From Polytrichum commune (Eukaryota; Streptophyta; Polytrichopsida; Polytrichales; Polytrichaceae), in NCBI GenBank assembly GCA_950295325.1, contig OX485806.1, forward strand, positions 37,758,001-37,822,000: a stretch of DNA of 64,000 nt. The letters run 5' to 3'. The translations under genes were made by a program, and so were the position numbers. Of the stretch, positions 1-64,000 are shown in pieces. Position 1 is the first letter of the stretch. Every line of letters starts with the position of its first letter. The notes below the pieces were generated by a model, which saw only the letters and a program-made list of their open reading frames with translations, did not search any database and was not told the origin of the DNA.

Positions 1-929
1 TGCCTGCGGTATGCCAATTTGGCTGCTGTGATTTAATACAAAATTCATTCTGCTAGCATTTATGCTGCTTTCCTGCCACCATTCCTCCAGACGTGGGCTC
101 TTTCGCATGCTTGTGGTTGCCCTGGGTGTTCTTTCAACTGTGCCCACTCTCCAATCTGCATGCTATATTGTCGTGTTGTCCCCTGCACCTCGTTTTTTGG
201 CTTCGGGTTCAGGCATTTCGGTGGCCTGCACCGTAGATCACTCTCGACGTTTGCGACGCAACTCGGAATGGACTCGGCCGTAATCCACCCTGCCAGTACC
301 GCACACTCCTGGGCATTCAGTCTCTTTGTGTCACATCGCATGGTATTAGTTGTGTTTTTTACTTTGTTTCTAGGTTCTTTTCGTTGTGTGTGTGGGCAGG
401 CGTTGGCAGAGTGTATGTTGGGCCTGGGGTCCTGTCCATTATTGAAACTCCGCGTTCTGTTTCTCTTTGACCGATTCCAGTAGCATGACTGGTTTTTTTG
501 TTAGGGTCTGAGGAGTTGCGTAATCATTGTTGTGCGTTCTTGGCAAGGGCTGTTGGCCCTGCTGGGCATGACGGTTTCCAATCGCCAGACTCTAGCGTCT
601 GGGGGTCCATACCCACAACAAGGCAACCCCACATCCTCACAACCAGATAGCCCAAACATGTAATTAATCATTGGAAGCATCGGGCAGAGTTGGCTGCCCC
701 AAATTTCAAATACACTGTATAAGCAAACTGGTCCTTGCCAACAAGCATGTTCCACATATGGCCAGAATTTTCTGTGTTCATCACAGTTCTGGTCTGCACC
801 TACAAACCAATAACGACTAAACTTTGAAATCTGGCATTCTGCTGCGGGTGGCAGCTGCTGTGCTCGCCATTCCTGGTTGCCTACGAGTACCACTAACTAT
901 GCTCGACACCTCGCTATGTTTCTTTTTTC
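1..929. other. Left arm of the Harbinger element, no gene recognised
   Basis: This stretch precedes the transposase frame and probably holds its promoter, leader and possibly a 5' intron. Several short open frames exist on both strands, but none resembles a known family. The GC-rich composition matches the rest of the element. Confidence 0.4.
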
Positions 930-2684
930 ATGCCATTAAATTGCGTCTATCTGTGTGTGAAGGTTCGAAGTTCTGTGGTGTATATCCCAGCTCACTCGGA
1001 CCCGGATGTGGACCCTCCCACGTCCCCGCTGCCGCCTCTTGACGTGCCTGCCGTTGTGCGGTGCGCTCCTGCAGCCACACCAACGGCCTCAGCTGCCACT
1101 CCAGAGCTGGAGTGTCTTCTTGGCATTGATTCGCCTCCTCCTGCAGCACCAATTTTCTCGCCCGTACGCCCACTGCCGCCATGCGGAGAGGGGACCAGCA
1201 ACCCTCTGCACCCTCCACCGAATGTAGATTCAAACAGTGCATTAGAATTGACCTCTGCCATTCCCGTCATCATGGCGTGCATTGACATGTCCGTCGCTAT
1301 CATGCACATGTACACAACATCAACCGAGGCAAGCATAGCACAACTTGCATACAAAAAACGAACAAAAAGATGGACTGAGGAACGAGGCGTCGATGCAGCA
1401 CCCAATCCTTTCGCAAAACATGAGCCCGAGGAGGACGAGTTGGAGCACCCACATGCGAGAGATCTACTTGACCTCCTCGCTTGGCACGTTCATGTCGTGG
1501 ATGCAAAGTGGTATGTCAAGCCACGCTCCACGTGCTGGTTCGAGGAATACCTGTTCAACATATACACCCCCGACATGTTCTACGACATATTGCGGATGCG
1601 AAGGACAACATTCGACCGGTTGGTGCATGACCTGCGCCCATACATTCAAGGACAACATACGCACTGGCGGCAACCCGTTGGTGTTGAGAAAAAGGTAGTT
1701 GTGACACTATTCAAGCTAATGCATGGTGTTTCAATAACTCTTGTCGCCGACAAGGCCGCCATAGGCAAATCCACGGTGCACCAAATTCTAAGGCAGGTGT
1801 GCTCGGCCATTAGCATAAACTTCAGTCACCTCATTGCGTGGCCTGCAGGCAGGAGATTGGCAAGGGTGACCTCCGCCTTCCAGTCCAAGCAATGGCTCCC
1901 TAACTGTATCGGGGCTATTGATGGATCGCATGTGTACATTCAAGCGCCGCCCAATAGTATTGTGGCGGCCGACCACCGCAATCGGAACAAATCTTTCTCT
2001 ATTTTACTACAAGGCGTGGTGGACACCAAGTGCTACTTTACATCAGTGAACATAGGGCCTCCAGGCAGTTTGCATGACAACGCACATTTCAAGTCATCAG
2101 AGTTGTATCGGAGAGTGGAGGAGGGAATAATGGGAGGGTTCCATGACGACCCTATGACATGGCCTGCGGGACTTCCTTTTCCTCCCTACATAGTGGCGGA
2201 CCGCGGGTACCCCCTCTTGAGCTGGTGCATAACACCTTTCAAGACAGGACCCATGGGGATGCCTCTAACGGCAGAGGAAGCCTGGTTCAATCGCAAACAT
2301 TCCTCAACCCGAATGAGCGTCGAGCGGGGATTCGGGATACTCAAAGCAAGGTTCAAGGAAATTGGAACTAAGACCTCGCTGAAACTTGACTTCTTACCCA
2401 CCGTGGTGCATGCATGTTGTGTACTGCACAACATCCTCCTTGCGAGCAAGGATCGCACATTGGATCAAATTCTAGAGGACTGCCACTTGCCACAAATGGA
2501 TGTCCACGAAGCTGCCCATACGGAAGAGGACAATGATTTCCGCCCTCCAAGACCCATGGGCCTTGTGAGCGAGGAAAGAGCATTGCTAGAAGGCAAGATG
2601 GCGAGAGAGGACATTCTAGACTACCTTGTGCGCATCCAAAATGCGGACCACACCTCAAGGCATCCCCAAAGAACGTGGCAATAA
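930..2684 (+). CDS. PIF/Harbinger (HARBI1-like) DDE transposase
   Basis: A 584-residue frame encodes a Harbinger nuclease that would cut and paste the element in the nucleus together with its Myb-like partner. The triad is complete: D331 in AIDGSH, D424 in VADRGYPL and E465 in VERGFGILKARF. A helix-turn-helix-like stretch (GVSITLVADKAAIGKSTVHQ) lies N-terminal of the core. The end of the core has the CVLHNILL block typical of the family. The first 100 or so residues are proline/alanine rich and poorly typical, so the true start may be further in or joined through an intron; the upstream ATG is only the first available. Length suits the family. The 3' end overlaps the convergent Myb-like gene by 30 bp. 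Confidence 0.9.
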   Translation: MPLNCVYLCVKVRSSVVYIPAHSDPDVDPPTSPLPPLDVPAVVRCAPAATPTASAATPELECLLGIDSPPPAAPIFSPVRPLPPCGEGTSNPLHPPPNVDSNSALELTSAIPVIMACIDMSVAIMHMYTTSTEASIAQLAYKKRTKRWTEERGVDAAPNPFAKHEPEEDELEHPHARDLLDLLAWHVHVVDAKWYVKPRSTCWFEEYLFNIYTPDMFYDILRMRRTTFDRLVHDLRPYIQGQHTHWRQPVGVEKKVVVTLFKLMHGVSITLVADKAAIGKSTVHQILRQVCSAISINFSHLIAWPAGRRLARVTSAFQSKQWLPNCIGAIDGSHVYIQAPPNSIVAADHRNRNKSFSILLQGVVDTKCYFTSVNIGPPGSLHDNAHFKSSELYRRVEEGIMGGFHDDPMTWPAGLPFPPYIVADRGYPLLSWCITPFKTGPMGMPLTAEEAWFNRKHSSTRMSVERGFGILKARFKEIGTKTSLKLDFLPTVVHACCVLHNILLASKDRTLDQILEDCHLPQMDVHEAAHTEEDNDFRPPRPMGLVSEERALLEGKMAREDILDYLVRIQNADHTSRHPQRTWQ

Positions 2685-3875
2685 ACACACATGCAAATTA
2701 AATGCGACAGTTAGAGATTGAGGACTGAACCTTGTGAGGGAGTCCATGGATGAAGCCAACATGAGCAAGGTTGTTGTCATGTTGCCCAGATTTTTTGTTC
2801 TTTCTGCCTCCAACTCATAAAGTTTTTGCTCCATGTTGAAAGTTTCTGCATCTTTCTTTGCTATCCTTGCCTCACGGGCTGTGTCAAATGCCATAACATC
2901 ACTCCTCCACATGCGCTTGTCCTTGTGCTCTGCTTCCACGCGTGTGAGGTAGTCGGAGTTGAAATCTCTTACAAAATCCACCATGTTGTCGGTGCTCGAT
3001 GATTTTCGCTTGCGACCCGTCGAGCCTGGGGTGTCATCGCCTGGGGTAGTTTGCGTCGTGGAATTGGGTGTGGTCATCGCGCTTCTTGTGGGGCTGCCCG
3101 CTGGATCAGCTGAAGGTGTAAACGCTGCAGGTGGGCTGTGGCCAAAAGGTCTCCGCGTTGGTGCAGCTGGGCGGTTGGAATCCACGACATTAGTGGGCTT
3201 GCCAAAAATCTGCCGCTTCCCTACAAAACCTTCCATTTCGATATACATGATTTCGGTAAACTCCAGCGGCATCCTCCTAGTTCTAGACAACTCCCTCTTC
3301 TCCTCTCTACTCATGCCCCACCAATTACCCGACCCCGAGGCCTCAATGTAATCCTTCAATTTCTTGTACTCCTTGATGAGCCCATCCCACTTGTTCGTGA
3401 TTTGGTTGGCATCCCGCAATCGGAAGCCAACCACACTCAAGCACCCCTCCAACACCACTTTCCATGCCGTACTACCATATACGAACCTTGCAAGAGAAGG
3501 CCTATTACAATTGTGTCGCCCGTCCCACTCGAGGCGCTTCTGCTCTATGAGGACGAGCATCTCTGACTCTATCCAGTTTGGCCCACGTGCCTTGTGAGGA
3601 ACTGCTCCCTGCGGCTGTGATGGCACAGATGACGAGCGACCATTGGAAGCCCCCCCACGGCCACGTGCATTCCTTCTTGAAGCTGCAGGCGCAGAGCAAG
3701 CGGGCAACTGGGTCTCCATGAAGCTGGAGCCAAAATCGAAACTCTCTTCTCCTCGCTGTGGAGACGTCGGACGTGGCGAGGTATCCCCCAGGTCCACGGC
3801 GTCATCCATCCCCTCGGAATGGTCTGCAGTCAGCAAAAGGCGGGTGAGCAAACATTGTGCACCCACAGAAAGCAT
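2655..3875 (-). CDS. Harbinger-associated Myb/SANT-like (trihelix-type) DNA-binding protein
   Basis: The 406-codon frame encodes the second Harbinger protein, which in characterised elements binds terminal sequences and brings the transposase into the nucleus. A Myb/SANT-like domain spans roughly residues 97-195: it begins at GPNWIESEMLVLIEQK, continues through a WKVVLEG helix and a tryptophan in NKWDGLIKEYKKLKDYI. A serine/threonine/proline-rich linker follows, then a charged region (TGRKRKSSS) and a C-terminal helical part around ARIAKKDAETFNMEQKLYELEAE. The likely start is the second in-frame ATG at 3809 (MDDAVDLGD): just upstream, TGACTGCAG looks like a splice acceptor, so 5' exons may lie in 3.9-6.3 kb. 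The frame ends inside the last codons of the convergent transposase. Confidence 0.8.
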   Translation of the reverse strand: MLSVGAQCLLTRLLLTADHSEGMDDAVDLGDTSPRPTSPQRGEESFDFGSSFMETQLPACSAPAASRRNARGRGGASNGRSSSVPSQPQGAVPHKARGPNWIESEMLVLIEQKRLEWDGRHNCNRPSLARFVYGSTAWKVVLEGCLSVVGFRLRDANQITNKWDGLIKEYKKLKDYIEASGSGNWWGMSREEKRELSRTRRMPLEFTEIMYIEMEGFVGKRQIFGKPTNVVDSNRPAAPTRRPFGHSPPAAFTPSADPAGSPTRSAMTTPNSTTQTTPGDDTPGSTGRKRKSSSTDNMVDFVRDFNSDYLTRVEAEHKDKRMWRSDVMAFDTAREARIAKKDAETFNMEQKLYELEAERTKNLGNMTTTLLMLASSMDSLTRFSPQSLTVAFNLHVCLLPRSLGMP

Positions 3876-6425
3876 GCGTCAAGTGCAGGTTGCGGATGGA
3901 GGGTCAGTATCGGGCACGCACACACACAACCACCCGGGATGAATGCAGCACCAACAGATAGAGGCAGACAGGATAGGCGGCGAGGGCAGTAGAAATCAGA
4001 GAGGGAACAAACCTGGCAAGCGGAGGCACACGACACTCAGAAACAACTGCAGGGACGGTCGCACCCACAGCGTCCGAGGTTTCCGAAACAGGATGCGCAC
4101 CAAGGTCTTCTCCAGTCAGTGGAGGGCGAGTCGCTCGACTGTGGCAGACTGCGCCCTGGTTCTTGGTAGTGGCAGTCTGCACCCGGACTGTCCACAGTGG
4201 AGTTCACAATGTAAGAGCAACGGAGGGCGCCTGCAAAATACCTCCCACAGACCGAGGTCGCCACCTGAAACAGAGAAGAAGAGAACCGCCCCTGAAGACG
4301 GCAATTATGTGGGCCATTTGCGAGCATGGACGGAGCACAAGGCAAGCCATCCTCCCCACCCCAAAGACATTGCCAATTGCAACTGCGACAAGCATGCGCA
4401 AAAGACAAAGCTGGAATGAGCCGTCTGCTGCACACACCAAAAGAAAAAACGCAGCCAAACAGTGAACTACGCTGCCACAGATGTGGCAGCGGGGATCGAC
4501 ACACAGGCGCAAGCTCCGCACTGGAGGACAACGACGTCGCTACCAGATGGAATACATGCAGTGTGCTCGAAAGCATAAAAGGAAAACCCCTGAAATCCAG
4601 CTTGCATGCGGCTGGTCACGGATGCTCTGGGGGGATTTTTTGGGCAGGCTGGGCATGAGCCCTCCCCAGGCATAATCTTGCAGATGCATCACGACCACTG
4701 GCAACTGTCAAGATCCCTTTCACGACAGCTAAACTCCCGCAAAATCAAAATGCCTGCTGCGCGACTGTTTGGCACACGCAACTGGCATCCATAGTTGCAG
4801 CAAAGGCGAGTCCTAGCCCCCACACGCAGTCGGAAAGCTCCCACGGGCGGCATTACGCATTCCCCACATGAAGTGGAGCAATCTTTCAAAATCTGTTGGA
4901 TCCAGGAGGAGGGCAGTTTGAGCTGGCGGAACCCACAGCGCGCAGCATGATGGAAATGTAGCGTGGTTATGCTGCGCCCAAGCATAAGTATACGAATCAG
5001 GACCAACTTGGCAACGAGATCCCCAAAACCCCAACCCGAAACACTTGTGCATGGCAGGCGAAGAGGGACACGATATTCACCAACCAAAGTGGGCCGCAGT
5101 AAACTATGGCACAACAGCGTATTGCAGGGAGTGTATAGGCATTGCAACAAACCCACCTCGGTCCCAATTCGGGAGGTGGCACGCGCAGACAATCGGAGTT
5201 CAACAAGAGAGGCCAACACAAAATGCAGTAAAGAACACAAACGCATACCGTGTGTTTGCAGACAGGAGCGAGGTCGCACGCTGTGGCAGTGGGTCCTGTC
5301 GGCGATGCGTAAAGCCCCTGACACCCTCCGAACCACCAGAGGGGGATTGTGGTGACAGGCTTGCAGCATGTACCTGGCTGGGTGCGCAGCGAGGGCGTCC
5401 CCATCCGCAAAAACCCTAAACCCCAACGCGCATGACAACAACCCTAAACCCTGTTCGCCACGGCGATGGCGAGGGCGACGCAGCATCGACGCAGGAAGCA
5501 TGCAAGAAGAGCACGAAGAAAACGGCATCATGGCCATCACACCCCGGGAACACGACGGAGGACACCAACAGGGCGCACCACGAAAATGCACGGAGGCCGG
5601 GGCGACACAAATAAAACCCGGGCTCCCAGAATATGCCCACGCAAGCAAGAACAGGCCACACAAATCGACGAAGCAGATGCCACAGGATAGAAAACCAACG
5701 TACACATGGAGGCCGCTAGTTTGTCGCGCGCCTTCACCACGACCAAAAGCGAGAGAGAAAGACCCCACACAGACAGCATGGAACGGCACAGGCGGGGATT
5801 GAGAACTCTAGCGCAGACCTGCCACTTCCACAGTGCAAGCGGAACCCAACAATAGAGATTGCAATGTACTCACCATATGCAACCGTAGACGGAGTCTCCA
5901 AACCTCGCAGGTGCGATCACCAGCGCGCCCAAACTCCCGCCAAAATGCTCAAAATCGCAAACGCCCTCCAAAGCACACAGACACAACCGTTCGCATGCAG
6001 CCGTATCGTCCACAGTTTGGAAACGGAACAAGCAACGGGCATGGGAATCTGGACGAAGAGTGTTGAGCGTCGAATCGGCCAGAGCAGTAGGCGAAGCAAG
6101 CACCGCAATCAGGCGCAAACCCTGGACAGCGCAAGCGTCGGGAGCACGCACCCGTCAACCCAAACGGAACATTGGTCGACATTTTCTGTCCACGAACACG
6201 CGTTATCATCCAACGTCCGGCCTAACGTTGCTTGAGAGCAGCGGTATGGAACCCTCAGGTCTGTGTGTTTGGCTCCGTTACCTGACACAACACACGGTCC
6301 CCGGCTCCCTCTGACACACCTAGATGCGACCAGGTACGTATCCCCCTGATGCGACCCCCGTTACCTCTAAAACTACGGTTACGGCACAGATACCGGGTTG
6401 TACACCCCTGGTGCGGCCCCCCCCT
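3876..6425. other. Right arm of the Harbinger element, no recognisable protein
   Basis: This GC-rich arm has unusually few stops, so long frames occur by composition, including a 366-codon minus-strand frame at 4689-5789. Their translations are cysteine- and arginine-rich with no family resemblance. It more likely contains the promoter, leader and 5' introns of the Myb-like gene. Telomere-like CCCTAAA motifs occur at about 5411-5455. Near the end, GATGCGACC and GGTGCGGCC boxes beside C-runs (6340-6424) may be subterminal transposase-binding repeats (inference). Confidence 0.4.
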
Positions 6426-7489
6426 AAGAGAGATCCGATTATTGTGAATGTTTCATCATACATTTGCTAACGGAACATACATAACGGATGCAGACAGAGT
6501 GGTATCCGAATTATGCACATCTACTTTAGGTCTTGCAATTTTGTGCATACAAGTTCTGAGCATTCTAGTGCATTATCTCAAATTTACTCTTCAGTAATTA
6601 TGTTTTGATTGAGGCTTCATCGTTTGGGTGTTGCATGAGTGACTTATTGAGCTTTACATCTTGAAATTCTGAAAAATGGTAAGAAATCCTAAAAATATGA
6701 AAACTTCAGGCAAGGTTTGAACGATGAAAGCATGCTACCACCTAAAAATTAAAAAATAAATAAATAAAAGTTGTAAAATACAACAATCACAGGTCCACAC
6801 CAACAAGTTTATGTACATCAATGCTTTTCCACTCAAATGGAAGTCAATTTCCAAACAGTCACACTTCTAAAATTTCAACTTCCCCCTAAAATTGTGCCAT
6901 TCTTGTTCTCTAGGGAAAATTAAACATGTCCATGAGGGAGGGGTCAAATTCTTGACATTTAGAGATTTTCGCCACCTTGCCTGCCACATAAAGGTGTGCT
7001 CGTAGCTGGTTCAACCTTGCTACCTGAAAGTCCATTTAATACTTGGTGATTTCTGAAATGTCTATTGCAATTAGAAAACCTCATGGTACCCCCATATTGG
7101 TTTCCGCCACAGCCTGCAAGAATGTACAATGGACGGTCAGACTCTGGATCCAAACAGTTTGGAACTATACACACAGATCTCCCAACATCTCAAACTTATC
7201 TGTGCCACATCAATGTGCATCTATTTTTGCATCATCAGCAAACTTGAGATATTTTGAGTGTGCAACCTTGCACTATATACCACTCAAGGTTGATCAACAA
7301 TTTTCATCAAAAAATCGACTGGTTAGATAAAGCATTCAGACCTCAAAACTGTCCACAGTAGAAGATGATTTGAACCAGACACTTCCATAAATGCAGATGT
7401 GACCCAGTGCAGAAATTTACCTTGAAGCAAACTACGAAAGCCCATCTTGAAAGATTCCCCTTGCTCAAGGCTCATCCTTCCTCCAGATC
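6426..7489. other. AT-rich intergenic sequence, no gene seen
   Basis: I see no coding region. A 26-bp string at 6452-6477 is identical, in the same orientation, to 11581-11606. The rest is AT-rich with short A-runs. Confidence 0.5.
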
Positions 7490-7870
7490 AGTGGTTGTGC
7501 AGCTTTTAGGTCCTTTGGAGCAAAATAAGGTAAGTGGGCACTTCCGGATTGGATTGGCAATTGTCTCATCCGGTTAGCAATGCGATGAATCATGAGGATT
7601 GTCATTTCAAGTTTCAGAATTGGAGTTTCATGAGATGCAGAGGGTTATGAGAGGTCAAAGTGAAGATTCTCAAACCATCACATAGGCTCTCCCAATTGTG
7701 ATGTTCACTATTGAATCTAGAATGGTGTCCATAGTTTGAGCACGTAGTCCAATCTCATAGTAAAATGCGTTATTTTCGTGTATGTTTGTAACTACAAGCC
7801 TTGCCATATACCACTCTATTATAGGTGCCCAATCAAAGAGATGGACCACATAAGGCCCACAGGTTTTTGA
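7490..7870. repeat. Dispersed repeat, arm 1 of an inverted pair around the methyltransferase gene
   Basis: This segment matches, in reverse complement, 10330-10650, with blocks such as CCTTGCCATATACCACTC (about 7800) and GAGCACGTAGTCCAATCT. The same family appears as a tandem pair at 35.85-36.34 kb. The two arms flank exon 2 of the methyltransferase gene; the second arm sits in its intron. It is probably an old non-autonomous transposon. Confidence 0.65.
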
Positions 7871-7891
7871 TTTGGGGTTAAAGTGTAGGGT

Positions 7892-8191
7892 TCTGGAACT
7901 CTGGTTCACCAACTACAACTCTCTCGCTCCCCAAACTCCACCTACATGGAAATCTCCCCCATAATTTCAAGCGAAAAAAATAGGAAAGAGTTCCATCCTC
8001 GCTCTCATAAACCCAGTCAAAAATATCTCGCCAAGGCACAAACCAAAGCATTGCCATGTCGAATAAGCCATAATCACAAGAGCAACACGCCTCCAGGTTT
8101 GTAGCACTGCCAAGCACTCCAAGAGCACATGTGCCATTCTCTCCTCTGGAATTGCAGATAATGTGACAATCATTGTTGCTATGTCAAAGGT
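7892..8191 (-). pseudogene. Decayed tandem copy (C) of the methyltransferase 3' coding end
   Basis: Read on the minus strand this aligns with the last part of the methyltransferase CDS (8548-8900). Remnants of the AIPEERMAHVL and YGLFDMAMLWF blocks are still readable. Indels and substitutions break the frame, so no product is expected. It is the most divergent and shortest of three units of about 300-350 bp in the same orientation, starting right after the previous copy. Confidence 0.75.
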
Positions 8192-8547
8192 TTGTGGAAC
8201 TTCTTGTGAACCCATACATGCCTCATGGGAACCTCTTTCTTCCCGCTCGTCAGCTGCACACAACAATAATCCAGCTTTTGCTCCACAAACCTTTGTGGAA
8301 ATCTCCATCACCACCTCAGAAGATAAGAAATAGGAAAGAGTTCCATCTTTGCACTGGTACAGACAGTCGGAAATCCTTTGCCCAAGGCGCAAATCAAAGC
8401 AACATCATGTCATGTAAACTGTAATCGAGAAATAGCAACATGCCTCTAGGTTTTAGCACTGCCAAGCACTACAAGAGCACATGTGCCATTCCTTCCACTA
8501 GAATTGCAGATAATTTGATAAACATCGTTACTATGTCAAAGGTTTCT
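8192..8547 (-). pseudogene. Decayed tandem copy (B) of the methyltransferase 3' coding end
   Basis: This is the middle of three tandem units. It retains recognisable equivalents of the AIPEERMAHVLLECLAVL helix, the RISDCLYQCKDGTLSYF block and the end of the domain, but frame breaks separate them. It abuts the intact 3' end of the active gene, so it probably arose by unequal exchange or replication slippage within that exon and then decayed without selection. Confidence 0.8.
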
Positions 8548-11107
8548 GGAACTTCGCGTGGACCCATACTCGCTTCATGGGAACCTCTTTCCTCCGATTC
8601 ATCAGCTGCACACAGCAATACTCGAGCTCCCGCTCCACAAACCCTGCCTTTGTGAAAATCTCCCTCACAACCTCAAGCGCAAAGAAATACGAAAGAGTTC
8701 CATCCTGGCGCTGGTAAAGCCGGTCGGAAATCCTTTGCCAAGGTGCAAACCGAAGCATCGTCATGTCGTATAAACCGTAATCGCGAAAGAGCAACAAACC
8801 TCCAGGTTTTAGCACTGCCAAGCACTCTGAGAGCACATGTGCCATTCTCTCCACTGGAATCGCAGATAATGTGAAAATCATTGTTACAATGTCTAAACCT
8901 CTGTCACAAATAGGAAGAAGGGTTGGTCCACCCAAAACCCCTAATTGCAACTGCTTACTGTTCTCAATGCCTGTAGAAATGTCAGGATCTGATCCATCTT
9001 CTTTGTCATCAAGTTTGATGACGTCCATTTGCTTCACCCCAAGTGTGAGCAACTCTGTAAACATTTTGGTCACATGGGAGTGAGGTCGATCACATGGCGG
9101 GCGGCATAAGAAACTTGGCAGATTTTCAAGGGAAATGTCACACATGAAAGGGAAGAAAGTGGAACCATTTAAGGTGCTCACAACCTCGATGGCCTTTCGT
9201 AAAGCCGCAACACTACAATCGCATGCATACACAACTGCTTCCTTGTTTGCCCTAAGAACTGGAACCACAGAGCTCCCTGTGCCACAACCAATCTCAAGCA
9301 CACGAAGCGGTTTGTTGTTCCCCTCGGTCTGGAAAGCTCTGGAAAGCTCTGGAAACTCCTTGGTCAAGTAACGCCGCTCCTTGAAGAAGATGTTGCGTGA
9401 GTGCCGCGTGTAGAATGCCTCCCATGGTATCATTGACGAAGTGCAATCCGCATCCTTCTTCTGTGGTCGCTTACGGGTTGGGGTTGGGGCTGAAGTTTTG
9501 TCTGGCTTCGCTGTTCTTTCGAGCAATCCCTCTACTTCGTCACGTAATGATTCCCACTGGAAATCATGGTTATGGTAAGCTTCAGCTGCCTGACCCTTGC
9601 CTGGCCTACTCCCACCTCCACCACCATCAGTCGGCATTGAAGCGGCAACTGCATCTGACGTTTTCTGTTTCAACCTTTCCGAGAAACCTCCAACTGTGCT
9701 GCCTGTTGGCTGTCCTAGTGGAGATGATGCAGCTACACTCTCAGTGGCCACACTCCCAAGTCCATCAGTGTTGCTTCCTGTACATAAATAAATAACAGTG
9801 GTCCAGTAAATCCTACATTTCACTTACAAATTAGTACTAGATCTATGCCAATTCTTCATCATGGTTTTCAAGAAACACATACTCCCACAGGCACTCGCAG
9901 TGATGTAAATTGACACCATGAGCACAATGCCAAACGCATCACTGACTGAGCATAGGTATGCCTGAAAAGGAAAATTGAAATATCACAATTGCTTAGGTTT
10001 CCAAAAGGTAGTTTTACAATTGCATTTTAATTCAGTGAGTAAAACATACAGCCACACGTACCCTTGCTGGATGATGCAAGACTGAGATTATCGTTAGGTA
10101 TATGGAAGTGTCACTCCCACATTGGCCTGTGAGGACTCAGCATTTGCAAATTCTCTACCAGCATATGCTACTTCATGAAATTACTGCCTCAATCTCAAGC
10201 GAAATAAGGCAATTACACATAAAACCCTAAACCTCAAAATGATGCCCTCACTCTAAAGCCCTTCAGACACACACTGAAGTCAAATGAAAGCATACGCAAA
10301 TCTTCATAGCAATTTCCGTAAATGCAAGTGCACACCTATATATGAGTGGTATATGGCAAGGTGTTAAGAATGGACACCAAAAATACATGTGTTACGGTAA
10401 GATTGGACTATGTGCTCAAAACAAAGGCACCATTAGGTTCAAATGTTAACACAAATGGGAGGGCCTATGTGATACTCAAAGAGAAAAATAAACTTCACTT
10501 TTATCTCTTGATATAAAATTTTGCATCTCTGACTATGAGATTTGAAATGACAAACTGCGTAATTCATCACAATTGCTAGCTGGACGAGACAATTCGAGAT
10601 TAAATCCAATGGTAGAAATTGCTTGTGGAGTTAGAAATGCCCACAACAGGGACGCATACACACCTTGGGCCAGCGACACTACATACCAAAAACAATGTAC
10701 ACCAACAATTGGAATTTAGAATGAATTAACGCTTGGAAATATGTGATGCTAAACGACCTCACACAGCACAGCTTGAGAGGTCAGTGTAACAAACCTCCCC
10801 TGCTGGAAGGTAATGAGGAGCCCTCGAGCACCGAATCGGCAGGATTGAAGCTGGCACCAGATGGAGCAGAGGGGATCTCAATGTCATTCACCGGTCTCCT
10901 GGTGGACGGAGATGGCACTGCCACAGGCTCTGTTTTTTGAGGAATGTCAATAACCGGTCGCGCCACGGGAATGATGACGGGAGATGGTGAACTGGCCGTC
11001 ATAGCTGCTGGAGCTAAATCCTTCCCTTCCGGAACGTCCGCGTTGGGCGTTACGAAACCGACTTGGCGGATTTTAGGCCCTATTACTGACCGCCGCCTCG
11101 AATCCAT
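8531..11107 (-). CDS. METTL2/6/8-like tRNA 3-methylcytidine methyltransferase, two exons
   Basis: Exon 1 is 11107-10795 and exon 2 is 9777-8531. The donor AG|GTTTGT and acceptor TACAG|GA join in phase to give 519 residues. The exon-1 part is a proline/serine-rich N-terminus (start MDSRRRSVIGPKIRQVGF). The catalytic part has the family entry block WEAFYTRHSRNIFFKERRYL (about residues 213-232), the SAM-binding motif LEIGCGTG (about 255-262), LSAIPVERM, the signature KPGGLLLFRDYGLYDMTMLR, DGTLSYFF, and the terminal RVWVHAKFQKP. Relatives (METTL2, METTL6, METTL8, yeast Trm140) make m3C at position 32 of tRNAs, so cytosolic tRNA modification is inferred. The 1-kb intron carries a repeat arm. The gene is divergent from RAD1, with 1.3 kb between start codons. 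Confidence 0.88.
10330..10650. repeat. Dispersed repeat, arm 2 of the inverted pair, inside the methyltransferase intron
   Basis: Reverse-complement partner of 7490-7870: GAGTGGTATATGGCAAGG at about 10345 mirrors CCTTGCCATATACCACTC at about 7800, and ATTGGACTATGTGCTCAA mirrors the arm-1 block. It lies wholly in the intron. Confidence 0.65.
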
Positions 11108-11664
11108 TGCGCCAACCCTACCTCCTGATCCCCAGCATCAACAACAACACCACACACATACATACCCTCCAACCACCAAACCCTTTGGAGCTTCGAAGAC
11201 TTCTGTGCGTTCTTCCTACAATGCTGACATGCTAATCCACATTTACAATGTTGACATTCAAGGCTCCGTTTCACCCTGTGCTTTCAACTGCGGCTGCCGT
11301 GACTCGCAATGTTAGTCATTTGCCAGCAAATCCCCGACTCTGCAAAGGCTGGCTATGGCGTTTGCGAGAGTATTCGAGCATATCTTGTGCACAAATTTTT
11401 CTGATCACAAAGTTTTTTAATGGAGACGGTACCTTGTTCGATGCACCAACTTATTCTACTTGGACACAATTCTAAACAAGTGCATCCTCTCGTTGTTAAG
11501 TGCATGTAGAATTGAGGTTTGGAAAGTTATTGAGGACACAACCAAGTTCTTAGTACATAGTCTTGATGTATGTTCCGTTGTTCATCATACATTTGCTAAC
11601 GGAACACAAACTTCAAGATGGAAAGCTGATCGATAGAAGATGAAGAGCAAGAGAAATGAGCCAC
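11108..11664. other. Intergenic, 5' side of the methyltransferase gene
   Basis: Presumably the promoter side of the minus-strand methyltransferase gene. No TATA box was chosen with confidence. An imperfect hairpin (TGTTCCGTT ... AACGGAACA) lies at 11571-11606 and contains the 26-bp string shared with 6452-6477. Confidence 0.4.
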
Positions 11665-11668
11665 TTAA

Positions 11669-12166
11669 GGCCACTTCGCACATGAGCCACGAGCCGTGAC
11701 CATGAAATTGTGAGGGCCCAAAAGAAAGTGTCCAAAGGCCGTCCCAAGACACCTCCAAAATCATGTCGTGTGATCACAGATCCTCAAGTGTAGTGTGAAG
11801 TCATATGTGATCGGGCCCTCAATCACATGTTATTTCAATAAATTTCTTTTCATGCAGGGTCCTCACACATGATAAAATAGAATAAACCAACTGTTGTGAG
11901 CGTTTGGAGTGCATTGGTCTCCCGGTTTTGTGTTAGGACTACCTCCAAGAGGTGGTTTTTGAAAATAGTCCAAGTGACCATGAAACATGTTCCATTCGAT
12001 GCCACGTAGGAATCCATGTAGACTTTACATCCATCTTGCATTCGCATACTTCGTTGGTCCCTCAAGCGCAGTGTGAAGCGAACTTAACCGGTTCCGCCTT
12101 TTCCACCAATGAGAGTGCTTGAAGTGTAATGGTCACGGGCTCTCAGTCTCGTGTGTGAAGTGGCCC
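11669..12166. mobile_element. MITE of about 0.5 kb between TTAA sites
   Basis: The ends are inverted repeats: GGCCACTTCGCACATGAG at the left and the complement of CTCGTGTGTGAAGTGGCC at the right. They extend inward with mismatches to GTGACC/GGTCAC. TTAA flanks both sides (11665-11668, 12167-12170), consistent with a target duplication of TTAA or of TAA/TTA. It has no coding capacity. A one-ended relative is present in inverse orientation at 41566-41713. It sits in the shared upstream region of two divergent genes. Confidence 0.75.
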
Positions 12167-12288
12167 TTAACACCCGCGTATCTGAAACCCACCCTTATAT
12201 TTGCCGTGCTTCATGATAAGTGGAATGCCTTTGTCCATAACCGCCCTGACAGCTTATACTTATGCTCATACCCGGCAATGTCCGCCGT

Positions 12289-12311
12289 CTCCCGCCATCT
12301 CTCGCGGGAAA
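12289..12311. promoter_or_regulatory. E2F-type site pair upstream of RAD1
   Basis: GCGGGAAA at 12304-12311 is the exact complement of the E2F consensus TTTCCCGC. A near match in the other orientation (TCTCCCGCC) begins at about 12288. They lie about 100 bp before the RAD1 start codon. Plant replication and checkpoint genes are commonly E2F controlled, so S-phase regulation is inferred. Confidence 0.55.
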
Positions 12312-12410
12312 ACTTCTGCACACATTTGCAGCGGAGTAGTTTTGCATCGACGCTGGAGCTGAAGCTGCATCATGAATCTGTAATTGTGGTGTAGGATTTG
12401 CTCTGGAGGC

Positions 12411-15305
12411 ATGGATTCCTCGCGCGCTGAAGCCAGTTTCGACCTTCGGTGTTTACTGGACAATGTGCAGGGGATGGTGGACGCTTTGACTTGTCTTCGA
12501 TGGAAGAAGCAGCAGGTGATCACTCGCAATTAATCCTCTAACTTTGCTTGTGCTACTCACACTTGGGAAATCATATGCAGTAGGTAGTAGCATATCGAGA
12601 ATTTCACTGAGTAGGACTAATTGTTCTTATTCCCTGGTTATTTAGGTCACTGCCGCTTCTCTTGTTGCTTGTCCGATGTAGTCTGGAAGAAATTGCCGTC
12701 TCTAAGATTTACTGTGATGTAAGGTTTGGCTTAGTTTGTATTGTGAATAATATTTTCGGTGTGTCCTGGACTTGGAGGTGTTAAAAAAATGCCAGGTTAA
12801 GAATTTGAATAAGTCAGGTCGAAGCTCTCTCTTTGCTGTTTTTACACTCGTAATTCCAATGAGTGAGACTATTTTCCATTCTACTCAACTTGTGAAATGC
12901 TGTGCGATCCGTAATGGAATAATTACAGTGAGTGAGACCATTTTTTTAACTTTTTTAATTTTCTGAAACCCTGATTATGTAGGTCACTGCTGCTTCTCTG
13001 TTGCTGTCTGATGTGGTCTGTAAGAATTAATTGTCTCTAAGACTTAATGTGGTGTAAGGACAGGATTAGTTAGTTTGCGCGTGATATGTTCGTTGACTGT
13101 CCTGAGCCCTGAGGTGTATCAAGATCGAGAATTTGAATGAGTAGAACCATACTAGTGTGGTTGAGGCTAAACCTTTTGCTGTTTTTCTTGAGTAATATCT
13201 GGGTAGCCCTAGTTTATGGTTCACATGGCGTGAACTGTGGGATTCTTGCACCTGCAGATGTCAAGACATGCAAATACTGATGTGGTTTGAGAGTTTGATA
13301 TGTTTTGATGTAGTGCATGAATACAGGACTCAATCTGCGAGCTGTCAGACCATGGCATGGTAATTACTGTGGAGGAGCGGGGATGTTTGCAGGCTCGGGT
13401 CTACTTTCGAAAAGAGGTAAGATTAACAAATGAGTACTCAGGGAACACCGTATATTATCATAATCATAGTGATTCCAGCATACTTTTTTTCCAGTTTTGT
13501 GAACTTAGCACAGGCAGCAAGCATTGTGCCTTGGTTGCCAAATCCATGACCATAGAGCTTGTGAATGTTTTGTTAGGTTCAGGATTCATGGTATGTGCGA
13601 GTGTGTTGCTATAAGTCTCTTGAACTCAAATTTTATAGAATAAAGTGAAATTTCAACCATGTTAATCGCTGTGGAAATGTACAGCTATTTCGGGAGTATG
13701 AGTATCATGCTGAAGTACGGCCACGATTTGGAGTCAGTTTAGGCCTCCTTGTCGACTGCCTCAATACATTCACCTCTTCCACAGGCACTACAGCCCTTGA
13801 ACTTTGTTATCCAGGCCCTGATATGCAGATGCTGCTTAAGTAAGAAACCTTTCCTATTGTCAAGTTTGCATCAATTAATTTGGACTATCTCTTTTTATTT
13901 GCTCGTGATCCTAGTTAGTACAGATGTGAATGTGCTCTTTGACTTTGTGGATATGAAAGACATGGCAGTGTTTTGATCAGAGTGTGGATGTTAGTGCTTT
14001 TTAAACATATTGTAATATATTGTAATGATTATGTTTACAGGTTGATGGATGCAAATGATTCATGCATAAATGCAGAAATTCGTACACGAATTCCTGACAT
14101 CATTCCTCATGATTATGTTATGGAAGATGAGGGTGGTCTTCCTACCTCCTTTGCTGTGAAGGTATTTTCGAGATTCATTCTATCCTTTGGCTAGTACAAT
14201 CTGATGTTATTAGTGGAGTGGAGTGGAGGGTGTAAATACTTTTGGCAAGTTTGCTAATAAGAACTGATTCTCATGTATGTCAAACCGGAAAGTTACAGAA
14301 GAAAAACATTGTTCTCTAAATGGTTGCATTTTAGCAATCGTAAGTGACTACTTCATGGTGGCAACTTTCTTGGATGTGACTTCAGCCCTTCTAATGTTCC
14401 CTTCAGGAGTTGGCTATATTCCTTGTAGTCTGCGGCATTGAAGGAGGCTTTCGATGACTTGGAGTGGCCAGGATCAAGTATTCAAATCATTGTCTCTCCA
14501 TCACCTCCGGGGGTCACTTTCAGGGGTGAAGGTCATGGAGATTTGCAGGTTGATTATCCACTTATCATGCATGCCTTCTGAAATATCTGTAGAACATGCT
14601 TAGATTGCAAATGTCTGTTGAGCATTATGTGGTGTACAATCATAGCCAACAACATTTAATTGCAGTACTTAAAACCATGCAACATTTTTCTATTGATCAG
14701 CACGACTTGAGGCAACATACCCAGTACCCAAAAAATATCTGTTGGAAGGATTCAGTGTGGTTATGCAATGCACCTGGAACATGATAGACCCTTCTGTGTG
14801 CTACTTTTCACAAACTCTGCATATGGTGTAATGTGCAGATTGAGTTTCCTTATGATCGACAAAGAGATCTTTATATTGCTTTTCAATGTGACCGTGAAGT
14901 AACTTACAGGTACCCACCATGTCCTCTGTCCGCAGTTCATTTTTCTTTGTATTTCTAAATTGACAGAAAGATAGTTCTGTTGGACTTCATCAGCTTACTT
15001 AAAAACTCGAATATTCTGTTGAAAGCTATGGCTGTGCCTTTTTTTTCCCCCTGTATTGTAGGTACAAGTACAAGTTCCTGAAAGCAACAACATCTCAGAT
15101 CCCAAGTGGTATATTGAAAGACAATCGAGGGAGCAAGATAACCATTGGTGCAAATGGCTTACTCAAAGTGCAACACCTCATCTCTGTTAGACCTACACCT
15201 ACTCAGCAACAACTTTACCATGACCCATCACAGCAGGCAGCTCGAGTTTCTTACATTGAATTTTATGTCCTCCCGGAGGAGATTGATGACCAAGATGACT
15301 CCTAA
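12411..15305 (+). CDS. RAD1: RAD1 checkpoint protein (9-1-1 clamp subunit), seven exons
   Basis: Exons are 12411-12515, 13327-13416, 13685-13839, 14041-14161, 14429-14548, 14839-14909 and 15062-15305. All introns are GT-AG and all phases match, giving 301 residues, the usual plant length. RAD1 joins RAD9 and HUS1 in a PCNA-like ring loaded at damaged DNA to activate checkpoint kinases in the nucleus. Diagnostic stretches are LLDNVQGMVDAL (exon 1), VEERGCLQARVYF (exon 2), FGVSLGLLVDCLNTF and YPGPDMQMLLK (exon 3), AEIRTRIPD (exon 4), LEWPGSSIQI and FRGEGHGDLQ (exon 5), CDREVTYRYKYKFL (exons 6-7) and KDNRGSKITIG with LKVQHLISV near the end. The frame is intact. No single exon would be found as a long ORF, except part of exon 7. 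Confidence 0.96.
12588..13140 (+). repeat. Imperfect tandem repeat in RAD1 intron 1
   Basis: Two copies about 335 bp apart share GTCACTGC(C/T)GCTTCTCT, GTCTCTAAGA(T/C)TTA and GTGATGTAAGG-like blocks (12648-12747 and 12983-13083), followed by a shared GAATTTGAAT(A/G)AGT block. This accounts for much of the 811-bp first intron. Confidence 0.6.
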
Positions 15306-18300
15306 ATCTTGATAGAATAGGCAGCTTCGTGCAGACATTTGGGTCACAATCTTTTCCTGAGAACAAGTGTGAACTACATCTGTATTTGTGCTTCAAATCA
15401 GTGTGGGCTACACCTGTGGCTATAGAGCGCGCTTTTGTGATGTACAGTGAATTCATCCAACCCAGGTAGAAGTCCAAAATCCCTCGAGGCTTTGAAGGGT
15501 TGAAGGTTGAAGGGGAACTGATTTTGCTGTCTCAACTGCAACTTCTGGAACCTTTTGTGCCTGTAAGCCATCTTACAAGGAACAATTCCAAGCGTAGAAT
15601 GAACATCATGGTTCATATACAATTCAAGTTTGATGAAAAATCAGGTATGTGAGGTGTTTGTAGATTGTGAGTGACTACAGTTTCACTGGAGATTGGTCTG
15701 CTACCCTTGAAAACAGCAATTGTAACCAGCTACTCTTGAATTTGAGCACATCCTTTGTATGTCTTTAATGTGAAACCCATCACATGAAAAAGGGAGTGAA
15801 GCAATTTGGACATTGCCTTGGGATGTGAGATGCCATTTTATTGTTGACGGTGATGATCACTTCTTTCCAGACTTTTGCATTGCAAACAGGTGCTTATGTT
15901 TTTGGTCCCACTTGTCCATCCTGGACTTCCTCTCTAAAGAACCCATTCAATTCAGGGGTAAGGAGAAATATATATCACTTCGCCTTTTGAGTGAGCTTTA
16001 TTTTATTGTAGATAACTTCCCAACATTAAGACATGAGAGTGGATAGATACCCTTGGAGCAGAACAATTGGAACAATTGCTTGCTTGCTTGCTACTTGGGT
16101 AGGTGCCTCCTACATGGTTTTTTTCTCATGATGGAGAGGTTCTTGTGGGTAATAGGCTTTTTTTTTAATGCCATCCCCAGTACATTCAAACGTTACTCAT
16201 AGTGCTCATGCATAAATTTTTATCACTTAATGCAATCCCATCCAACACATTTCTAATTGTGGATTTTTGATGCCTCTGACATGAGATGAGATGATGCCTC
16301 AATAACTTTGTGGTGTGGCTAGATTGTGCGTGTGACTTGATTTAGTACCACCCTCACTAATTTGTATATTTAGTGTAGCTTCGTTAAACCAATCCCTAGG
16401 CCCTGTGTATGATGACCTTGCATATGATGAGGACCTCTACTTTCACTGCCTAGAACCAACACAACATAGTTGGGTGCTAGATCAAAGCCAGACTAGTAAC
16501 GGTGCACAAAGCCACATGACCACCTCCATGATCTCACTAGGCTCACTTGCAAATCCATCACCTTGTATCTGGGGGTACTGACCACCTTTGTGCCTAGAAC
16601 TGACCCCTTTGTGCTTTATGGGCCTACCTACTTGGCATTGTGAATGGAATGACTAGACTTGCCTCACCCCCCCCCCCCCTTTCCTTGTGTATAGAATGGC
16701 TAGAATAGGCATGGACAAGCCACTTTAAACCCACCTTGGACCAACCTAAGATAAAGTGGAGCCTATTACTTACCCTACATGAAGGTAGTAGAGACTGCTA
16801 TGAGGTGGCACCACTAATGGCACCTAAGACTGTCAGTCATGGCCAAGCCATTCCTACACCATGGGAAATGGTTCAAGGTAGTAGAGTGTTGACAATTGGG
16901 AGGCATATGTAGGTGTTGGTTTTGGCACCCTCTTACCTTCGCTAACTTACAATGTTGACTCAGGTGTCTTAAGTCAATTAGCTTGTATTGGGTTGGGGCT
17001 AGAGCTCATGCCATTTGGGCGGGCCCCATCTTGCTGAGTCATGACCCCATCATGGCGGGGAAGGGGATCTCAAGGCTGGGGCCCGTGATCTAGCACTCCC
17101 GAGTGAGAAATATTAGAGTTATTCCAAAGATACCGTGTGCATGGGTGTGAACTTTATATAGATTTTGACAAGATTTCCTCATAAAAAATTGTCCACCTTT
17201 TGCTTTCTAGCCTAGCAACCTTCATTTTTTATAGCACATGTGCAACATGTGTTACCACGTGAAAAAAACTTGGGCATTAGGTGTTAATGTTCTAAGAAGT
17301 TGAGCTTTAAGTTCGTGAATAATGACTATTGATTATATTTTGGTTGGTGAGAACAATGCTTACTCACATAATTTATGAACTTCACAAACTTTGAACTACC
17401 ATGCAATCGTCAACACACGAGGTTGTGACTTGTGGTGACACACAGGAGTTAGGATACATTTATTTTGTCATTGGATGAAAGAACGTATCATAAATTATCA
17501 TAGAAAACCTTGGTAGCATCTTTCAAGGGGATTCAGTTGAGGGGGTAGCACTTTTGCTCTTAGAATGTAGTTTTGAAATGATGCACATGTTTGTGTTAAA
17601 ATGTTCCCACTACAACTCCATTGATGTAAGACATGGTTCCCTTTGTCTATTTCATAATATATCTCTAGGTAGTCTAAAATATTTTTACTAACTAGACTAT
17701 CATTTTGATATGAGATGTTATCTTAAGAGCCATTGCACTCCGTAAAGCTTGCCTCTTTGATATGACCATGATGTACTTATAGTACCTGGAGTCGTTTGGC
17801 TTCCTATCCTTTAAAACAACATTTATTTAGTTCAACGTTGACTCTTAAATTTACTAATTGACAAAATAAATGCATGAAATTTGTTTCGCGTGTGATGATC
17901 TAATATTTCAAATCAAACATCATCCACATGTTTTCAAGAATTTAGTTTATCTAAGCTCTAGGTCCATGTCCAGGTCTAGGTACAAGTTCAAGAAAAAAAC
18001 TTTTGATGAACCTTGCTTTTCGGTCACAAGAGTAGACTCGAGCTTGAAGATTGGTTTCTCAAACTTGGAGGAGTATTTTCTAAAGCGCAAATTGATGAGA
18101 TTTGGCAGGAAAATGATTCCACTTTAACATCACTTCATTTTTTCATACATTGGACCCAAATCTTGATGTAAACCCCTTGGCTCCGAATTTTGTTCTTAAC
18201 TAATAGGATCACTCAATTTCGGAGTTTCTTTGGTCTTGAAACCTAGTGTGAACCCACCTTTAGTCCAGTAATGGGACCCAAGTGGATTGAATCATCAACA

Positions 18301-19250
18301 AACTTGCGAGGGATGACTTTTAACCATTGATTTCTTTAGGAGCCCACTCGGGACTTTTTGCCAGTCAAACTTGAATTCCACCTTGAAGACAATTTCAATT
18401 TCTTTGGGTTCTACTAATAAAATGAGATTCTTGAAGAACACCTTCTATTCTGCTCTACAAACCTGAAAAAAAAATAAAAATTTGGGCTTTAATTACATTC
18501 ACAAGGCTCATAGGTGCATGAGTTTTACTACAATATTATATTGCATGTTTTTCCTATTAAAATCTCCTATTTAGATAATATGGACAAATTTGACTTTGCC
18601 ATGGTATATATACACATGTCACTATATAAGTTGTGAGAGTATTGTGATTTTTTTTATTCAACGCATAGCTTATATGATTTAATGTATTATATCATGTTAT
18701 ACACTTATTAAAATGTACTAATATTATTAAAAATGTAGAATCGTGAAAAATAAATCATTGCTATAAGAAATTAAGAGAGGCAATTTTTTTTTATAAGGAG
18801 CGGTGAAATCTTGTGTGCAGTATAAGGTTGACCATATGAAAACATGCTCAGGCAACAAAGGTACTACATATGTGAGTGTTCTTCAGTTTATTTTTCATGT
18901 TCTCCATCTTTTATTGATTACAGTTACAAAAAAACTTGTTTTGCATTAGCAAATCTACGACAAAGCATCAACAAAAACCATATTGAACATTGGACCATGG
19001 TTATTGGATAAGTGCATGTTTGTTGATTACGTAACTATATTCATAGATCCTCCCAATTATGCTCCAATTGAGTGTGAAGAAGTTAATGAAACTTGAAAAC
19101 ATAGTCCATTCTCTTTTAAACATGTGTCTTTATGGTGTATCTTGAATGATCCTCACTTAAAGACACAGACTCAAATATAAGTATTCGATTAAGAAAGTAA
19201 CCGAATAACACCCGCATTCCTTAGTAAAGTACCATACCCGGACTGTGGAG
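15306..19250. other. Intergenic, no gene recognised
   Basis: RAD1 3' flank followed by AT-rich sequence with a C-run at about 16670-16678. Short frames (15813-16046, 17870-18127) show no family resemblance. A GC-richer patch at 16900-17110 may be an old repeat. Confidence 0.45.
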
Positions 19251-19304
19251 AACGAGAAGGGAACGCAGGGAACGCGAGGGGAGGGTTGAAAATGCAGGGG
19301 AGCC

Positions 19305-19313
19305 AAACCCTAA
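19305..19313 (+). promoter_or_regulatory. telo-box of the RPL38 promoter
   Basis: AAACCCTAA lies 110 bp before the RPL38 start and is followed by a pyrimidine-rich tract (TTCTCTTTTG). Telo-boxes near the transcription start are typical of plant ribosomal-protein genes, so the start of transcription is probably at or just after this site. Confidence 0.6.
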
Positions 19314-19422
19314 TTCTCTTTTGTTGTCTGTGCAGCTTCTCTCGAGGAAGGCCGCCATAGCCAGGCAAACCCTCGCTCGCACTTACGAGCGTCGCGTCGC
19401 TCGGGGAGTTGCAGCCATCACC

Positions 19423-19632
19423 ATGGGGAAGCAGATCAACGAGATCAAGGACTTCCTGCTCACGGCCCGCCGCAAGGACGCCAGGAGCGTCAAGATCAAG
19501 CGCAGCAAGGATGTTGTCAAGTTCAAAGTCAGGTGCAGCAAGTACCTCTACACCCTGTGTGTCTTCGACACCGACAAGGCCGACAAGTTGAAGCAGTCGC
19601 TTCCCCCCGGCCTCACAGTCCATGACTTGTGA
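19423..19632 (+). CDS. RPL38: 60S ribosomal protein L38 (eL38)
   Basis: The 69-residue product is a complete eL38, a small protein of the large cytosolic ribosomal subunit. It begins [20 protein letters not shown] and ends [10 protein letters not shown], with the conserved [20 protein letters not shown] core. The start is set by family length and by the ACCATGG context; the frame stays open upstream but that part has no counterpart in eL38. There is no intron inside the CDS. The sequence TGTCTGTGCAG just upstream (about 19325-19335) could be a 5'-UTR acceptor. An intronless retrocopy is possible, but the telo-box and clean reading frame argue for a working gene. Confidence 0.95.
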
Positions 19633-19691
19633 GAACTCTTCGTCATGGCTCTCTTCTAGTTCGCAACAAAGGAAATGTAGAGGCGAATGAG

Positions 19692-21003
19692 GGTTCTGGA
19701 TGGTAACCGGCCCTGGCCGGTGGCGCCTGGAGAAAGGGGACGAACGGATGAGGGAGGAGGTGTGGGTCTGCCGAGGGCAGGGTGAAGCTAGTTTTGAGAA
19801 ATGAGGTTTGAGTTTCTTAAAGAGCTCCTTCGAAAGTTGTGGACCGAAACATTATGATGTGTTGACGGAAATTAATTTTTCAGAGCGATGATTAATGTAT
19901 GTCTAGCATGACTTACCAGAGCTATCCGAATTTATTTCGCCGATGTCTTTATTCTTGGTGCTTTGTCAAGGATATTCACATTGTTTGGTTTGTTGAGATG
20001 GGAAATGATGGAATAATCTGGCTTAGGGTTTGGAAGCAGACCTAATCAATTGTGGAGGTTTATTTTACGATATAAATGTTTATGTACGTTTCCTTGTGGA
20101 GTTTTTGGGCGTGTCCATGTCTTATCAAAGCGTTTGTCATCAGTATGGTGGCCGACTTCTCGCTAGGAATTTAGGTATTGGCGACATTTTATGAGGAAGG
20201 TTCAGGATTGTAGCTGGCCCTGACCGGTGGTATGAGTCTGCCGAGGACAGGTTTAGATAGTTTTGTGAGAATGAGGCTCGAGTTAGTGGATGATATGGGT
20301 TGTGAATTCTACATCACTTGGGGTTTGGAAGAAGACCTTCATGCATTTTAAGGTTTCTTTTACAATTTTATCGTTTGTGGTTCCCTTGGGGAGTTTTTGT
20401 GTGTGTCAATGTTTTGTCCAGGCATTTAATATCGTCAGTATGGTGGTGTTCTCGCTAGGGTTTTAGGTGTCGGCTGCATTCTACAATGGAAGGTCCAGGA
20501 TGGTAACCGGCCCTGACCGGTGGTGTGATTCTGCCGAGGCAGGGTGAAGTAGTTTTGAGAAATTGAGATTTGAGTTTTTAAAAGAGCTCCCTCACGAGTA
20601 ATATGTGACCGAAACATTTATGTGTCGACGGAAATCACTTTGTCAGAGCGATGCTTAATTTGTGTCGAGCATGACTTCCAGACCTACCTTATATTAAATT
20701 ATTTCGCCAGTATCTTCTTCGTTCTTGATGCTTTGTCAAAGCTGTATGTACGCAAGTATGTTACGATGTTACCTGTCTTTCCAGTCCTTCCAGGTTTGTT
20801 AGGATGAGGAATGATGGAATTATATGACCTAGGGTTTGCCAGCAGAACTAAATAATAATGGAGTCTCCTTCATGATTGGAATATTTTTGTGCCTCGGCCT
20901 TGTGGAGTTTCTGGGTTCGTCCAGGTTTTGCCAAGGCATTTAACCTCAGTATGAGGGACGAGTGTTTGCTAGGGTATTAGGTGTCGGCTACATTCAACGG
21001 TCC
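19692..21003 (+). repeat. Three tandem repeats of the RPL38 3' region
   Basis: Units start at 19692, 20199 and 20492 with GGTTCTGGATGGTAACCGGC or close variants. Shared blocks include GGCCCTGACCGGTGG, TCTGCCGAGG, GACGGAAAT, GTCAGAGCGATG, TTATTTCGCC and a final TAGGTGTCGGC. Units 1 and 3 are about 510 bp; unit 2 is about 290 bp and lacks the central part. Because unit 1 begins about 60 bp after the RPL38 stop, the repeated material includes its 3' UTR or downstream flank. No coding sequence is repeated. Confidence 0.85.
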
Positions 21004-22165
21004 AAGGCGATCAGATGCTACATCACGCATGTGAAGCTGAAGATTTGCACTACTCTCGTTTGATGTGCTTCAACTGATGTGATGGACTAACTAAATTTAT
21101 TGTGAAACAGAAGCTAGAAATTTTGCAATCCAGGGCTTATTTGTACAGTCAGGTGGAATTTGTGGATTGTGAGTTCTATTTATGTATAGACGTTGTTGCT
21201 ATAGTTGTACTGGCTGTTATATGAAGATTTGGAGTTCTTGAATTGTATCTTTGCAGGACTCAATCTTCAACGTCTTGTATTTTCTGTTTTGTTGATCTAT
21301 AAATGTTCCTGTTTATGCAATTATGTCTAAGTATTCTTAAGCTCAGTTTGTTTCAGTTTTTCATTGTGCTAAGTGCACATGTTTATGCATTGAATCAAGA
21401 TTGGAATTTTTTCAGGTTTTCTAGTCTCATGTATTCAGAGGTTCCATTCCTTTGCATGCTGGTGTTCAGGCTACGCTGATATCTTTGCAAAGTTTGTGTG
21501 TGGGTATCCATTCAGAGATGTTTCTTTGGCCTTCACTTTAAATATGTATGGAAGCAAGGTGGATGGTTGTAAATTGTTTTTACATGAGTTGCCATAACTT
21601 CAGTTGTGCATTGGTTGTGTTGTCATTACTCTTGGGTTGAACCATGCAGTTGACCTCATGGTTGCAAATGGATTCACTAGGGATATTTGTTATGCATGGG
21701 TGCTGGCCTAAATGAGAAAGTTGGGACATATTGATCTGCAAATCTTGCCAGGATGCTTGATCTCTGTTTGATTTATAGGCAATATGTGATGCGACTGCAC
21801 ACCACTGAAGCTTCCTACTCTTACTGTTTCGGTGTGAGCTTGATTGCTCAAGGCCACATTGTTTCAATGTTGTGACCATATTATAGAATATTATGAGAAA
21901 AGCTTCTAGGGATCAGTTCCAAATTGTTCAATATATCGCCATGTATATATCATCCATTTAGGTTCCTGTGCAGCAAGTGGTTTTTCATTCAAGACTGTCC
22001 AATCGTTTATCACAACTAGGCCTTTCAAGATCTTGAGGTTACAACATGAATGGAAGAACAACTCCCTATTGAATATAATTGCAAACTTTGAACCAAATAT
22101 TCTGGCACCAAATACGAGTACGCGTTCACAACGATCGCAATAGTCCCCGAGTACATCTATGCAAC
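21004..22165. other. Intergenic, no gene recognised
   Basis: Moderately AT-rich; a 99-codon minus frame at 21580-21879 has no family resemblance. Nothing else supported. Confidence 0.4.
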
Positions 22166-22540
22166 TACACTAAATATGATACTTAGTGTCATGGTATTCT
22201 ATGTCACTATGGCAACTTTTTGGATGACACTTGTTGTGAACAAGTGAACAAATACTGGCATGGATGATGGATGAGTTTATCCATTGGTTAAAACCCTACC
22301 TCCTCTTGTCAGCAACTTGTGATGAAATAATGTCATGGATGATTCGAATTTGGATTAAGAATCACTGGGTAAGTGACTGTAATTGCAACACTGTAACTCT
22401 ACAATCATCCAAATTTTTTCACAAGGAATGACAAATAATATTGGACTTAAGATTTAGTGTTGGTGACACTACACCGTGGTTTACAATTTGTATTGACAAG
22501 ACAATTAGAATTTGTGACACTAAATATCATAGCTAGTGTA
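22166..22540. mobile_element. MITE with self-palindromic ends (TACACTAAATA family)
   Basis: The left end reads TACACTAAATATGATACTT and the right end is its inverted partner (ACTAAATATCATAGCTAGTG), about 25 bp with few mismatches. Each end is itself a short palindrome. It has no coding capacity. A second member is at 34113-34337. Confidence 0.65.
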
Positions 22541-24165
22541 TCAGTTTGAAGGTGAGTAGAAACTTGTGTGAGATTGATAGCAACACTATGGAGCACTTCT
22601 CATCTACCTACTCCCTCCAAGTCATGTACCATAAATATCGTATAGCCTTCGAAGATCCCATGTTTTTGACAACAGAAGAATTAAGTTTCAAGGAGTCTAA
22701 ACGTTCAATAAATCCACAATGTTGTAGCACAGAATGCTTGTGAAGGAGAGTTTGCTTAAGAATCACAATCTCTGCCAGAAGTTAGAAAATGATTGTGTGA
22801 TATAATGTTAGAAAAGTTACCTCTTAGACATAAACTTCCACTCATCAATTGCATTTGAGCTGGAAATGGATTCCTCTCAAGGATAGCCATGGGTTCCCAA
22901 AGTGTCCTTCCATTTCATATTAGCATGCTTGGTGAGCAGGCCCAGGCTTTCAGTCTGTTTATGAAATTAATTCATTGATTTCCTCACTCACAATTGCCTC
23001 ATCAACATGATCATACACAGAAACTTTCAGCATACTTCGAAAACACAATACATAAGGTTTTGAGGCTTGTTTATAGTAGTCCTCCTACTTGTAAGTATCC
23101 ACGTACAAAGGAAAGAAACACTGATATCCTAGCCATCTTAGGTACAACCTACGTTAGATATATAATGGGTTGGGATAGTCACTACTACATTACAATTGTA
23201 TTCCACTCCACGCCCATTTAATGCACGGAAGCATTAAATGCACTGTTTATCACGGGGTTGTCATGTTTGCACTTCAACTCACACTTCAAACCTACAATGG
23301 AAGAGCATATAGAGCTCTTCAGTGCTTTATGTCAAATCAATCTGCATCTTGCAAATTATTTCCCTTTTCCAACACACTTGCAAAATCACGACACTCCCAA
23401 ATATTCTTTTTAATGGCCTTCTAGATGTGACTGTACATAGCTATCATATCCTCAAGTGATTTGAGTGCCTGCAACGTGAATTTTGCTACAAAATAGACAG
23501 TTCTGTACCCATCTTGACACCATTCTTGCTCCAGCATGATTGTTGGTCAAAAAAATTTGGGTTGTAGATCTGGTCCTTCGGTTGATTGATGACACAGTCT
23601 TATGGGGAGTTGTTTAATAAGGTGTCTGGGTCGGTTTGTCGATTTGCAGGGTACTGTGGCGAAAACCCATGAGTTGGATAATGAGTCAAGAACTGAAAAT
23701 AGGAAAGTCAAGCCAACAACTACGTGTTGTGTCCCAGCTCGTGGCCTGGCATAATAGGCCTTCAAGTTTCATAAGGTATACTACATTGGGCGAGTGTCAC
23801 TCCCAGATATGACTTGTAGTCTGTAAGGTTCTCAAACTCATCAGTTTTGTGGGGTTCAATGGATTGTAGGAGATAGATTTCAGTGTGTGGATAAAGATAG
23901 CAATCATATCCCTTTCGAGTGGAACAACTCTCGGCAAGCACAACGATCGTCAAACCTAAATATAACATCCTATTCAAGCCTATGATTTTTGGACCCCAAC
24001 TTTCCCTAACTGGGATACTAATAATTTCACAAGACATGACGTATAATTGTTAGGGTTCTTCTCGTAAGGTTGGGGGCGTCAAGTCTACATGTAGGTTTTT
24101 CGTGACACGCTGCGACACCCCTCCAACCCATTAATACACTATAAAGAATGGCAAACGCCACTGCT

Positions 24166-24717
24166 CTAACCATCACTTTGATCAGAAGAGCAATACAATG
24201 TTTCATTTCCCTCCATTTGTCGTTCCAAAGTGAAACTGTGCAGGCTAGAATTGTCGCCGCAGCATAAGTGGATGCTACCGGAACTTAATACATCCTCGCT
24301 CGAACAGTGTGTTTTTCGTACAATGCTGTCACATGAAGACCCAATGACCCCATGTTCATTCATTGCGTGATAATCACCACTTCTGGCTCTTGGTGATGAC
24401 GAAGGGAATAATATATCTTCATGAACCGTATCATACCCATCATAAGGAGGCGGCTCGGGTAGTGGCCAACAAGCAAGGAGATTGTCCATTGACCCATATT
24501 GGTCGAATTTTAGTTGACATGGTGACATCTCCGATTCTCGGCGCTGCTGCAGTTCCATCAAGAAAGTGGTGCTGTTGAACGGTGTCGCAGGTGGATCGCC
24601 GGTACTGCTGAAACTCGTAATACTTCGAAGTTTGCTCAGCTTGTGCGTATAACTATTCCGCTTCCTCTTTCGGAAAGGCGTCGATCTGAGGGCCTTATGA
24701 CTCGCAAGCAAACCCAT
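24166..24717 (-). CDS. Small unrecognised protein, tandem copy 1, with a HEXIM PYNT-like motif
   Basis: A 183-residue protein I cannot assign. The N-terminus is basic (MGLLASHKALRSTPFRKRKR), followed by ATPFNSTTFLM, which resembles the PYNTTQFLM motif of HEXIM-type P-TEFb inhibitors. This is a resemblance only, not an assignment. Further conserved blocks are LKFDQYGSM, CWPL, ARSGDYHAMNEHGV and a C-terminal SLHSFTLERQM ... YCSSDQ. No membrane segment or enzyme motif is seen; it looks disordered. A conserved 5' non-coding exon probably precedes it: donor GTAAGT next to 25860 and acceptor TTGTGCAG before 24761. The paralogue at 27515-28177 keeps the same blocks and signals, which supports a real gene. 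Confidence 0.65.
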   Translation of the reverse strand: MGLLASHKALRSTPFRKRKRNSYTHKLSKLRSITSFSSTGDPPATPFNSTTFLMELQQRRESEMSPCQLKFDQYGSMDNLLACWPLPEPPPYDGYDTVHEDILFPSSSPRARSGDYHAMNEHGVIGSSCDSIVRKTHCSSEDVLSSGSIHLCCGDNSSLHSFTLERQMEGNETLYCSSDQSDG

Positions 24718-25859
24718 GCGTGCTGATTTACTGTGACACTTGAGAAGCTTGGGAGATCGATCTGCACAAGATCAAACTCATGATTTTCTTAAATACAGGC
24801 ACGAGGAGGATTTGCAGTGTTTCCTTCAAGGATAAAGGGGCCACATTTGCTCCGCAAGCCAACAAATTTATTGCATAAGAGGAATTTGTGCCGCAGTGGA
24901 AGGATTTTTCACATTTCCAATCCCACATGAAACAAGTTTCACATAAATTTTCACAGAGAAGAAACGGGTGCTATGGCTTGCTTGCTTCACTGGGAATGTG
25001 TCCAGATCCTCCTTATGAAGGATCGACGAATGCATCCAAGAGGATTCATTTGTGGGTTAATTTATCACCAATGTGCCTCACTAGTAGATTAGTTCGGGGT
25101 CTTTAAAGCTGATCTTAGTGTCAAATCAACTCCCAAAAATAAGCCTCCAGGCTATCTTACTATTTCAAGGCGTTTTCGTTGGATGAGCGAGAGGATGTAA
25201 GCAATCTCTCTCTCTTTCTCTCTCTCCCACAGGGCAAAAGAAGCAATCACGGCGCTCCCACAACGACACCTATTCAACAATTGCCTTTCGTGATGGCATT
25301 GCAGCTACTCCTCCAAGGCCAAACACTACTAGGAAAGCAAACGTGGTTCTTTTCAACACGACCCGAAATGACCCAAATAGGGGCGTGTCGGAAGGACCAA
25401 AAGGTGTGCCATTCTGGCCAAATTGGACCGTGTTGGAAAGAGCCACGGTTCTAGTAGTCAGGGTTCACGCATCTTTAATAGTGTTATCCAGTCCGGCTAA
25501 TTCGTGCTTAATTTCAGTGCTTGCTGACCAAATTAATCAACCAGTGATACCCATACTTAGCATACACATCCGCCAGGAAAGAGAAAATCAGAGGAGCATG
25601 AGTATGACTCGGACGTCATTGATCAAGATGATCAAATGGGAGACATCACCAACAACATCGACACTGGAAGATTGGCATCACTCCACACCCAAAACCTTAG
25701 TTACAGAGCTCTAGAGCTCCACCAGTGCCTTGAGATTTTGGTGGCAGCCAAGTAAACAACATGATCATAGCCAACTTAGCACATGAGTTTATAATGTGAG
25801 GCACGCCATTGCTAAGAGCTTGGTGGAAGGATGGGTGTGGCAATTCGGAGATAACTTAC

Positions 25860-26004
25860 AGGCAGACAGCAGGTGGTGCGGAGCGGCGGAGAGCTGAAGG
25901 CTGAAGCTTAAGTTAGGAACGGACATGGCGAGGGAAGAAGTGAGTGAGTTGGAAAAGAGGCGTGGAGGAGAAGCTTTAATTGTGGGTTTGCAACTAGGCT
26001 CCAT
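25860..26004 (-). other. Probable 5' non-coding exon of the copy-1 gene
   Basis: On the minus strand a conserved CT-rich leader ends at 25860 before GTAAGTTATCTCCGAATTGC, a strong donor preserved exactly in copy 2 (exon end 29390). The matching acceptor TTGTGCAG|ATCGATC is conserved at 24761 and 28221. The upstream limit is unknown. Confidence 0.45.
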
Positions 26005-26171
26005 ATCCGAGCAACCTTATTGGTCGACAGAAATTTTTTTGGAGCCAAGGAGACTCCGGCCCAAAAAATGAATTGGCGCTAAGTTAATGGGCAAAGCCCA
26101 TTCCCGCCAAATCCCTCTGAGTCTGTGCAGACACAGACACACAATGGAGCTGTTGATAGATGGAAGGTGGG

Positions 26172-26217
26172 AGGAAGGAAGGAAGGATGGATGGATGGAT
26201 GGATGGATGGATGGATG
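26172..26217. repeat. (GGAA)n/(GGAT)n microsatellite
   Basis: Runs of GGAA then GGAT. The corresponding position in copy 2 (29583-29620) holds a GGAT/GCAT/CCAT near-palindrome. Confidence 0.9.
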
Positions 26218-27514
26218 TTTCTTTCTATCCATCCACTGACCTAGTCCATCTTTTCTTGGTGGAGAGAATGTTTCTCAATTCTAGAGTGAAATGTGTGTTT
26301 GAAGTTTCAAGTGTAAGTTGTGTGGGACTTATATGAATATGCAACTCCAATTTGACTATGTGATCACTCTAATGGTAAAGGGAATCTTCAGTTTAGTCGC
26401 ATCTTACGACTTTTGCGTCTCAAATTCAATTTGAAAATTTGAAATTCATGACAATCAAGTTCGTAATAATTTGCAATTGCTAATGGGCTGGAACATTTTT
26501 GATTTGTTTGATGGCCATTTTTTAATACCCACAATTGCCTACACAACGTGATCATACACAACAACTTCAACATACTTCAACAAACATGTTACATAAGATA
26601 TTGAGGCTTTATCCCCCATCTGAAATTCAGTGCTTTATGTCAAACTAATCTACGTTTGGAAGCACCTCCAGTCTTGCAAATTACGGCCCCTACTTTAACA
26701 CTAATGAAAACCACAAAACTCACATGTATTCTTTATCCATGGCTATCTACGTAATCTACATAGATAGATAAATAAATATATAAATAAATGTCGACTATGG
26801 CCAGAGCAAGCATGAATAAAGAGCCTCTTCGCCATTAGGCCACTGTCCCCTTTCGGGGATGAACGGTACTGCACATAGCTACCATATTTCCTGTTATTCG
26901 AATCGCTGGGTGTTTAATTTGGCCATGTAACCACTTTTCTTCATAAATACTGTACCCAATCTTATAGACACCATAAGACTTGATCCAAAGCTACGGGTGC
27001 AATGAAAGTGTTAGCTTAACAAGCTCAATTTCTGATGGCAGATACATGTCCATTATATATTGCTCAAAGGATTTGCGTCGATGGTCCACTCCTGTGCTCA
27101 ATTCATGTTAATCTGGCCCTCCAGTTGATTGAAGATGACACTCCTAGCATAACATCATGCCTTCAAGTTTCGTAAACTATCCTATTTCCTGTCTTTAGGG
27201 CTCTCAAACTCATTACAGAAGGAGAGTTGAACTTAGAGTCTGGATTAAGCAAATCATCAGCTTCATGGAATCGCTGGGGATATGTTTAGAAAGCACAACA
27301 AACATCAAACCCTGCACAAACAACTTCTTATCTAATTAGCGGGCGCCACATGATTCCGGTTCTTGAATTTGAGCCCAATTTCTCCTACGTGGGACACAAA
27401 TGTCACAAGATTTTTTTTTCAAATTTTTAAATAAAAATTTAATGGGGCTTCTTGTCCAGTCTACATGTAGGCTTTTCATGACGCCCTGTGACACCCCTCC
27501 AACCCATTATTGCG

Positions 27515-28177
27515 CTATAAAGAATGAGAAATCTCACTGTTCTGACCAAATCTTTGATCAGAAGAGCAGTATACCTCACTTCCCGAGTCCATTTGTTGCT
27601 CCAACTTGAAACTGTGCAGGCTGAAATTTTCGCTGCAGCGTAATTGGAGGCTACTGGAACTTAATACATCAACAGTGCTCGAACATTCCTGATCATACTC
27701 TTGCTTGGCCGTGATAAAACCATGTATGTTTCGTATGATTTGGCCATCTTCGTCCATGTTGTCACATGAAGACCCTGCACTGACCCCATGTTCACTAATT
27801 GCGTGATCATCACCACTTCTGGCTGTTGGTGAAAACGAAGCAATGAATATGTCTCCATGAGCAGTATCACACCCATCGTTAATAAAGTTGGCTTGATTGG
27901 GTGACAGCTCGTCTAGTGGCCAGCAAGTAAGGAGATGTTCCATCGACCCATATTGGTCGAATTTCAGTTGATGGTATGAATTCTTGAATTCACAGAGCTG
28001 TTGCAGTCCCATCAAGAAAGTGGTGCTGTTGAACGGTGTTGCCGGTGGAGAGCCAGTACTACTGCTGATGCGTGTAATTATTCGGAGCTTATTCAGCTTC
28101 TGCGTATAATTATACCGCTTCCTAGTCTTTCGGAAAGGCGTCGATCTGAGGGCTTTATGACTCGTAAGCAACCCCAT
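27515..28177 (-). CDS. Small unrecognised protein, tandem copy 2, with a HEXIM PYNT-like motif
   Basis: A 220-residue paralogue of the 24166-24717 product. It shares SHKALRSTPFRK, ATPFNSTTFLM, LKFDQYGSM, CWPL, ARSGDDHAISEHGV, VLSSSSLQL and SLHSFKLEQQM. Compared with copy 1 it has in-frame insertions (around NQANF and around DEDGQIIRNIHGF) and a longer tail after YCSSDQ. Indels keep the frame and the motifs are the least changed parts, which suggests both copies were under protein-level constraint. The likely upstream intron is 29389-28222. Function unknown; the PFNSTTFLM motif is the only clue. Confidence 0.65.
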   Translation of the reverse strand: MGLLTSHKALRSTPFRKTRKRYNYTQKLNKLRIITRISSSTGSPPATPFNSTTFLMGLQQLCEFKNSYHQLKFDQYGSMEHLLTCWPLDELSPNQANFINDGCDTAHGDIFIASFSPTARSGDDHAISEHGVSAGSSCDNMDEDGQIIRNIHGFITAKQEYDQECSSTVDVLSSSSLQLRCSENFSLHSFKLEQQMDSGSEVYCSSDQRFGQNSEISHSL

Positions 28178-29389
28178 GTGTGCTGATTTATTTTGATACT
28201 TGAGAAGCTTGGGGGATCGATCTGCACAAGATCAAAGTCGTGACTTTCTTAGCCACAGGTGCGAGGAGCATTTGGAGTAACTTAAGGGGTCACATAATTT
28301 CTCCTTAAACCAACAAATGTATAGCATTATTAAGAGGAATTTGTGCCCCAGTGGAGGGAATATTCACATTTTCTTAGCCATTGAAGAGAAAGTGGCACTA
28401 AACAGGTCGACACATAATTTCAAATGTTAGATAAATTGCAAATTTAGAATTTAATATCACAGAACAAAAAATATTCATTTGACAAGAATATTTACAGAGG
28501 AGAAACGGGTGCTACGGCTTGCTTGCTCCACAGGAATCTGTCCAGATCCTCCTTGTGAGGGATCGACGAATACATCCGAGAGCACTCATTTGTGGTTAAT
28601 TCATCTCCAATGTGTCTCAATAAGAAAGAAATTTGAGGTCTTTGAAGCTGATCTCAGTGTCAAATCAACTCCCAAAAATAGCCTCCAGGCTACATTACTA
28701 TTTCAAGACGTTTTCGTGGGATGAATGATGAGAGATATTAGGTGAGTAATATCTATCTCGCCTTCCCACACGGCAATCACGGCTCTCCCACAACGACACC
28801 ATTCGACAAATGTCTTTCGTGATGGCATTGCAGCTACTCCTCCAAGAGCAAACGCTACTAGGAAAGCAACATGGCTCGTTCCAACACGAACCAAAATGAC
28901 CCAAATGAAGGGGTGTGTCGCCGGCACCACACTTTCTGCCGTTTTGGCCAAGTTGGACTGTGTTGTAAAGAGCCACGGTTCTAGTAGTCAGGGTTCACCG
29001 CATCTCAATAGTGTTATTCAGTCCGGATAAATTCATGCTTAATTTCAATGCTTGATGGCCAAATTAATCAACCAGTCATACCCATACTAAGCATACATAT
29101 CCTCCAGGAAAGAGAAAATCAGAGGAGGATGAGTATGACTCGGGCGTGATTGATCAAGATCATCAAATGCGAGATATCACCAACAACATTGACACTGGAA
29201 GATTGGCATCACTCCACACCCAAAACCTTAGCTAGAGAGCTCTAGAGCTCCACCATTGCATTGAGCTTCGGTGGCAGCAAAGCAAACAACATGATCATAG
29301 CTAACTTAGCACATGAGTTTGTAATGTGAGGCACATCATTGCTAAGAGCTTGGTGGAAGGATGGGTGTGGCAATTCGGAGATAACTTAC

Positions 29390-29560
29390 AGGCAGATGGT
29401 GCGGAGCGGCCGAGAGCTGAAGGCTGAAGCTTAAGAGAGTTAGAAATGGACATGGTGAGGGAAGCAGAGAGTGAGTTGGGAAGAGGCGTGGAGGAGAAGC
29501 TTGAGCTAAATAGGTTTGAGAGAGCTTTAGTTTGTTGTGCAGACACAGACACATGCACAA
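29390..29560 (-). other. Probable 5' non-coding exon of the copy-2 gene
   Basis: Homologous to the copy-1 leader, with the same CT-rich sequence and GTAAGT donor next to 29390. The upstream end is not defined. Confidence 0.4.
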
Positions 29561-29772
29561 TCAGACAGATTTGTTGACAGATGCATGGATGGATGGATGG
29601 ATGCATGCATGCATCCATCCATCTGCCCACTTGGCCCATCTTTTTCTTGGTGGAAAGAACGTTTCTCAATTTGAGAATGAAATGTGTGTTTGAAGTTTGA
29701 AGGTAAGTGGATTAAGTGGACATGGGGGGCTTATGTGGTCACTCTACATGAATGAATGCCCCTATTTTATTG

Positions 29773-29891
29773 ATAACTTACCATTATTCAGATCCATAAC
29801 AATGTTCAGTGGGACTGGCAATAATCCACAAAATATTCAGTGGAATATTGTCAGCCCCACATAACATTTTTATGAATCTAAATAATGTTAT
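29773..29891. mobile_element. Short foldback MITE (ATAACATTATTCAGATCCAT family)
   Basis: The left arm (ATTATTCAGATCCATAA) and right arm (TTATGAATCTAAATAATG) are inverted repeats that continue inward through GTGGGACTGGCAATA / TATTGTCAGCCCCAC. It has no coding capacity. A better-preserved member is at 39624-39779. Confidence 0.75.
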
Positions 29892-30960
29892 GAAGGTGGA
29901 TGGGTTTTTAAATGATCACTTTTTATTTGTGACTAGCCCCATTCTCCTAGGATATGAAAACACATGAAAAAGGTAGAAATACGGAGACCGGTGAAATTAA
30001 GCCAAAAAGAGTGGTTTGTGCAATATTTTTCAAAGATGGAGTAGAGGAAATGATCAGGATTGCAAGTTGTTTTGTATTTTTGTTTCCTATAAATAATTGA
30101 GTTACGTTTTCCCATAGAAGCAACTAATTCAAACTACTTACTTGTACATTATAGTCTCCCTAATTTGAGCAACAAAATATCCTACTCTACATACGAGTGC
30201 ACACAAAATGGTTAACTCAATGGCACCCAAAATTGATCCCAAGTGATGTGAAACATGACCTACTTGCCCAATCACTGCATCCTTTTTGATTAGTCTAGAG
30301 CACAATTTTTACAATTAGCCATCTTGGGTCCACACAAGAATCATTTTACTCCTTAGTCTAGAGCACCAATAGTAGGTCATTCACCGTCTTTCTACCTTAA
30401 CATAAAATGGTTAAGGTAGACAAGGTTAATGTGGACACCTCCAGCTTTATGGAATCATCTAGCCGATGGACACTAAGCATTAGAAGCTTGAGCATGTTCA
30501 CAATTGTGAATCAAGACCAAGAATTTGAAAATGTTGAAATTGGGGTTGAGGAAGGTGTTGATCTAGGCTCCAGAATCAAAGATTCTTTACTTTTCAATGT
30601 GGTGTTATATGGGGAACTCTTTTATCGTTCAATGTTGTGTAAGTGGACAACATCATTAGCAGATTCTACATGGGTCATTTCACGTCCACTATACCCATAA
30701 TTTGAAGTATCCATAAATGGGTCACAAACCAAAAAAAAAGGTGCATGTACCTTACGTAAAGAGCAATAGTTCATGGTTGGACCAAGAAGGGACCAGGTGG
30801 CTAAATATACCGCCGAAACACATAATTTCTATAAGTCTTACTTCTAGAAAGCATTATAATTTCTACACTCTTGAATTTGCATCTTATTTTGTACATTCTC
30901 TTATGTCAAGGACAATGTAAAATTAGACTCACATATGTCATAAATGATAAGAAGACTAAG
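29892..30960. other. Intergenic, no gene recognised
   Basis: AT-rich. A 97-codon frame at 30407-30700 has no family resemblance. CTTAGTCTAGAGCAC and a close variant recur within 80 bp at 30290-30370. Confidence 0.4.
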
Positions 30961-31933
30961 TATGTAATTGCATCCAAGGCACGGGTAGGTCACTTAGTGC
31001 ATTTTAAAAACAACGTGCGGCATAATATAGAGAGGATTAAAATCATTTGAAATAAAAATTATAAAGGAATTCCAAATAATGAAGGGGCCATTAAATTGAG
31101 ACAATCCCATTATAAGTAAGTTAGATGGACATAAAATGTGGGCCATTATTTTTTTTGTAAAATTAATATAGGGGCTGAAGATAAGGATCCTAGAAGGTAT
31201 GTTTAGTATGATATGTAAATGGGTTTAGGACTCACGGGGATGGATGATAATTGGGATTTCCGTCTGTCAAAAAATGGATGAAAAGGGAACAGGCCGTTGT
31301 TGGGGTCGTCTTCCCCACACCCGTTTGCATATGGCTAGGGTTTCAATTTGCTTTGCGTTTTCGTCCATTTTCATCATGAAATGCTCACACACTCACCGGA
31401 TAACCATGATAATTGTCTTCAAGCAGTAACATTGTGACTCCACCCTAAATCATAAATTCTAAACCCGCTTTACTATGCTATGTGTTTTTGGTCACTTGCA
31501 TTGCAATGACCGCTATGGTATTTGTGTTGCCATCTCCTATGTATTTTCATCATAACAATGTTTGCAATGGTATTACTTTGCTATGGTCTCCTATGTGTTT
31601 TCTTCATAACTCTGTTTGCAATGGTATTATTGTTTGCACCCTTCTTTGTTTTCATGCTTTCCCTCAACACTCGTCAATTGCGTTAGGAAGTAGATTAGCT
31701 TTTATTACTTAAAAGGAATATAGAGTACAAAAAATTGCAGTGACTTGGACAATATAAGTAATGAAAGGGTGCAAACAAATGGGCCATTTTTGAAATATAA
31801 GTAATTATAGGGAGGCTTTAATTCAACCCTTGAAGGTAAATAGCCCCAAAACAAAAAACCCCCAGCCGCACGTGGTGCACAAAAATGCCTTAGAGTGACC
31901 TACCCATGATCCAAGGGCACTCGAATTATGTAT
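30961..31933. mobile_element. About 1-kb element bounded by inverted repeats
   Basis: The left arm 30961-31022 (with GGGTAGGTCACT and CGTGCGGC) is mirrored by the right arm 31863-31933 (with GCCGCACGTG and AGTGACCTACCC). The interior has no transposase. It is a probable non-autonomous DNA transposon; target duplication not identified. Confidence 0.55.
31500..31635 (+). repeat. Short tandem repeat, about 55-60-bp unit
   Basis: Just over two copies of a unit containing TTTGCAATGGTATTA, GCTATGG, CTCCTATGT and TTCATAAC. Confidence 0.65.
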
Positions 31934-33884
31934 TTAAACCCAAATCCACGATAAGAATAAGGTTATTAGCCAACTTAAAAAGTGCAAGAGAAGAATGAGT
32001 TGATTTTAGGTAGGGTCATTTTGACATAATTGACTTAAAATGAATGTATGTAGCTCAAATACATGTTTCTGGGCATGGACATGCTTGGATAGGACCTCTT
32101 AAATGCTCAGGGGCTAATATTAATAATTGCAAGAACATCCCAGTTATGTGATATCATGATGGCTCCTCTTCATAGCATTACACAAGAGGACCCCCAATTT
32201 GTATTGCAACGTAGGAGACCTTGAAAGTAGGCAAGCAATTGCCATGGATATTTTGACGTGTCCAAAGCCATTGGAGATCCTACATTTCAGCTTAATCCCT
32301 CCCCATAAAACTACAAAGCAAAGCAAAGAAAAGAAAAAAAGAAGGAAAAAAGAAAAAATCTATACAAGAAGATGTGTTCATGGTCATGAGACAGTCATTA
32401 GAGTTGTCTGCAAAGTCTTGGGATTGAGCTCTAAGTGAGTTGACTAAAATATGAGTTTGAGGTTGAATTCACTTGTAAATCACCCAAGTTTTCTCAAGGC
32501 TAAAATCGACATGCTTAATGAATGTTGAATAATGAAAAATTGGCTTTCTAGCTTGTCATTCTAGGAGAGTGGACCAAGCTAGCTCACACGCGTTGATCCA
32601 AGATTTAAGGTGGCAAGTCTCATGGCTACATGTATATCTCACACATATATGTTGTAGTTTTTTGAGAATTGTAAGTTTGAATGTGCAACCTATTCAAGGT
32701 GTTCACCTTTCAAAGGTGGCAATATTCTTCAAGGTCCCTATATTATGGTGATGCATGTTATTACACATCAAATTAAACCACCTTGCAGATGAAGTATCGT
32801 TGCTGGGCAACATTAGTTTCATGTCTTTATCTTCAACATGAGGCATTTAGAATCAACAACAGCAGATGCATGCAGCGTTTGGTTCCTTGCACGGTGTTGG
32901 CAGTGGTATATGGTCTAAGCATGTTCAAATTTGTAACCATTTTCGCATTATGGGGGGTTTGGGTGTATGCTTGGAGGAGAATTAAGGGGCGGGGGGGGGG
33001 GTGGCAAGGGCATTCACCATAGCCTATTTGGAGAACTTCCCTAAGAATCATACAGTCACAAGCTCACTATAGACTTTCAACAATGGCTCGCCCACCTATC
33101 CCCTTCTTGGTTAGTTAATAAAGCGGTTTCACTTTCTAGACACATGGTCAAACAAGGATTTAACACCTAACACAAATCAACAACGTTGACATTAGCCTCT
33201 ATCTCACAAAGGCCACCGCACTCCGCCACTCTAGGGAACCAATTAGTTTGAAACCATCATGATGTACTTTCAATCCCATTAGCCTGTTCAGCTTCCCGGA
33301 CTTTAAAATCAATTTCAATTTCATTTCATTCCCGATACCATGTATGTTGTGTATTGGGACACAATATTTGACTTCGGCAAAGACTATTATCACGTTTGCT
33401 CTTTGATGAGTGACAACATTTACTATACATTTAAATTTCCATGTGTCACCTAGAACCTTATCTTTGGGGCAAGATCATCAACATCATGTGTATTAAAAAA
33501 GAATGGTATTCCCCTCTCTAACATGGGATCACACTTCAGTTCGCCATGCTTTCCAATGAGCAAAGATCTACCACCGCAAAATTCACAACAATCCTCAAAG
33601 ATTGAATTTATGGTTCTTCTCTGTTCTCGATGCACAAATTCATACGAATGTCGTCCGAAAGGCTTCCCTCCCATTTCCTTTAAGTTACTACCTTCATTAG
33701 TACATTGAATCAAAGAAAAAGGTTGAGCATACATAACTTAAGTATCTCTTGGTGAAATTAGTGCAATCACTAAACACTAAGATAAGGCAAAGGATAATCA
33801 CTTTGGTTTGAGAAGGATAATCAACCTGGAACTACTTTTGGAAACATGTAATAAAAACCTTAATATTTCAATGTAGGCATATCT
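31934..33884. other. Intergenic, no gene recognised
   Basis: AT-rich with an AAG-rich run (about 32315-32357) and a G-run (32989-33001). No coding region is supported. Confidence 0.4.
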
Positions 33885-33958
33885 GACCGCGTAGCGCAGT
33901 GGATTAGCGCGTTGGACTTCGGATCCAAAGGTCGGGGGTTCGAATCCCCTCGTGGTCG
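33885..33958 (+). tRNA. tRNA-Arg (anticodon TCG)
   Basis: A complete cloverleaf. The acceptor stem GACCGCG pairs with CGTGGTC, with G as discriminator at 33958. The D-arm GCGC...GCGC is intact, the anticodon stem TTGGA/TCCAA encloses loop CTTCGGA with anticodon TCG, and the T-arm has TTCGAAT. It has no intron. It reads CGA arginine codons. Box A and box B are intact; no clear T4 terminator follows at once (TTTTTTT at 34006 is the nearest long run). Confidence 0.96.
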
Positions 33959-34112
33959 CTGGGAGAGGTATTGGATTTCGTCCTTTGAAATTGACTTTTG
34001 TGCATTTTTTTGACATTCTAGCATGCACTGTCTCACATGAACTTGACCACATAACAAGGTATTGAGTGTTTGCATTCTACCATGTAAAGTGACACAAATG
34101 GGAGAACCGACC

Positions 34113-34337
34113 ACTACACTAAATACGATATTTAGTGTGACTTACTATTTGGAATTACGCAATGCTATAATTGTCTATTGTGCATCTCATTTTCAACCAA
34201 CCATGGTCGAATTGGTTGTTTGGACACTATAGAACATTAACATCTTTACTTGGTGAAAAAATACATCAATAGTAAAAATATATATGAACATGTAACTCCG
34301 AATAGTAAGTCACACTAAATATCATTTTTAGTGTAGT
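34113..34337. mobile_element. MITE with self-palindromic ends (TACACTAAATA family)
   Basis: The terminal inverted repeats are about 36 bp and nearly perfect. The left begins ACTACACTAAATACGATATT; the right ends TTTAGTGTAGT. Each arm contains an internal palindrome (ACACTAAATA ... TATTTAGTGT). The interior is AT-rich and non-coding. Related to 22166-22540. Confidence 0.85.
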
Positions 34338-34519
34338 TACGAAAATGAGCTGGTTGAAGTTCAAGACTTCAAGAAAATTACCGATTGTTTTAGCAAAATA
34401 TATGGAATATACTTCAAACTAACAAAGAAAAACTGAAAGATGCCAACATGTAACTGGTTGGACTTGGAAACACTAGGATCTTCACCGACTATGTTCAAAA
34501 ATCTTACTCGACATTGTGT

Positions 34520-34651
34520 TACATAACATTACTCAGCTGATGAGTTGTGTTCATATGCCCTCCAGTAGATTTGAGAATAAAGCCTCCGGATGTCAAAATC
34601 TCACTGCTTCAGATTGAATCTGAAGGCAGGGCAACTGAGTAATTTCATATG
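34520..34651. mobile_element. Degenerate MITE (ACATAACATTACTCAGCT family)
   Basis: Left end ACATAACATTACTCAGCT and a decayed right end (AACTGAGTAATTTCATATG). The inside block TTTGAGAATAAAGCCTC is shared with the better copy at 34971-35125. Confidence 0.55.
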
Positions 34652-34970
34652 AGGATGAGGGATGCTAGAACTACTACTTTAAGTGTTGAGTATAGCCAAT
34701 ATTATTACATTGACAAAATAAATAAATAAATAAAATTTTCTTACTAGCAATTGAAAGGGGATTCTAACACACCAAAGTATTTCTTCTTTGAATTTTGTAT
34801 GCAAACGTTGTAAGGGTTGAAATTGTCATTAATAGATCACCCAAAAATTGTTTGGGGAACTTGAATTTCAGTACCAATATGTATATATTGTGCATAGTTT
34901 TAGGGTGTTCATTTTAGGTAGGGGTGTTGTATTTAACCACATATACCTTATTTGAAATTTATAATATGTG

Positions 34971-35125
34971 CATACATAACATTACTCAGCTAATGAGCTA
35001 TAATCATGGGCCACCAATAATAAATTTGAGAATAAAGCCTCTAGATGTTGAAATCCCACTGCTTCAAACCAAATTTGAATTTAGGGGGTTAAACATAATT
35101 CATTAGTTGAGTAATGTTATGTATG
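34971..35125. mobile_element. MITE with 25-bp inverted ends (CATACATAACATTACTCAGC family)
   Basis: The left end CATACATAACATTACTCAGC is mirrored by the right end (GTTGAGTAATGTTATGTATG) with a single mismatch over 25 bp. 155 bp, non-coding. Confidence 0.8.
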
Positions 35126-35850
35126 ATCTTGAAGGCCTAGGTAATTTAATTTGGACATGGACCTTAGGGTTCGACATGAGAATCGTTTCAAAAGAAAAGA
35201 AAGTTAATATGAATGTGTTAGGAAATCAATCTAAATATCATTTGCATTATTATAGACATTGTTTATTTCATTTTGTTGAAATTTAAGCCCTATGGAGGCT
35301 AGTGGGGTAAAACTGAAAGATGGGTTTTTGTATATTATTCAAAGACCTAATTTGGAATCATCAATCAACTACAATGTAGACAAAACTTCTAGGACCATAT
35401 TCTCAATATCAAACCTTTCCCAACAACTTACCATATATTGGATTTATTTTTGTAATTTTAGCATGTCAGGAAAAAAGGTTCAATCAATCTAGTCATGAAC
35501 ATTTATAGTGGGTAAGTGTGAGGATGGCCACATTCCAACTTGGACAACAAGGCAAATCTATCATCTCACATTTTAAATCCCTCCCTCCCTCCCTCCCCTC
35601 CCTAACTCGACATGGAAGTGCTTGGCCAAGAAGATGAATTGAAGGTATTGGCGAAAGCTTTGCTAATGTAGCAAACTCTATTTTGCTTCACCAGGCGGGT
35701 ACATGAAAGTGTGCCTAAAATAGAGTACATTTGAAGTTTTTGAATTCTTTATTCTCATAACATGCATGGACTTGTTGTGGGTACTTCCAACATGCATAAT
35801 TTAGGAATGCTTCATGAATATTCTCATCCAGTTAGCAATTGTGAATCACA
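35126..35850. other. Intergenic; contains a (CCCT)n run at 35579-35603
   Basis: No gene is seen. The only marked feature is the CCCT microsatellite. Confidence 0.4.
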
Positions 35851-36340
35851 AGGAGTATCATTTTAAGATCAAGAGTTATAAGTTGAGATGTAAACGTTAT
35901 TCAAATGCAAACCAAAGTTTTTCTTGCTCTTTGAATGATCACATAGGCCTACCCAAATGTGTTCATTATCTAACCCATAATATTGACTCTATTTGAGCAC
36001 ATAGTCCAATATCAACTTAACGCATTTGTTATCGGTGTCCATCCCAACCCAAATACCAACCCAAAGTACATTTTGTCCAATGGATAAAATAATTATGCGG
36101 AGTATCATTTTAAGATCAAAAGTTATAAGTTGAGATGTAAACGTTATACAAATGCAAACCAAAGTTTCTCTTGCTCTTTGAATGATCACGTAGGCCTACC
36201 CAAATGTGTTCACTATTTGACCCAAAACATTGTCTCTATTTGAGCACATATTCCAATATCACCCTAACACATATGTTATTGGTGTCCATCCCAACCCAAA
36301 ATACCAACCCAAAATACATTTGTCCAATGAAGAATAGTGA
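35851..36340 (+). repeat. Two tandem copies of a 247-bp repeat related to the 7.5/10.3-kb arms
   Basis: The copies start at 35851 and 36098 and share GAGTATCATTTTAAGATCAA, AAGTTGAGATGTAAACGTTA, GGCCTACCCAAATGTGTTCA, TTTGAGCACATA and GGTGTCCATCCCAACCCAAA. The GAGCACATAGTCCAAT part is also in the arms at 7.5 and 10.3 kb, so this is one dispersed family. Confidence 0.85.
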
Positions 36341-37894
36341 CCACATAAGCTCCAACTACAATAGTTTGGCCAGAGCTAGACACCCGCTTCTTTGAGTTGG
36401 CCCCCAACCACCAGCCCAAGGTGAGAATGCATTAAATGTTATTAAAGCACATGTAAAAGTTTCTATCTGACCCCAAAATTAGTATCAGAGGCCTTGAAAC
36501 AATCTATAGAGATCAACTTGAAATGAACTGACCAGAAGTCTATGGAACTCAAGTTTTTTACCAGACCCCCTCTTTACTTTGGTAATAAGGTAGAAATACC
36601 ATAACCCATTAACCACCCTCTAGCCGTGCACTAGACCGCTGTGCACAATGGTGAAGTGCCATTTCTAAAACTGATCATGGCTCGGCGGCAACTTCAATGC
36701 GTGTACACTTAGTGTAGCCAATGGGAGTCAAGTGTTAATGTACTCATGAGGTAACCGATTTAGGCGATGTTTTGTATGGAAATGCAGATTACCGTGTTCG
36801 GTGTAGGGAGAATCTAGTGAATGAGTAGGGGTTTGGACAACTTTCCACTTTGAAAAATTGTAGCATTTTCTGTATAGGGAAGAAAAAAAATGAAACAACT
36901 TGCATTCTTCATGAATCTGTCTCGTCTATCTTGGAAAATTATCTCACAATTGTCAAACAAGATCTTCAATGCGAATGAATCACCTTAATTTTTTTTTCGG
37001 GTTATGGTATTTCTACTTTAGTGGTGGATGCCCAACCCAAAGAGGTCCGGTATCAAGCCCTGGCCCAATAGTTTACCAACTGCAACTAAGACTTATTCCA
37101 GAATCCACGAGACTAATTAAGGAAACATTGGAGTTATGATGCTTGATGTAAATGCTTAGATCCTCCCTTGATTGGTGAGGGATGGAGTAGAAATAGTAGG
37201 AGAACCTCGACACGATACAAGGTAGAAACTAGAAGGGGAGTGTAATAACGCTTTCCGTGTGGGCATATATATATATATATTCTCCTTAGAAGAAGGCAGG
37301 CATGGTGGGGTCATAGTAAGGAACATATTCCATCAATCCTTCAAGGCTAACGGTCATTAATTTGGCTTCCAGGTAGAGTCCGGGAAGTTCTGGGAGGCAA
37401 CCGGTAGATTTCCTGCAAATTTTCATTCATCCCGGTTTTTTTAAAATTTGCCCGGAAGTGGCAGTGAGGTGGTAAGAGTAGTCGGAAAATTTCCTAGAAT
37501 TTCAATTTCTTCCGGTGGCATTGCCTCCATTGGCCAATTTCAATTGGCAAATTTCCTACACTAAGAAAATATAGCCGGTTTTTTTATTTTCATGTATTCT
37601 TTGATTTTTTTGTACTTCTAAAGTATTGTTTTGTTCCATATCTCTGTCATGATTTGAACCTGGCTTTGCCCCTACCAAATTAGGGCCAGAGATTCAGCCT
37701 CCCAAAAATGCACAAACCTAGAATAAGATTCATGCATTTTTGGGAAGCTGGTTAGTACGACATGCCCACACATATGCAAAAATCAAAGCATGTGTTAAAA
37801 AACATAGAGGAAAGAACATACAATCCACCACTAATAACAATCAAAACATGTGGGAAGAGAATGGAAAGCATAAGATGCAACCAAATGCAAGGTA
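36341..37894. other. Intergenic/TE-derived, no gene; (AT)n at about 37266-37280
   Basis: Repeated CCGGAA/CCGGT-containing AT-rich blocks (37370-37560) resemble blocks at 39060-39240 on the other side of the hAT/LRR segment and may be subterminal parts of one element (inference). Confidence 0.4.
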
Positions 37895-38500
37895 TCAAGA
37901 CAAATCATCATATACTGAAGTGGAAGTGCTAGCTGTAGGACCCGTGGCTGCACCAGACAGATAAGTAGTTGGGTTAGCATAAAGAAACTTGTATTTTGTT
38001 TCATTCTTCCACATGGGTATGGCATCCATTAAAATAGCATCATACTCCTCTTCAGGCCCTTCTAAAGCAACTCTGAGTAAAGCTTCCAAGTTTTTGCTTC
38101 CCAATCTATTCCTTACCCGTGTTTTAATCAAATTTTGAATGCTAAAGGCTCTCTCACATGTAGCAGTGGAAACGCATTGCACTCTAGCAATTTCAGCAAG
38201 AATAAGTAGATTTGGGTACCTTATTTGTAAAGCATGATTCCAAGTAATCATACCCCACAAATCTCGAAAGGTCTTGTCCCCCCATTCGGTTGTGCATTGC
38301 AATTTGAAGGACAAAAACTCCCTCTTACAAGCCTGGACATCTAGAAGAGGAGGGAAAGAAAAACCTGCATGACTACGATCAGTTCCATAAAGCTCAAGCA
38401 ATTTTTCCAACTCAATAATCCCCCAACTCTGCAATCCAACTTGCTTTGATGGCATGTTAGAGGGATTTAGTACACAACCGAGGCAACATGGAGTCGTCAC
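37895..38500 (-). pseudogene. hAT transposase fragment, C-terminal dimerisation region
   Basis: The 201-residue frame matches the end of hAT transposases of the ZNF862-like type. The hAT dimerisation block is present: YPNLLILAEIARVQCVSTAT followed by CERAFSIQNLIKTRVRNRLG and LEALLRVALEGP. The BED finger and DDE/RNase-H-like core are absent, so it is a 3' fragment. The frame is open, which may reflect youth rather than function. An LRR-encoding fragment on the same strand lies directly upstream (38601-39030). Confidence 0.75.
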
Positions 38501-38600
38501 TTCTTCTTTTCAATTCTGTCATCTCAAAATTGCCAGTGCCACAAATTTCCCTGTTGCACACAATGCAGTCACTTGAATGCACACAAGAATTCGCACACAT

Positions 38601-39030
38601 TCAAACACAGAAGCAATCTAGGAGAGAATCGTCCAGAATGACATACGGGCAATAAGATTTGGACCACACAACCACAGGCTCCGACGAATTGGTCTTCTTG
38701 ATCTGAGTAAGTTGCGGGCACCAGCCAAGCCCAGTAGGGATAGCGCCGGTGAAGTCGTTGAAAGAGAGGCTCAGCACCTGCAAGCTGCTGCAATTGATCT
38801 CAGTTGGGAGGGTCCCAGTGAGAGAATTGTGAGAAAGGTCGATCACTTTGATGGACGGCAGCTGTGTGTACATCCCCGCAGGTATGCTACGGTTGCTACC
38901 CACAAGCTCATTGCTTGTTAGGTTTAGGGTTTGCAGCCCCTTGCAGACACCGAACCCATTTTCTGTGAAGTTCCCTTGGAGGATATTGTAGGAGAGATCC
39001 AGTTTGCTGGTTTGAGATCCAGTATGAAAA
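38601..39030 (-). pseudogene. Leucine-rich-repeat receptor fragment, probably captured
   Basis: On the minus strand about four plant-type extracellular LRRs can be read: SKLDLSYNILQGNF, LQTLNLTSNELVG, IKVIDLSHNSLTGTLPTEIN and LQVLSLSFNDFTGAIPTGL. The match starts abruptly at about 39030 with no signal peptide and stops soon after QLTQIKK with no membrane or kinase domain. It is therefore a broken piece of an LRR receptor-like gene. Its place between a hAT 3' fragment and AT-rich transposon-like sequence suggests gene capture. Confidence 0.7.
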
Positions 39031-39623
39031 TTAATTCCTATAAAGTATGAGATTGGCCGGCTACTAGCCTACAAAAATTATTTACAGTAGGTAAATTTCC
39101 CCCTTACACTAAAGGTAAAAGGCAAAATTCCTACACATAATTTTCTAGACCGGTCCATTTCCTACAAAAAAAAATTTCATCCGGAAGCTCATCCTACACT
39201 TTGCTATTTCATTCGGAAATTCTCAATTTCAACCGGCTAGGTCGTAACTAAATGCCGGTACTCCCCGTTCATAGCTTCCAGGCAGAAGAAATTAAGGGGA
39301 TACTAATAAACATCTCACTGATTTACAGTAGTGAGACTAAAAATAAACATGGTCGGAATGAAAGGAATATTGAGGAACTGGATGGATGGGATTGGTTCAT
39401 TCATCCACTACCAATTCATGTGACGTCAATTCATGTGACATTAGATGACAATAACTTCTTCTTCCTTTTTTTAGGTGTTTGGTGCGACATAAGGCCAAAA
39501 AGGCCAACGTCAACATGAATTAAGAAGCGAGAAAGACACATATTTGGAGGGGAGGTAGAGCCCCTCAAGTGTGGCACACTGTTACATAAGGTAAAGAACA
39601 AAGAACAAAATCATTTGAAACTC
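39031..39623. other. Transposon-like AT-rich sequence, no gene
   Basis: CCGG-containing blocks with TTTCCTACA-like motifs resemble 37370-37560. No coding sequence. Confidence 0.35.
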
Positions 39624-39779
39624 ATAACATTATTCAGATCCATAAAAGTGTTTCGTGGGATTGACAATATTCCATAAAATATTCTCCCATATTTGGACTG
39701 GCTGTGGGGAATATACAAGATTATTTTGTGGTTTATTGTCAACCCCACAAAATACTATTATGGATCTGAATAATGTTAT
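39624..39779. mobile_element. Foldback MITE (ATAACATTATTCAGATCCAT family)
   Basis: The left arm ATAACATTATTCAGATCCAT and right arm ATGGATCTGAATAATGTTAT are a perfect 20-bp inverted pair that continues with mismatches through GTGGGATTGACAATA / TATTGTCAACCCCAC. 156 bp, non-coding; sister of 29773-29891. Confidence 0.88.
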
Positions 39780-40803
39780 GCCACTAACCGAGGACAACCC
39801 CTAAACCATAAACCAAAGAACCAACCATCAGTATTTTGATATAATCGCACAAATCCATTTTGAAACAAGAGTATTTCTATGACATAGAAATGTTTCTCGC
39901 TCCTTCAGATGGAACAAGAGTATGGCAATTACAAGCTAGAGGACAATGTGAATCTCATGATCTTGCTAGTAGGAAATGGGTTACCGTTAGGTAATAGCTA
40001 ATGACACTCGTTTTTGAGCACTTGCCTAAAGCCCAACAATCACATTCGTGCACAAAAATCTCCATGTTGTTGCCATCGTTTCTCGCATGCGTTGCTTTCT
40101 GTGATGGGGCAATTCGATTTCAACCTCCTTGGCACTTGAATCCACTTAACAAAGCCAACATTGGGAAGCACGCCAAGTCGGCGGTTTGGTAGTTCTCCAC
40201 ATTATGTCCCCCCTCCTTGATGCATGCGTCGACCAATTGGTGCAAATGATTGCCTTATGTCACATTGGGTTTTGTCCTTCTATTTCATGTTTCTAAGATT
40301 CATAACATTGCTTAGCAAGAAAAAATTGTTATGTGGGGTCAACTGTGATTCTCCAATCTAACCTTGCAATTATGCAGTTTCAGGTTGAATTTGAGCAAGC
40401 AAAGCAATACTAAATCGAATATGAGTGAACACATCTTATCTACAAAGAAAATGTATGCTATTGGCATGGATACAATTTTTATTTTGTGCTTTGTGTTCTA
40501 TTCCCCCTTTGAGCCACATGTAACCAAATCTTAGACCTCCAAACCATGTAAGAAATCTCCTTCTTTTGCTATTCTTACGTGTTTTCTTTCTTTTGGGTTG
40601 AATTCTTACATTTGGGATGTTTGTTTCTAGGTAGAAGAGTGCCTTACACGTACGCCAACATGTTGTGAATTGAATGATCACTGATTTGGAGGTTAAGGGT
40701 GAACATATGTTGCCATCAAAGGCGATGAAGGTATTTCCAAAACATTTTTGAGAAAATAGCAAAGCAAACATTCAAAAGGCTATGTGTTGGGGGGCAACTC
40801 AAG
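39780..40803. other. Intergenic, no gene recognised
   Basis: AT-rich. A partial end of the previous MITE family may occur near 40308 (CATAACATTG ... TTGTTATGTGGGG). No coding sequence supported. Confidence 0.4.
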
Positions 40804-41564
40804 ATGAGATTCTACAACTGTGTAATGCACTTGATTTTTCTTATAAACAATTGCCTACAAATTGATGTTGTAGTAGAACATCCTAGACAAGCTAAGAGAG
40901 GGAGGGGTCGAAAGCCCTCTGGTTGGGCTTCCCAGTTGTATGCACCACTACTAGAGGAGTTTGAGAGATTAAGAGCAGTGGGTGTGAAATTGTCATTGTC
41001 ATTCTTGCAAAAATTGACCAAGCTTTTGATTGTCATTTCACATAACAAATGCAATCGTAATCACAGAGATCCTAGGGATTAGTATTTATTTATGTTTAAT
41101 CATAGACAAGATTAGCTATCCATGGATTCAAGGGTTCATGGATGTGAATGGCATTATTTCGCGACAACAAATTGGTCGTTTACAGTGCAACCTTCAAAAG
41201 AGCTGCACATAGAGATGATTGTTGTTTTTCACTTGCGAGTCTTGAGCAGAGGATTTCACTTGCAAGATGGAAATTCCATGAGGATTATATGGAGAACGTT
41301 AATGAGACCCATTTCATCACTAACCATGGTAATAGCAAGAGGTTAGGGTTTCATGGTCAAGGTGAGGTCAAGTATGCCAATGTGGTGTGGGGAGGCAGAA
41401 AAATGAGCATGATAGTGAGGATTACAGGTGGAGGTCAAGCAAGAATAACGGCTCCATTTATATCACCTTTACAAGCACGAGATGTGATTATCCCATTTGA
41501 GGCATTGAAGATGGTGGCCATGGAGTTTGCTACCGTACTAGACCAAGAGGATGGATTGATTTGA
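40804..41564 (+). pseudogene. pogo-like (CENP-B/DDE) transposase remnant
   Basis: Two pieces in different frames. The first (to about 41040) has a CENP-B-type DNA-binding segment: GRGRKPSGWASQLYAPLLEE and FERLRAVGVKLS. The second (from 41148) has the start of a DDE domain: NVNETHFITN, then LGFHGQGEVKYANVVWGG and MSMIVRITGGGQARI. In active relatives the first catalytic residue is the D of N-x-DETHF; here it is N. With the frame break and missing C-terminal core, the element is dead. Confidence 0.7.
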
Positions 41565-41565
41565 G

Positions 41566-41713
41566 TATGGTCACGTATGACTTCACACTACACTTGAGGA
41601 TCCGTGACCACACTACATGATTATGGAGGTGTTTTGGGACAACTTTTGAACACTTTCTTTTGGGCTCTCACAATTTCATGGTCACATCTCTTGGCTTGTG
41701 TGTGAAGTGGCCC
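41566..41713. mobile_element. Partial MITE copy related to 11669-12166
   Basis: Reverse complement of about 11669-11815, with GACTTCACACTACACTTGAG matching CTCAAGTGTAGTGTGAAGTC, and the terminal GTGTGTGAAGTGGCCC at 41698-41713. The other end is missing. Confidence 0.7.
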
Positions 41714-41802
41714 GAAGTTCATATGTAAACTCGAAACAAAGATTACAAGAATTGGAGGTCCCCCATTTATCCCCACTATGATTGGATGGATTGTAGGTAG
41801 TA

Positions 41803-41915
41803 GGGTGTATCAAGTGCTAGGAAAGTCACCCATCCAAGTACTATTCTGACCTTAGACGGCTTAACCTCAAAATTCTCATGGGATCCGAGTTAAGGCCTTG
41901 GGTTTAAGCCACCTT
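41803..41915 (-). pseudogene. 5S rRNA-derived pseudogene (or head of a 5S-derived SINE)
   Basis: On the minus strand the order and spacing of 5S rRNA landmarks are kept: CGGATCCCATGAGAA, GAGGTTAAGC, AGAATAGTACTTGGATGGGTG and a decayed 3' end. Box C (GGATGGGTGAC) is intact; the A box and intermediate element are degraded. The 5' end is poorly preserved. It lies next to a MITE fragment, not in an rDNA array. Confidence 0.7.
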
Positions 41916-44881
41916 TAACTCCTCGATTATCAAAGGTTCTTGGCATGCTACGGACAATGCTCTCATGTATGCCTCATAACACAACTCATTTCGTTCAACC
42001 AACATATATTACGTTCACAATCTCAAAGACTAAGATTAAAGGTAGTTGGGACTACATCGTGGGATGAATAGAAAGTAGAATTGCTGGAAGACGGCGAATG
42101 GCAAATGAAGTGAGACTTGGAGGCGGGTGGTCTGGCAAGTTACAAAACCCTATGAAAAAAAAAGTCCTTGAACTGGCAGTTGAGAGCATTAATTCACAAC
42201 ATGACCATCAAGGTCTTTCATATCCTCACAAGGCTATGCTAAGGTGTGGATCAGAGTTCGGGAAGTTTTTGAAGCCTTAGGCCATCGCAACCGTTCCCCC
42301 CAACGGCCACGCCAACGGCAGGTGGCCGGGGCGGGTCCCGGTACAGCCGCCACCGTCCTCCCGGCAACCCTAAATCCACTGCCGGTCACGCCATCGCAGC
42401 TGCCTTGGACGGCAGCTTGGTGTGCAATTTTTCCACCCTCCAAAACTTGACTTTTCCAGTCTGACACTGTTGGAGGTTTTGTCAATGGCTGGTCGGAGGG
42501 AACAAGGTGGTGGAATGGGATCACCAGAAGGGGGGCCAACAAAAGGTCCAATAAAAATGTATATTAAATATAAAAGAAATATATTAAAGTAAAAGAGCAT
42601 AAAGTAAAAACATCATATATACAAATGTTAAGTATAACGTAACTCATAGTTATTTAATTTAATATTTTAAATGATTTCAATTACTAAATAATTGAACGCT
42701 ATCATGGTAGTTTTTAAATAACCTCAAATTTAGCTTAAATTAAGAGAATAATAGAACGGCCAAACACCTATAGGTGTGTGTTGGTTTTTGTCATTGTCAA
42801 GAAAAGAATGCTTTGCGTGCAATTTTATATAAAATAAAATAATATTTTATAAGATTATATAATGATGTGACTAATGTAACCAATACCCTACCGAGGTATT
42901 AGTCACATTAGTCACAACGTTTTAAAATCTTGCACAACTCTCACACCGTGAGGCTTAACTTTGTTACAATTTTTGGTATAGTTGCCACATTAGAGAAGGT
43001 TCAATTGTGCAAATTTTTACGGTCATTTGATATTGTGACATATTGTAATGAATTTTTTTATTTTTTATTTGCTTTAAATTCAATTTCAAATCGAGAAAGG
43101 TCATTAGCGGCTCCGGGTAGTTGCACATTGATTCATTATTCTTAAGGCAGAACTAAGATCATGGGGTTTGCAATTATGTGATTGACTTTGATCAAGCACA
43201 GTCTTGAGTATGTGCATTGATCCCATTTCTCAAAGTGGAACTAAATTGTAAGGCGTGCAACTTCATGTACGTGATGCTCAAGGCCAACTGATCAGGTTGC
43301 AAAACCGATGACAATGAACTTTGAAAACGATAATCTGTAATTTAAAGATCCATTTCAACATCGCATTCAACTGGAGACGTCATGTGCACACTACTTACGC
43401 ACAAAAGGAATCAAAACAACCCACATTTATTTCTAAACTACAAGAAACAACGTGAGCGAAACATTGAAGAGGATCATCACTGTATATCATGTTCAGACGA
43501 ATTAGTGTGGGTCAGTTGAATGTCGGTTTTTTTCAGAAATAGTGCGGTCCATACAGTACTATACAAGTGAACAGCGTAGTTTTATCATGATGTTATGTTA
43601 CATATTATTGATGGAGTTTGATCTCTTTGAAAGTCGCGGCGGATTCGAACATGAAACCATGTGATGATTCGTGGAATCTTTGTTGAAACTGAAAGACAGG
43701 AAACGAGTCACACACGACGTCACCAAGGGGAGGTGACAATGAATGGTGAGGATCGTGGCATGGAACCCTCACGGCCAACAAGTAACTCAAACAGGCACAG
43801 CACAAAGTGCACAGAATTCACTGTTAGAGATCTGCTGTGATTAATAAATAACAGACTGTAAACTTACTGTCTGATCAGTCCCCAGCCTGTTATTAGTCGC
43901 ATGCTACATGAAATTCCTATGTTTAACTGAGGTTGATTCCAGCTACTTCATATTACCACAACATGAGATTAGTAGTCGTCACCTGTTCAACACACGACAG
44001 TTTTAGTTTTATTCGCAAACGAGGCAGTTTTCTGTAAGAAACTCAGACTTGTATACAATAAAATGAAATGAATTTTGGCAGTTTTACTGCCCATGTGATT
44101 AAGGGCTTGTTAAGTCGAGAGTTTGTCAGATGTATTCATCTTATTTGGATCTATTCCTATAAATGTTGTCGATCTGTAGATAGGAGGGCTTTATGATGAA
44201 AATCATAGTTCTTGACTATGAGTTTTTTTGGTGAGATGATTTTTTGAGTTTGTGATGGGCACTAATTTTTGGGCTCCTGGGGGTGGATTTGGGCGAACCA
44301 ACCCATACATGGCGGACATTAAGTTCCCCCATACGAACTATGGGGCGTGCCAGATCCGGGCGGGGGCAGCCTCCAATGAAATTTCTGAACCCAACCGAAA
44401 ACTGCTGCCCGCCCCGCCCAACTTCGAAAAAAATATTGCCCTTGCATTCTTGAAGGCCGCTTGACTACAAATCCCATATTGAGTGCACTTCACCTTCAAG
44501 GTCTAAAATCCAATATATATGTGCACTTCCAACTAGTAAATAAGCAATTCATTGGGATTTCATTCCGGAAGTGAAACCATCAATGAAGCACGTAATTAAC
44601 TTGGAGGTCAAATAAAATCATAAAGTCCTTATTAACATTGAGGTTATAATTTTTATGACTTACCATTTGAAATTGTCTTTGTCATTCTAAAATGACACTT
44701 AAATTTAGTGTGCTAATTTAGTATGTATATTTTATAATATTTTAGTATTTCCATCTACTTTCACAAGTATTCATACACGTTCAGACCAATTAAGTGTGAT
44801 TTAATGTAATTAAGTCTAATGAATTCTGCCAGACTAATTAATTAAGTCAAATTTCTAACATTTGAGAGACAATCCGGCTTT
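41916..44881. other. Intergenic, no gene; hairpin at 42864-42914
   Basis: Mostly AT-rich. A GC-rich patch at 42280-42420 has short frames without family resemblance. An 11-bp perfect inverted repeat (GTGACTAATGT / ACATTAGTCAC) around a loop of about 28 bases is at 42864-42914. The 3' part (44250-44465) encodes an unassigned short frame. Confidence 0.4.
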
Positions 44882-45800
44882 ATGAATTGGTATTTGTTGG
44901 GTTTATTTACGGAGAAAATGTTCAAGGAAATGACCCGTATCTCACATGCTACATTCAAATTTTTATACGGAAAATTAGGTCCGTTTTGGAAAAAACAACA
45001 TATTCGTTTAAGAATATCAATTTTTGTAGAAGAGAAGATTGCAATGTTTTTAGCTAGACTTGGTACAAGAGATAGGTTGCGTATGGTTGGAGAAGTATAT
45101 AGACTTGCGGAATATATAATTCCAAGGTTATCAGGGAATTTTGTAAAAATGGTGAGTATACATTTGCAAAAGATTTTTACTAAAATTCAAAACGAAATCA
45201 GATTTAGGGTTTTAGCAAAAGAGTTTGATTGGTTGCATAATATACCTTACCTTATAAGTTTCATAGACGGTTTACACATTCATGTGTTAGCTCCAATTAT
45301 TGGTAGAGGTGATCACTACTGCCGCAAGTTTTTTCAATTAGTTTTGTTGCAATGAATTGTTGATACGAATTGTTTTTTTTAATTACAAATTTGGGTGGAC
45401 GGGAAGCATGCATAATTGAATTATTTTTCAACAAGACCAATGTTAGAAGAACTTGTATGGAAGAAAATTTCCTATCATACAAATTGATTGGAATTGCGGT
45501 GTGTCTGGTACGACTTTGGATATATTGTCCTTTCAAAGGCAGTAATGAAGTATTAGAGCCTTACAAGGTACATTGGAATTTTATCCAATCTTCAATTCGA
45601 ATGTGTGTAGAATATACATTTAAAATTTTGAAGGGATGATAAGGGATAATTAAAAAAAATGGATGTTCCTTTACGATCAATGACGGATATTATATCAACT
45701 TGTATTATTTTACATAATTTATGAATCATCACGAAGGAAAAATTTGATGTAATATACATAAAAGAAGTCGAGGTTGAATTCAAAATAAAGGTTGAAGATG
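44882..45800 (+). pseudogene. Decayed PIF/Harbinger transposase (element 2)
   Basis: The first 157 codons are open and match the N-terminal half of a Harbinger transposase up to the first catalytic region (FIDGLHIHVLAP). Beyond 45355 the match continues in shifting frames and across stops, with readable LIGIAVCLVRLWIYCPFKGS, VHWNFIQSSIRMCVE, KGR-like and MTDIISTCII-HNL blocks. The E region and C-terminal helix are thus present but broken. It is diverged from the intact transposase at 930-2684, so it is a different lineage. The Ty3 element is inserted just after its end at 45863/45864. Confidence 0.75.
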
Positions 45801-45863
45801 GCGTGGTAAAAGGAGGACAAGTCCTTTAAAGGCAATGAGCTTCTATTGAAGAAATAAAATCTA

Positions 45864-46305
45864 TGTCACGTGAGGTGATATCGGGGGCTAAGTCACGTCA
45901 ATTTAGGAGTAAATGGACTCTACTAGGAGTCCATGTGTGTTAGGATGAGTAACGGACTCCATTGGGAGTCCTAGTTAGTTGTTCATCCCCTCCATGGATG
46001 AACTCCACATAGGATTGGGGTTGTATGGAGAGGAAGGCCTCTTGACTTGCCATTGTTGTCAAGTCAAGTCTTGTGAGTGTGTTTTGAGAGAGAGAGAGAG
46101 CTTGTTGTTGCTTTCTCATGGCTATGGTGTAGTAGATTATGAGTAAAGCCTTTGCATTCTTTCTCCACCACTTGCACTCTTGGATTCTCCCTTCGTGGAG
46201 TGAGAGATAGCTTGACTCTTGTGTGTGAATTTTAGAGTTTCTTAAGCTTTGTAAGGAGACATTTTAGTTTCTTAAGCTTGGAGAGAGAAACCCTCATACT
46301 TGACA
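45864..46305 (+). repeat. 5' LTR of the Ty3 element
   Basis: It starts TGTCACGTGAGGTGATATCG and can be read to CTTGACA at 46305; identity with the 3' copy stops at 46297. It contains a hairpin (CTTGACTTG ... CAAGTCAAG), a (GA)n run and two TTTCTTAAGCTT repeats near the end. Confidence 0.8.
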
Positions 46306-47661
46306 ACAATTTGCTCAAAATTTTCATTTTTTGGTTGTATTTCTGAGCTAGAATGGCCCAGTATTGAGAGCAAATGAGTGATACAAGTGTTTGAAAGCTT
46401 AGTTTGTCATTTCTTGCAACCCTCAAGAAGATTTTGAGAGAAATCTTCCCATTTTTCTTTTGTTGTCTCTTTGTGTTTTCTTCAAGTGTTGATGGTTGAA
46501 TCTTGAGATTCTATTTGGTCTCAAGATTCTCAAGTCACATCATTCTTGCTTGCAATTTGTAAAAGCAAAGTTTAATTTTTTTTTTAAATTTACAAACAAA
46601 CACAAACCAAATTTAAAATCCGAATTTTTTTAAAAAAAATTTTAAGCTCCGGAGCTCCACGGACACTCTTGGAGCTCTTGGAGCTCTTGGAGCTCCAATT
46701 CTGCACCCCGGGGCGGCAAAATCCCGGGGCGGGGGTGGACAATCACGGGCCGGGGGCGGGCGGCGCCAGCCGGGCCCCGCAGCTAGGTGGCAGCGGGCCG
46801 GGGGCGGGTGGGCGACAGCCTGGCCGGATGGCGGGCGGCGCCAGCCTGGCCCCCCCTCCCCTTTTCAGGTAACCCCCCCCCCCTTTTGCCTTTAAGTTAG
46901 ACTTGATTAACTTAGTTAGTTAGATTAATTAGCTTAATTAAGTTAGTTAATTAGGTTAGTTAATTCACTTAGATTAACTTAATTAATTAGGTTCATTAGT
47001 TTAAGCTAATTAAGTTAGGATGAGTTAAATTAAATTAATTAACTTAATTCATTTAAGTTAATTAAGTTTAAGTTTATTTTATTTATTTATTTTTGGTTTT
47101 GGTTTTTGTTTTTGTTTTGTTTCATTAAAACAATTATTTTATTTTATTTTATTTTATTTTCACATTTTTACTTTTACCTTTCAAACTTGGCATCCAATTC
47201 TCACAAACTTTGAGGTTCAAATTTGGGGGCATACTAGCTCCAAACGGAGTGAAATTTGAGCCTATCTTGTGTGAAATTTGCCAAGGAATCCAATGGTGTA
47301 ATTGGATTGTTGATTGGAATTCAAAATCATTGCTGAAATTATTAATTTCAACGCTGATTTTTGTTTTTGGGAGCAAATTAACTCCGAACGGAGTGAAATT
47401 TGAGCCTAATTTGTGTGAAATCTTCCTAGGAGTCCATTGGTGCACTTAGTTTGTTGATTGGAGTCCATAATCACCTTGGAAATGAGCCTTTTCAACGCTG
47501 ATTTTTCATTTTAATTACCAATCTCAAACCTTTGCACAATTTTGGAATTCTGGGGGCATAAACACTTGGCATTTGGCAAGGGATTGCCATTTATATAGCC
47601 CGCAACAGGTGCAGGTTGCCATTACCTTCTAGATAGTTGCAGGTACTCAAGTGATTATTTT
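46306..47661 (+). other. Ty3 element leader: GC-rich block, AT-rich repeat block and a 144-bp tandem repeat
   Basis: The 1.36-kb leader is strikingly patchy. 46644-46883 is almost pure G+C, with a GGAGCTCTT tandem and GGGCCGGGGGCGGG motifs, ending in C-runs. 46895-47060 is built of TTAATTAG/TTAGTTAA palindromic units. 47225-47506 holds two copies of a 144-bp unit sharing CCGAACGGAGTGAAATTTGA-like and TTTCAACGCTGATTTTT blocks. No long gene is present; a 67-codon frame in the GC block is composition-driven. Confidence 0.75.
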
Positions 47662-49326
47662 ATGGTGCAAACTAGGAGCCGATATTATCGATCTCCATCA
47701 CCAGATTACTTGGAGGACGTGCATACCACAAATCTTGAGCCAGAGGTAGATACCAACGAGGCTTTTGAGCCTATTTCGGCGTTGGACACTACTAGTAGGC
47801 TTCGGATTTGGAGTGTCGGCACGTTCGACGAAATGGAGGACGATCGCCACAATTCAGTGCGTGATCAGTTTTCAGGTCGAGCTGGGGGCATTTCCTTGCC
47901 CGATTGGAAACTCCGGTTTCGTACCTGGATTAAGGAGAAACGCCAAAGGTCTTCCAATTTCAATGATTGGTATGCCTTTGAACTTCTGCCTCAGCATTTG
48001 GAGTATGAGGCACTCCAAACTTACGAACGCTGGACAGAGGGTCATCAGCGACAACTTCGGGAAGTGGAGCAGTATTGGGAGGCCCGGGTTGAGCTTATTT
48101 CAGCCCTTAAAGATGGGGCGATTGCTACCTTAGCTCCACCCACCTTAAAGGAGGAGGAATCGCCGGCGGAGTCTAAGGACACGGAACTGGCACTTGGGCC
48201 AATGGTGGCTAGCAGTAGCACGGCAACCCTTTCACGGGTGGCACGTGCTACACAGGCAGCATTGACGGCTGTTGGTCCACCACCTCCGTTTAATCCCCTT
48301 ACTGAATTTGTCGCACATTTGGAAGTGGAGTATGGTGGGTTTCGGCGAGACCAGATGCAGCGCATCCAGGATTTCCGCCGAGAGAAGGATGATACTCCAC
48401 GGACCATGTATACGCGACTCGCGCGATTTGCTGTGGAGTCGGGAGGTGTTTTTGCTGAGAGTCAGCTTGTTAAAATCTTTTTGTCTAAAATTGACAAGCG
48501 GCTACTTGAGTTGGCATCACCTCGGATTATCCTCGACTACGAGGGCCGAGCTACGCTTGCACAAGCGTTTGCCGTGGTTGAGAGATGTGATCGGGCTCTT
48601 TGCCAACATGATGCCACGGATATGGTATCTTGGATGACAGAGAGTCCGAAACCAAGAAGAATTGTCACAGCTACTAGTAGTTTAGCTGAGACTCAACCCG
48701 TCAAGGAGCAAAAGATTTTGCATTGTTGGGGTTGTGGAGAAGTTGGTCATTCGAAGAATGATCCCAATTGTCCTAAGAAGAAGAAAACTCAGCCTTTGGG
48801 AAAATTAAAACAAAAGATGGAACCAGTAAGGGCAGGGGACAATTCTAAGAAGAGACAATTGAAATGTAACCATTGTGATGGCACTAATAACGATGTGGAT
48901 CATTGTTTCCTACTTCATCCTGAGATGCGGCCTGCCAGTTATGTCACTGGAAAGTCTCCAAGGGAGCAGAGTCTTGAGGCTAAGGTGGCGGAGCTTGAGC
49001 AAAAGCTCAAATCTTCTGCATCTTTTGCTCAAATTTCTGAGCCGCATGTGGGTGGTGGCACCTCGGGTTCGGACATGTATATGTTTGGAGCAGCTGGAGA
49101 GGTGGTGGCGGCGGCTTCTACTCGCTCACAAACATTGGCAGATGCGGTGGCTTCCACGAGTGGGGGTAGCCGCGAGGTGCTACATCCTCGCCATGCCGGA
49201 CCAGCTGATCAAATTGGTCAAGCACGTTTACCTCTTTCATTTGGATTGGTAGACACCACTGTTGTTGGGGCTAAAAACCCTGTACCTTTGAGAGATGGGG
49301 ATTCCATCTCGAAGGATGTTACGTAG
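47662..49326 (+). CDS. Gag of the Ty3 element
   Basis: 554 residues from the first ATG (MVQTRSRYYR) to a TAG at 49324. Gag packages element RNA in cytoplasmic particles. A helical retrotransposon-gag region occupies roughly residues 200-330 (FVAHLEVEYGGFRRDQMQRI, MYTRLARFAVESGG, VKIFLSKIDKRLLE). A zinc knuckle follows at CWGCGEVGHSKNDPNC, with C-x2-C-x4-H-x6-C spacing rather than the usual x4 before the last Cys. A second Cys/His cluster is at CNHCDGTNNDVDHCFLLHPE. The downstream protease frame is the same frame after one stop, as in gammaretroviral gag-pol. Confidence 0.9.
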   Translation: MVQTRSRYYRSPSPDYLEDVHTTNLEPEVDTNEAFEPISALDTTSRLRIWSVGTFDEMEDDRHNSVRDQFSGRAGGISLPDWKLRFRTWIKEKRQRSSNFNDWYAFELLPQHLEYEALQTYERWTEGHQRQLREVEQYWEARVELISALKDGAIATLAPPTLKEEESPAESKDTELALGPMVASSSTATLSRVARATQAALTAVGPPPPFNPLTEFVAHLEVEYGGFRRDQMQRIQDFRREKDDTPRTMYTRLARFAVESGGVFAESQLVKIFLSKIDKRLLELASPRIILDYEGRATLAQAFAVVERCDRALCQHDATDMVSWMTESPKPRRIVTATSSLAETQPVKEQKILHCWGCGEVGHSKNDPNCPKKKKTQPLGKLKQKMEPVRAGDNSKKRQLKCNHCDGTNNDVDHCFLLHPEMRPASYVTGKSPREQSLEAKVAELEQKLKSSASFAQISEPHVGGGTSGSDMYMFGAAGEVVAAASTRSQTLADAVASTSGGSREVLHPRHAGPADQIGQARLPLSFGLVDTTVVGAKNPVPLRDGDSISKDVT

Positions 49327-51243
49327 GCATTGGCATACAAAATTCTCCATATGCCAATTTTCTCGGGTTCGGAGTTTATGGCGTCGGATTTCAAGCCTGC
49401 TGCAGTTTTCCATTTAGCTGGGAGAATGTTAGAAGGTAAGGCGGCTTTGCCATCCCTTCAAGTATCCCAAGCTGTGGTTGACGTACCTATGGCTGACGAG
49501 GTGGAGGACTTAGCCAATTTACGAGCGAGTCTTGCGGATGCGGCGATCATTGCTTTTGGTAAGCAAACTGATATTCCTCCAGCATCAATTTCAGCAGTGG
49601 ATACGTCATTTTCGAATTATGCGTCGGGAGCGGCATATCTTGCAGACATTTCTGCAAGGCCTGCTCGCGAACGGCATAATTTGCAACCTGGAGTTGTACG
49701 GCTGATGAACGACAAATCGTTGTTTGTCGTTTCACGCACGGATATGCCCACTATCCGTGCTACACCACTGAGAGTTATGATGGATTCCGGTGCTCAACCG
49801 GTTATGATTGGCAAAGGACTTGCGGACAGTCTTGGATTGACGCCAGCAAGCTTGGATCCTTGTCCATTTACTATTGTGACTTCAGTAGGGGGCACTGAAC
49901 GTGCAACAGGTTACACCAAGGCACCTCTACGTTTGATTTTTCATGTGGGGGCAGGGCCTACTTACACTCATTTGTCAATGAAGTGTGTTGTTACTAATGC
50001 TACCAACTATGATATACTTGTTGGTCAGCAAGCTCTTTATCCACTTGGCTTTGGTTTGGATAATTGGACGGAAGAGGCATGGATTAGACCGGGATGGTCC
50101 ACTGGAGATGGCAAGAAGGTATTTATTCCTGTCACATTTGCAGCCACTGCTATGACTATGGTTGCGGAGGCAATGTTTGGTTGCAGCGGTTTAGTTGCAG
50201 ATTTGCCTTGTGCTCCAGTTTTATTGGAGGAAACAATGGACTACACTTGTAATGCGGCAGAACAACAATTTTTACCATCTTTTCAAATTCATGCTCGACA
50301 TTTCAAGGATCCACCTCCACCATGGCGAACTCCTAAAAAATTATCCGACCATTATCGACACATTGTAGCGGATTTGGAGCTTGGAGAGGCATCCCCAACT
50401 TCATCATCATTTTCTTTTGCTCAACTCATTCGTTGGCAACCATCACCTGAAGGTATTGTCCTTGTGGAGATTTTTAGAGGCATTGGCACAGGTTTGGCGG
50501 CAGTGTTGGAAGCTGGAATTACAGTTTGGCGATATATTCATGTGGACAATGGGTATGCAGCCAACAGAGCCGTCCGACACCACATCCAACAATTGTTGTT
50601 GAGATACCCCGCACAATTGTCAGCCTCTGCCATTCATGGATGTTGTGGTCAACTTCCTCAAGATGTCACTATGATTAGTGATGAGGATTTGAGAAGGTTG
50701 GGCCACGTGGATTTGATTATTGCAGGATGGCCTTGTCAAGGCCATTCGCGGGCAGGCACTGGCCAGGGATTGGATGATCCTAGGTCTAGTTTGTTGGCGG
50801 ATTTGATGCGATTGACGCAATGGTGGTTTACCCACCAATCAACTCCGCCAGGGTACATTTTCGAAAATGTACCATTATTGGGTGATACCCGACACAAAGT
50901 GGTGAAGGATGGTGAGTACATTAACCAAATTTTGGGTACTCCAACATTTCTGGATGCTGCATCTTTGGGATTCTTTGCTCATCGGCCTCGTTGGTTTTGG
51001 ACCAACTTGGTATCACCTCGGATGCTGTCAGCGGCGATTGCCCGCATTCCCCGCCTTATGGATCGCAAGGTGGATGACATTTTAAATGATCATCGTGTTT
51101 CCTTGGCAGTTACCAAGGATGACACCTTGCCATTTGCATTAATTAATAAGGTGGGAATTCCGAGAGGTGCACTACCTACTTTTGTGACATATCCACAGTC
51201 TTTTGCATTTCGATCTCGTGGACCTGGCATGGTTTGGGAATAA
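49327..51243 (+). CDS. Ty3 protease plus DNMT3/DRM-like C5 cytosine methyltransferase domain
   Basis: Same frame as Gag, opened by the stop at 49324-49326 and closed by TAA at 51241. The numbering below counts from 49330. A retropepsin-type aspartic protease has its D152-S-G at MMDSGAQPVMIG and a late NYDILVGQQAL block. From about 50440 a C5-MTase begins: motif I VEIFRGIGTG, motif II-like YIHVDNGYAANRAV, motif IV with catalytic Cys469 in LIIAGWPCQGHS, motif VI E512-N-V in YIFENVP, and motif VIII-like RPRWFWTNL (552-560). The FFAHRPRWFWTNL style resembles DNMT3/DRM. Motif IX/X-like sequence lies beyond the stop (51292-51430), so the domain is split. It would transfer methyl from SAM to cytosine; activity is unproven. 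Confidence 0.85.
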   Translation, partial: ALAYKILHMPIFSGSEFMASDFKPAAVFHLAGRMLEGKAALPSLQVSQAVVDVPMADEVEDLANLRASLADAAIIAFGKQTDIPPASISAVDTSFSNYASGAAYLADISARPARERHNLQPGVVRLMNDKSLFVVSRTDMPTIRATPLRVMMDSGAQPVMIGKGLADSLGLTPASLDPCPFTIVTSVGGTERATGYTKAPLRLIFHVGAGPTYTHLSMKCVVTNATNYDILVGQQALYPLGFGLDNWTEEAWIRPGWSTGDGKKVFIPVTFAATAMTMVAEAMFGCSGLVADLPCAPVLLEETMDYTCNAAEQQFLPSFQIHARHFKDPPPPWRTPKKLSDHYRHIVADLELGEASPTSSSFSFAQLIRWQPSPEGIVLVEIFRGIGTGLAAVLEAGITVWRYIHVDNGYAANRAVRHHIQQLLLRYPAQLSASAIHGCCGQLPQDVTMISDEDLRRLGHVDLIIAGWPCQGHSRAGTGQGLDDPRSSLLADLMRLTQWWFTHQSTPPGYIFENVPLLGDTRHKVVKDGEYINQILGTPTFLDAASLGFFAHRPRWFWTNLVSPRMLSAAIARIPRLMDRKVDDILNDHRVSLAVTKDDTLPFALINKVGIPRGALPTFVTYPQSFAFRSRGPGMVWE

Positions 51244-51759
51244 AAATCCCAAACTTATGAGGAGCCTACGGCAGATGAGCGGGAACGCGCCATGGGTTTT
51301 CTTACAGGTACCACGGCTGCTCACGGGCTTCAGAAAGGTCAGAGACGTTTCCTATTGGGGCAAGCTATGGATCTTAATAGCATTGTGTGGATAATTGGAA
51401 TTTGTCTTGTTGCTCAACAACGTATGGATGACCGATTGCTTACTCTGAGAGCAGAGAACAATGGTCAGGGGACAATGGAGCCGCAATCCAAGGATCACAT
51501 TGAGGTCAATGACACCGAGGGATTATTTCCTTTGAAACTTCATGTTGCGGAAGAGCTTCGAGTCCAACGTGGTTTTTCGGCTTTGGCCCAAGAGTTTGGG
51601 AAGTTGGAGGCCCATAAAATGTTTCTACTTCTACTTCTTGGTGATACTTCATATGTGGATAGCTATTTAGCTACACAAACTGATTGTAGTGGAGAGGATA
51701 CGCATTTGGATTCAAGTGCAGATGATGGGGGCAAAGGTGTTGCCCTCTCCACGGACTAG
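51244..51759 (+). CDS. Ty3 polyprotein: end of the methyltransferase domain and linker to RT
   Basis: Same frame, 171 codons between a TAA and a TAG. The start reads YEEPTADERERAMGF, then FLTGTTAAHGL and RRFLLGQAMDLNSIVW. The last block matches the position and style of motif X of C5 methyltransferases (compare the RLLGRSW block of DNMT3), which packs against motif I at the SAM site. The rest is an unassigned helical linker. It ends at TAG followed by CAA TCA, the CAR-YYA readthrough context. There is no good start codon, so this part can only be made by suppression of the previous stop or in a sister copy without it. Confidence 0.65.
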   Translation, partial: KSQTYEEPTADERERAMGFLTGTTAAHGLQKGQRRFLLGQAMDLNSIVWIIGICLVAQQRMDDRLLTLRAENNGQGTMEPQSKDHIEVNDTEGLFPLKLHVAEELRVQRGFSALAQEFGKLEAHKMFLLLLLGDTSYVDSYLATQTDCSGEDTHLDSSADDGGKGVALSTD

Positions 51760-52899
51760 CAATCACAGGCTGTGCTGGCACCAATTGGCAATCCTTCTAT
51801 GAAGAAGGAAACTACGGAGTTTGACGATTGGCCAATTGAAGTAGGGCCAAAGCTTACTGGTGCCGAAGCACGAAAGGTACGGGCATTTATTCGCTCTTAC
51901 CGTAATTGTTTTGCCTTTAGTCTTCATGATCTTGAAGGATATAAAGGTAAACCTGTTCGTATTCAACTCGAGGACGACCACCCTATTTTCAGACGGCCAT
52001 ACAGACTTAGTACCTCTGAAAGGTTGGGTGTTCAAACTCGATGTCAAGAGTTATTGGCAGCGGAATTGATTGAACTCTCCAATGGAGAGTATGCTTGTGC
52101 CACGGTTATGCCGTCAAAGAATGATATCTTTGGCAACTGGACGGAAAAACGGATGTGTGGTGATTATCGTCCAGTCAACCGCAAGACCAAGTCGGATCGA
52201 TATCCAATGCCGATGCCGGAGGAGTTGTTTGATGCACTAGGATTTTCTAGAATCTTCAGCACTTTGGATTTGAGGTCTGGTTATCACCAATTACCTTTGT
52301 TGTTGGGTGATCGGGTGAAGACCGCATTTTGGGGAATTGATAAAGATGGCAAGGATCAACTTTATCATTGGAAATTTCTGCCATTTGGTCTCAAGAATGC
52401 ACCAGCTGAATTTCAGCGGGTGATGGACCAATTATTGGCTGGTTTGCCGTTTGCTAGATGTTACATTGATGATGTTATCATCTTTAGTAATAGTCCACAG
52501 GATCATGTGAGACATTTGCAAGCGGTATTTGAACGACTTCAACGGTGGGGACTCCGTTTACATCATGGAAAATGTAAGTTTTTCCATGATCAATTGCCCT
52601 ATTTAGGCCACATGATTGTTCATGGCGGTCTTGGTGTGCAACAGGCGAAGGTGGATGCTTTGCACAAAATTCCCGCACCTAGTGATGTACCACGGCTTCG
52701 TGCATTTCTAGGATTGGCAAATTATTATAGGAGGTTTGTCAAAAACTTTAGTTTGATTGCCAAACCCCTTACCATTCTCACGGGGAAAGACCAACCATGG
52801 ATTTGGAGTCGGGAACAACAACAGGCATTTGATACATTGAAGCAGAGGCTCGGTTCAGCGCCAGTGCTTCGACGCCCGGATGTGTCTAGAGCTTTTTAA
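51760..52899 (+). CDS. Ty3 reverse transcriptase
   Basis: Same frame, from the TAG at 51757 to a TAA at 52897. RT blocks are in order: HPIFRRPYRLS, MCGDYRPVNRKTKSDRYPMP, FSTLDLRSGYHQLPL, FLPFGLKNAPAEFQRVMD, the catalytic YIDD (Tyr codon 52462) and LPYLGHMIV with ALHKIPAPSDVPRLRAFLGL, the Ty3 thumb. It ends at the junction to RNase H, where the stop replaces the residue before LHTDWS. No conserved RT residue is missing. It would copy element RNA in particles. Confidence 0.92.
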   Translation, partial: QSQAVLAPIGNPSMKKETTEFDDWPIEVGPKLTGAEARKVRAFIRSYRNCFAFSLHDLEGYKGKPVRIQLEDDHPIFRRPYRLSTSERLGVQTRCQELLAAELIELSNGEYACATVMPSKNDIFGNWTEKRMCGDYRPVNRKTKSDRYPMPMPEELFDALGFSRIFSTLDLRSGYHQLPLLLGDRVKTAFWGIDKDGKDQLYHWKFLPFGLKNAPAEFQRVMDQLLAGLPFARCYIDDVIIFSNSPQDHVRHLQAVFERLQRWGLRLHHGKCKFFHDQLPYLGHMIVHGGLGVQQAKVDALHKIPAPSDVPRLRAFLGLANYYRRFVKNFSLIAKPLTILTGKDQPWIWSREQQQAFDTLKQRLGSAPVLRRPDVSRAF

Positions 52900-54903
52900 T
52901 TGCACACGGATTGGAGTGCAGTGGGATTGGGAGCGGTATTGACACAGAAAGATGAAGAGGGAAAGGAATATGTGGTGGCTTATGCATCTAGAAGCAATAA
53001 TAGTGCTGAATCTAATTATTCTTCTTATGAAGGCGAGGCCTTGGCGGCCGTTTGGGCCATTGCACATTTTCGACCTTATTTGTATGGGCAAAAGTTTACT
53101 TTGATGACTGATCATCAGTCTTTAAAATGGCTTATGGAATCAGATAAGCTCACCGAGAAACTTGCTAGGTGGGCATTGTTACTTCAGGAATATGATTTTG
53201 AAGTTGTTCACCGAGCAGGAATTGCCAACTTGGATGCAGACGGATTGTCTCGCAATCCAAGTCCTTCAGATGAGGATTTAACTGGAGCCAGGTGGCATGG
53301 AGATTGTGATCGTGAGGCAGTGTCGGGTTGGCATGCTGCCACATATCTCACAATGATGTCGGGATTGGCTGCTGAGATCCTTGTAGAAGAACATGATGAG
53401 GAGGTTGATAAATCTCTCGTTGTTAGTGATGTGTGGGAAGACCAGGCGGTCTTGTACAAACTTCAACAAGGGATATTTCCTCTTGGACTATCTGCTATGA
53501 AGCGAGATAGAGTTAGTCACCGGATAACAAGGTTTCGTTGGATAAACAACTTGTTATTTCGTGTGTGGCCGAACGGAACGAGGCGCATCGTTCCAAGGCC
53601 AGATCAAAGAGCTTCTTTGGTACGGCAAGTGCACGAGGAGCTTGGACATTTTGGAGTGCGAAGGACGCACTCTATGTTGCGCAACCAATATTGGTGGACT
53701 GGTATGTATCAACAGGTTGCCACTTATGTTTCTCGGTGTGAAGTATGTGACCGGGTCAGGTCAAGTTTTAATAATTTGTCACCTCAACTTCAGCCTTTAC
53801 CTATTATGGGCTTGGGATATCGTTGGTCTTTGGATTTTGCCGGACCGCTTACTATCACTCCACGTGGTTCCAAGTATGTGCTTGTGATGGTGAAGCATTT
53901 TAGTAAGTGGATTGAACTCGTGGCTCTTCCCCAAAATTCCTCAGAATTGGCGGCTATGGCATTTCTTGATCGAGTTTTGGCACGGTTTGGAGCACCTGCA
54001 GAGGTGTTGACGGATCAAGGGAGAGAATTCCTTGGATCTTTCGAGGCTTTGTGTACCAAGGCTTTGATTGATCATCGGACAACTTCTAGAGATCACCCTG
54101 AGGCAGATGGCTTAGCTGAACGAGTTGTTCAGACAGTTAAGCGCGGTTTGCGGAAGTATGGATTGCTTCATGGCAACCATCGCGATTGGGACTTGATGTT
54201 ACCATGGATAGCAATGGGTTATCGTTTCAGCAGGCAAGCATCTTTGGCATCCTATAGTCCTTACCAACTCTTGTATGGACGGGAACCAATTTTACCTAGC
54301 TCGGTACGAGAGAAATTGGCTCCCGTGGTAAACTTGGATGATCCAGATGTTTGGGCTCAATGTCTTCATGACCGAGCAGCGTTCTTCCAAAAGGCCATGC
54401 CTATGGCTATGGAGAACTTAAATATTGCTCAACATCGTGATACATTATGGTATACTCGGATCCGCAGTGGAGCTTATCGACCTCAGGTTCGTAGATTTTC
54501 CAAGGGGAATTATGTTTACTTGCAACGGGAGGCGCCTACGATATTGGATGTCAAGGCTGGGCACACGATTTTGCGGGTAAAAGATGTCTTGCCAAGTGGT
54601 ATATTATTGCTTGAAGGCAAGGATGGACGGGAATGTCGTGAGCATTCAAAGAATTGTGCTCCATGTCACCTTCCCATCGACGGCTCTGTGCATCCCGAGT
54701 TGGCGGTTGTACCACAGGGTTTGCCTTGTTATGTTTGTGGAGAGAAGACAGGAGCTGCAATAATGTTATTGTGCGACCAATATCAACGTGGATGGCACAT
54801 GGCATGTTTGACACCTCCCCTTTTTACTCTTCCTTCTGGCAATTGGGTTTGTCCTCGTTGTCGGAAAGCCTCTCATTCCGTGGCCGTTAATGGTCATGAT
54901 TGA
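52900..54903 (+). CDS. Ty3 RNase H and integrase with C-terminal PHD-like finger
   Basis: The same frame continues for 667 codons. RNase H: HTDWSAVGLGAVL, YEGEALAAVWAI, LMTDHQSL and GIANLDADGLSRNP (catalytic D/E/D/D visible). Integrase: HHCC finger (HEELGHFGVRRTHSML ... CEVC); core D312 in SLDFAGP, D372 in LTDQGREF, E407 in GLAERVVQ, with one residue fewer than the classical DD35E spacing. A GKGNYV-like tail follows (PQVRRFSKGNYVYLQREAP). The last 70 residues form a PHD-like finger (Cys codons from 54726 to 54861): CYVC, LLCDQY, GWHMAC, NWVCPRC. The usual fourth Cys is Tyr (codon TAT 54781). PHD fingers read histone H3 tails, so a role in target choice is inferred. Confidence 0.9.
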   Translation: MHTDWSAVGLGAVLTQKDEEGKEYVVAYASRSNNSAESNYSSYEGEALAAVWAIAHFRPYLYGQKFTLMTDHQSLKWLMESDKLTEKLARWALLLQEYDFEVVHRAGIANLDADGLSRNPSPSDEDLTGARWHGDCDREAVSGWHAATYLTMMSGLAAEILVEEHDEEVDKSLVVSDVWEDQAVLYKLQQGIFPLGLSAMKRDRVSHRITRFRWINNLLFRVWPNGTRRIVPRPDQRASLVRQVHEELGHFGVRRTHSMLRNQYWWTGMYQQVATYVSRCEVCDRVRSSFNNLSPQLQPLPIMGLGYRWSLDFAGPLTITPRGSKYVLVMVKHFSKWIELVALPQNSSELAAMAFLDRVLARFGAPAEVLTDQGREFLGSFEALCTKALIDHRTTSRDHPEADGLAERVVQTVKRGLRKYGLLHGNHRDWDLMLPWIAMGYRFSRQASLASYSPYQLLYGREPILPSSVREKLAPVVNLDDPDVWAQCLHDRAAFFQKAMPMAMENLNIAQHRDTLWYTRIRSGAYRPQVRRFSKGNYVYLQREAPTILDVKAGHTILRVKDVLPSGILLLEGKDGRECREHSKNCAPCHLPIDGSVHPELAVVPQGLPCYVCGEKTGAAIMLLCDQYQRGWHMACLTPPLFTLPSGNWVCPRCRKASHSVAVNGHD

Positions 54904-55218
54904 GGATTTTGTGGATGTTTACCACATGTTTTAGTGGTGAAGTTGTTATTTAGTTGGTTGGAAATTTTATGGGATTGAAAATCACATTGAAAGAGTTATC
55001 TAAGAATTCAACATAAATTGTTGAAGGCGATTAAGGATGGGGCTCAAATTGCACCCAGCCTATAGTTCTTGGATTACTTTCTCAATCATGAGTTTAATTC
55101 CCTAGATTACCACTACCCAATTGAATATGTATAGATGTAGCAACAACTTCATCATGTTCAACAACTCTACCGATGAGTGTGTTTGTTCCTAGCCGATTGG
55201 AGGGGCTCCTTATCTGCT
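54904..55218 (+). other. Ty3 element 3' untranslated region
   Basis: Non-coding sequence between the polyprotein stop (TGA 54901) and the polypurine-like tract AGTGGGGGCA at 55219-55228. Confidence 0.6.
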
Positions 55219-55228
55219 AGTGGGGGCA

Positions 55229-55335
55229 CTTGAAGAGGTGGTTGTTTAGCATTTTAGTTTGCTATTTTATTTTGCTAATTGATGTTGACGCCGACACTCG
55301 ATCTGTTGTGTTTAACGATCTTAGTTTACACGACA
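55229..55335 (+). repeat. 107-bp direct repeat R1, before the 3' LTR copy
   Basis: It starts CTTGAAGAGGTGGTTG directly after the polypurine-like tract and ends ACACGACA. It is repeated with one difference at 55770-55876 (R2), on the other side of the 432-bp LTR copy. It is absent from the 5' LTR. Confidence 0.9.
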
Positions 55336-55337
55336 GC

Positions 55338-55876
55338 TGTCACGTGAGGTGATATCGGGGGCTAAGTCACGTCAATTTAGGAGTAAATGGACTCCACTAG
55401 GAGTCCATGTGTGTTAGGATGAGTAATGGACTCCATTGGGAGTCCTAGTTAGTTGTTCATCCCCTCCATGGATGAACTCCACATAGGATTGGGGTTGTAT
55501 GGAGAGGAAGGCCTCTTGACTTGCCATTGTTGTCAAGTCAAGTCTTGTGAGTGTGTTTTGAGAGAGAGAGAGCTTGTTGTTGCTTTCTCATGGCTATGGT
55601 GTAGTAGATTATGAGTAAAGCCTTTGCATTCTTTCTCCACCACTTGCACTCTTGGATTCTCCCTTCGTGGAGTGAGAGATAGCTTGACTCTTGTGTGTGA
55701 ATTTTAGAGTTTCTTAAGCTTTGTAAGGAGACATTTTAGTTTCTTAAGCTTGGAGAGAGAAACCCTCATCTTGAAGAGGTGGTTGTTTAGCATTTTAGTT
55801 TGCTATTTTATTTTGCTAATTGATGTTGACGCCGACACTCGATCTATTGTGTTTAACGATCTTAGTTTACACGACA
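55338..55876 (+). repeat. 3' LTR: 432-bp LTR copy plus 107-bp repeat R2
   Basis: 55338-55769 matches the 5' LTR. The match breaks at the shared string CTTGA and continues as R2 (55770-55876), ending GACA before TCTA. TGTC at the start and GACA at the end are complementary, as expected for LTR ends. Confidence 0.75.
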
Positions 55877-57400
55877 TCTAAGATTTTGAAATTTTATAGA
55901 ATAATAATAATTCAAAATTTTTACATCAAAAAATAGACATTGAAGAGAATTTTTTTATGATTAGAAAAAATTGTGATTTGTTGAAAGAAACTACTGAGGT
56001 TCATCAATCCATTGTCAAAATATTATAGAAATACAACTTGTCAAAAATTTGCATTGTTCAAATTTGAGAATCAAATAGTGATTCTAAAGCTGTAAATAGT
56101 AATTACAATTTTTTAAATAGATGCCATATGTTTATCCACATTTTTCAATAAAGTTGAGTTTCTTTGGAAGGTTGTGACAAAATTAGTAGAATTTGAAACA
56201 ATTTTTTCTAAGACCATTTTTAAATTATCTTGAAATTTCTTCTTCTATTATTGTTTTGGAGTAACCTCATGGTCTTACAATCATGATGGTATTTTGTCTT
56301 CATGGTTTTCATCTCCATTATCTATGGCACATGCTGGAATTTGAAATTTTACACATGCACGAGTAGAATTCCAAATATCAAGTTGCTCAAATCATTTGCA
56401 TTTTTTATATCTATCTGAATCTGAAATTTCATTGGTTTTCTTATCATTTTTTTATTCAATATGGATCATCTTGTATTTCTTTTTGCATAATTTTTATGAA
56501 CGGTGGAAGTCTCGAATTGCCACTACCATTCATGCTTGTAATTTCAACCATGTATTAATTTATGAATTATCATATTGATATACATTAGTACATTCATATA
56601 TAAATAGATGAAAGTAAAATGATTCTTAGAATGTCAAAAAAACAACCGAAAAGGCCTCACTTGGGGATCTAAAGATTGAAGATAACATAGTAAAAATGTA
56701 GAAAAATCAAATTATCACACGAGGGGGAAAAAATATTGGTGGCACACATCCTAAAATAAGTGTATTGAAAAGTAGTTCAAGGTTCAAAGCTCGATGCTTG
56801 CATCCTTTAATGAGACCCAATAGGGGGGTACCGACTAAGGCTAAGACTTAAGCTAAGGCCCTTACTTGAGATGTAATTATAATTTTTATAAAATCTATAC
56901 TTATTTTTTGGAAAACAATTATATGTATAAATGGATATGAAGTAACAAAAATATTATATCACACATATCTTGTTTTTTGGCATATTTTTCAAGAAATTTC
57001 TTCCATCTCTTGTCTAATCGCCATCAACATTTTGACCATGCAATCTTGCCACTTCTGAGTGGATCAATTTTTTTCCAAGCTTGAATCAACCAAATTCACC
57101 ACTTTCTTTGCTCATTTCTTTGTTGTCTTATATGATGTTTTTTTTGTTTTTTTTGTTTTTGGTTCGAGCACTTGTTTTTCTTCTTTTTGATGGTTGTCAT
57201 CTCTTCTTTGATGAAGGTACATCCTCACCATTTAGTGCATATGCTGCAACAATAATTGCCTCCTCTTTCTTCGCATCCATTAAAACATTCCTTGCATTTT
57301 CAGTCAGTATCACTTCCTCGCTTGATAGTTGTAAATTTGAACCACTACAATGAGGGATTCCAAGAGGCAAAAAAATCTAGCATTACTAGTACCAAAACGT
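55877..57400. pseudogene. Possible remains of the second half of Harbinger element 2
   Basis: This is the sequence that continued from 45863 before the Ty3 insertion. On the minus strand, pieces such as TRACVKFQIPACAIDNGDE (about 56310-56370) and WQDCMVKMLMAIRQEMEEI (about 57000-57060), plus a lysine-rich stretch, look like decayed coding sequence. By analogy with the intact Harbinger at the left edge, this would be the convergent Myb-like gene. The assignment is weak. Confidence 0.3.
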
Positions 57401-59378
57401 TCTAAATTCAAAACATGTCTTTAAGGAGAAATGGGCTGAAATTGGAGTTGAGAATAGGTCATCCAAGGTGAATTTTGACTCCAACCTTGTCCTTGAGATT
57501 GAGAGAACTTCCCATCTTGAGAGTAGCCTTCCATTGCAATGAACAAAAGGAAAAACAAATTGAGAAAAAACTTCAAAAAACAAACAAAATTGAACCACCT
57601 CCTAGTCACACATGAAAATAATAATAATAATAATATCGAATGTTCAACGTGTAGTCTTTAAAAAGAAAAATTAGAGATAAATAGTAATAGTTGTTGGATA
57701 GAAAATGAGAAAAAAAATATGGCCGTTACTAGAAGTAACCGTTCTAAAACATTTTTTAAAAACAAAAAATTATTGGCTGAAAGAATTTTAGCCAAATCCG
57801 TTAGCCTTGGAAATTGTGCAATTTTTTTTTATCACAATGGACAAAAATATTGTCCATGTCATTTTCTCTTCCTTTCATCCTTTGGGCTAAAAAAATCGGG
57901 TGTAAAATGATATTCCTTGCTCTTTTCGGTTTCTAGGCCTCCCATTGGCTGAAATTTCTCTCACGGCTTCTCGCCTCTAGTGCAAAGAGGCCCTCAACAA
58001 AGTTTGGCCACTCAATCCCACGGCCTCTCAACTTCAACAACATTGTCCTATATGAACGGCTAAGGTCAAATTCTTGTGAGCCCACGATGCTAGTAGATGC
58101 ATGCATGAAAACACTATTCCCAATTATGAGATTTAACACGGGGTGGGCCCTTCACTAACATGTTATCTTGGCATTAAGAGAGAATTGTATTTTTCAGAGT
58201 TTTTTTCAAAGCTTGATCTTGTTCTTTTCAGAGGCCCTTTCCTTTCTATTCTTCATCAAAATAAAGCAAGGGTGGGTGGGTGGGATTTTCATTCAACACA
58301 AATCTGTTTTCTTATCAAGTTATAGTACTTATCAATGTAACTATGCTTGTGTTGCTAAGTTTTGTATAACATGGAATAACTTGCAATAACTTGCATTCCC
58401 AAGGAGGAACATGTTTCCTCACCATCATGCTTCCTTCAAATCAAATCAACTCAAATCATTTTGAAACCCTAGCTGTGAGGTATAAGTGGTCAGAATGTAA
58501 TGATATGCTCATCACATGACTTTGTATACAATAGCATAGTCTGGAATAGAATCTAACTATGCAATGCATTGTGCTTGGTAGTCAATGTAACTAATGTTAC
58601 TAATGTTACCAATGTTATCATCAAGTAATAGGTTGAGTATGTAAGATGTAAGCTTACATATATGTATTCATACTATCTCAACTACTTTGTAGTGTTTGTG
58701 TGCTAATCAAAATACTATTTCAAAGCAGTAAATAATCTTTCATACTTATCACATAATAAGGTGAAAGAGTATTCAAACTTGAACAATGTACTATTGTTGG
58801 TGTAGAAAATGTGAAGAGCTAGCCTCACCTGCACCCGTGCCAACCGAAACATACAAATGTGTGTTAGAAAGGCGTGTGTTAGGTGTCTTCAGCTAAGCTC
58901 AGTTGCTATCCATGTCACACATTAACCTCACATGTCAAGTCCATTGATAGTTTACAACATCAATACTCATTACAAATCAATGAGTATACTTACTTGCTCT
59001 TTTGCCATGTTGTGTAACTTGATAGTAACAATCTTTAGTACACCAAATGTCAGTTTTTTCACCTCCCCTCCAACCTTGTTCTCACACTCAAAGTTAAGTG
59101 TTTTCCTTCACGCATGTAAAAGAGTTTTCACATGGAAGAATGAGAAGCTTAAGTATTGGTGTGGTCAAGCAAAGAGGTTGTTTTAGGTCACAGAAACCCT
59201 AAAAACGCGGAGTATGGTAACTATTCTTTACCATAGTATTTTAACCCATGGTTAAGTTTAGTTCAGCCTTAACATTGTGGTGTGATTCCCTTTAGGTGTC
59301 TTAGCCCTATTGGAATGCTCATATTAGATTTTCAATAATGATATTTTTTTAATTTAAAGGCAAAATCAAGAGCAAAGC

Positions 59379-59418
<40 letters not shown>

Positions 59419-59903
59419 TTTTGTTAGTCTGCAGGCGAAATTATGATGGACATGGTTTTAAATGACTTTAATGTGGTAGAGTAGGATCTTTAGGGAACTA
59501 GTGTTCTTTCATACTTAGTCAAATGAGTGTACAATGGATTGTAGTCTTGTATATGATGTTGTGTAAAGATAATTTGTTTTAGGGGAGCACATGGTACTTG
59601 GTTGCAAATTGCTTGACTTCTCAAAGATGTTCTTAGTCCTAATAAACTACATCACTCAACACTCTCTTGACCATCTAGCAGCTTCATTTTTCTCTTATTC
59701 ATTGTTCAAGTTTTTTCTATTCATTTTGTATACTTAAACCTCATTTTTACATATCAAATAATGGGATTTCAGCCTAATACTATTTCCAAACATCCAATGA
59801 TGTGATTTAGGCACATCAATTGCAAAATTAATCACTTTTCATTATTTCAGCATGTATGCAAAAGTTAATCAACACTATTAATCAAATTAACACTTTTTTT
59901 TGG
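57401..59903. other. Intergenic, no gene; (GA)n at 59381-59416
   Basis: AT-rich sequence with short frames that show no family resemblance. The 36-bp GA microsatellite is the only strong feature. Confidence 0.4.
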
Positions 59904-60155
59904 CCCGGGTACGCAACTCCCATATTATACGCAGGGGGCATCGTATTAAAAACGGCTTAGAGGACGGCTTTTGTAAAAATTATATCAAATTATATCAAAT
60001 TAAAATGATCAAAAAGTTGGGTGAAGACCAAATTAAATAAAATGAGATGAAAAAAAAGTTGGGTAAAGACCAAATTAAATAAAATGAGATGAAAAAAAAT
60101 TTGGGTTGCATATTTATTATAAAAAAACTCCAACGTATATAAACAATTGAAACAC

Positions 60156-60350
60156 CTAGTTTTTTAACCTTGTAGAGCGTCTAAGAGGGGTATTCAATGA
60201 AGATGTCGGATTAATACTCACAAATGATAGAGGGTCCTTTCGAGGTCTCCCTCTTTTGGAAGGAGTTGTGGCAATTACAGGTGTAACATATTCCTTCTCC
60301 CTATCTCTACCTCCACTACATGAGCCTTTACGCTTCATCTCACAATCCAT
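60156..60350 (-). CDS. Short AT-hook protein or exon remnant
   Basis: A 64-residue frame from MDCEMKRKGSCSGG ends in an AT-hook (SKRGRPRKDP), then LNTPLRRSTRLKN, a basic tail. AT-hooks bind the minor groove of AT-rich DNA. The frame is open further upstream (to 60488), but that part is translated from a minisatellite (CTCCAAAGC units) and is not convincing. It lies wholly inside the inverted-repeat element. It may be a captured 3' exon. Confidence 0.4.
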   Translation of the reverse strand: MDCEMKRKGSCSGGRDREKEYVTPVIATTPSKRGRPRKDPLSFVSINPTSSLNTPLRRSTRLKN

Positions 60351-60384
60351 GTGTTTGTTTAAGCCAAGGATGACCCTCCCAAAT

Positions 60385-60490
60385 GAGCACAAGCACACTC
60401 CAAAGCGACAACACAAAGGCTCCAAAGCAAAGCCGCACACTCCAAAGCAAAGACACGAAGGCTCCAAAACCAAACACAAAAGCTTCAAAG
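60385..60490. repeat. Minisatellite of CTCCAAAGC-type units
   Basis: About five imperfect units alternating ACACTCCAAAGC and AAGGCTCCAAAGC, followed by degenerate CCCTAA/CCCTAAG motifs to 60545. Confidence 0.65.
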
Positions 60491-61059
60491 CGAATATATA
60501 GGAGCCTCAAACCCTAAGCCCTAACCCTAAGCCCTAAGCCTAAACCCGGAACCCATGATATTTTGAAATACCCCATGATACCCTTGAGTAGTCGGGGCAC
60601 CATATGATATATATGGTCTTAAAAATACATACCTCAACTGTATCCTAACACAAATCATTAGTTTTCTATCCCAATAGTTAGACCAGTAAGTTGCCTATAC
60701 ATAATTTAAAAAAATCCACACGAATATTTGCCTCCAATTAGAATTATAAGCCACGAATAGTTGCCTCCCATTAGAATTATAAGTCATTCACATTGTTAAA
60801 ATTTTATTAAAAAGTCCAAAAAGTTGGGTAGTTTGACCTATGGTACATGTATTAAAAAATCATATAATTAGGTTTTTAATGCAATTATATGCTTCAAAAT
60901 ATATTCATTTCCTATATATAATTACATTTTTGGATTCCTTGTTAGAAGGGCTACAAGGGTTTCCTACATTAAAACAAATTGTATCACTCAATATTGGACT
61001 AAAACGCATTATAAGTGATTATAATTAGGACCATATAATACGGGAGTTGCATACCCGGG

Positions 61060-61287
61060 ATTTTTGGCAATTTTCAACATTTTTTGACATTATTCCAACA
61101 TCTTTTGATAGTATTGGGGGCATTCACGGTTGAGGTCCTACTTTTGGGACAAAGGACTTAAGGACTTTGTTGCATTGATCTTGGTTTTCATCATGATTTA
61201 CTATTATTTGATCAATAAATTTTACATAAATAAGTAGATAGTTCAAAGGCTTTATCAAAAAAGATTTTTATTATTATTTAATAATTA
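61060..61287. other. Intergenic, no gene
   Basis: AT-rich, nothing recognised. Confidence 0.4.
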
Positions 61288-61313
61288 CCCTAAACCCTAA
61301 ACCCTAAACCCTA
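61288..61313 (+). repeat. Interstitial telomeric repeat (CCCTAAA)n
   Basis: Nearly four perfect units of CCCTAAA, the C-strand of the plant TTTAGGG telomere repeat. Confidence 0.95.
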
Positions 61314-63076
61314 GGCCACATCAGTGGCATTTTTTTGTTATTTAGGTGTGCATTGGTGGTCAATTATTTCCTGTTATGTATCTTGGTACCTTGGTAAAAG
61401 TGTCATGTGTCCATTCATATAAATTTTTTTGTCCAATTCTAATACTAGACGTTCCTTTTACGTGTGGCCGTGAGTATATGTATATTTGGACATGTTTGGT
61501 GCCACATGTAAAGTTGGGCAATTTCTATTCAATACATATTTGAATCTATTGGTACACACTTGAACGATGAGTGTGAGGAAAAAAATTGGGATCATTTCGA
61601 TTAATTCTTGTTGTCCTTTTCGTTCCTTGATCCTCAGGTCAGGAAATAAGACAACACTCCTGAATGTCCTTTAAGGAATCAAATGGATATCATAGATGAC
61701 CCTATTCCTTCTAAATTAACTTTGTCGTTGTACTCAATATGGAGGATGAAATGTAGGTATGATCCAAAATATGCTCCACAATACAAATCCAATTATACCA
61801 AGTATGTGAAGTTATCAAAAAAAGTCCTTAAACCGTTAGACACCCAAAAGTAGTACCCCAACCGTGAATGGCCCCTATTCTAGCGTTGATTGGTACCATT
61901 TCAGCATATCAACTTCACCATCCAACACAAATTCCTACAAGCAAAATGTATATTTCATTGTCATACTTTCAACAATAAAAATTAATTTTGCCATTTTTTT
62001 ATCTTCCTCTGTCCTTTCTTGTCCTCTTGTCTTATTCTTTCCCGAAAAACCATTTTCAGAGCCCTTTCCTTAAATGAATCTTCCTCCAACTTATACAAAC
62101 TACTAGGCCAATTCTTCTCCTCTAAAATCCGCACAAAGGGTTTCCTTTGGATTGTTGCTTTAATTTGTTTGGTGATGGTTTCCATGTCAACACTTCTAAA
62201 ATAATTTGACTTATCTTCATTTAGACTTAATTGCCGCCAAATATTAGTGAAAGTATTTTGTCCGTTACTTTTATGTTTGACCTTAGAGATAAAATCTTTA
62301 ACTTAATGAAAACTAAAACTTCAAAATGAAATAATCAAACCGAACCTAACGGAATTTTTTTAACTAATCAATTTCACCTTGATCGCCAAATCGCGGGGAT
62401 AAGGTTGGTCGAGTAAATCCACGCACTATGTTGTTGGTCCGAGTTCAAATCATGTTGGGTTTGTTGATTGATTCATGGGGCACGCGATTTGGTACTACTA
62501 ATGAGCAAATAAGAGAAACAAACCCATCATTTGCCTTTCATACTATGACCAGATAAGACCGTGGTTTTCACCACAACTCTTCCATTTTTGTCTATTTCCC
62601 TCATTAACCACACGCTCCACACTTTTAGTATCTTGATTCTTAAATCAACATCCTATAATAACATTTTTTTTTTGTTATACTACGCATGTATTTATAATGT
62701 GACATCATGTTTTCACCTGCACTTTTGGGAGATGGCCAGAATGGATGGGTGACAATTTTCAAGGTGTCCAATCTGACAAGAACCAACGGAATGTACCTGA
62801 ACTCAATAAAGGAAAACCGAAAGAAATCAACATGACAATGCCGGGCTTACCCCAGGAGTTGGAGCCACGCCTCAGGCCCAACCACTATTGAACCGCAACG
62901 AGGCCCAGAAAGCTCTCCCGGACTAGAATAGATTGGGTCTATATAGCTTGCGGCCCAACTTTTAACTCGCCTATAAGAGAATCAACTATCAATACCTCGC
63001 AATCTTTGACCAAATAGAATCTTAGAGTCAACTACTTCTATGTAAAACCTTGTGTATTAAAAGATATTAGTTTTGA
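61314..63076. other. Intergenic, no gene recognised
   Basis: AT-rich to about 62.8 kb, then a GC-richer patch (62,820-62,960). A tRNA-like string near 62,450 (GAGTTCAAATC) is too weak to call a SINE. Confidence 0.4.
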
Positions 63077-63292
63077 TCATGGGACCCACAATTCATGATG
63101 CTCATATAAAGAGTGAAAGTGTGAGACACAGTATGAAACTACTGTCCTCTTAAATAATGTTACCTGATTTGGTAGCCCTTTGTGTAGAAAGTGTGAACAC
63201 ACCCTAAGCGGCTGGGCTCGGAAGTTGGAATCACTGGGATCTCGACCGATTTCCCCCAAATTCTCCACATTCACGATTCCAGCAGCAGCCAT
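63077..63292 (-). CDS. Possible first coding exon of an unidentified minus-strand gene
   Basis: An ATG at 63292 lies in a strong plant context (CACACCATGGCTGCTGC) and opens MAAAGIVNVENLGEIGRDPS followed by SNFRAQPLR. Candidate donors are AG|GTGTGT near 63205 and CAG|GTAACA near 63166. No following exon was recognised, and the open frame runs to 63077 without family resemblance. The raised GC and context are the only support. Confidence 0.3.
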   Translation of the reverse strand: MAAAGIVNVENLGEIGRDPSDSNFRAQPLRVCSHFLHKGLPNQVTLFKRTVVSYCVSHFHSLYEHHELWVP

Positions 63293-64000
63293 GGTGTGAT
63301 TTGCACCTGGCCCTGATTCGATCACTATGAACAGCAAGCCGGCGCAGCAGCTAATTATTCTTGCAACCTCGCGATCGGACTCGTGAGTTGGTTCTGTAAG
63401 TTCTATGGAGTTCGATGAAATTGAAGGTTCGGAGAGTAGAGAATCATGTCTACATACATATAGAGAGGGTCGAGCGTTAGGTGTCAATAACAGCAACCAG
63501 GAGATCGGGTGTCAGAGTTAACCAGTGCCGAGTTTTCTATTGCGCCAGGATGCCAGTAAGTGCGGCAAAAGATCTCCCTCCAGGGACTCTGCAAGCAAAC
63601 TTCCATGCTTCCCTCCTATTCCTCCGCTGCGGGTCTTTGCTTAGTTTGGCATCCTCCAGCGAGGTTTCGCCATTCCACAAGTTGTCTTTTGTGAGAGCCA
63701 CACCTCCGGAATACCTACCACATGACAAAAGCCTGCCACACCCGGCGCAGAAATTGGCACATGCTGCAGTTCCTCCTATCCGAAATGGCAAGAACTGGTT
63801 CTTCATTTCTTTAATTGCTCAAAGAAGAATTTGGTTGTATTTCACATCTTTTGTTCAAGTACTTGGCGCTAACAGCCTTCAACCGAAAGCGTAGTACAAG
63901 TACTTCCCTAGTGATGCGAATTGCGTCCAAGTACTTCGTGTTGATGGTGTCATGTACCTTGGAACGTCCGAGTGAAGGATTCGAATTAGCTCCCTTAAGG
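63293..64000. other. Right edge, GC-richer, overlapping frames on both strands
   Basis: Open frames at 63481-63894 (+) and 63537-63806 (-) overlap; neither is recognised. It may be the leader/promoter side of the gene suggested at 63292 or a separate gene cut by the window edge. Confidence 0.3.

Follow-up and report, generated by a model that had tools for sequence, protein, structure and literature searches.

Gypsy elements that combine a methyltransferase (MTase) with DIRS-like repeats are already known from Klebsormidium nitens, where KnitGypsy-Dnmt3 joins an MTase to a gypsy pol (de Mendoza et al. 2018, PMC5890265, Fig. 4c legend). The element described here, from a 64,000-nucleotide stretch of the Polytrichum commune genome (the window), resembles it by description in having a gypsy-type pol, a Dnmt3-related MTase, DIRS-type repeats and several copies. 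The KnitGypsy-Dnmt3 MTase is likewise reported to be under purifying selection, and is placed in the Pol ORF, whereas ours lies upstream of a conserved UAG, together with Gag and protease. The term PHD has no occurrence in the main text of PMC5890265, and in its passages on KnitGypsy-Dnmt3 we found no description of a self-primer, palindrome, target-site duplication (TSD) or end joining. The KnitGypsy MTase domain gave no methylation in yeast, a result that the authors deem inconclusive. SymbioDIRS-Dnmt3, as presented in the same paper, shares the A-coding-B-A-B repeats and a Dnmt3 MTase with our element but has a tyrosine recombinase in place of a DDE integrase. A 2025 survey (PMC12344493) records DNMT3 genes carried by streptophyte and dinoflagellate retrotransposons and names LTR Copia and DIRS families; neither a PHD nor a repeat mechanism was found in its passages on these elements.

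Self-priming and an integrase-linked PHD finger, two further features of our element, also have precedents. Tf1/Sushi and Tcn1 elements have ordinary LTRs, and REM1 of Chlamydomonas carries a PHD finger linked to a gypsy-type element, with its integrase remnant in reverse frame, unlike the present one; we know of no MTase in REM1 or in the Ginger1 DNA transposons. Tf1/Sushi and the plant Tcn1 chromoviruses, the latter from mosses and club-mosses, are described as self-priming their reverse transcription (Neumann et al. 2019, PMC6317226); they carry a chromodomain where our element has a PHD finger, and the words PHD and methyltransferase are absent from the main text of that paper. In Ginger1, as here, a gypsy-type integrase is coupled to a PHD finger (by its description in PMC2836005), in a DNA transposon rather than a retrotransposon. 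Troyka was rejected as a relative on its CG..CG ends and 3-bp TSD, which differ (values as given in PMC12440569). The literature searched yielded no description of the combination of PHD, methyltransferase and gypsy, nor of a replication anatomy with split repeats and inside-out signals.

The element in the window

The whole element, a Ty3/gypsy-type retrotransposon, occupies 45864-55876 and is flanked by the TSD TCTA:

45860..45863, no strand, left target-site duplication TCTA; identical 4 bases at 55877-55880
45864..46297, + strand, repeat A1, TG start; differs from A2 by 2 substitutions and one 2-nt indel
46052..46064, + strand, self-primer, predicted RNA nt 1-13; perfect complement of 46298-46310
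46298..46310, + strand, primer binding site (PBS); first base directly adjoins the A1 end
47599..49326, + strand, Gag-like part with CCHC-like knuckles (read in translation); private stop at 49324
49330..50376, + strand, aspartic protease region (DSG), in the frame of the Gag-like part; weak Pfam match
50440..51430, + strand, C5-cytosine methyltransferase, DNMT3-like; private stop at 51241
51757..51765, + strand, conserved stop context TAG CAA TCA, readthrough type
51760..52896, + strand, reverse transcriptase (RT; Pfam); private stop at 52897
52900..53400, + strand, RNase H (Pfam)
53401..54690, + strand, DDE integrase (HHCC, D59D34E; Pfam and DDE residues found)
54724..54864, + strand, C-terminal PHD finger of the integrase; the window copy lacks one Cys
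55216..55228, + strand, predicted polypurine tract (PPT) GCTAGTGGGGGCA
55229..55335, + strand, repeat B1, starting at the polypurine tract
55332..55341, no strand, palindrome GACAGCTGTC (GACA|GC|TGTC) spanning the B|GC|A junction
55336-55337, GC spacer of the palindrome, missing from the outer ends of the element
55338..55769, + strand, repeat A2
55770..55876, + strand, repeat B2, CA end
55877..55880, no strand, right target-site duplication TCTA

Pfam matches for RVT_1 (4.4e-31), RNase H (7.4e-36), Integrase_H2C2 (8.1e-18), rve (1.3e-13) and PHD (1.3e-7) follow one another in the order given by an earlier note on this DNA, and protease, RT, RNase H and DDE integrase stand in the Ty3/gypsy order. 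The span that the note had assigned, 49330..54903, reaches from protease to PHD and so takes in only part of the element. Its DSG protease was matched only weakly, the best protease model reaching 1.7e-4, under the cut-off; the Gag-like part yielded just a sub-threshold zinc finger (0.0076). A Pfam-type domain search of the element returned no chromodomain, and no tyrosine recombinase matched any of the five pieces searched with an E threshold of 0.1. The integrase D-E spacing is 34, where 35 is usual.

The single open frame claimed for these domains is interrupted in the window copy by in-frame stops at 49324, 51241, 51757 and 52897. The stop at 51757 is TAG in all 12 other sequences (10 sister copies, a copy of a second family, and the stray contig L001), lies in a conserved UAG-CAA-UYA context and separates Gag-protease-methyltransferase from RT-integrase; the remaining three are absent from all 10 sister copies read. 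The MTase motifs are conserved, except that the arginine of motif I 'FRGIGTG' is missing from 7 of 7 other aligned proteins (five of them sister copies). The PHD finger stands at the integrase tail, lacking in the window copy one zinc-ligand cysteine that is kept in 12 of 12 other sequences. From the private stops, the odd arginine and the missing cysteine we conclude that the window copy is defective: read against its relatives, it is broken and the family intact.

Methyltransferase affinity and selection

The genome holds 144 scored MTase matches (out of 534 candidates), and there is a second family of MTase elements at ~63% identity, with a further relative on L001. In the window copy, as in the second-family copy, L001 and the 10 copies obtained whole, protease precedes the MTase and RT follows it. 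Viral contigs scanned with MTase, RT and integrase-PHD pieces contained no relatives.

The identification of the 50440-51430 segment as a C5-MTase was borne out by Pfam (DNA_methylase PF00145, 3.4e-11) and by a profile search of PDB, in which the best matches were DNMT3A/3B (E = 8.5e-12 for DNMT3A and 4.2e-11 for DNMT3B, with DNMT3C at 2.2e-11). Weaker matches were HaeIII (7.1e-7), 4onj, which we take to be a DRM (8.7e-5), DNMT2 (2.6e-3) and DRM2 (0.018), and no DNMT1- or CMT-labelled structure matched at E up to 1. DNMT3 is by this search the closest among solved C5-MTases, with motif IV reading PCQ as against PCN in DNMT3A in a pairwise alignment; the motif IX-X piece alone had no PDB match at E up to 10. 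AF2 models were of low confidence (pLDDT 35.8 alone, 43 with eight sequences), and a fold search with the eight-sequence model again put DNMT3A/3B on top, at a TM of only ~0.31, so that it lends DNMT3 weak support.

Judged by between-family dN/dS (computable for two comparisons, at 0.09 and 0.11, codons with a stop or gap excluded), the MTase is under purifying selection, and its catalytic motifs are conserved in the aligned sister copies. For the linker and PHD tail dN/dS is ~1 within the family, so the case for selection on the PHD rests on the zinc ligands, all eight of which are kept in 11 of 13 sequences, and on a single between-family value of 0.11. These conserved motifs and ligands fit an element that would both read chromatin and methylate DNA.

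That the MTase has a target other than element DNA, be it RNA or host loci, or works through binding alone, is somewhat unlikely: such a role would suit the finding that the element is not CpG-depleted relative to the window (CpG ratio 0.67 vs 0.58), and is opposed by the retained catalytic motifs and by an affinity that is of DNMT3 type, not DNMT2 type, in the profile search and weakly in the fold search. Within repeat A, we counted 0 CHG (14.3 expected) and 5 CG (19.9 expected) in A1 of the window copy, 3 CHG (12.4) and 6 CG (17.0) in the second family, and 2 CHG (13.6) and 16 CG (18.1) in L001; CG depletion is not general across the three families and therefore supports no claim.

Predicted self-primer and palindrome

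The earlier note overlooked the palindrome and self-primer as well as the split direct repeats; all three are more unusual than the features it named. As predicted from sequence, the RNA 5' end is complementary to the LTR-adjacent PBS, which is the hallmark of Tf1/Sushi self-priming. None of 2000 A1 shuffles reached a self-complement of 13 nt, and 13-nt perfect complements occur in three families, with several bases changed and pairing kept; three of the 13 copies checked had a shorter complement (9, 9 and 10 nt). The predicted fold of the RNA 5' end in the window copy has z -2.82 (0 of 200 shuffles equally good). The element RNA thus looks self-primed. A tRNA-primed PBS was rejected, since the TGG with which that type usually begins is missing from the 33 bases after A1.

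A 20-nt block over the palindrome (TTTACACGACAGCTGTCACG) has one and the same sequence in three families, includes two CpGs that flank the palindrome, and is the sole run of at least 12 identical bases common to them in ~600 bases aligned around the junction.

Repeats and ends across copies

Integrated copies have the order A-coding-B-GC-A-B with 4-bp TSDs. Those examined open at the PBS-side palindrome: B|GC|A contributes one half to each outer end, and its GC is absent there. The right end was B-A-B in all 10 copies fetched whole (chosen from the top 30 MTase rows), 9 of which had A1 and an exact 4-bp TSD; an exact TSD was also present in 16 of 19 additional left/right pairs. Right ends picked by the MTase (n = 49) comprised 37 long, 4 short and 8 unclassified. 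The second-family copy has identical repeat order and a 4-bp TSD; L001 has the palindrome, PPT and UAG CAA in common with the main family, its repeat order being unreadable because only one A and one B are present. The integrated form lacks the identical LTR at both outer ends that marks Ty3/gypsy; it has the split direct repeats of DIRS/PAT, with a DDE integrase and 4-bp TSDs instead of a tyrosine recombinase without TSD.

The A|B joint was inexact in 6 of 36 assessable copies (two with 4-5 nt microhomology), as against a PPT|B1 border exact in 36 of 36, a modest signal of end joining (Fisher p 0.025). This count left out L119 (the same copy as L044); L062, L064, L066, L068, L075, L079, L080, L123, L124, L129, L132, L134 and L135 were not assessable for the joint, among them the long form L124, with an inexact joint, and the short forms L075, L129, L134 and L135. 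The short form is A-coding-B without the A-B tail, in four copies, each with an exact 4-bp TSD. In the seven copies compared, A1 and A2 had 0-5 differences over ~430 sites, and by this measure the family is partly young. One copy, L054, has an internally duplicated A1.

Proposed replication and integration

We think it probable that this is a Ty3/gypsy-type family with self-primed, LTR-like replication and inside-out integration. Because the PBS follows A1 and B starts at the PPT, a normal cDNA would be expected to read [B-GC-A]...[B-GC-A], and the two ends so expected are found joined inside the copies, as A|B. From these joints and the palindromic ends, we read inside-out integration as a DDE integrase cut combined with end joining. 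RNA nt 1-13 would fold back on the PBS to self-prime, and cDNA would be synthesised with B-GC-A LTRs, the PBS-side LTR becoming double-stranded first. The integrase would then cut the palindrome of that LTR in a staggered way, with GC dropped as in 3' processing, and the TG and CA ends would join the target; the original two cDNA ends would be sealed together by end joining, before or after the cut. Retroviral integrases (HIV-1, foamy virus) likewise cut the palindrome of abutted ends, as described in PMC1905944 and PMC1180852, where it is a ligated LTR-LTR junction; here it would be built into the putative LTR and carried on the RNA.

Gag-protease-methyltransferase would end at the leaky UAG, with RT-RNase H-integrase-PHD made by readthrough only, so that MTase should outnumber polymerase in particles. 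The least certain steps are the roles of the MTase, which would most likely methylate the cDNA of its own element prior to integration, and of the PHD, which would tether the integrase to a histone tail.

Our initial model was a closed two-LTR circle cut at either of its equivalent palindromes; this, or a DIRS-like circular replication, we now consider unlikely. A closed circle accounts for the A|B joints and split repeats, and KnitGypsy repeats have been likened to DIRS (in the description given in PMC5890265), but the symmetric circle predicts A-B-GC-A-coding-B in about half of copies, and B upstream of A1 was seen in 0 of 35 left ends (taken from the top 40 by score among 804 candidates), for which we downgraded it; the DIRS-like variant is countered by the lack of a tyrosine recombinase match. 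The short form, with its exact TSDs, would fit a one-LTR circle, but could also come from B1-B2 recombination, and inside-out integration needs no short form.

That A is itself an ordinary LTR, and that the window copy gained its B repeats by local duplication or a nested insertion, draws a little support from A by itself starting with TG and ending near CA, and is refuted by the sister copies: B-GC-A-B recurs in all whole copies, in 37 of 41 resolved right ends and in the second-family copy, TSDs flank the A...B ends, and the PPT precedes B1, not A2. A one-time host gene insertion of the MTase in the window copy, or an assembly artefact, is refuted by the genome-wide matches and by the shared placement between protease and RT.

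Implications

If inside-out integration is correct, a DDE-integrase retroelement can integrate via a joining site inside its LTR rather than linear cDNA ends, and split direct repeats would arise simply, without a tyrosine recombinase. The palindromic junction as integrase substrate is an old idea, which would be revived in a natural system.

A further proposal, which we hold to be quite improbable, is that the MTase belongs to the integration machine, methylation of the older LTR restricting the integrase to the newest palindrome, on the PBS side. If true, it would account for the strictly one-sided cutting and for the recurrence of methyltransferases in split-repeat retroelements (SymbioDIRS, KnitGypsy and the present element; adenine MTases in DIRS), and would be a eukaryotic counterpart to the Dam control under which bacterial DDE transposases stand. 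The large, partly young family would allow one to study what advantage a retrotransposon draws from carrying a DNA methyltransferase of its own, here encoded alongside Gag and not with the polymerase.

Window copy and its relatives

The window copy of this Ty3/gypsy-type retrotransposon occupies 45864-55876, flanked on both sides by the 4-bp duplication TCTA, and its direct repeats (A1, B1, A2 and B2) give the arrangement A-coding-B-GC-A-B. An earlier note had placed the element at 49330-54903; its domains do lie there, within a wider element. The methyltransferase, RT, RNase H, integrase and PHD finger that it named each gave a clear Pfam match and the protease a weak one, while the single open frame that it claimed is contradicted by four in-frame stops. 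One stop, at 51757, is common to the window copy and sister copies; the other three are absent from 10 sister copies, and private changes are also found in motif I of the window methyltransferase and in its PHD. Judged from its sequence, the window copy is broken; open frames longer than its own were present elsewhere in the genome in the survey of methyltransferase matches.

The genome-wide search for sister copies that the note had proposed covered an assembly of 407.8 Mb in 64 contigs (C1 to C7 making up about 406 Mb) and returned 144 scored methyltransferase matches of 534 candidates: a main group of 130 with 77-100% identity, and a second family of 14 with 62-64%. A frame of 1386 aa, which is the length between 47599 and the 51757 stop, was given for 19 of the 144, and in four of these 19 stops were counted within the match. 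A further relative (L001; best segment 62% identity) is a eukaryotic element in which A and B each occur once; the contig that carries it was assigned to a cyanobacterial MAG and is probably a contaminant of the genome collection. That contig (1-9285) closes by a 127-nt terminal overlap, with the eukaryotic-type retrotransposon inside.

Other features of the window

897-2684 (+) and 2655-3878 (-): DDE_Tnp_4 transposase (Pfam 7.4e-32), which we take to be Harbinger-type, with a neighbouring Myb/SANT-like ORF in opposite orientation (0.00043, below the Pfam cut-off)
24166-24771 and 27515-28231 (-): tandem pair of similar long ORFs, the first with a weak HEXIM match (0.00039, below the Pfam cut-off)
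33885-33959 (+): gene for tRNA-Arg (TCG)
37895-38509 (-): hAT transposase dimerisation tail (Pfam 3.7e-9)
45864-46297: repeat A, with 0 CHG (14.3 expected) and 5 CG (19.9 expected); CHG is low in repeat A of the second family and L001 as well, and CG of L001 is not low
47222-47509: 144-bp tandem duplication in the leader (78% identity), with similar matches in sister copies

A plant-type RPL38-like exon was also read from ORF translation in the window.

Coding strategy and domains

In the 13 sequences examined TAG CAA TCA stands between methyltransferase and RT, with TTA replacing TCA in the second family; UAG-CAR-YYA is the tobamovirus-type readthrough context. Such a stop context would make Gag, protease and methyltransferase the principal product, with the domains downstream of it (RT, RNase H, integrase and PHD) arising by readthrough.

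Against PDB, a methyltransferase profile of eight sequences matched DNMT3A best (8.5e-12), then DNMT3C and DNMT3B, HaeIII, HhaI, DRM and DNMT2; no match with E up to 1 was labelled DNMT1 or CMT. Motif IV reads PCQ in the element vs. PCN in DNMT3A, and we therefore use the label "DNMT3-like" rather than proven DNMT3. Between families, dN/dS was 0.09 and 0.11 for motifs I-VIII (a third comparison was saturated) and 0.06 for RT; pooled within-family values were 0.33 for motifs I-VIII, 0.32 for RT, and 1.05 for the section comprising motifs IX-X plus linker; the PHD tail had 1.10. All eight PHD ligands were kept in 11 of 13 sequences; one ligand is missing from the window copy and one from the second-family copy, and two sister copies (L044 and L056) have stops inside the PHD. 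The finger scored above the Pfam cut-off in the window (1.3e-7) and in L001 (4.3e-10), its best PDB matches being CHD4, PHF12, PHF21A and KDM5-type fingers. Our confidence in any exact role for the methyltransferase is low.

Excerpts of De Mendoza et al. 2018 (PMC5890265) describe methyltransferases within dinoflagellate and Klebsormidium retrotransposons and note DIRS-like repeats for Klebsormidium gypsy elements; the streptophyte case is restated in an excerpt of a 2025 survey (PMC12344493), and self-priming is already known for moss and club-moss gypsy elements (PMC6317226, in excerpt).

Priming signals and repeat order

The primer binding site (PBS), starting at the first base 3' of A1, is perfectly complementary over 13 nt to a stretch within A1, a length reached by none of 2000 shuffles of A1. 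In the predicted fold of the RNA starting at that stretch, its 13 bases pair with the PBS in both best and centroid structures (whole-fold z -2.82). The second family has a different 13-mer, still perfectly complementary and again at the first base after A; that of L001 differs too and is perfectly complementary, the 3' border of A being unreadable there because the contig has only one A. Self-complements spanned at least 13 bases in 10 of 13 copies checked and 9-10 bases in three. The predicted polypurine tract (PPT), GTGGGGGCA, directly precedes B1, with an exact border in 36/36 assessable copies. If reverse transcription follows its usual course, these signals predict cDNA ends CTTGAAG... 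and ...CCCTCAT, i.e., an LTR of B-GC-A, and the A2|B2 border is where these predicted ends meet.

Ten copies drawn from the top 30 methyltransferase rows, their ends disregarded in the choice, all had the right end B-A-B; nine had A1 and an exact 4-bp target-site duplication (TSD), and for the tenth A1 was absent within the stretch retrieved. Exact 4-bp matches were found in 16 of 19 additional left/right end pairs; the three others comprised an offset from a first-base change of the element, a doubtful pairing (21.8 kb apart) and a 3/4 bp match. Among 49 distinct right ends selected via the methyltransferase match, every one first-family, 37 were long (B-GC-A-B), four short (B only) and eight not classed. 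The short copies, with exact TSDs in 4/4, may have been formed as such or through recombination between B1 and B2. A separate A|B-joint search, biased toward exact joints since 40 of 458 candidates were scored, identified 30 loci, of which 23 are full right ends and seven are A-B loci without the coding part, six with a full A (4-bp TSD in five of these). The one second-family copy examined has the same repeat order and the TSD TGTC. We hold this anatomy with high confidence.

Proposed inside-out integration

A palindrome, GACA-GC-TGTC, is retained between B1 and A2, and each outer end (TGTC... and ...GACA) corresponds to one half of it; the GC spacer is absent from the outer ends, a loss resembling, by analogy, what follows integrase 3' processing. 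Twenty bases over the palindrome form the sole run of at least 12 identical across the three families in about 600 aligned junction bases, where overall identity was 72-78%. The A2|B2 joint was inexact in 6/36 assessable copies vs. 0/36 for PPT|B1 (Fisher P = 0.025). Four of the inexact joints had lost bases (10, 28, about 17 and about 82), one had gained a single base and one showed a 5-for-4 exchange; two of the six showed microhomology of 4-5 bases. L054 and L124 have a truncated A2 but an A1 that is intact at its 3' end, and the missing bases were therefore lost at the joint. In another sister copy, L068, about seven PBS-like bases follow A2 before other DNA begins, a picture resembling the joining of an atypical cDNA end.

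If two equal palindromes were cut at random, half of the left ends would have B upstream of A1; this arrangement was found in 0/35 (from the best 40 of 804 candidates), which argues for a one-sided cut. We conclude that the natural cDNA ends are probably joined to each other after synthesis and new element ends created at the palindrome inside the LTR; we suggest that the PBS-side palindrome would become double-stranded first, which may be the reason for the one-sided cut. We consider this whole reading, drawn from sequence comparison, probable. Literature searches, in which most papers were judged by their entries in the results and subscription journals were largely absent, returned none that we recognised as describing such a mechanism. 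The integration route, of which we have met with no earlier description, is directly testable.
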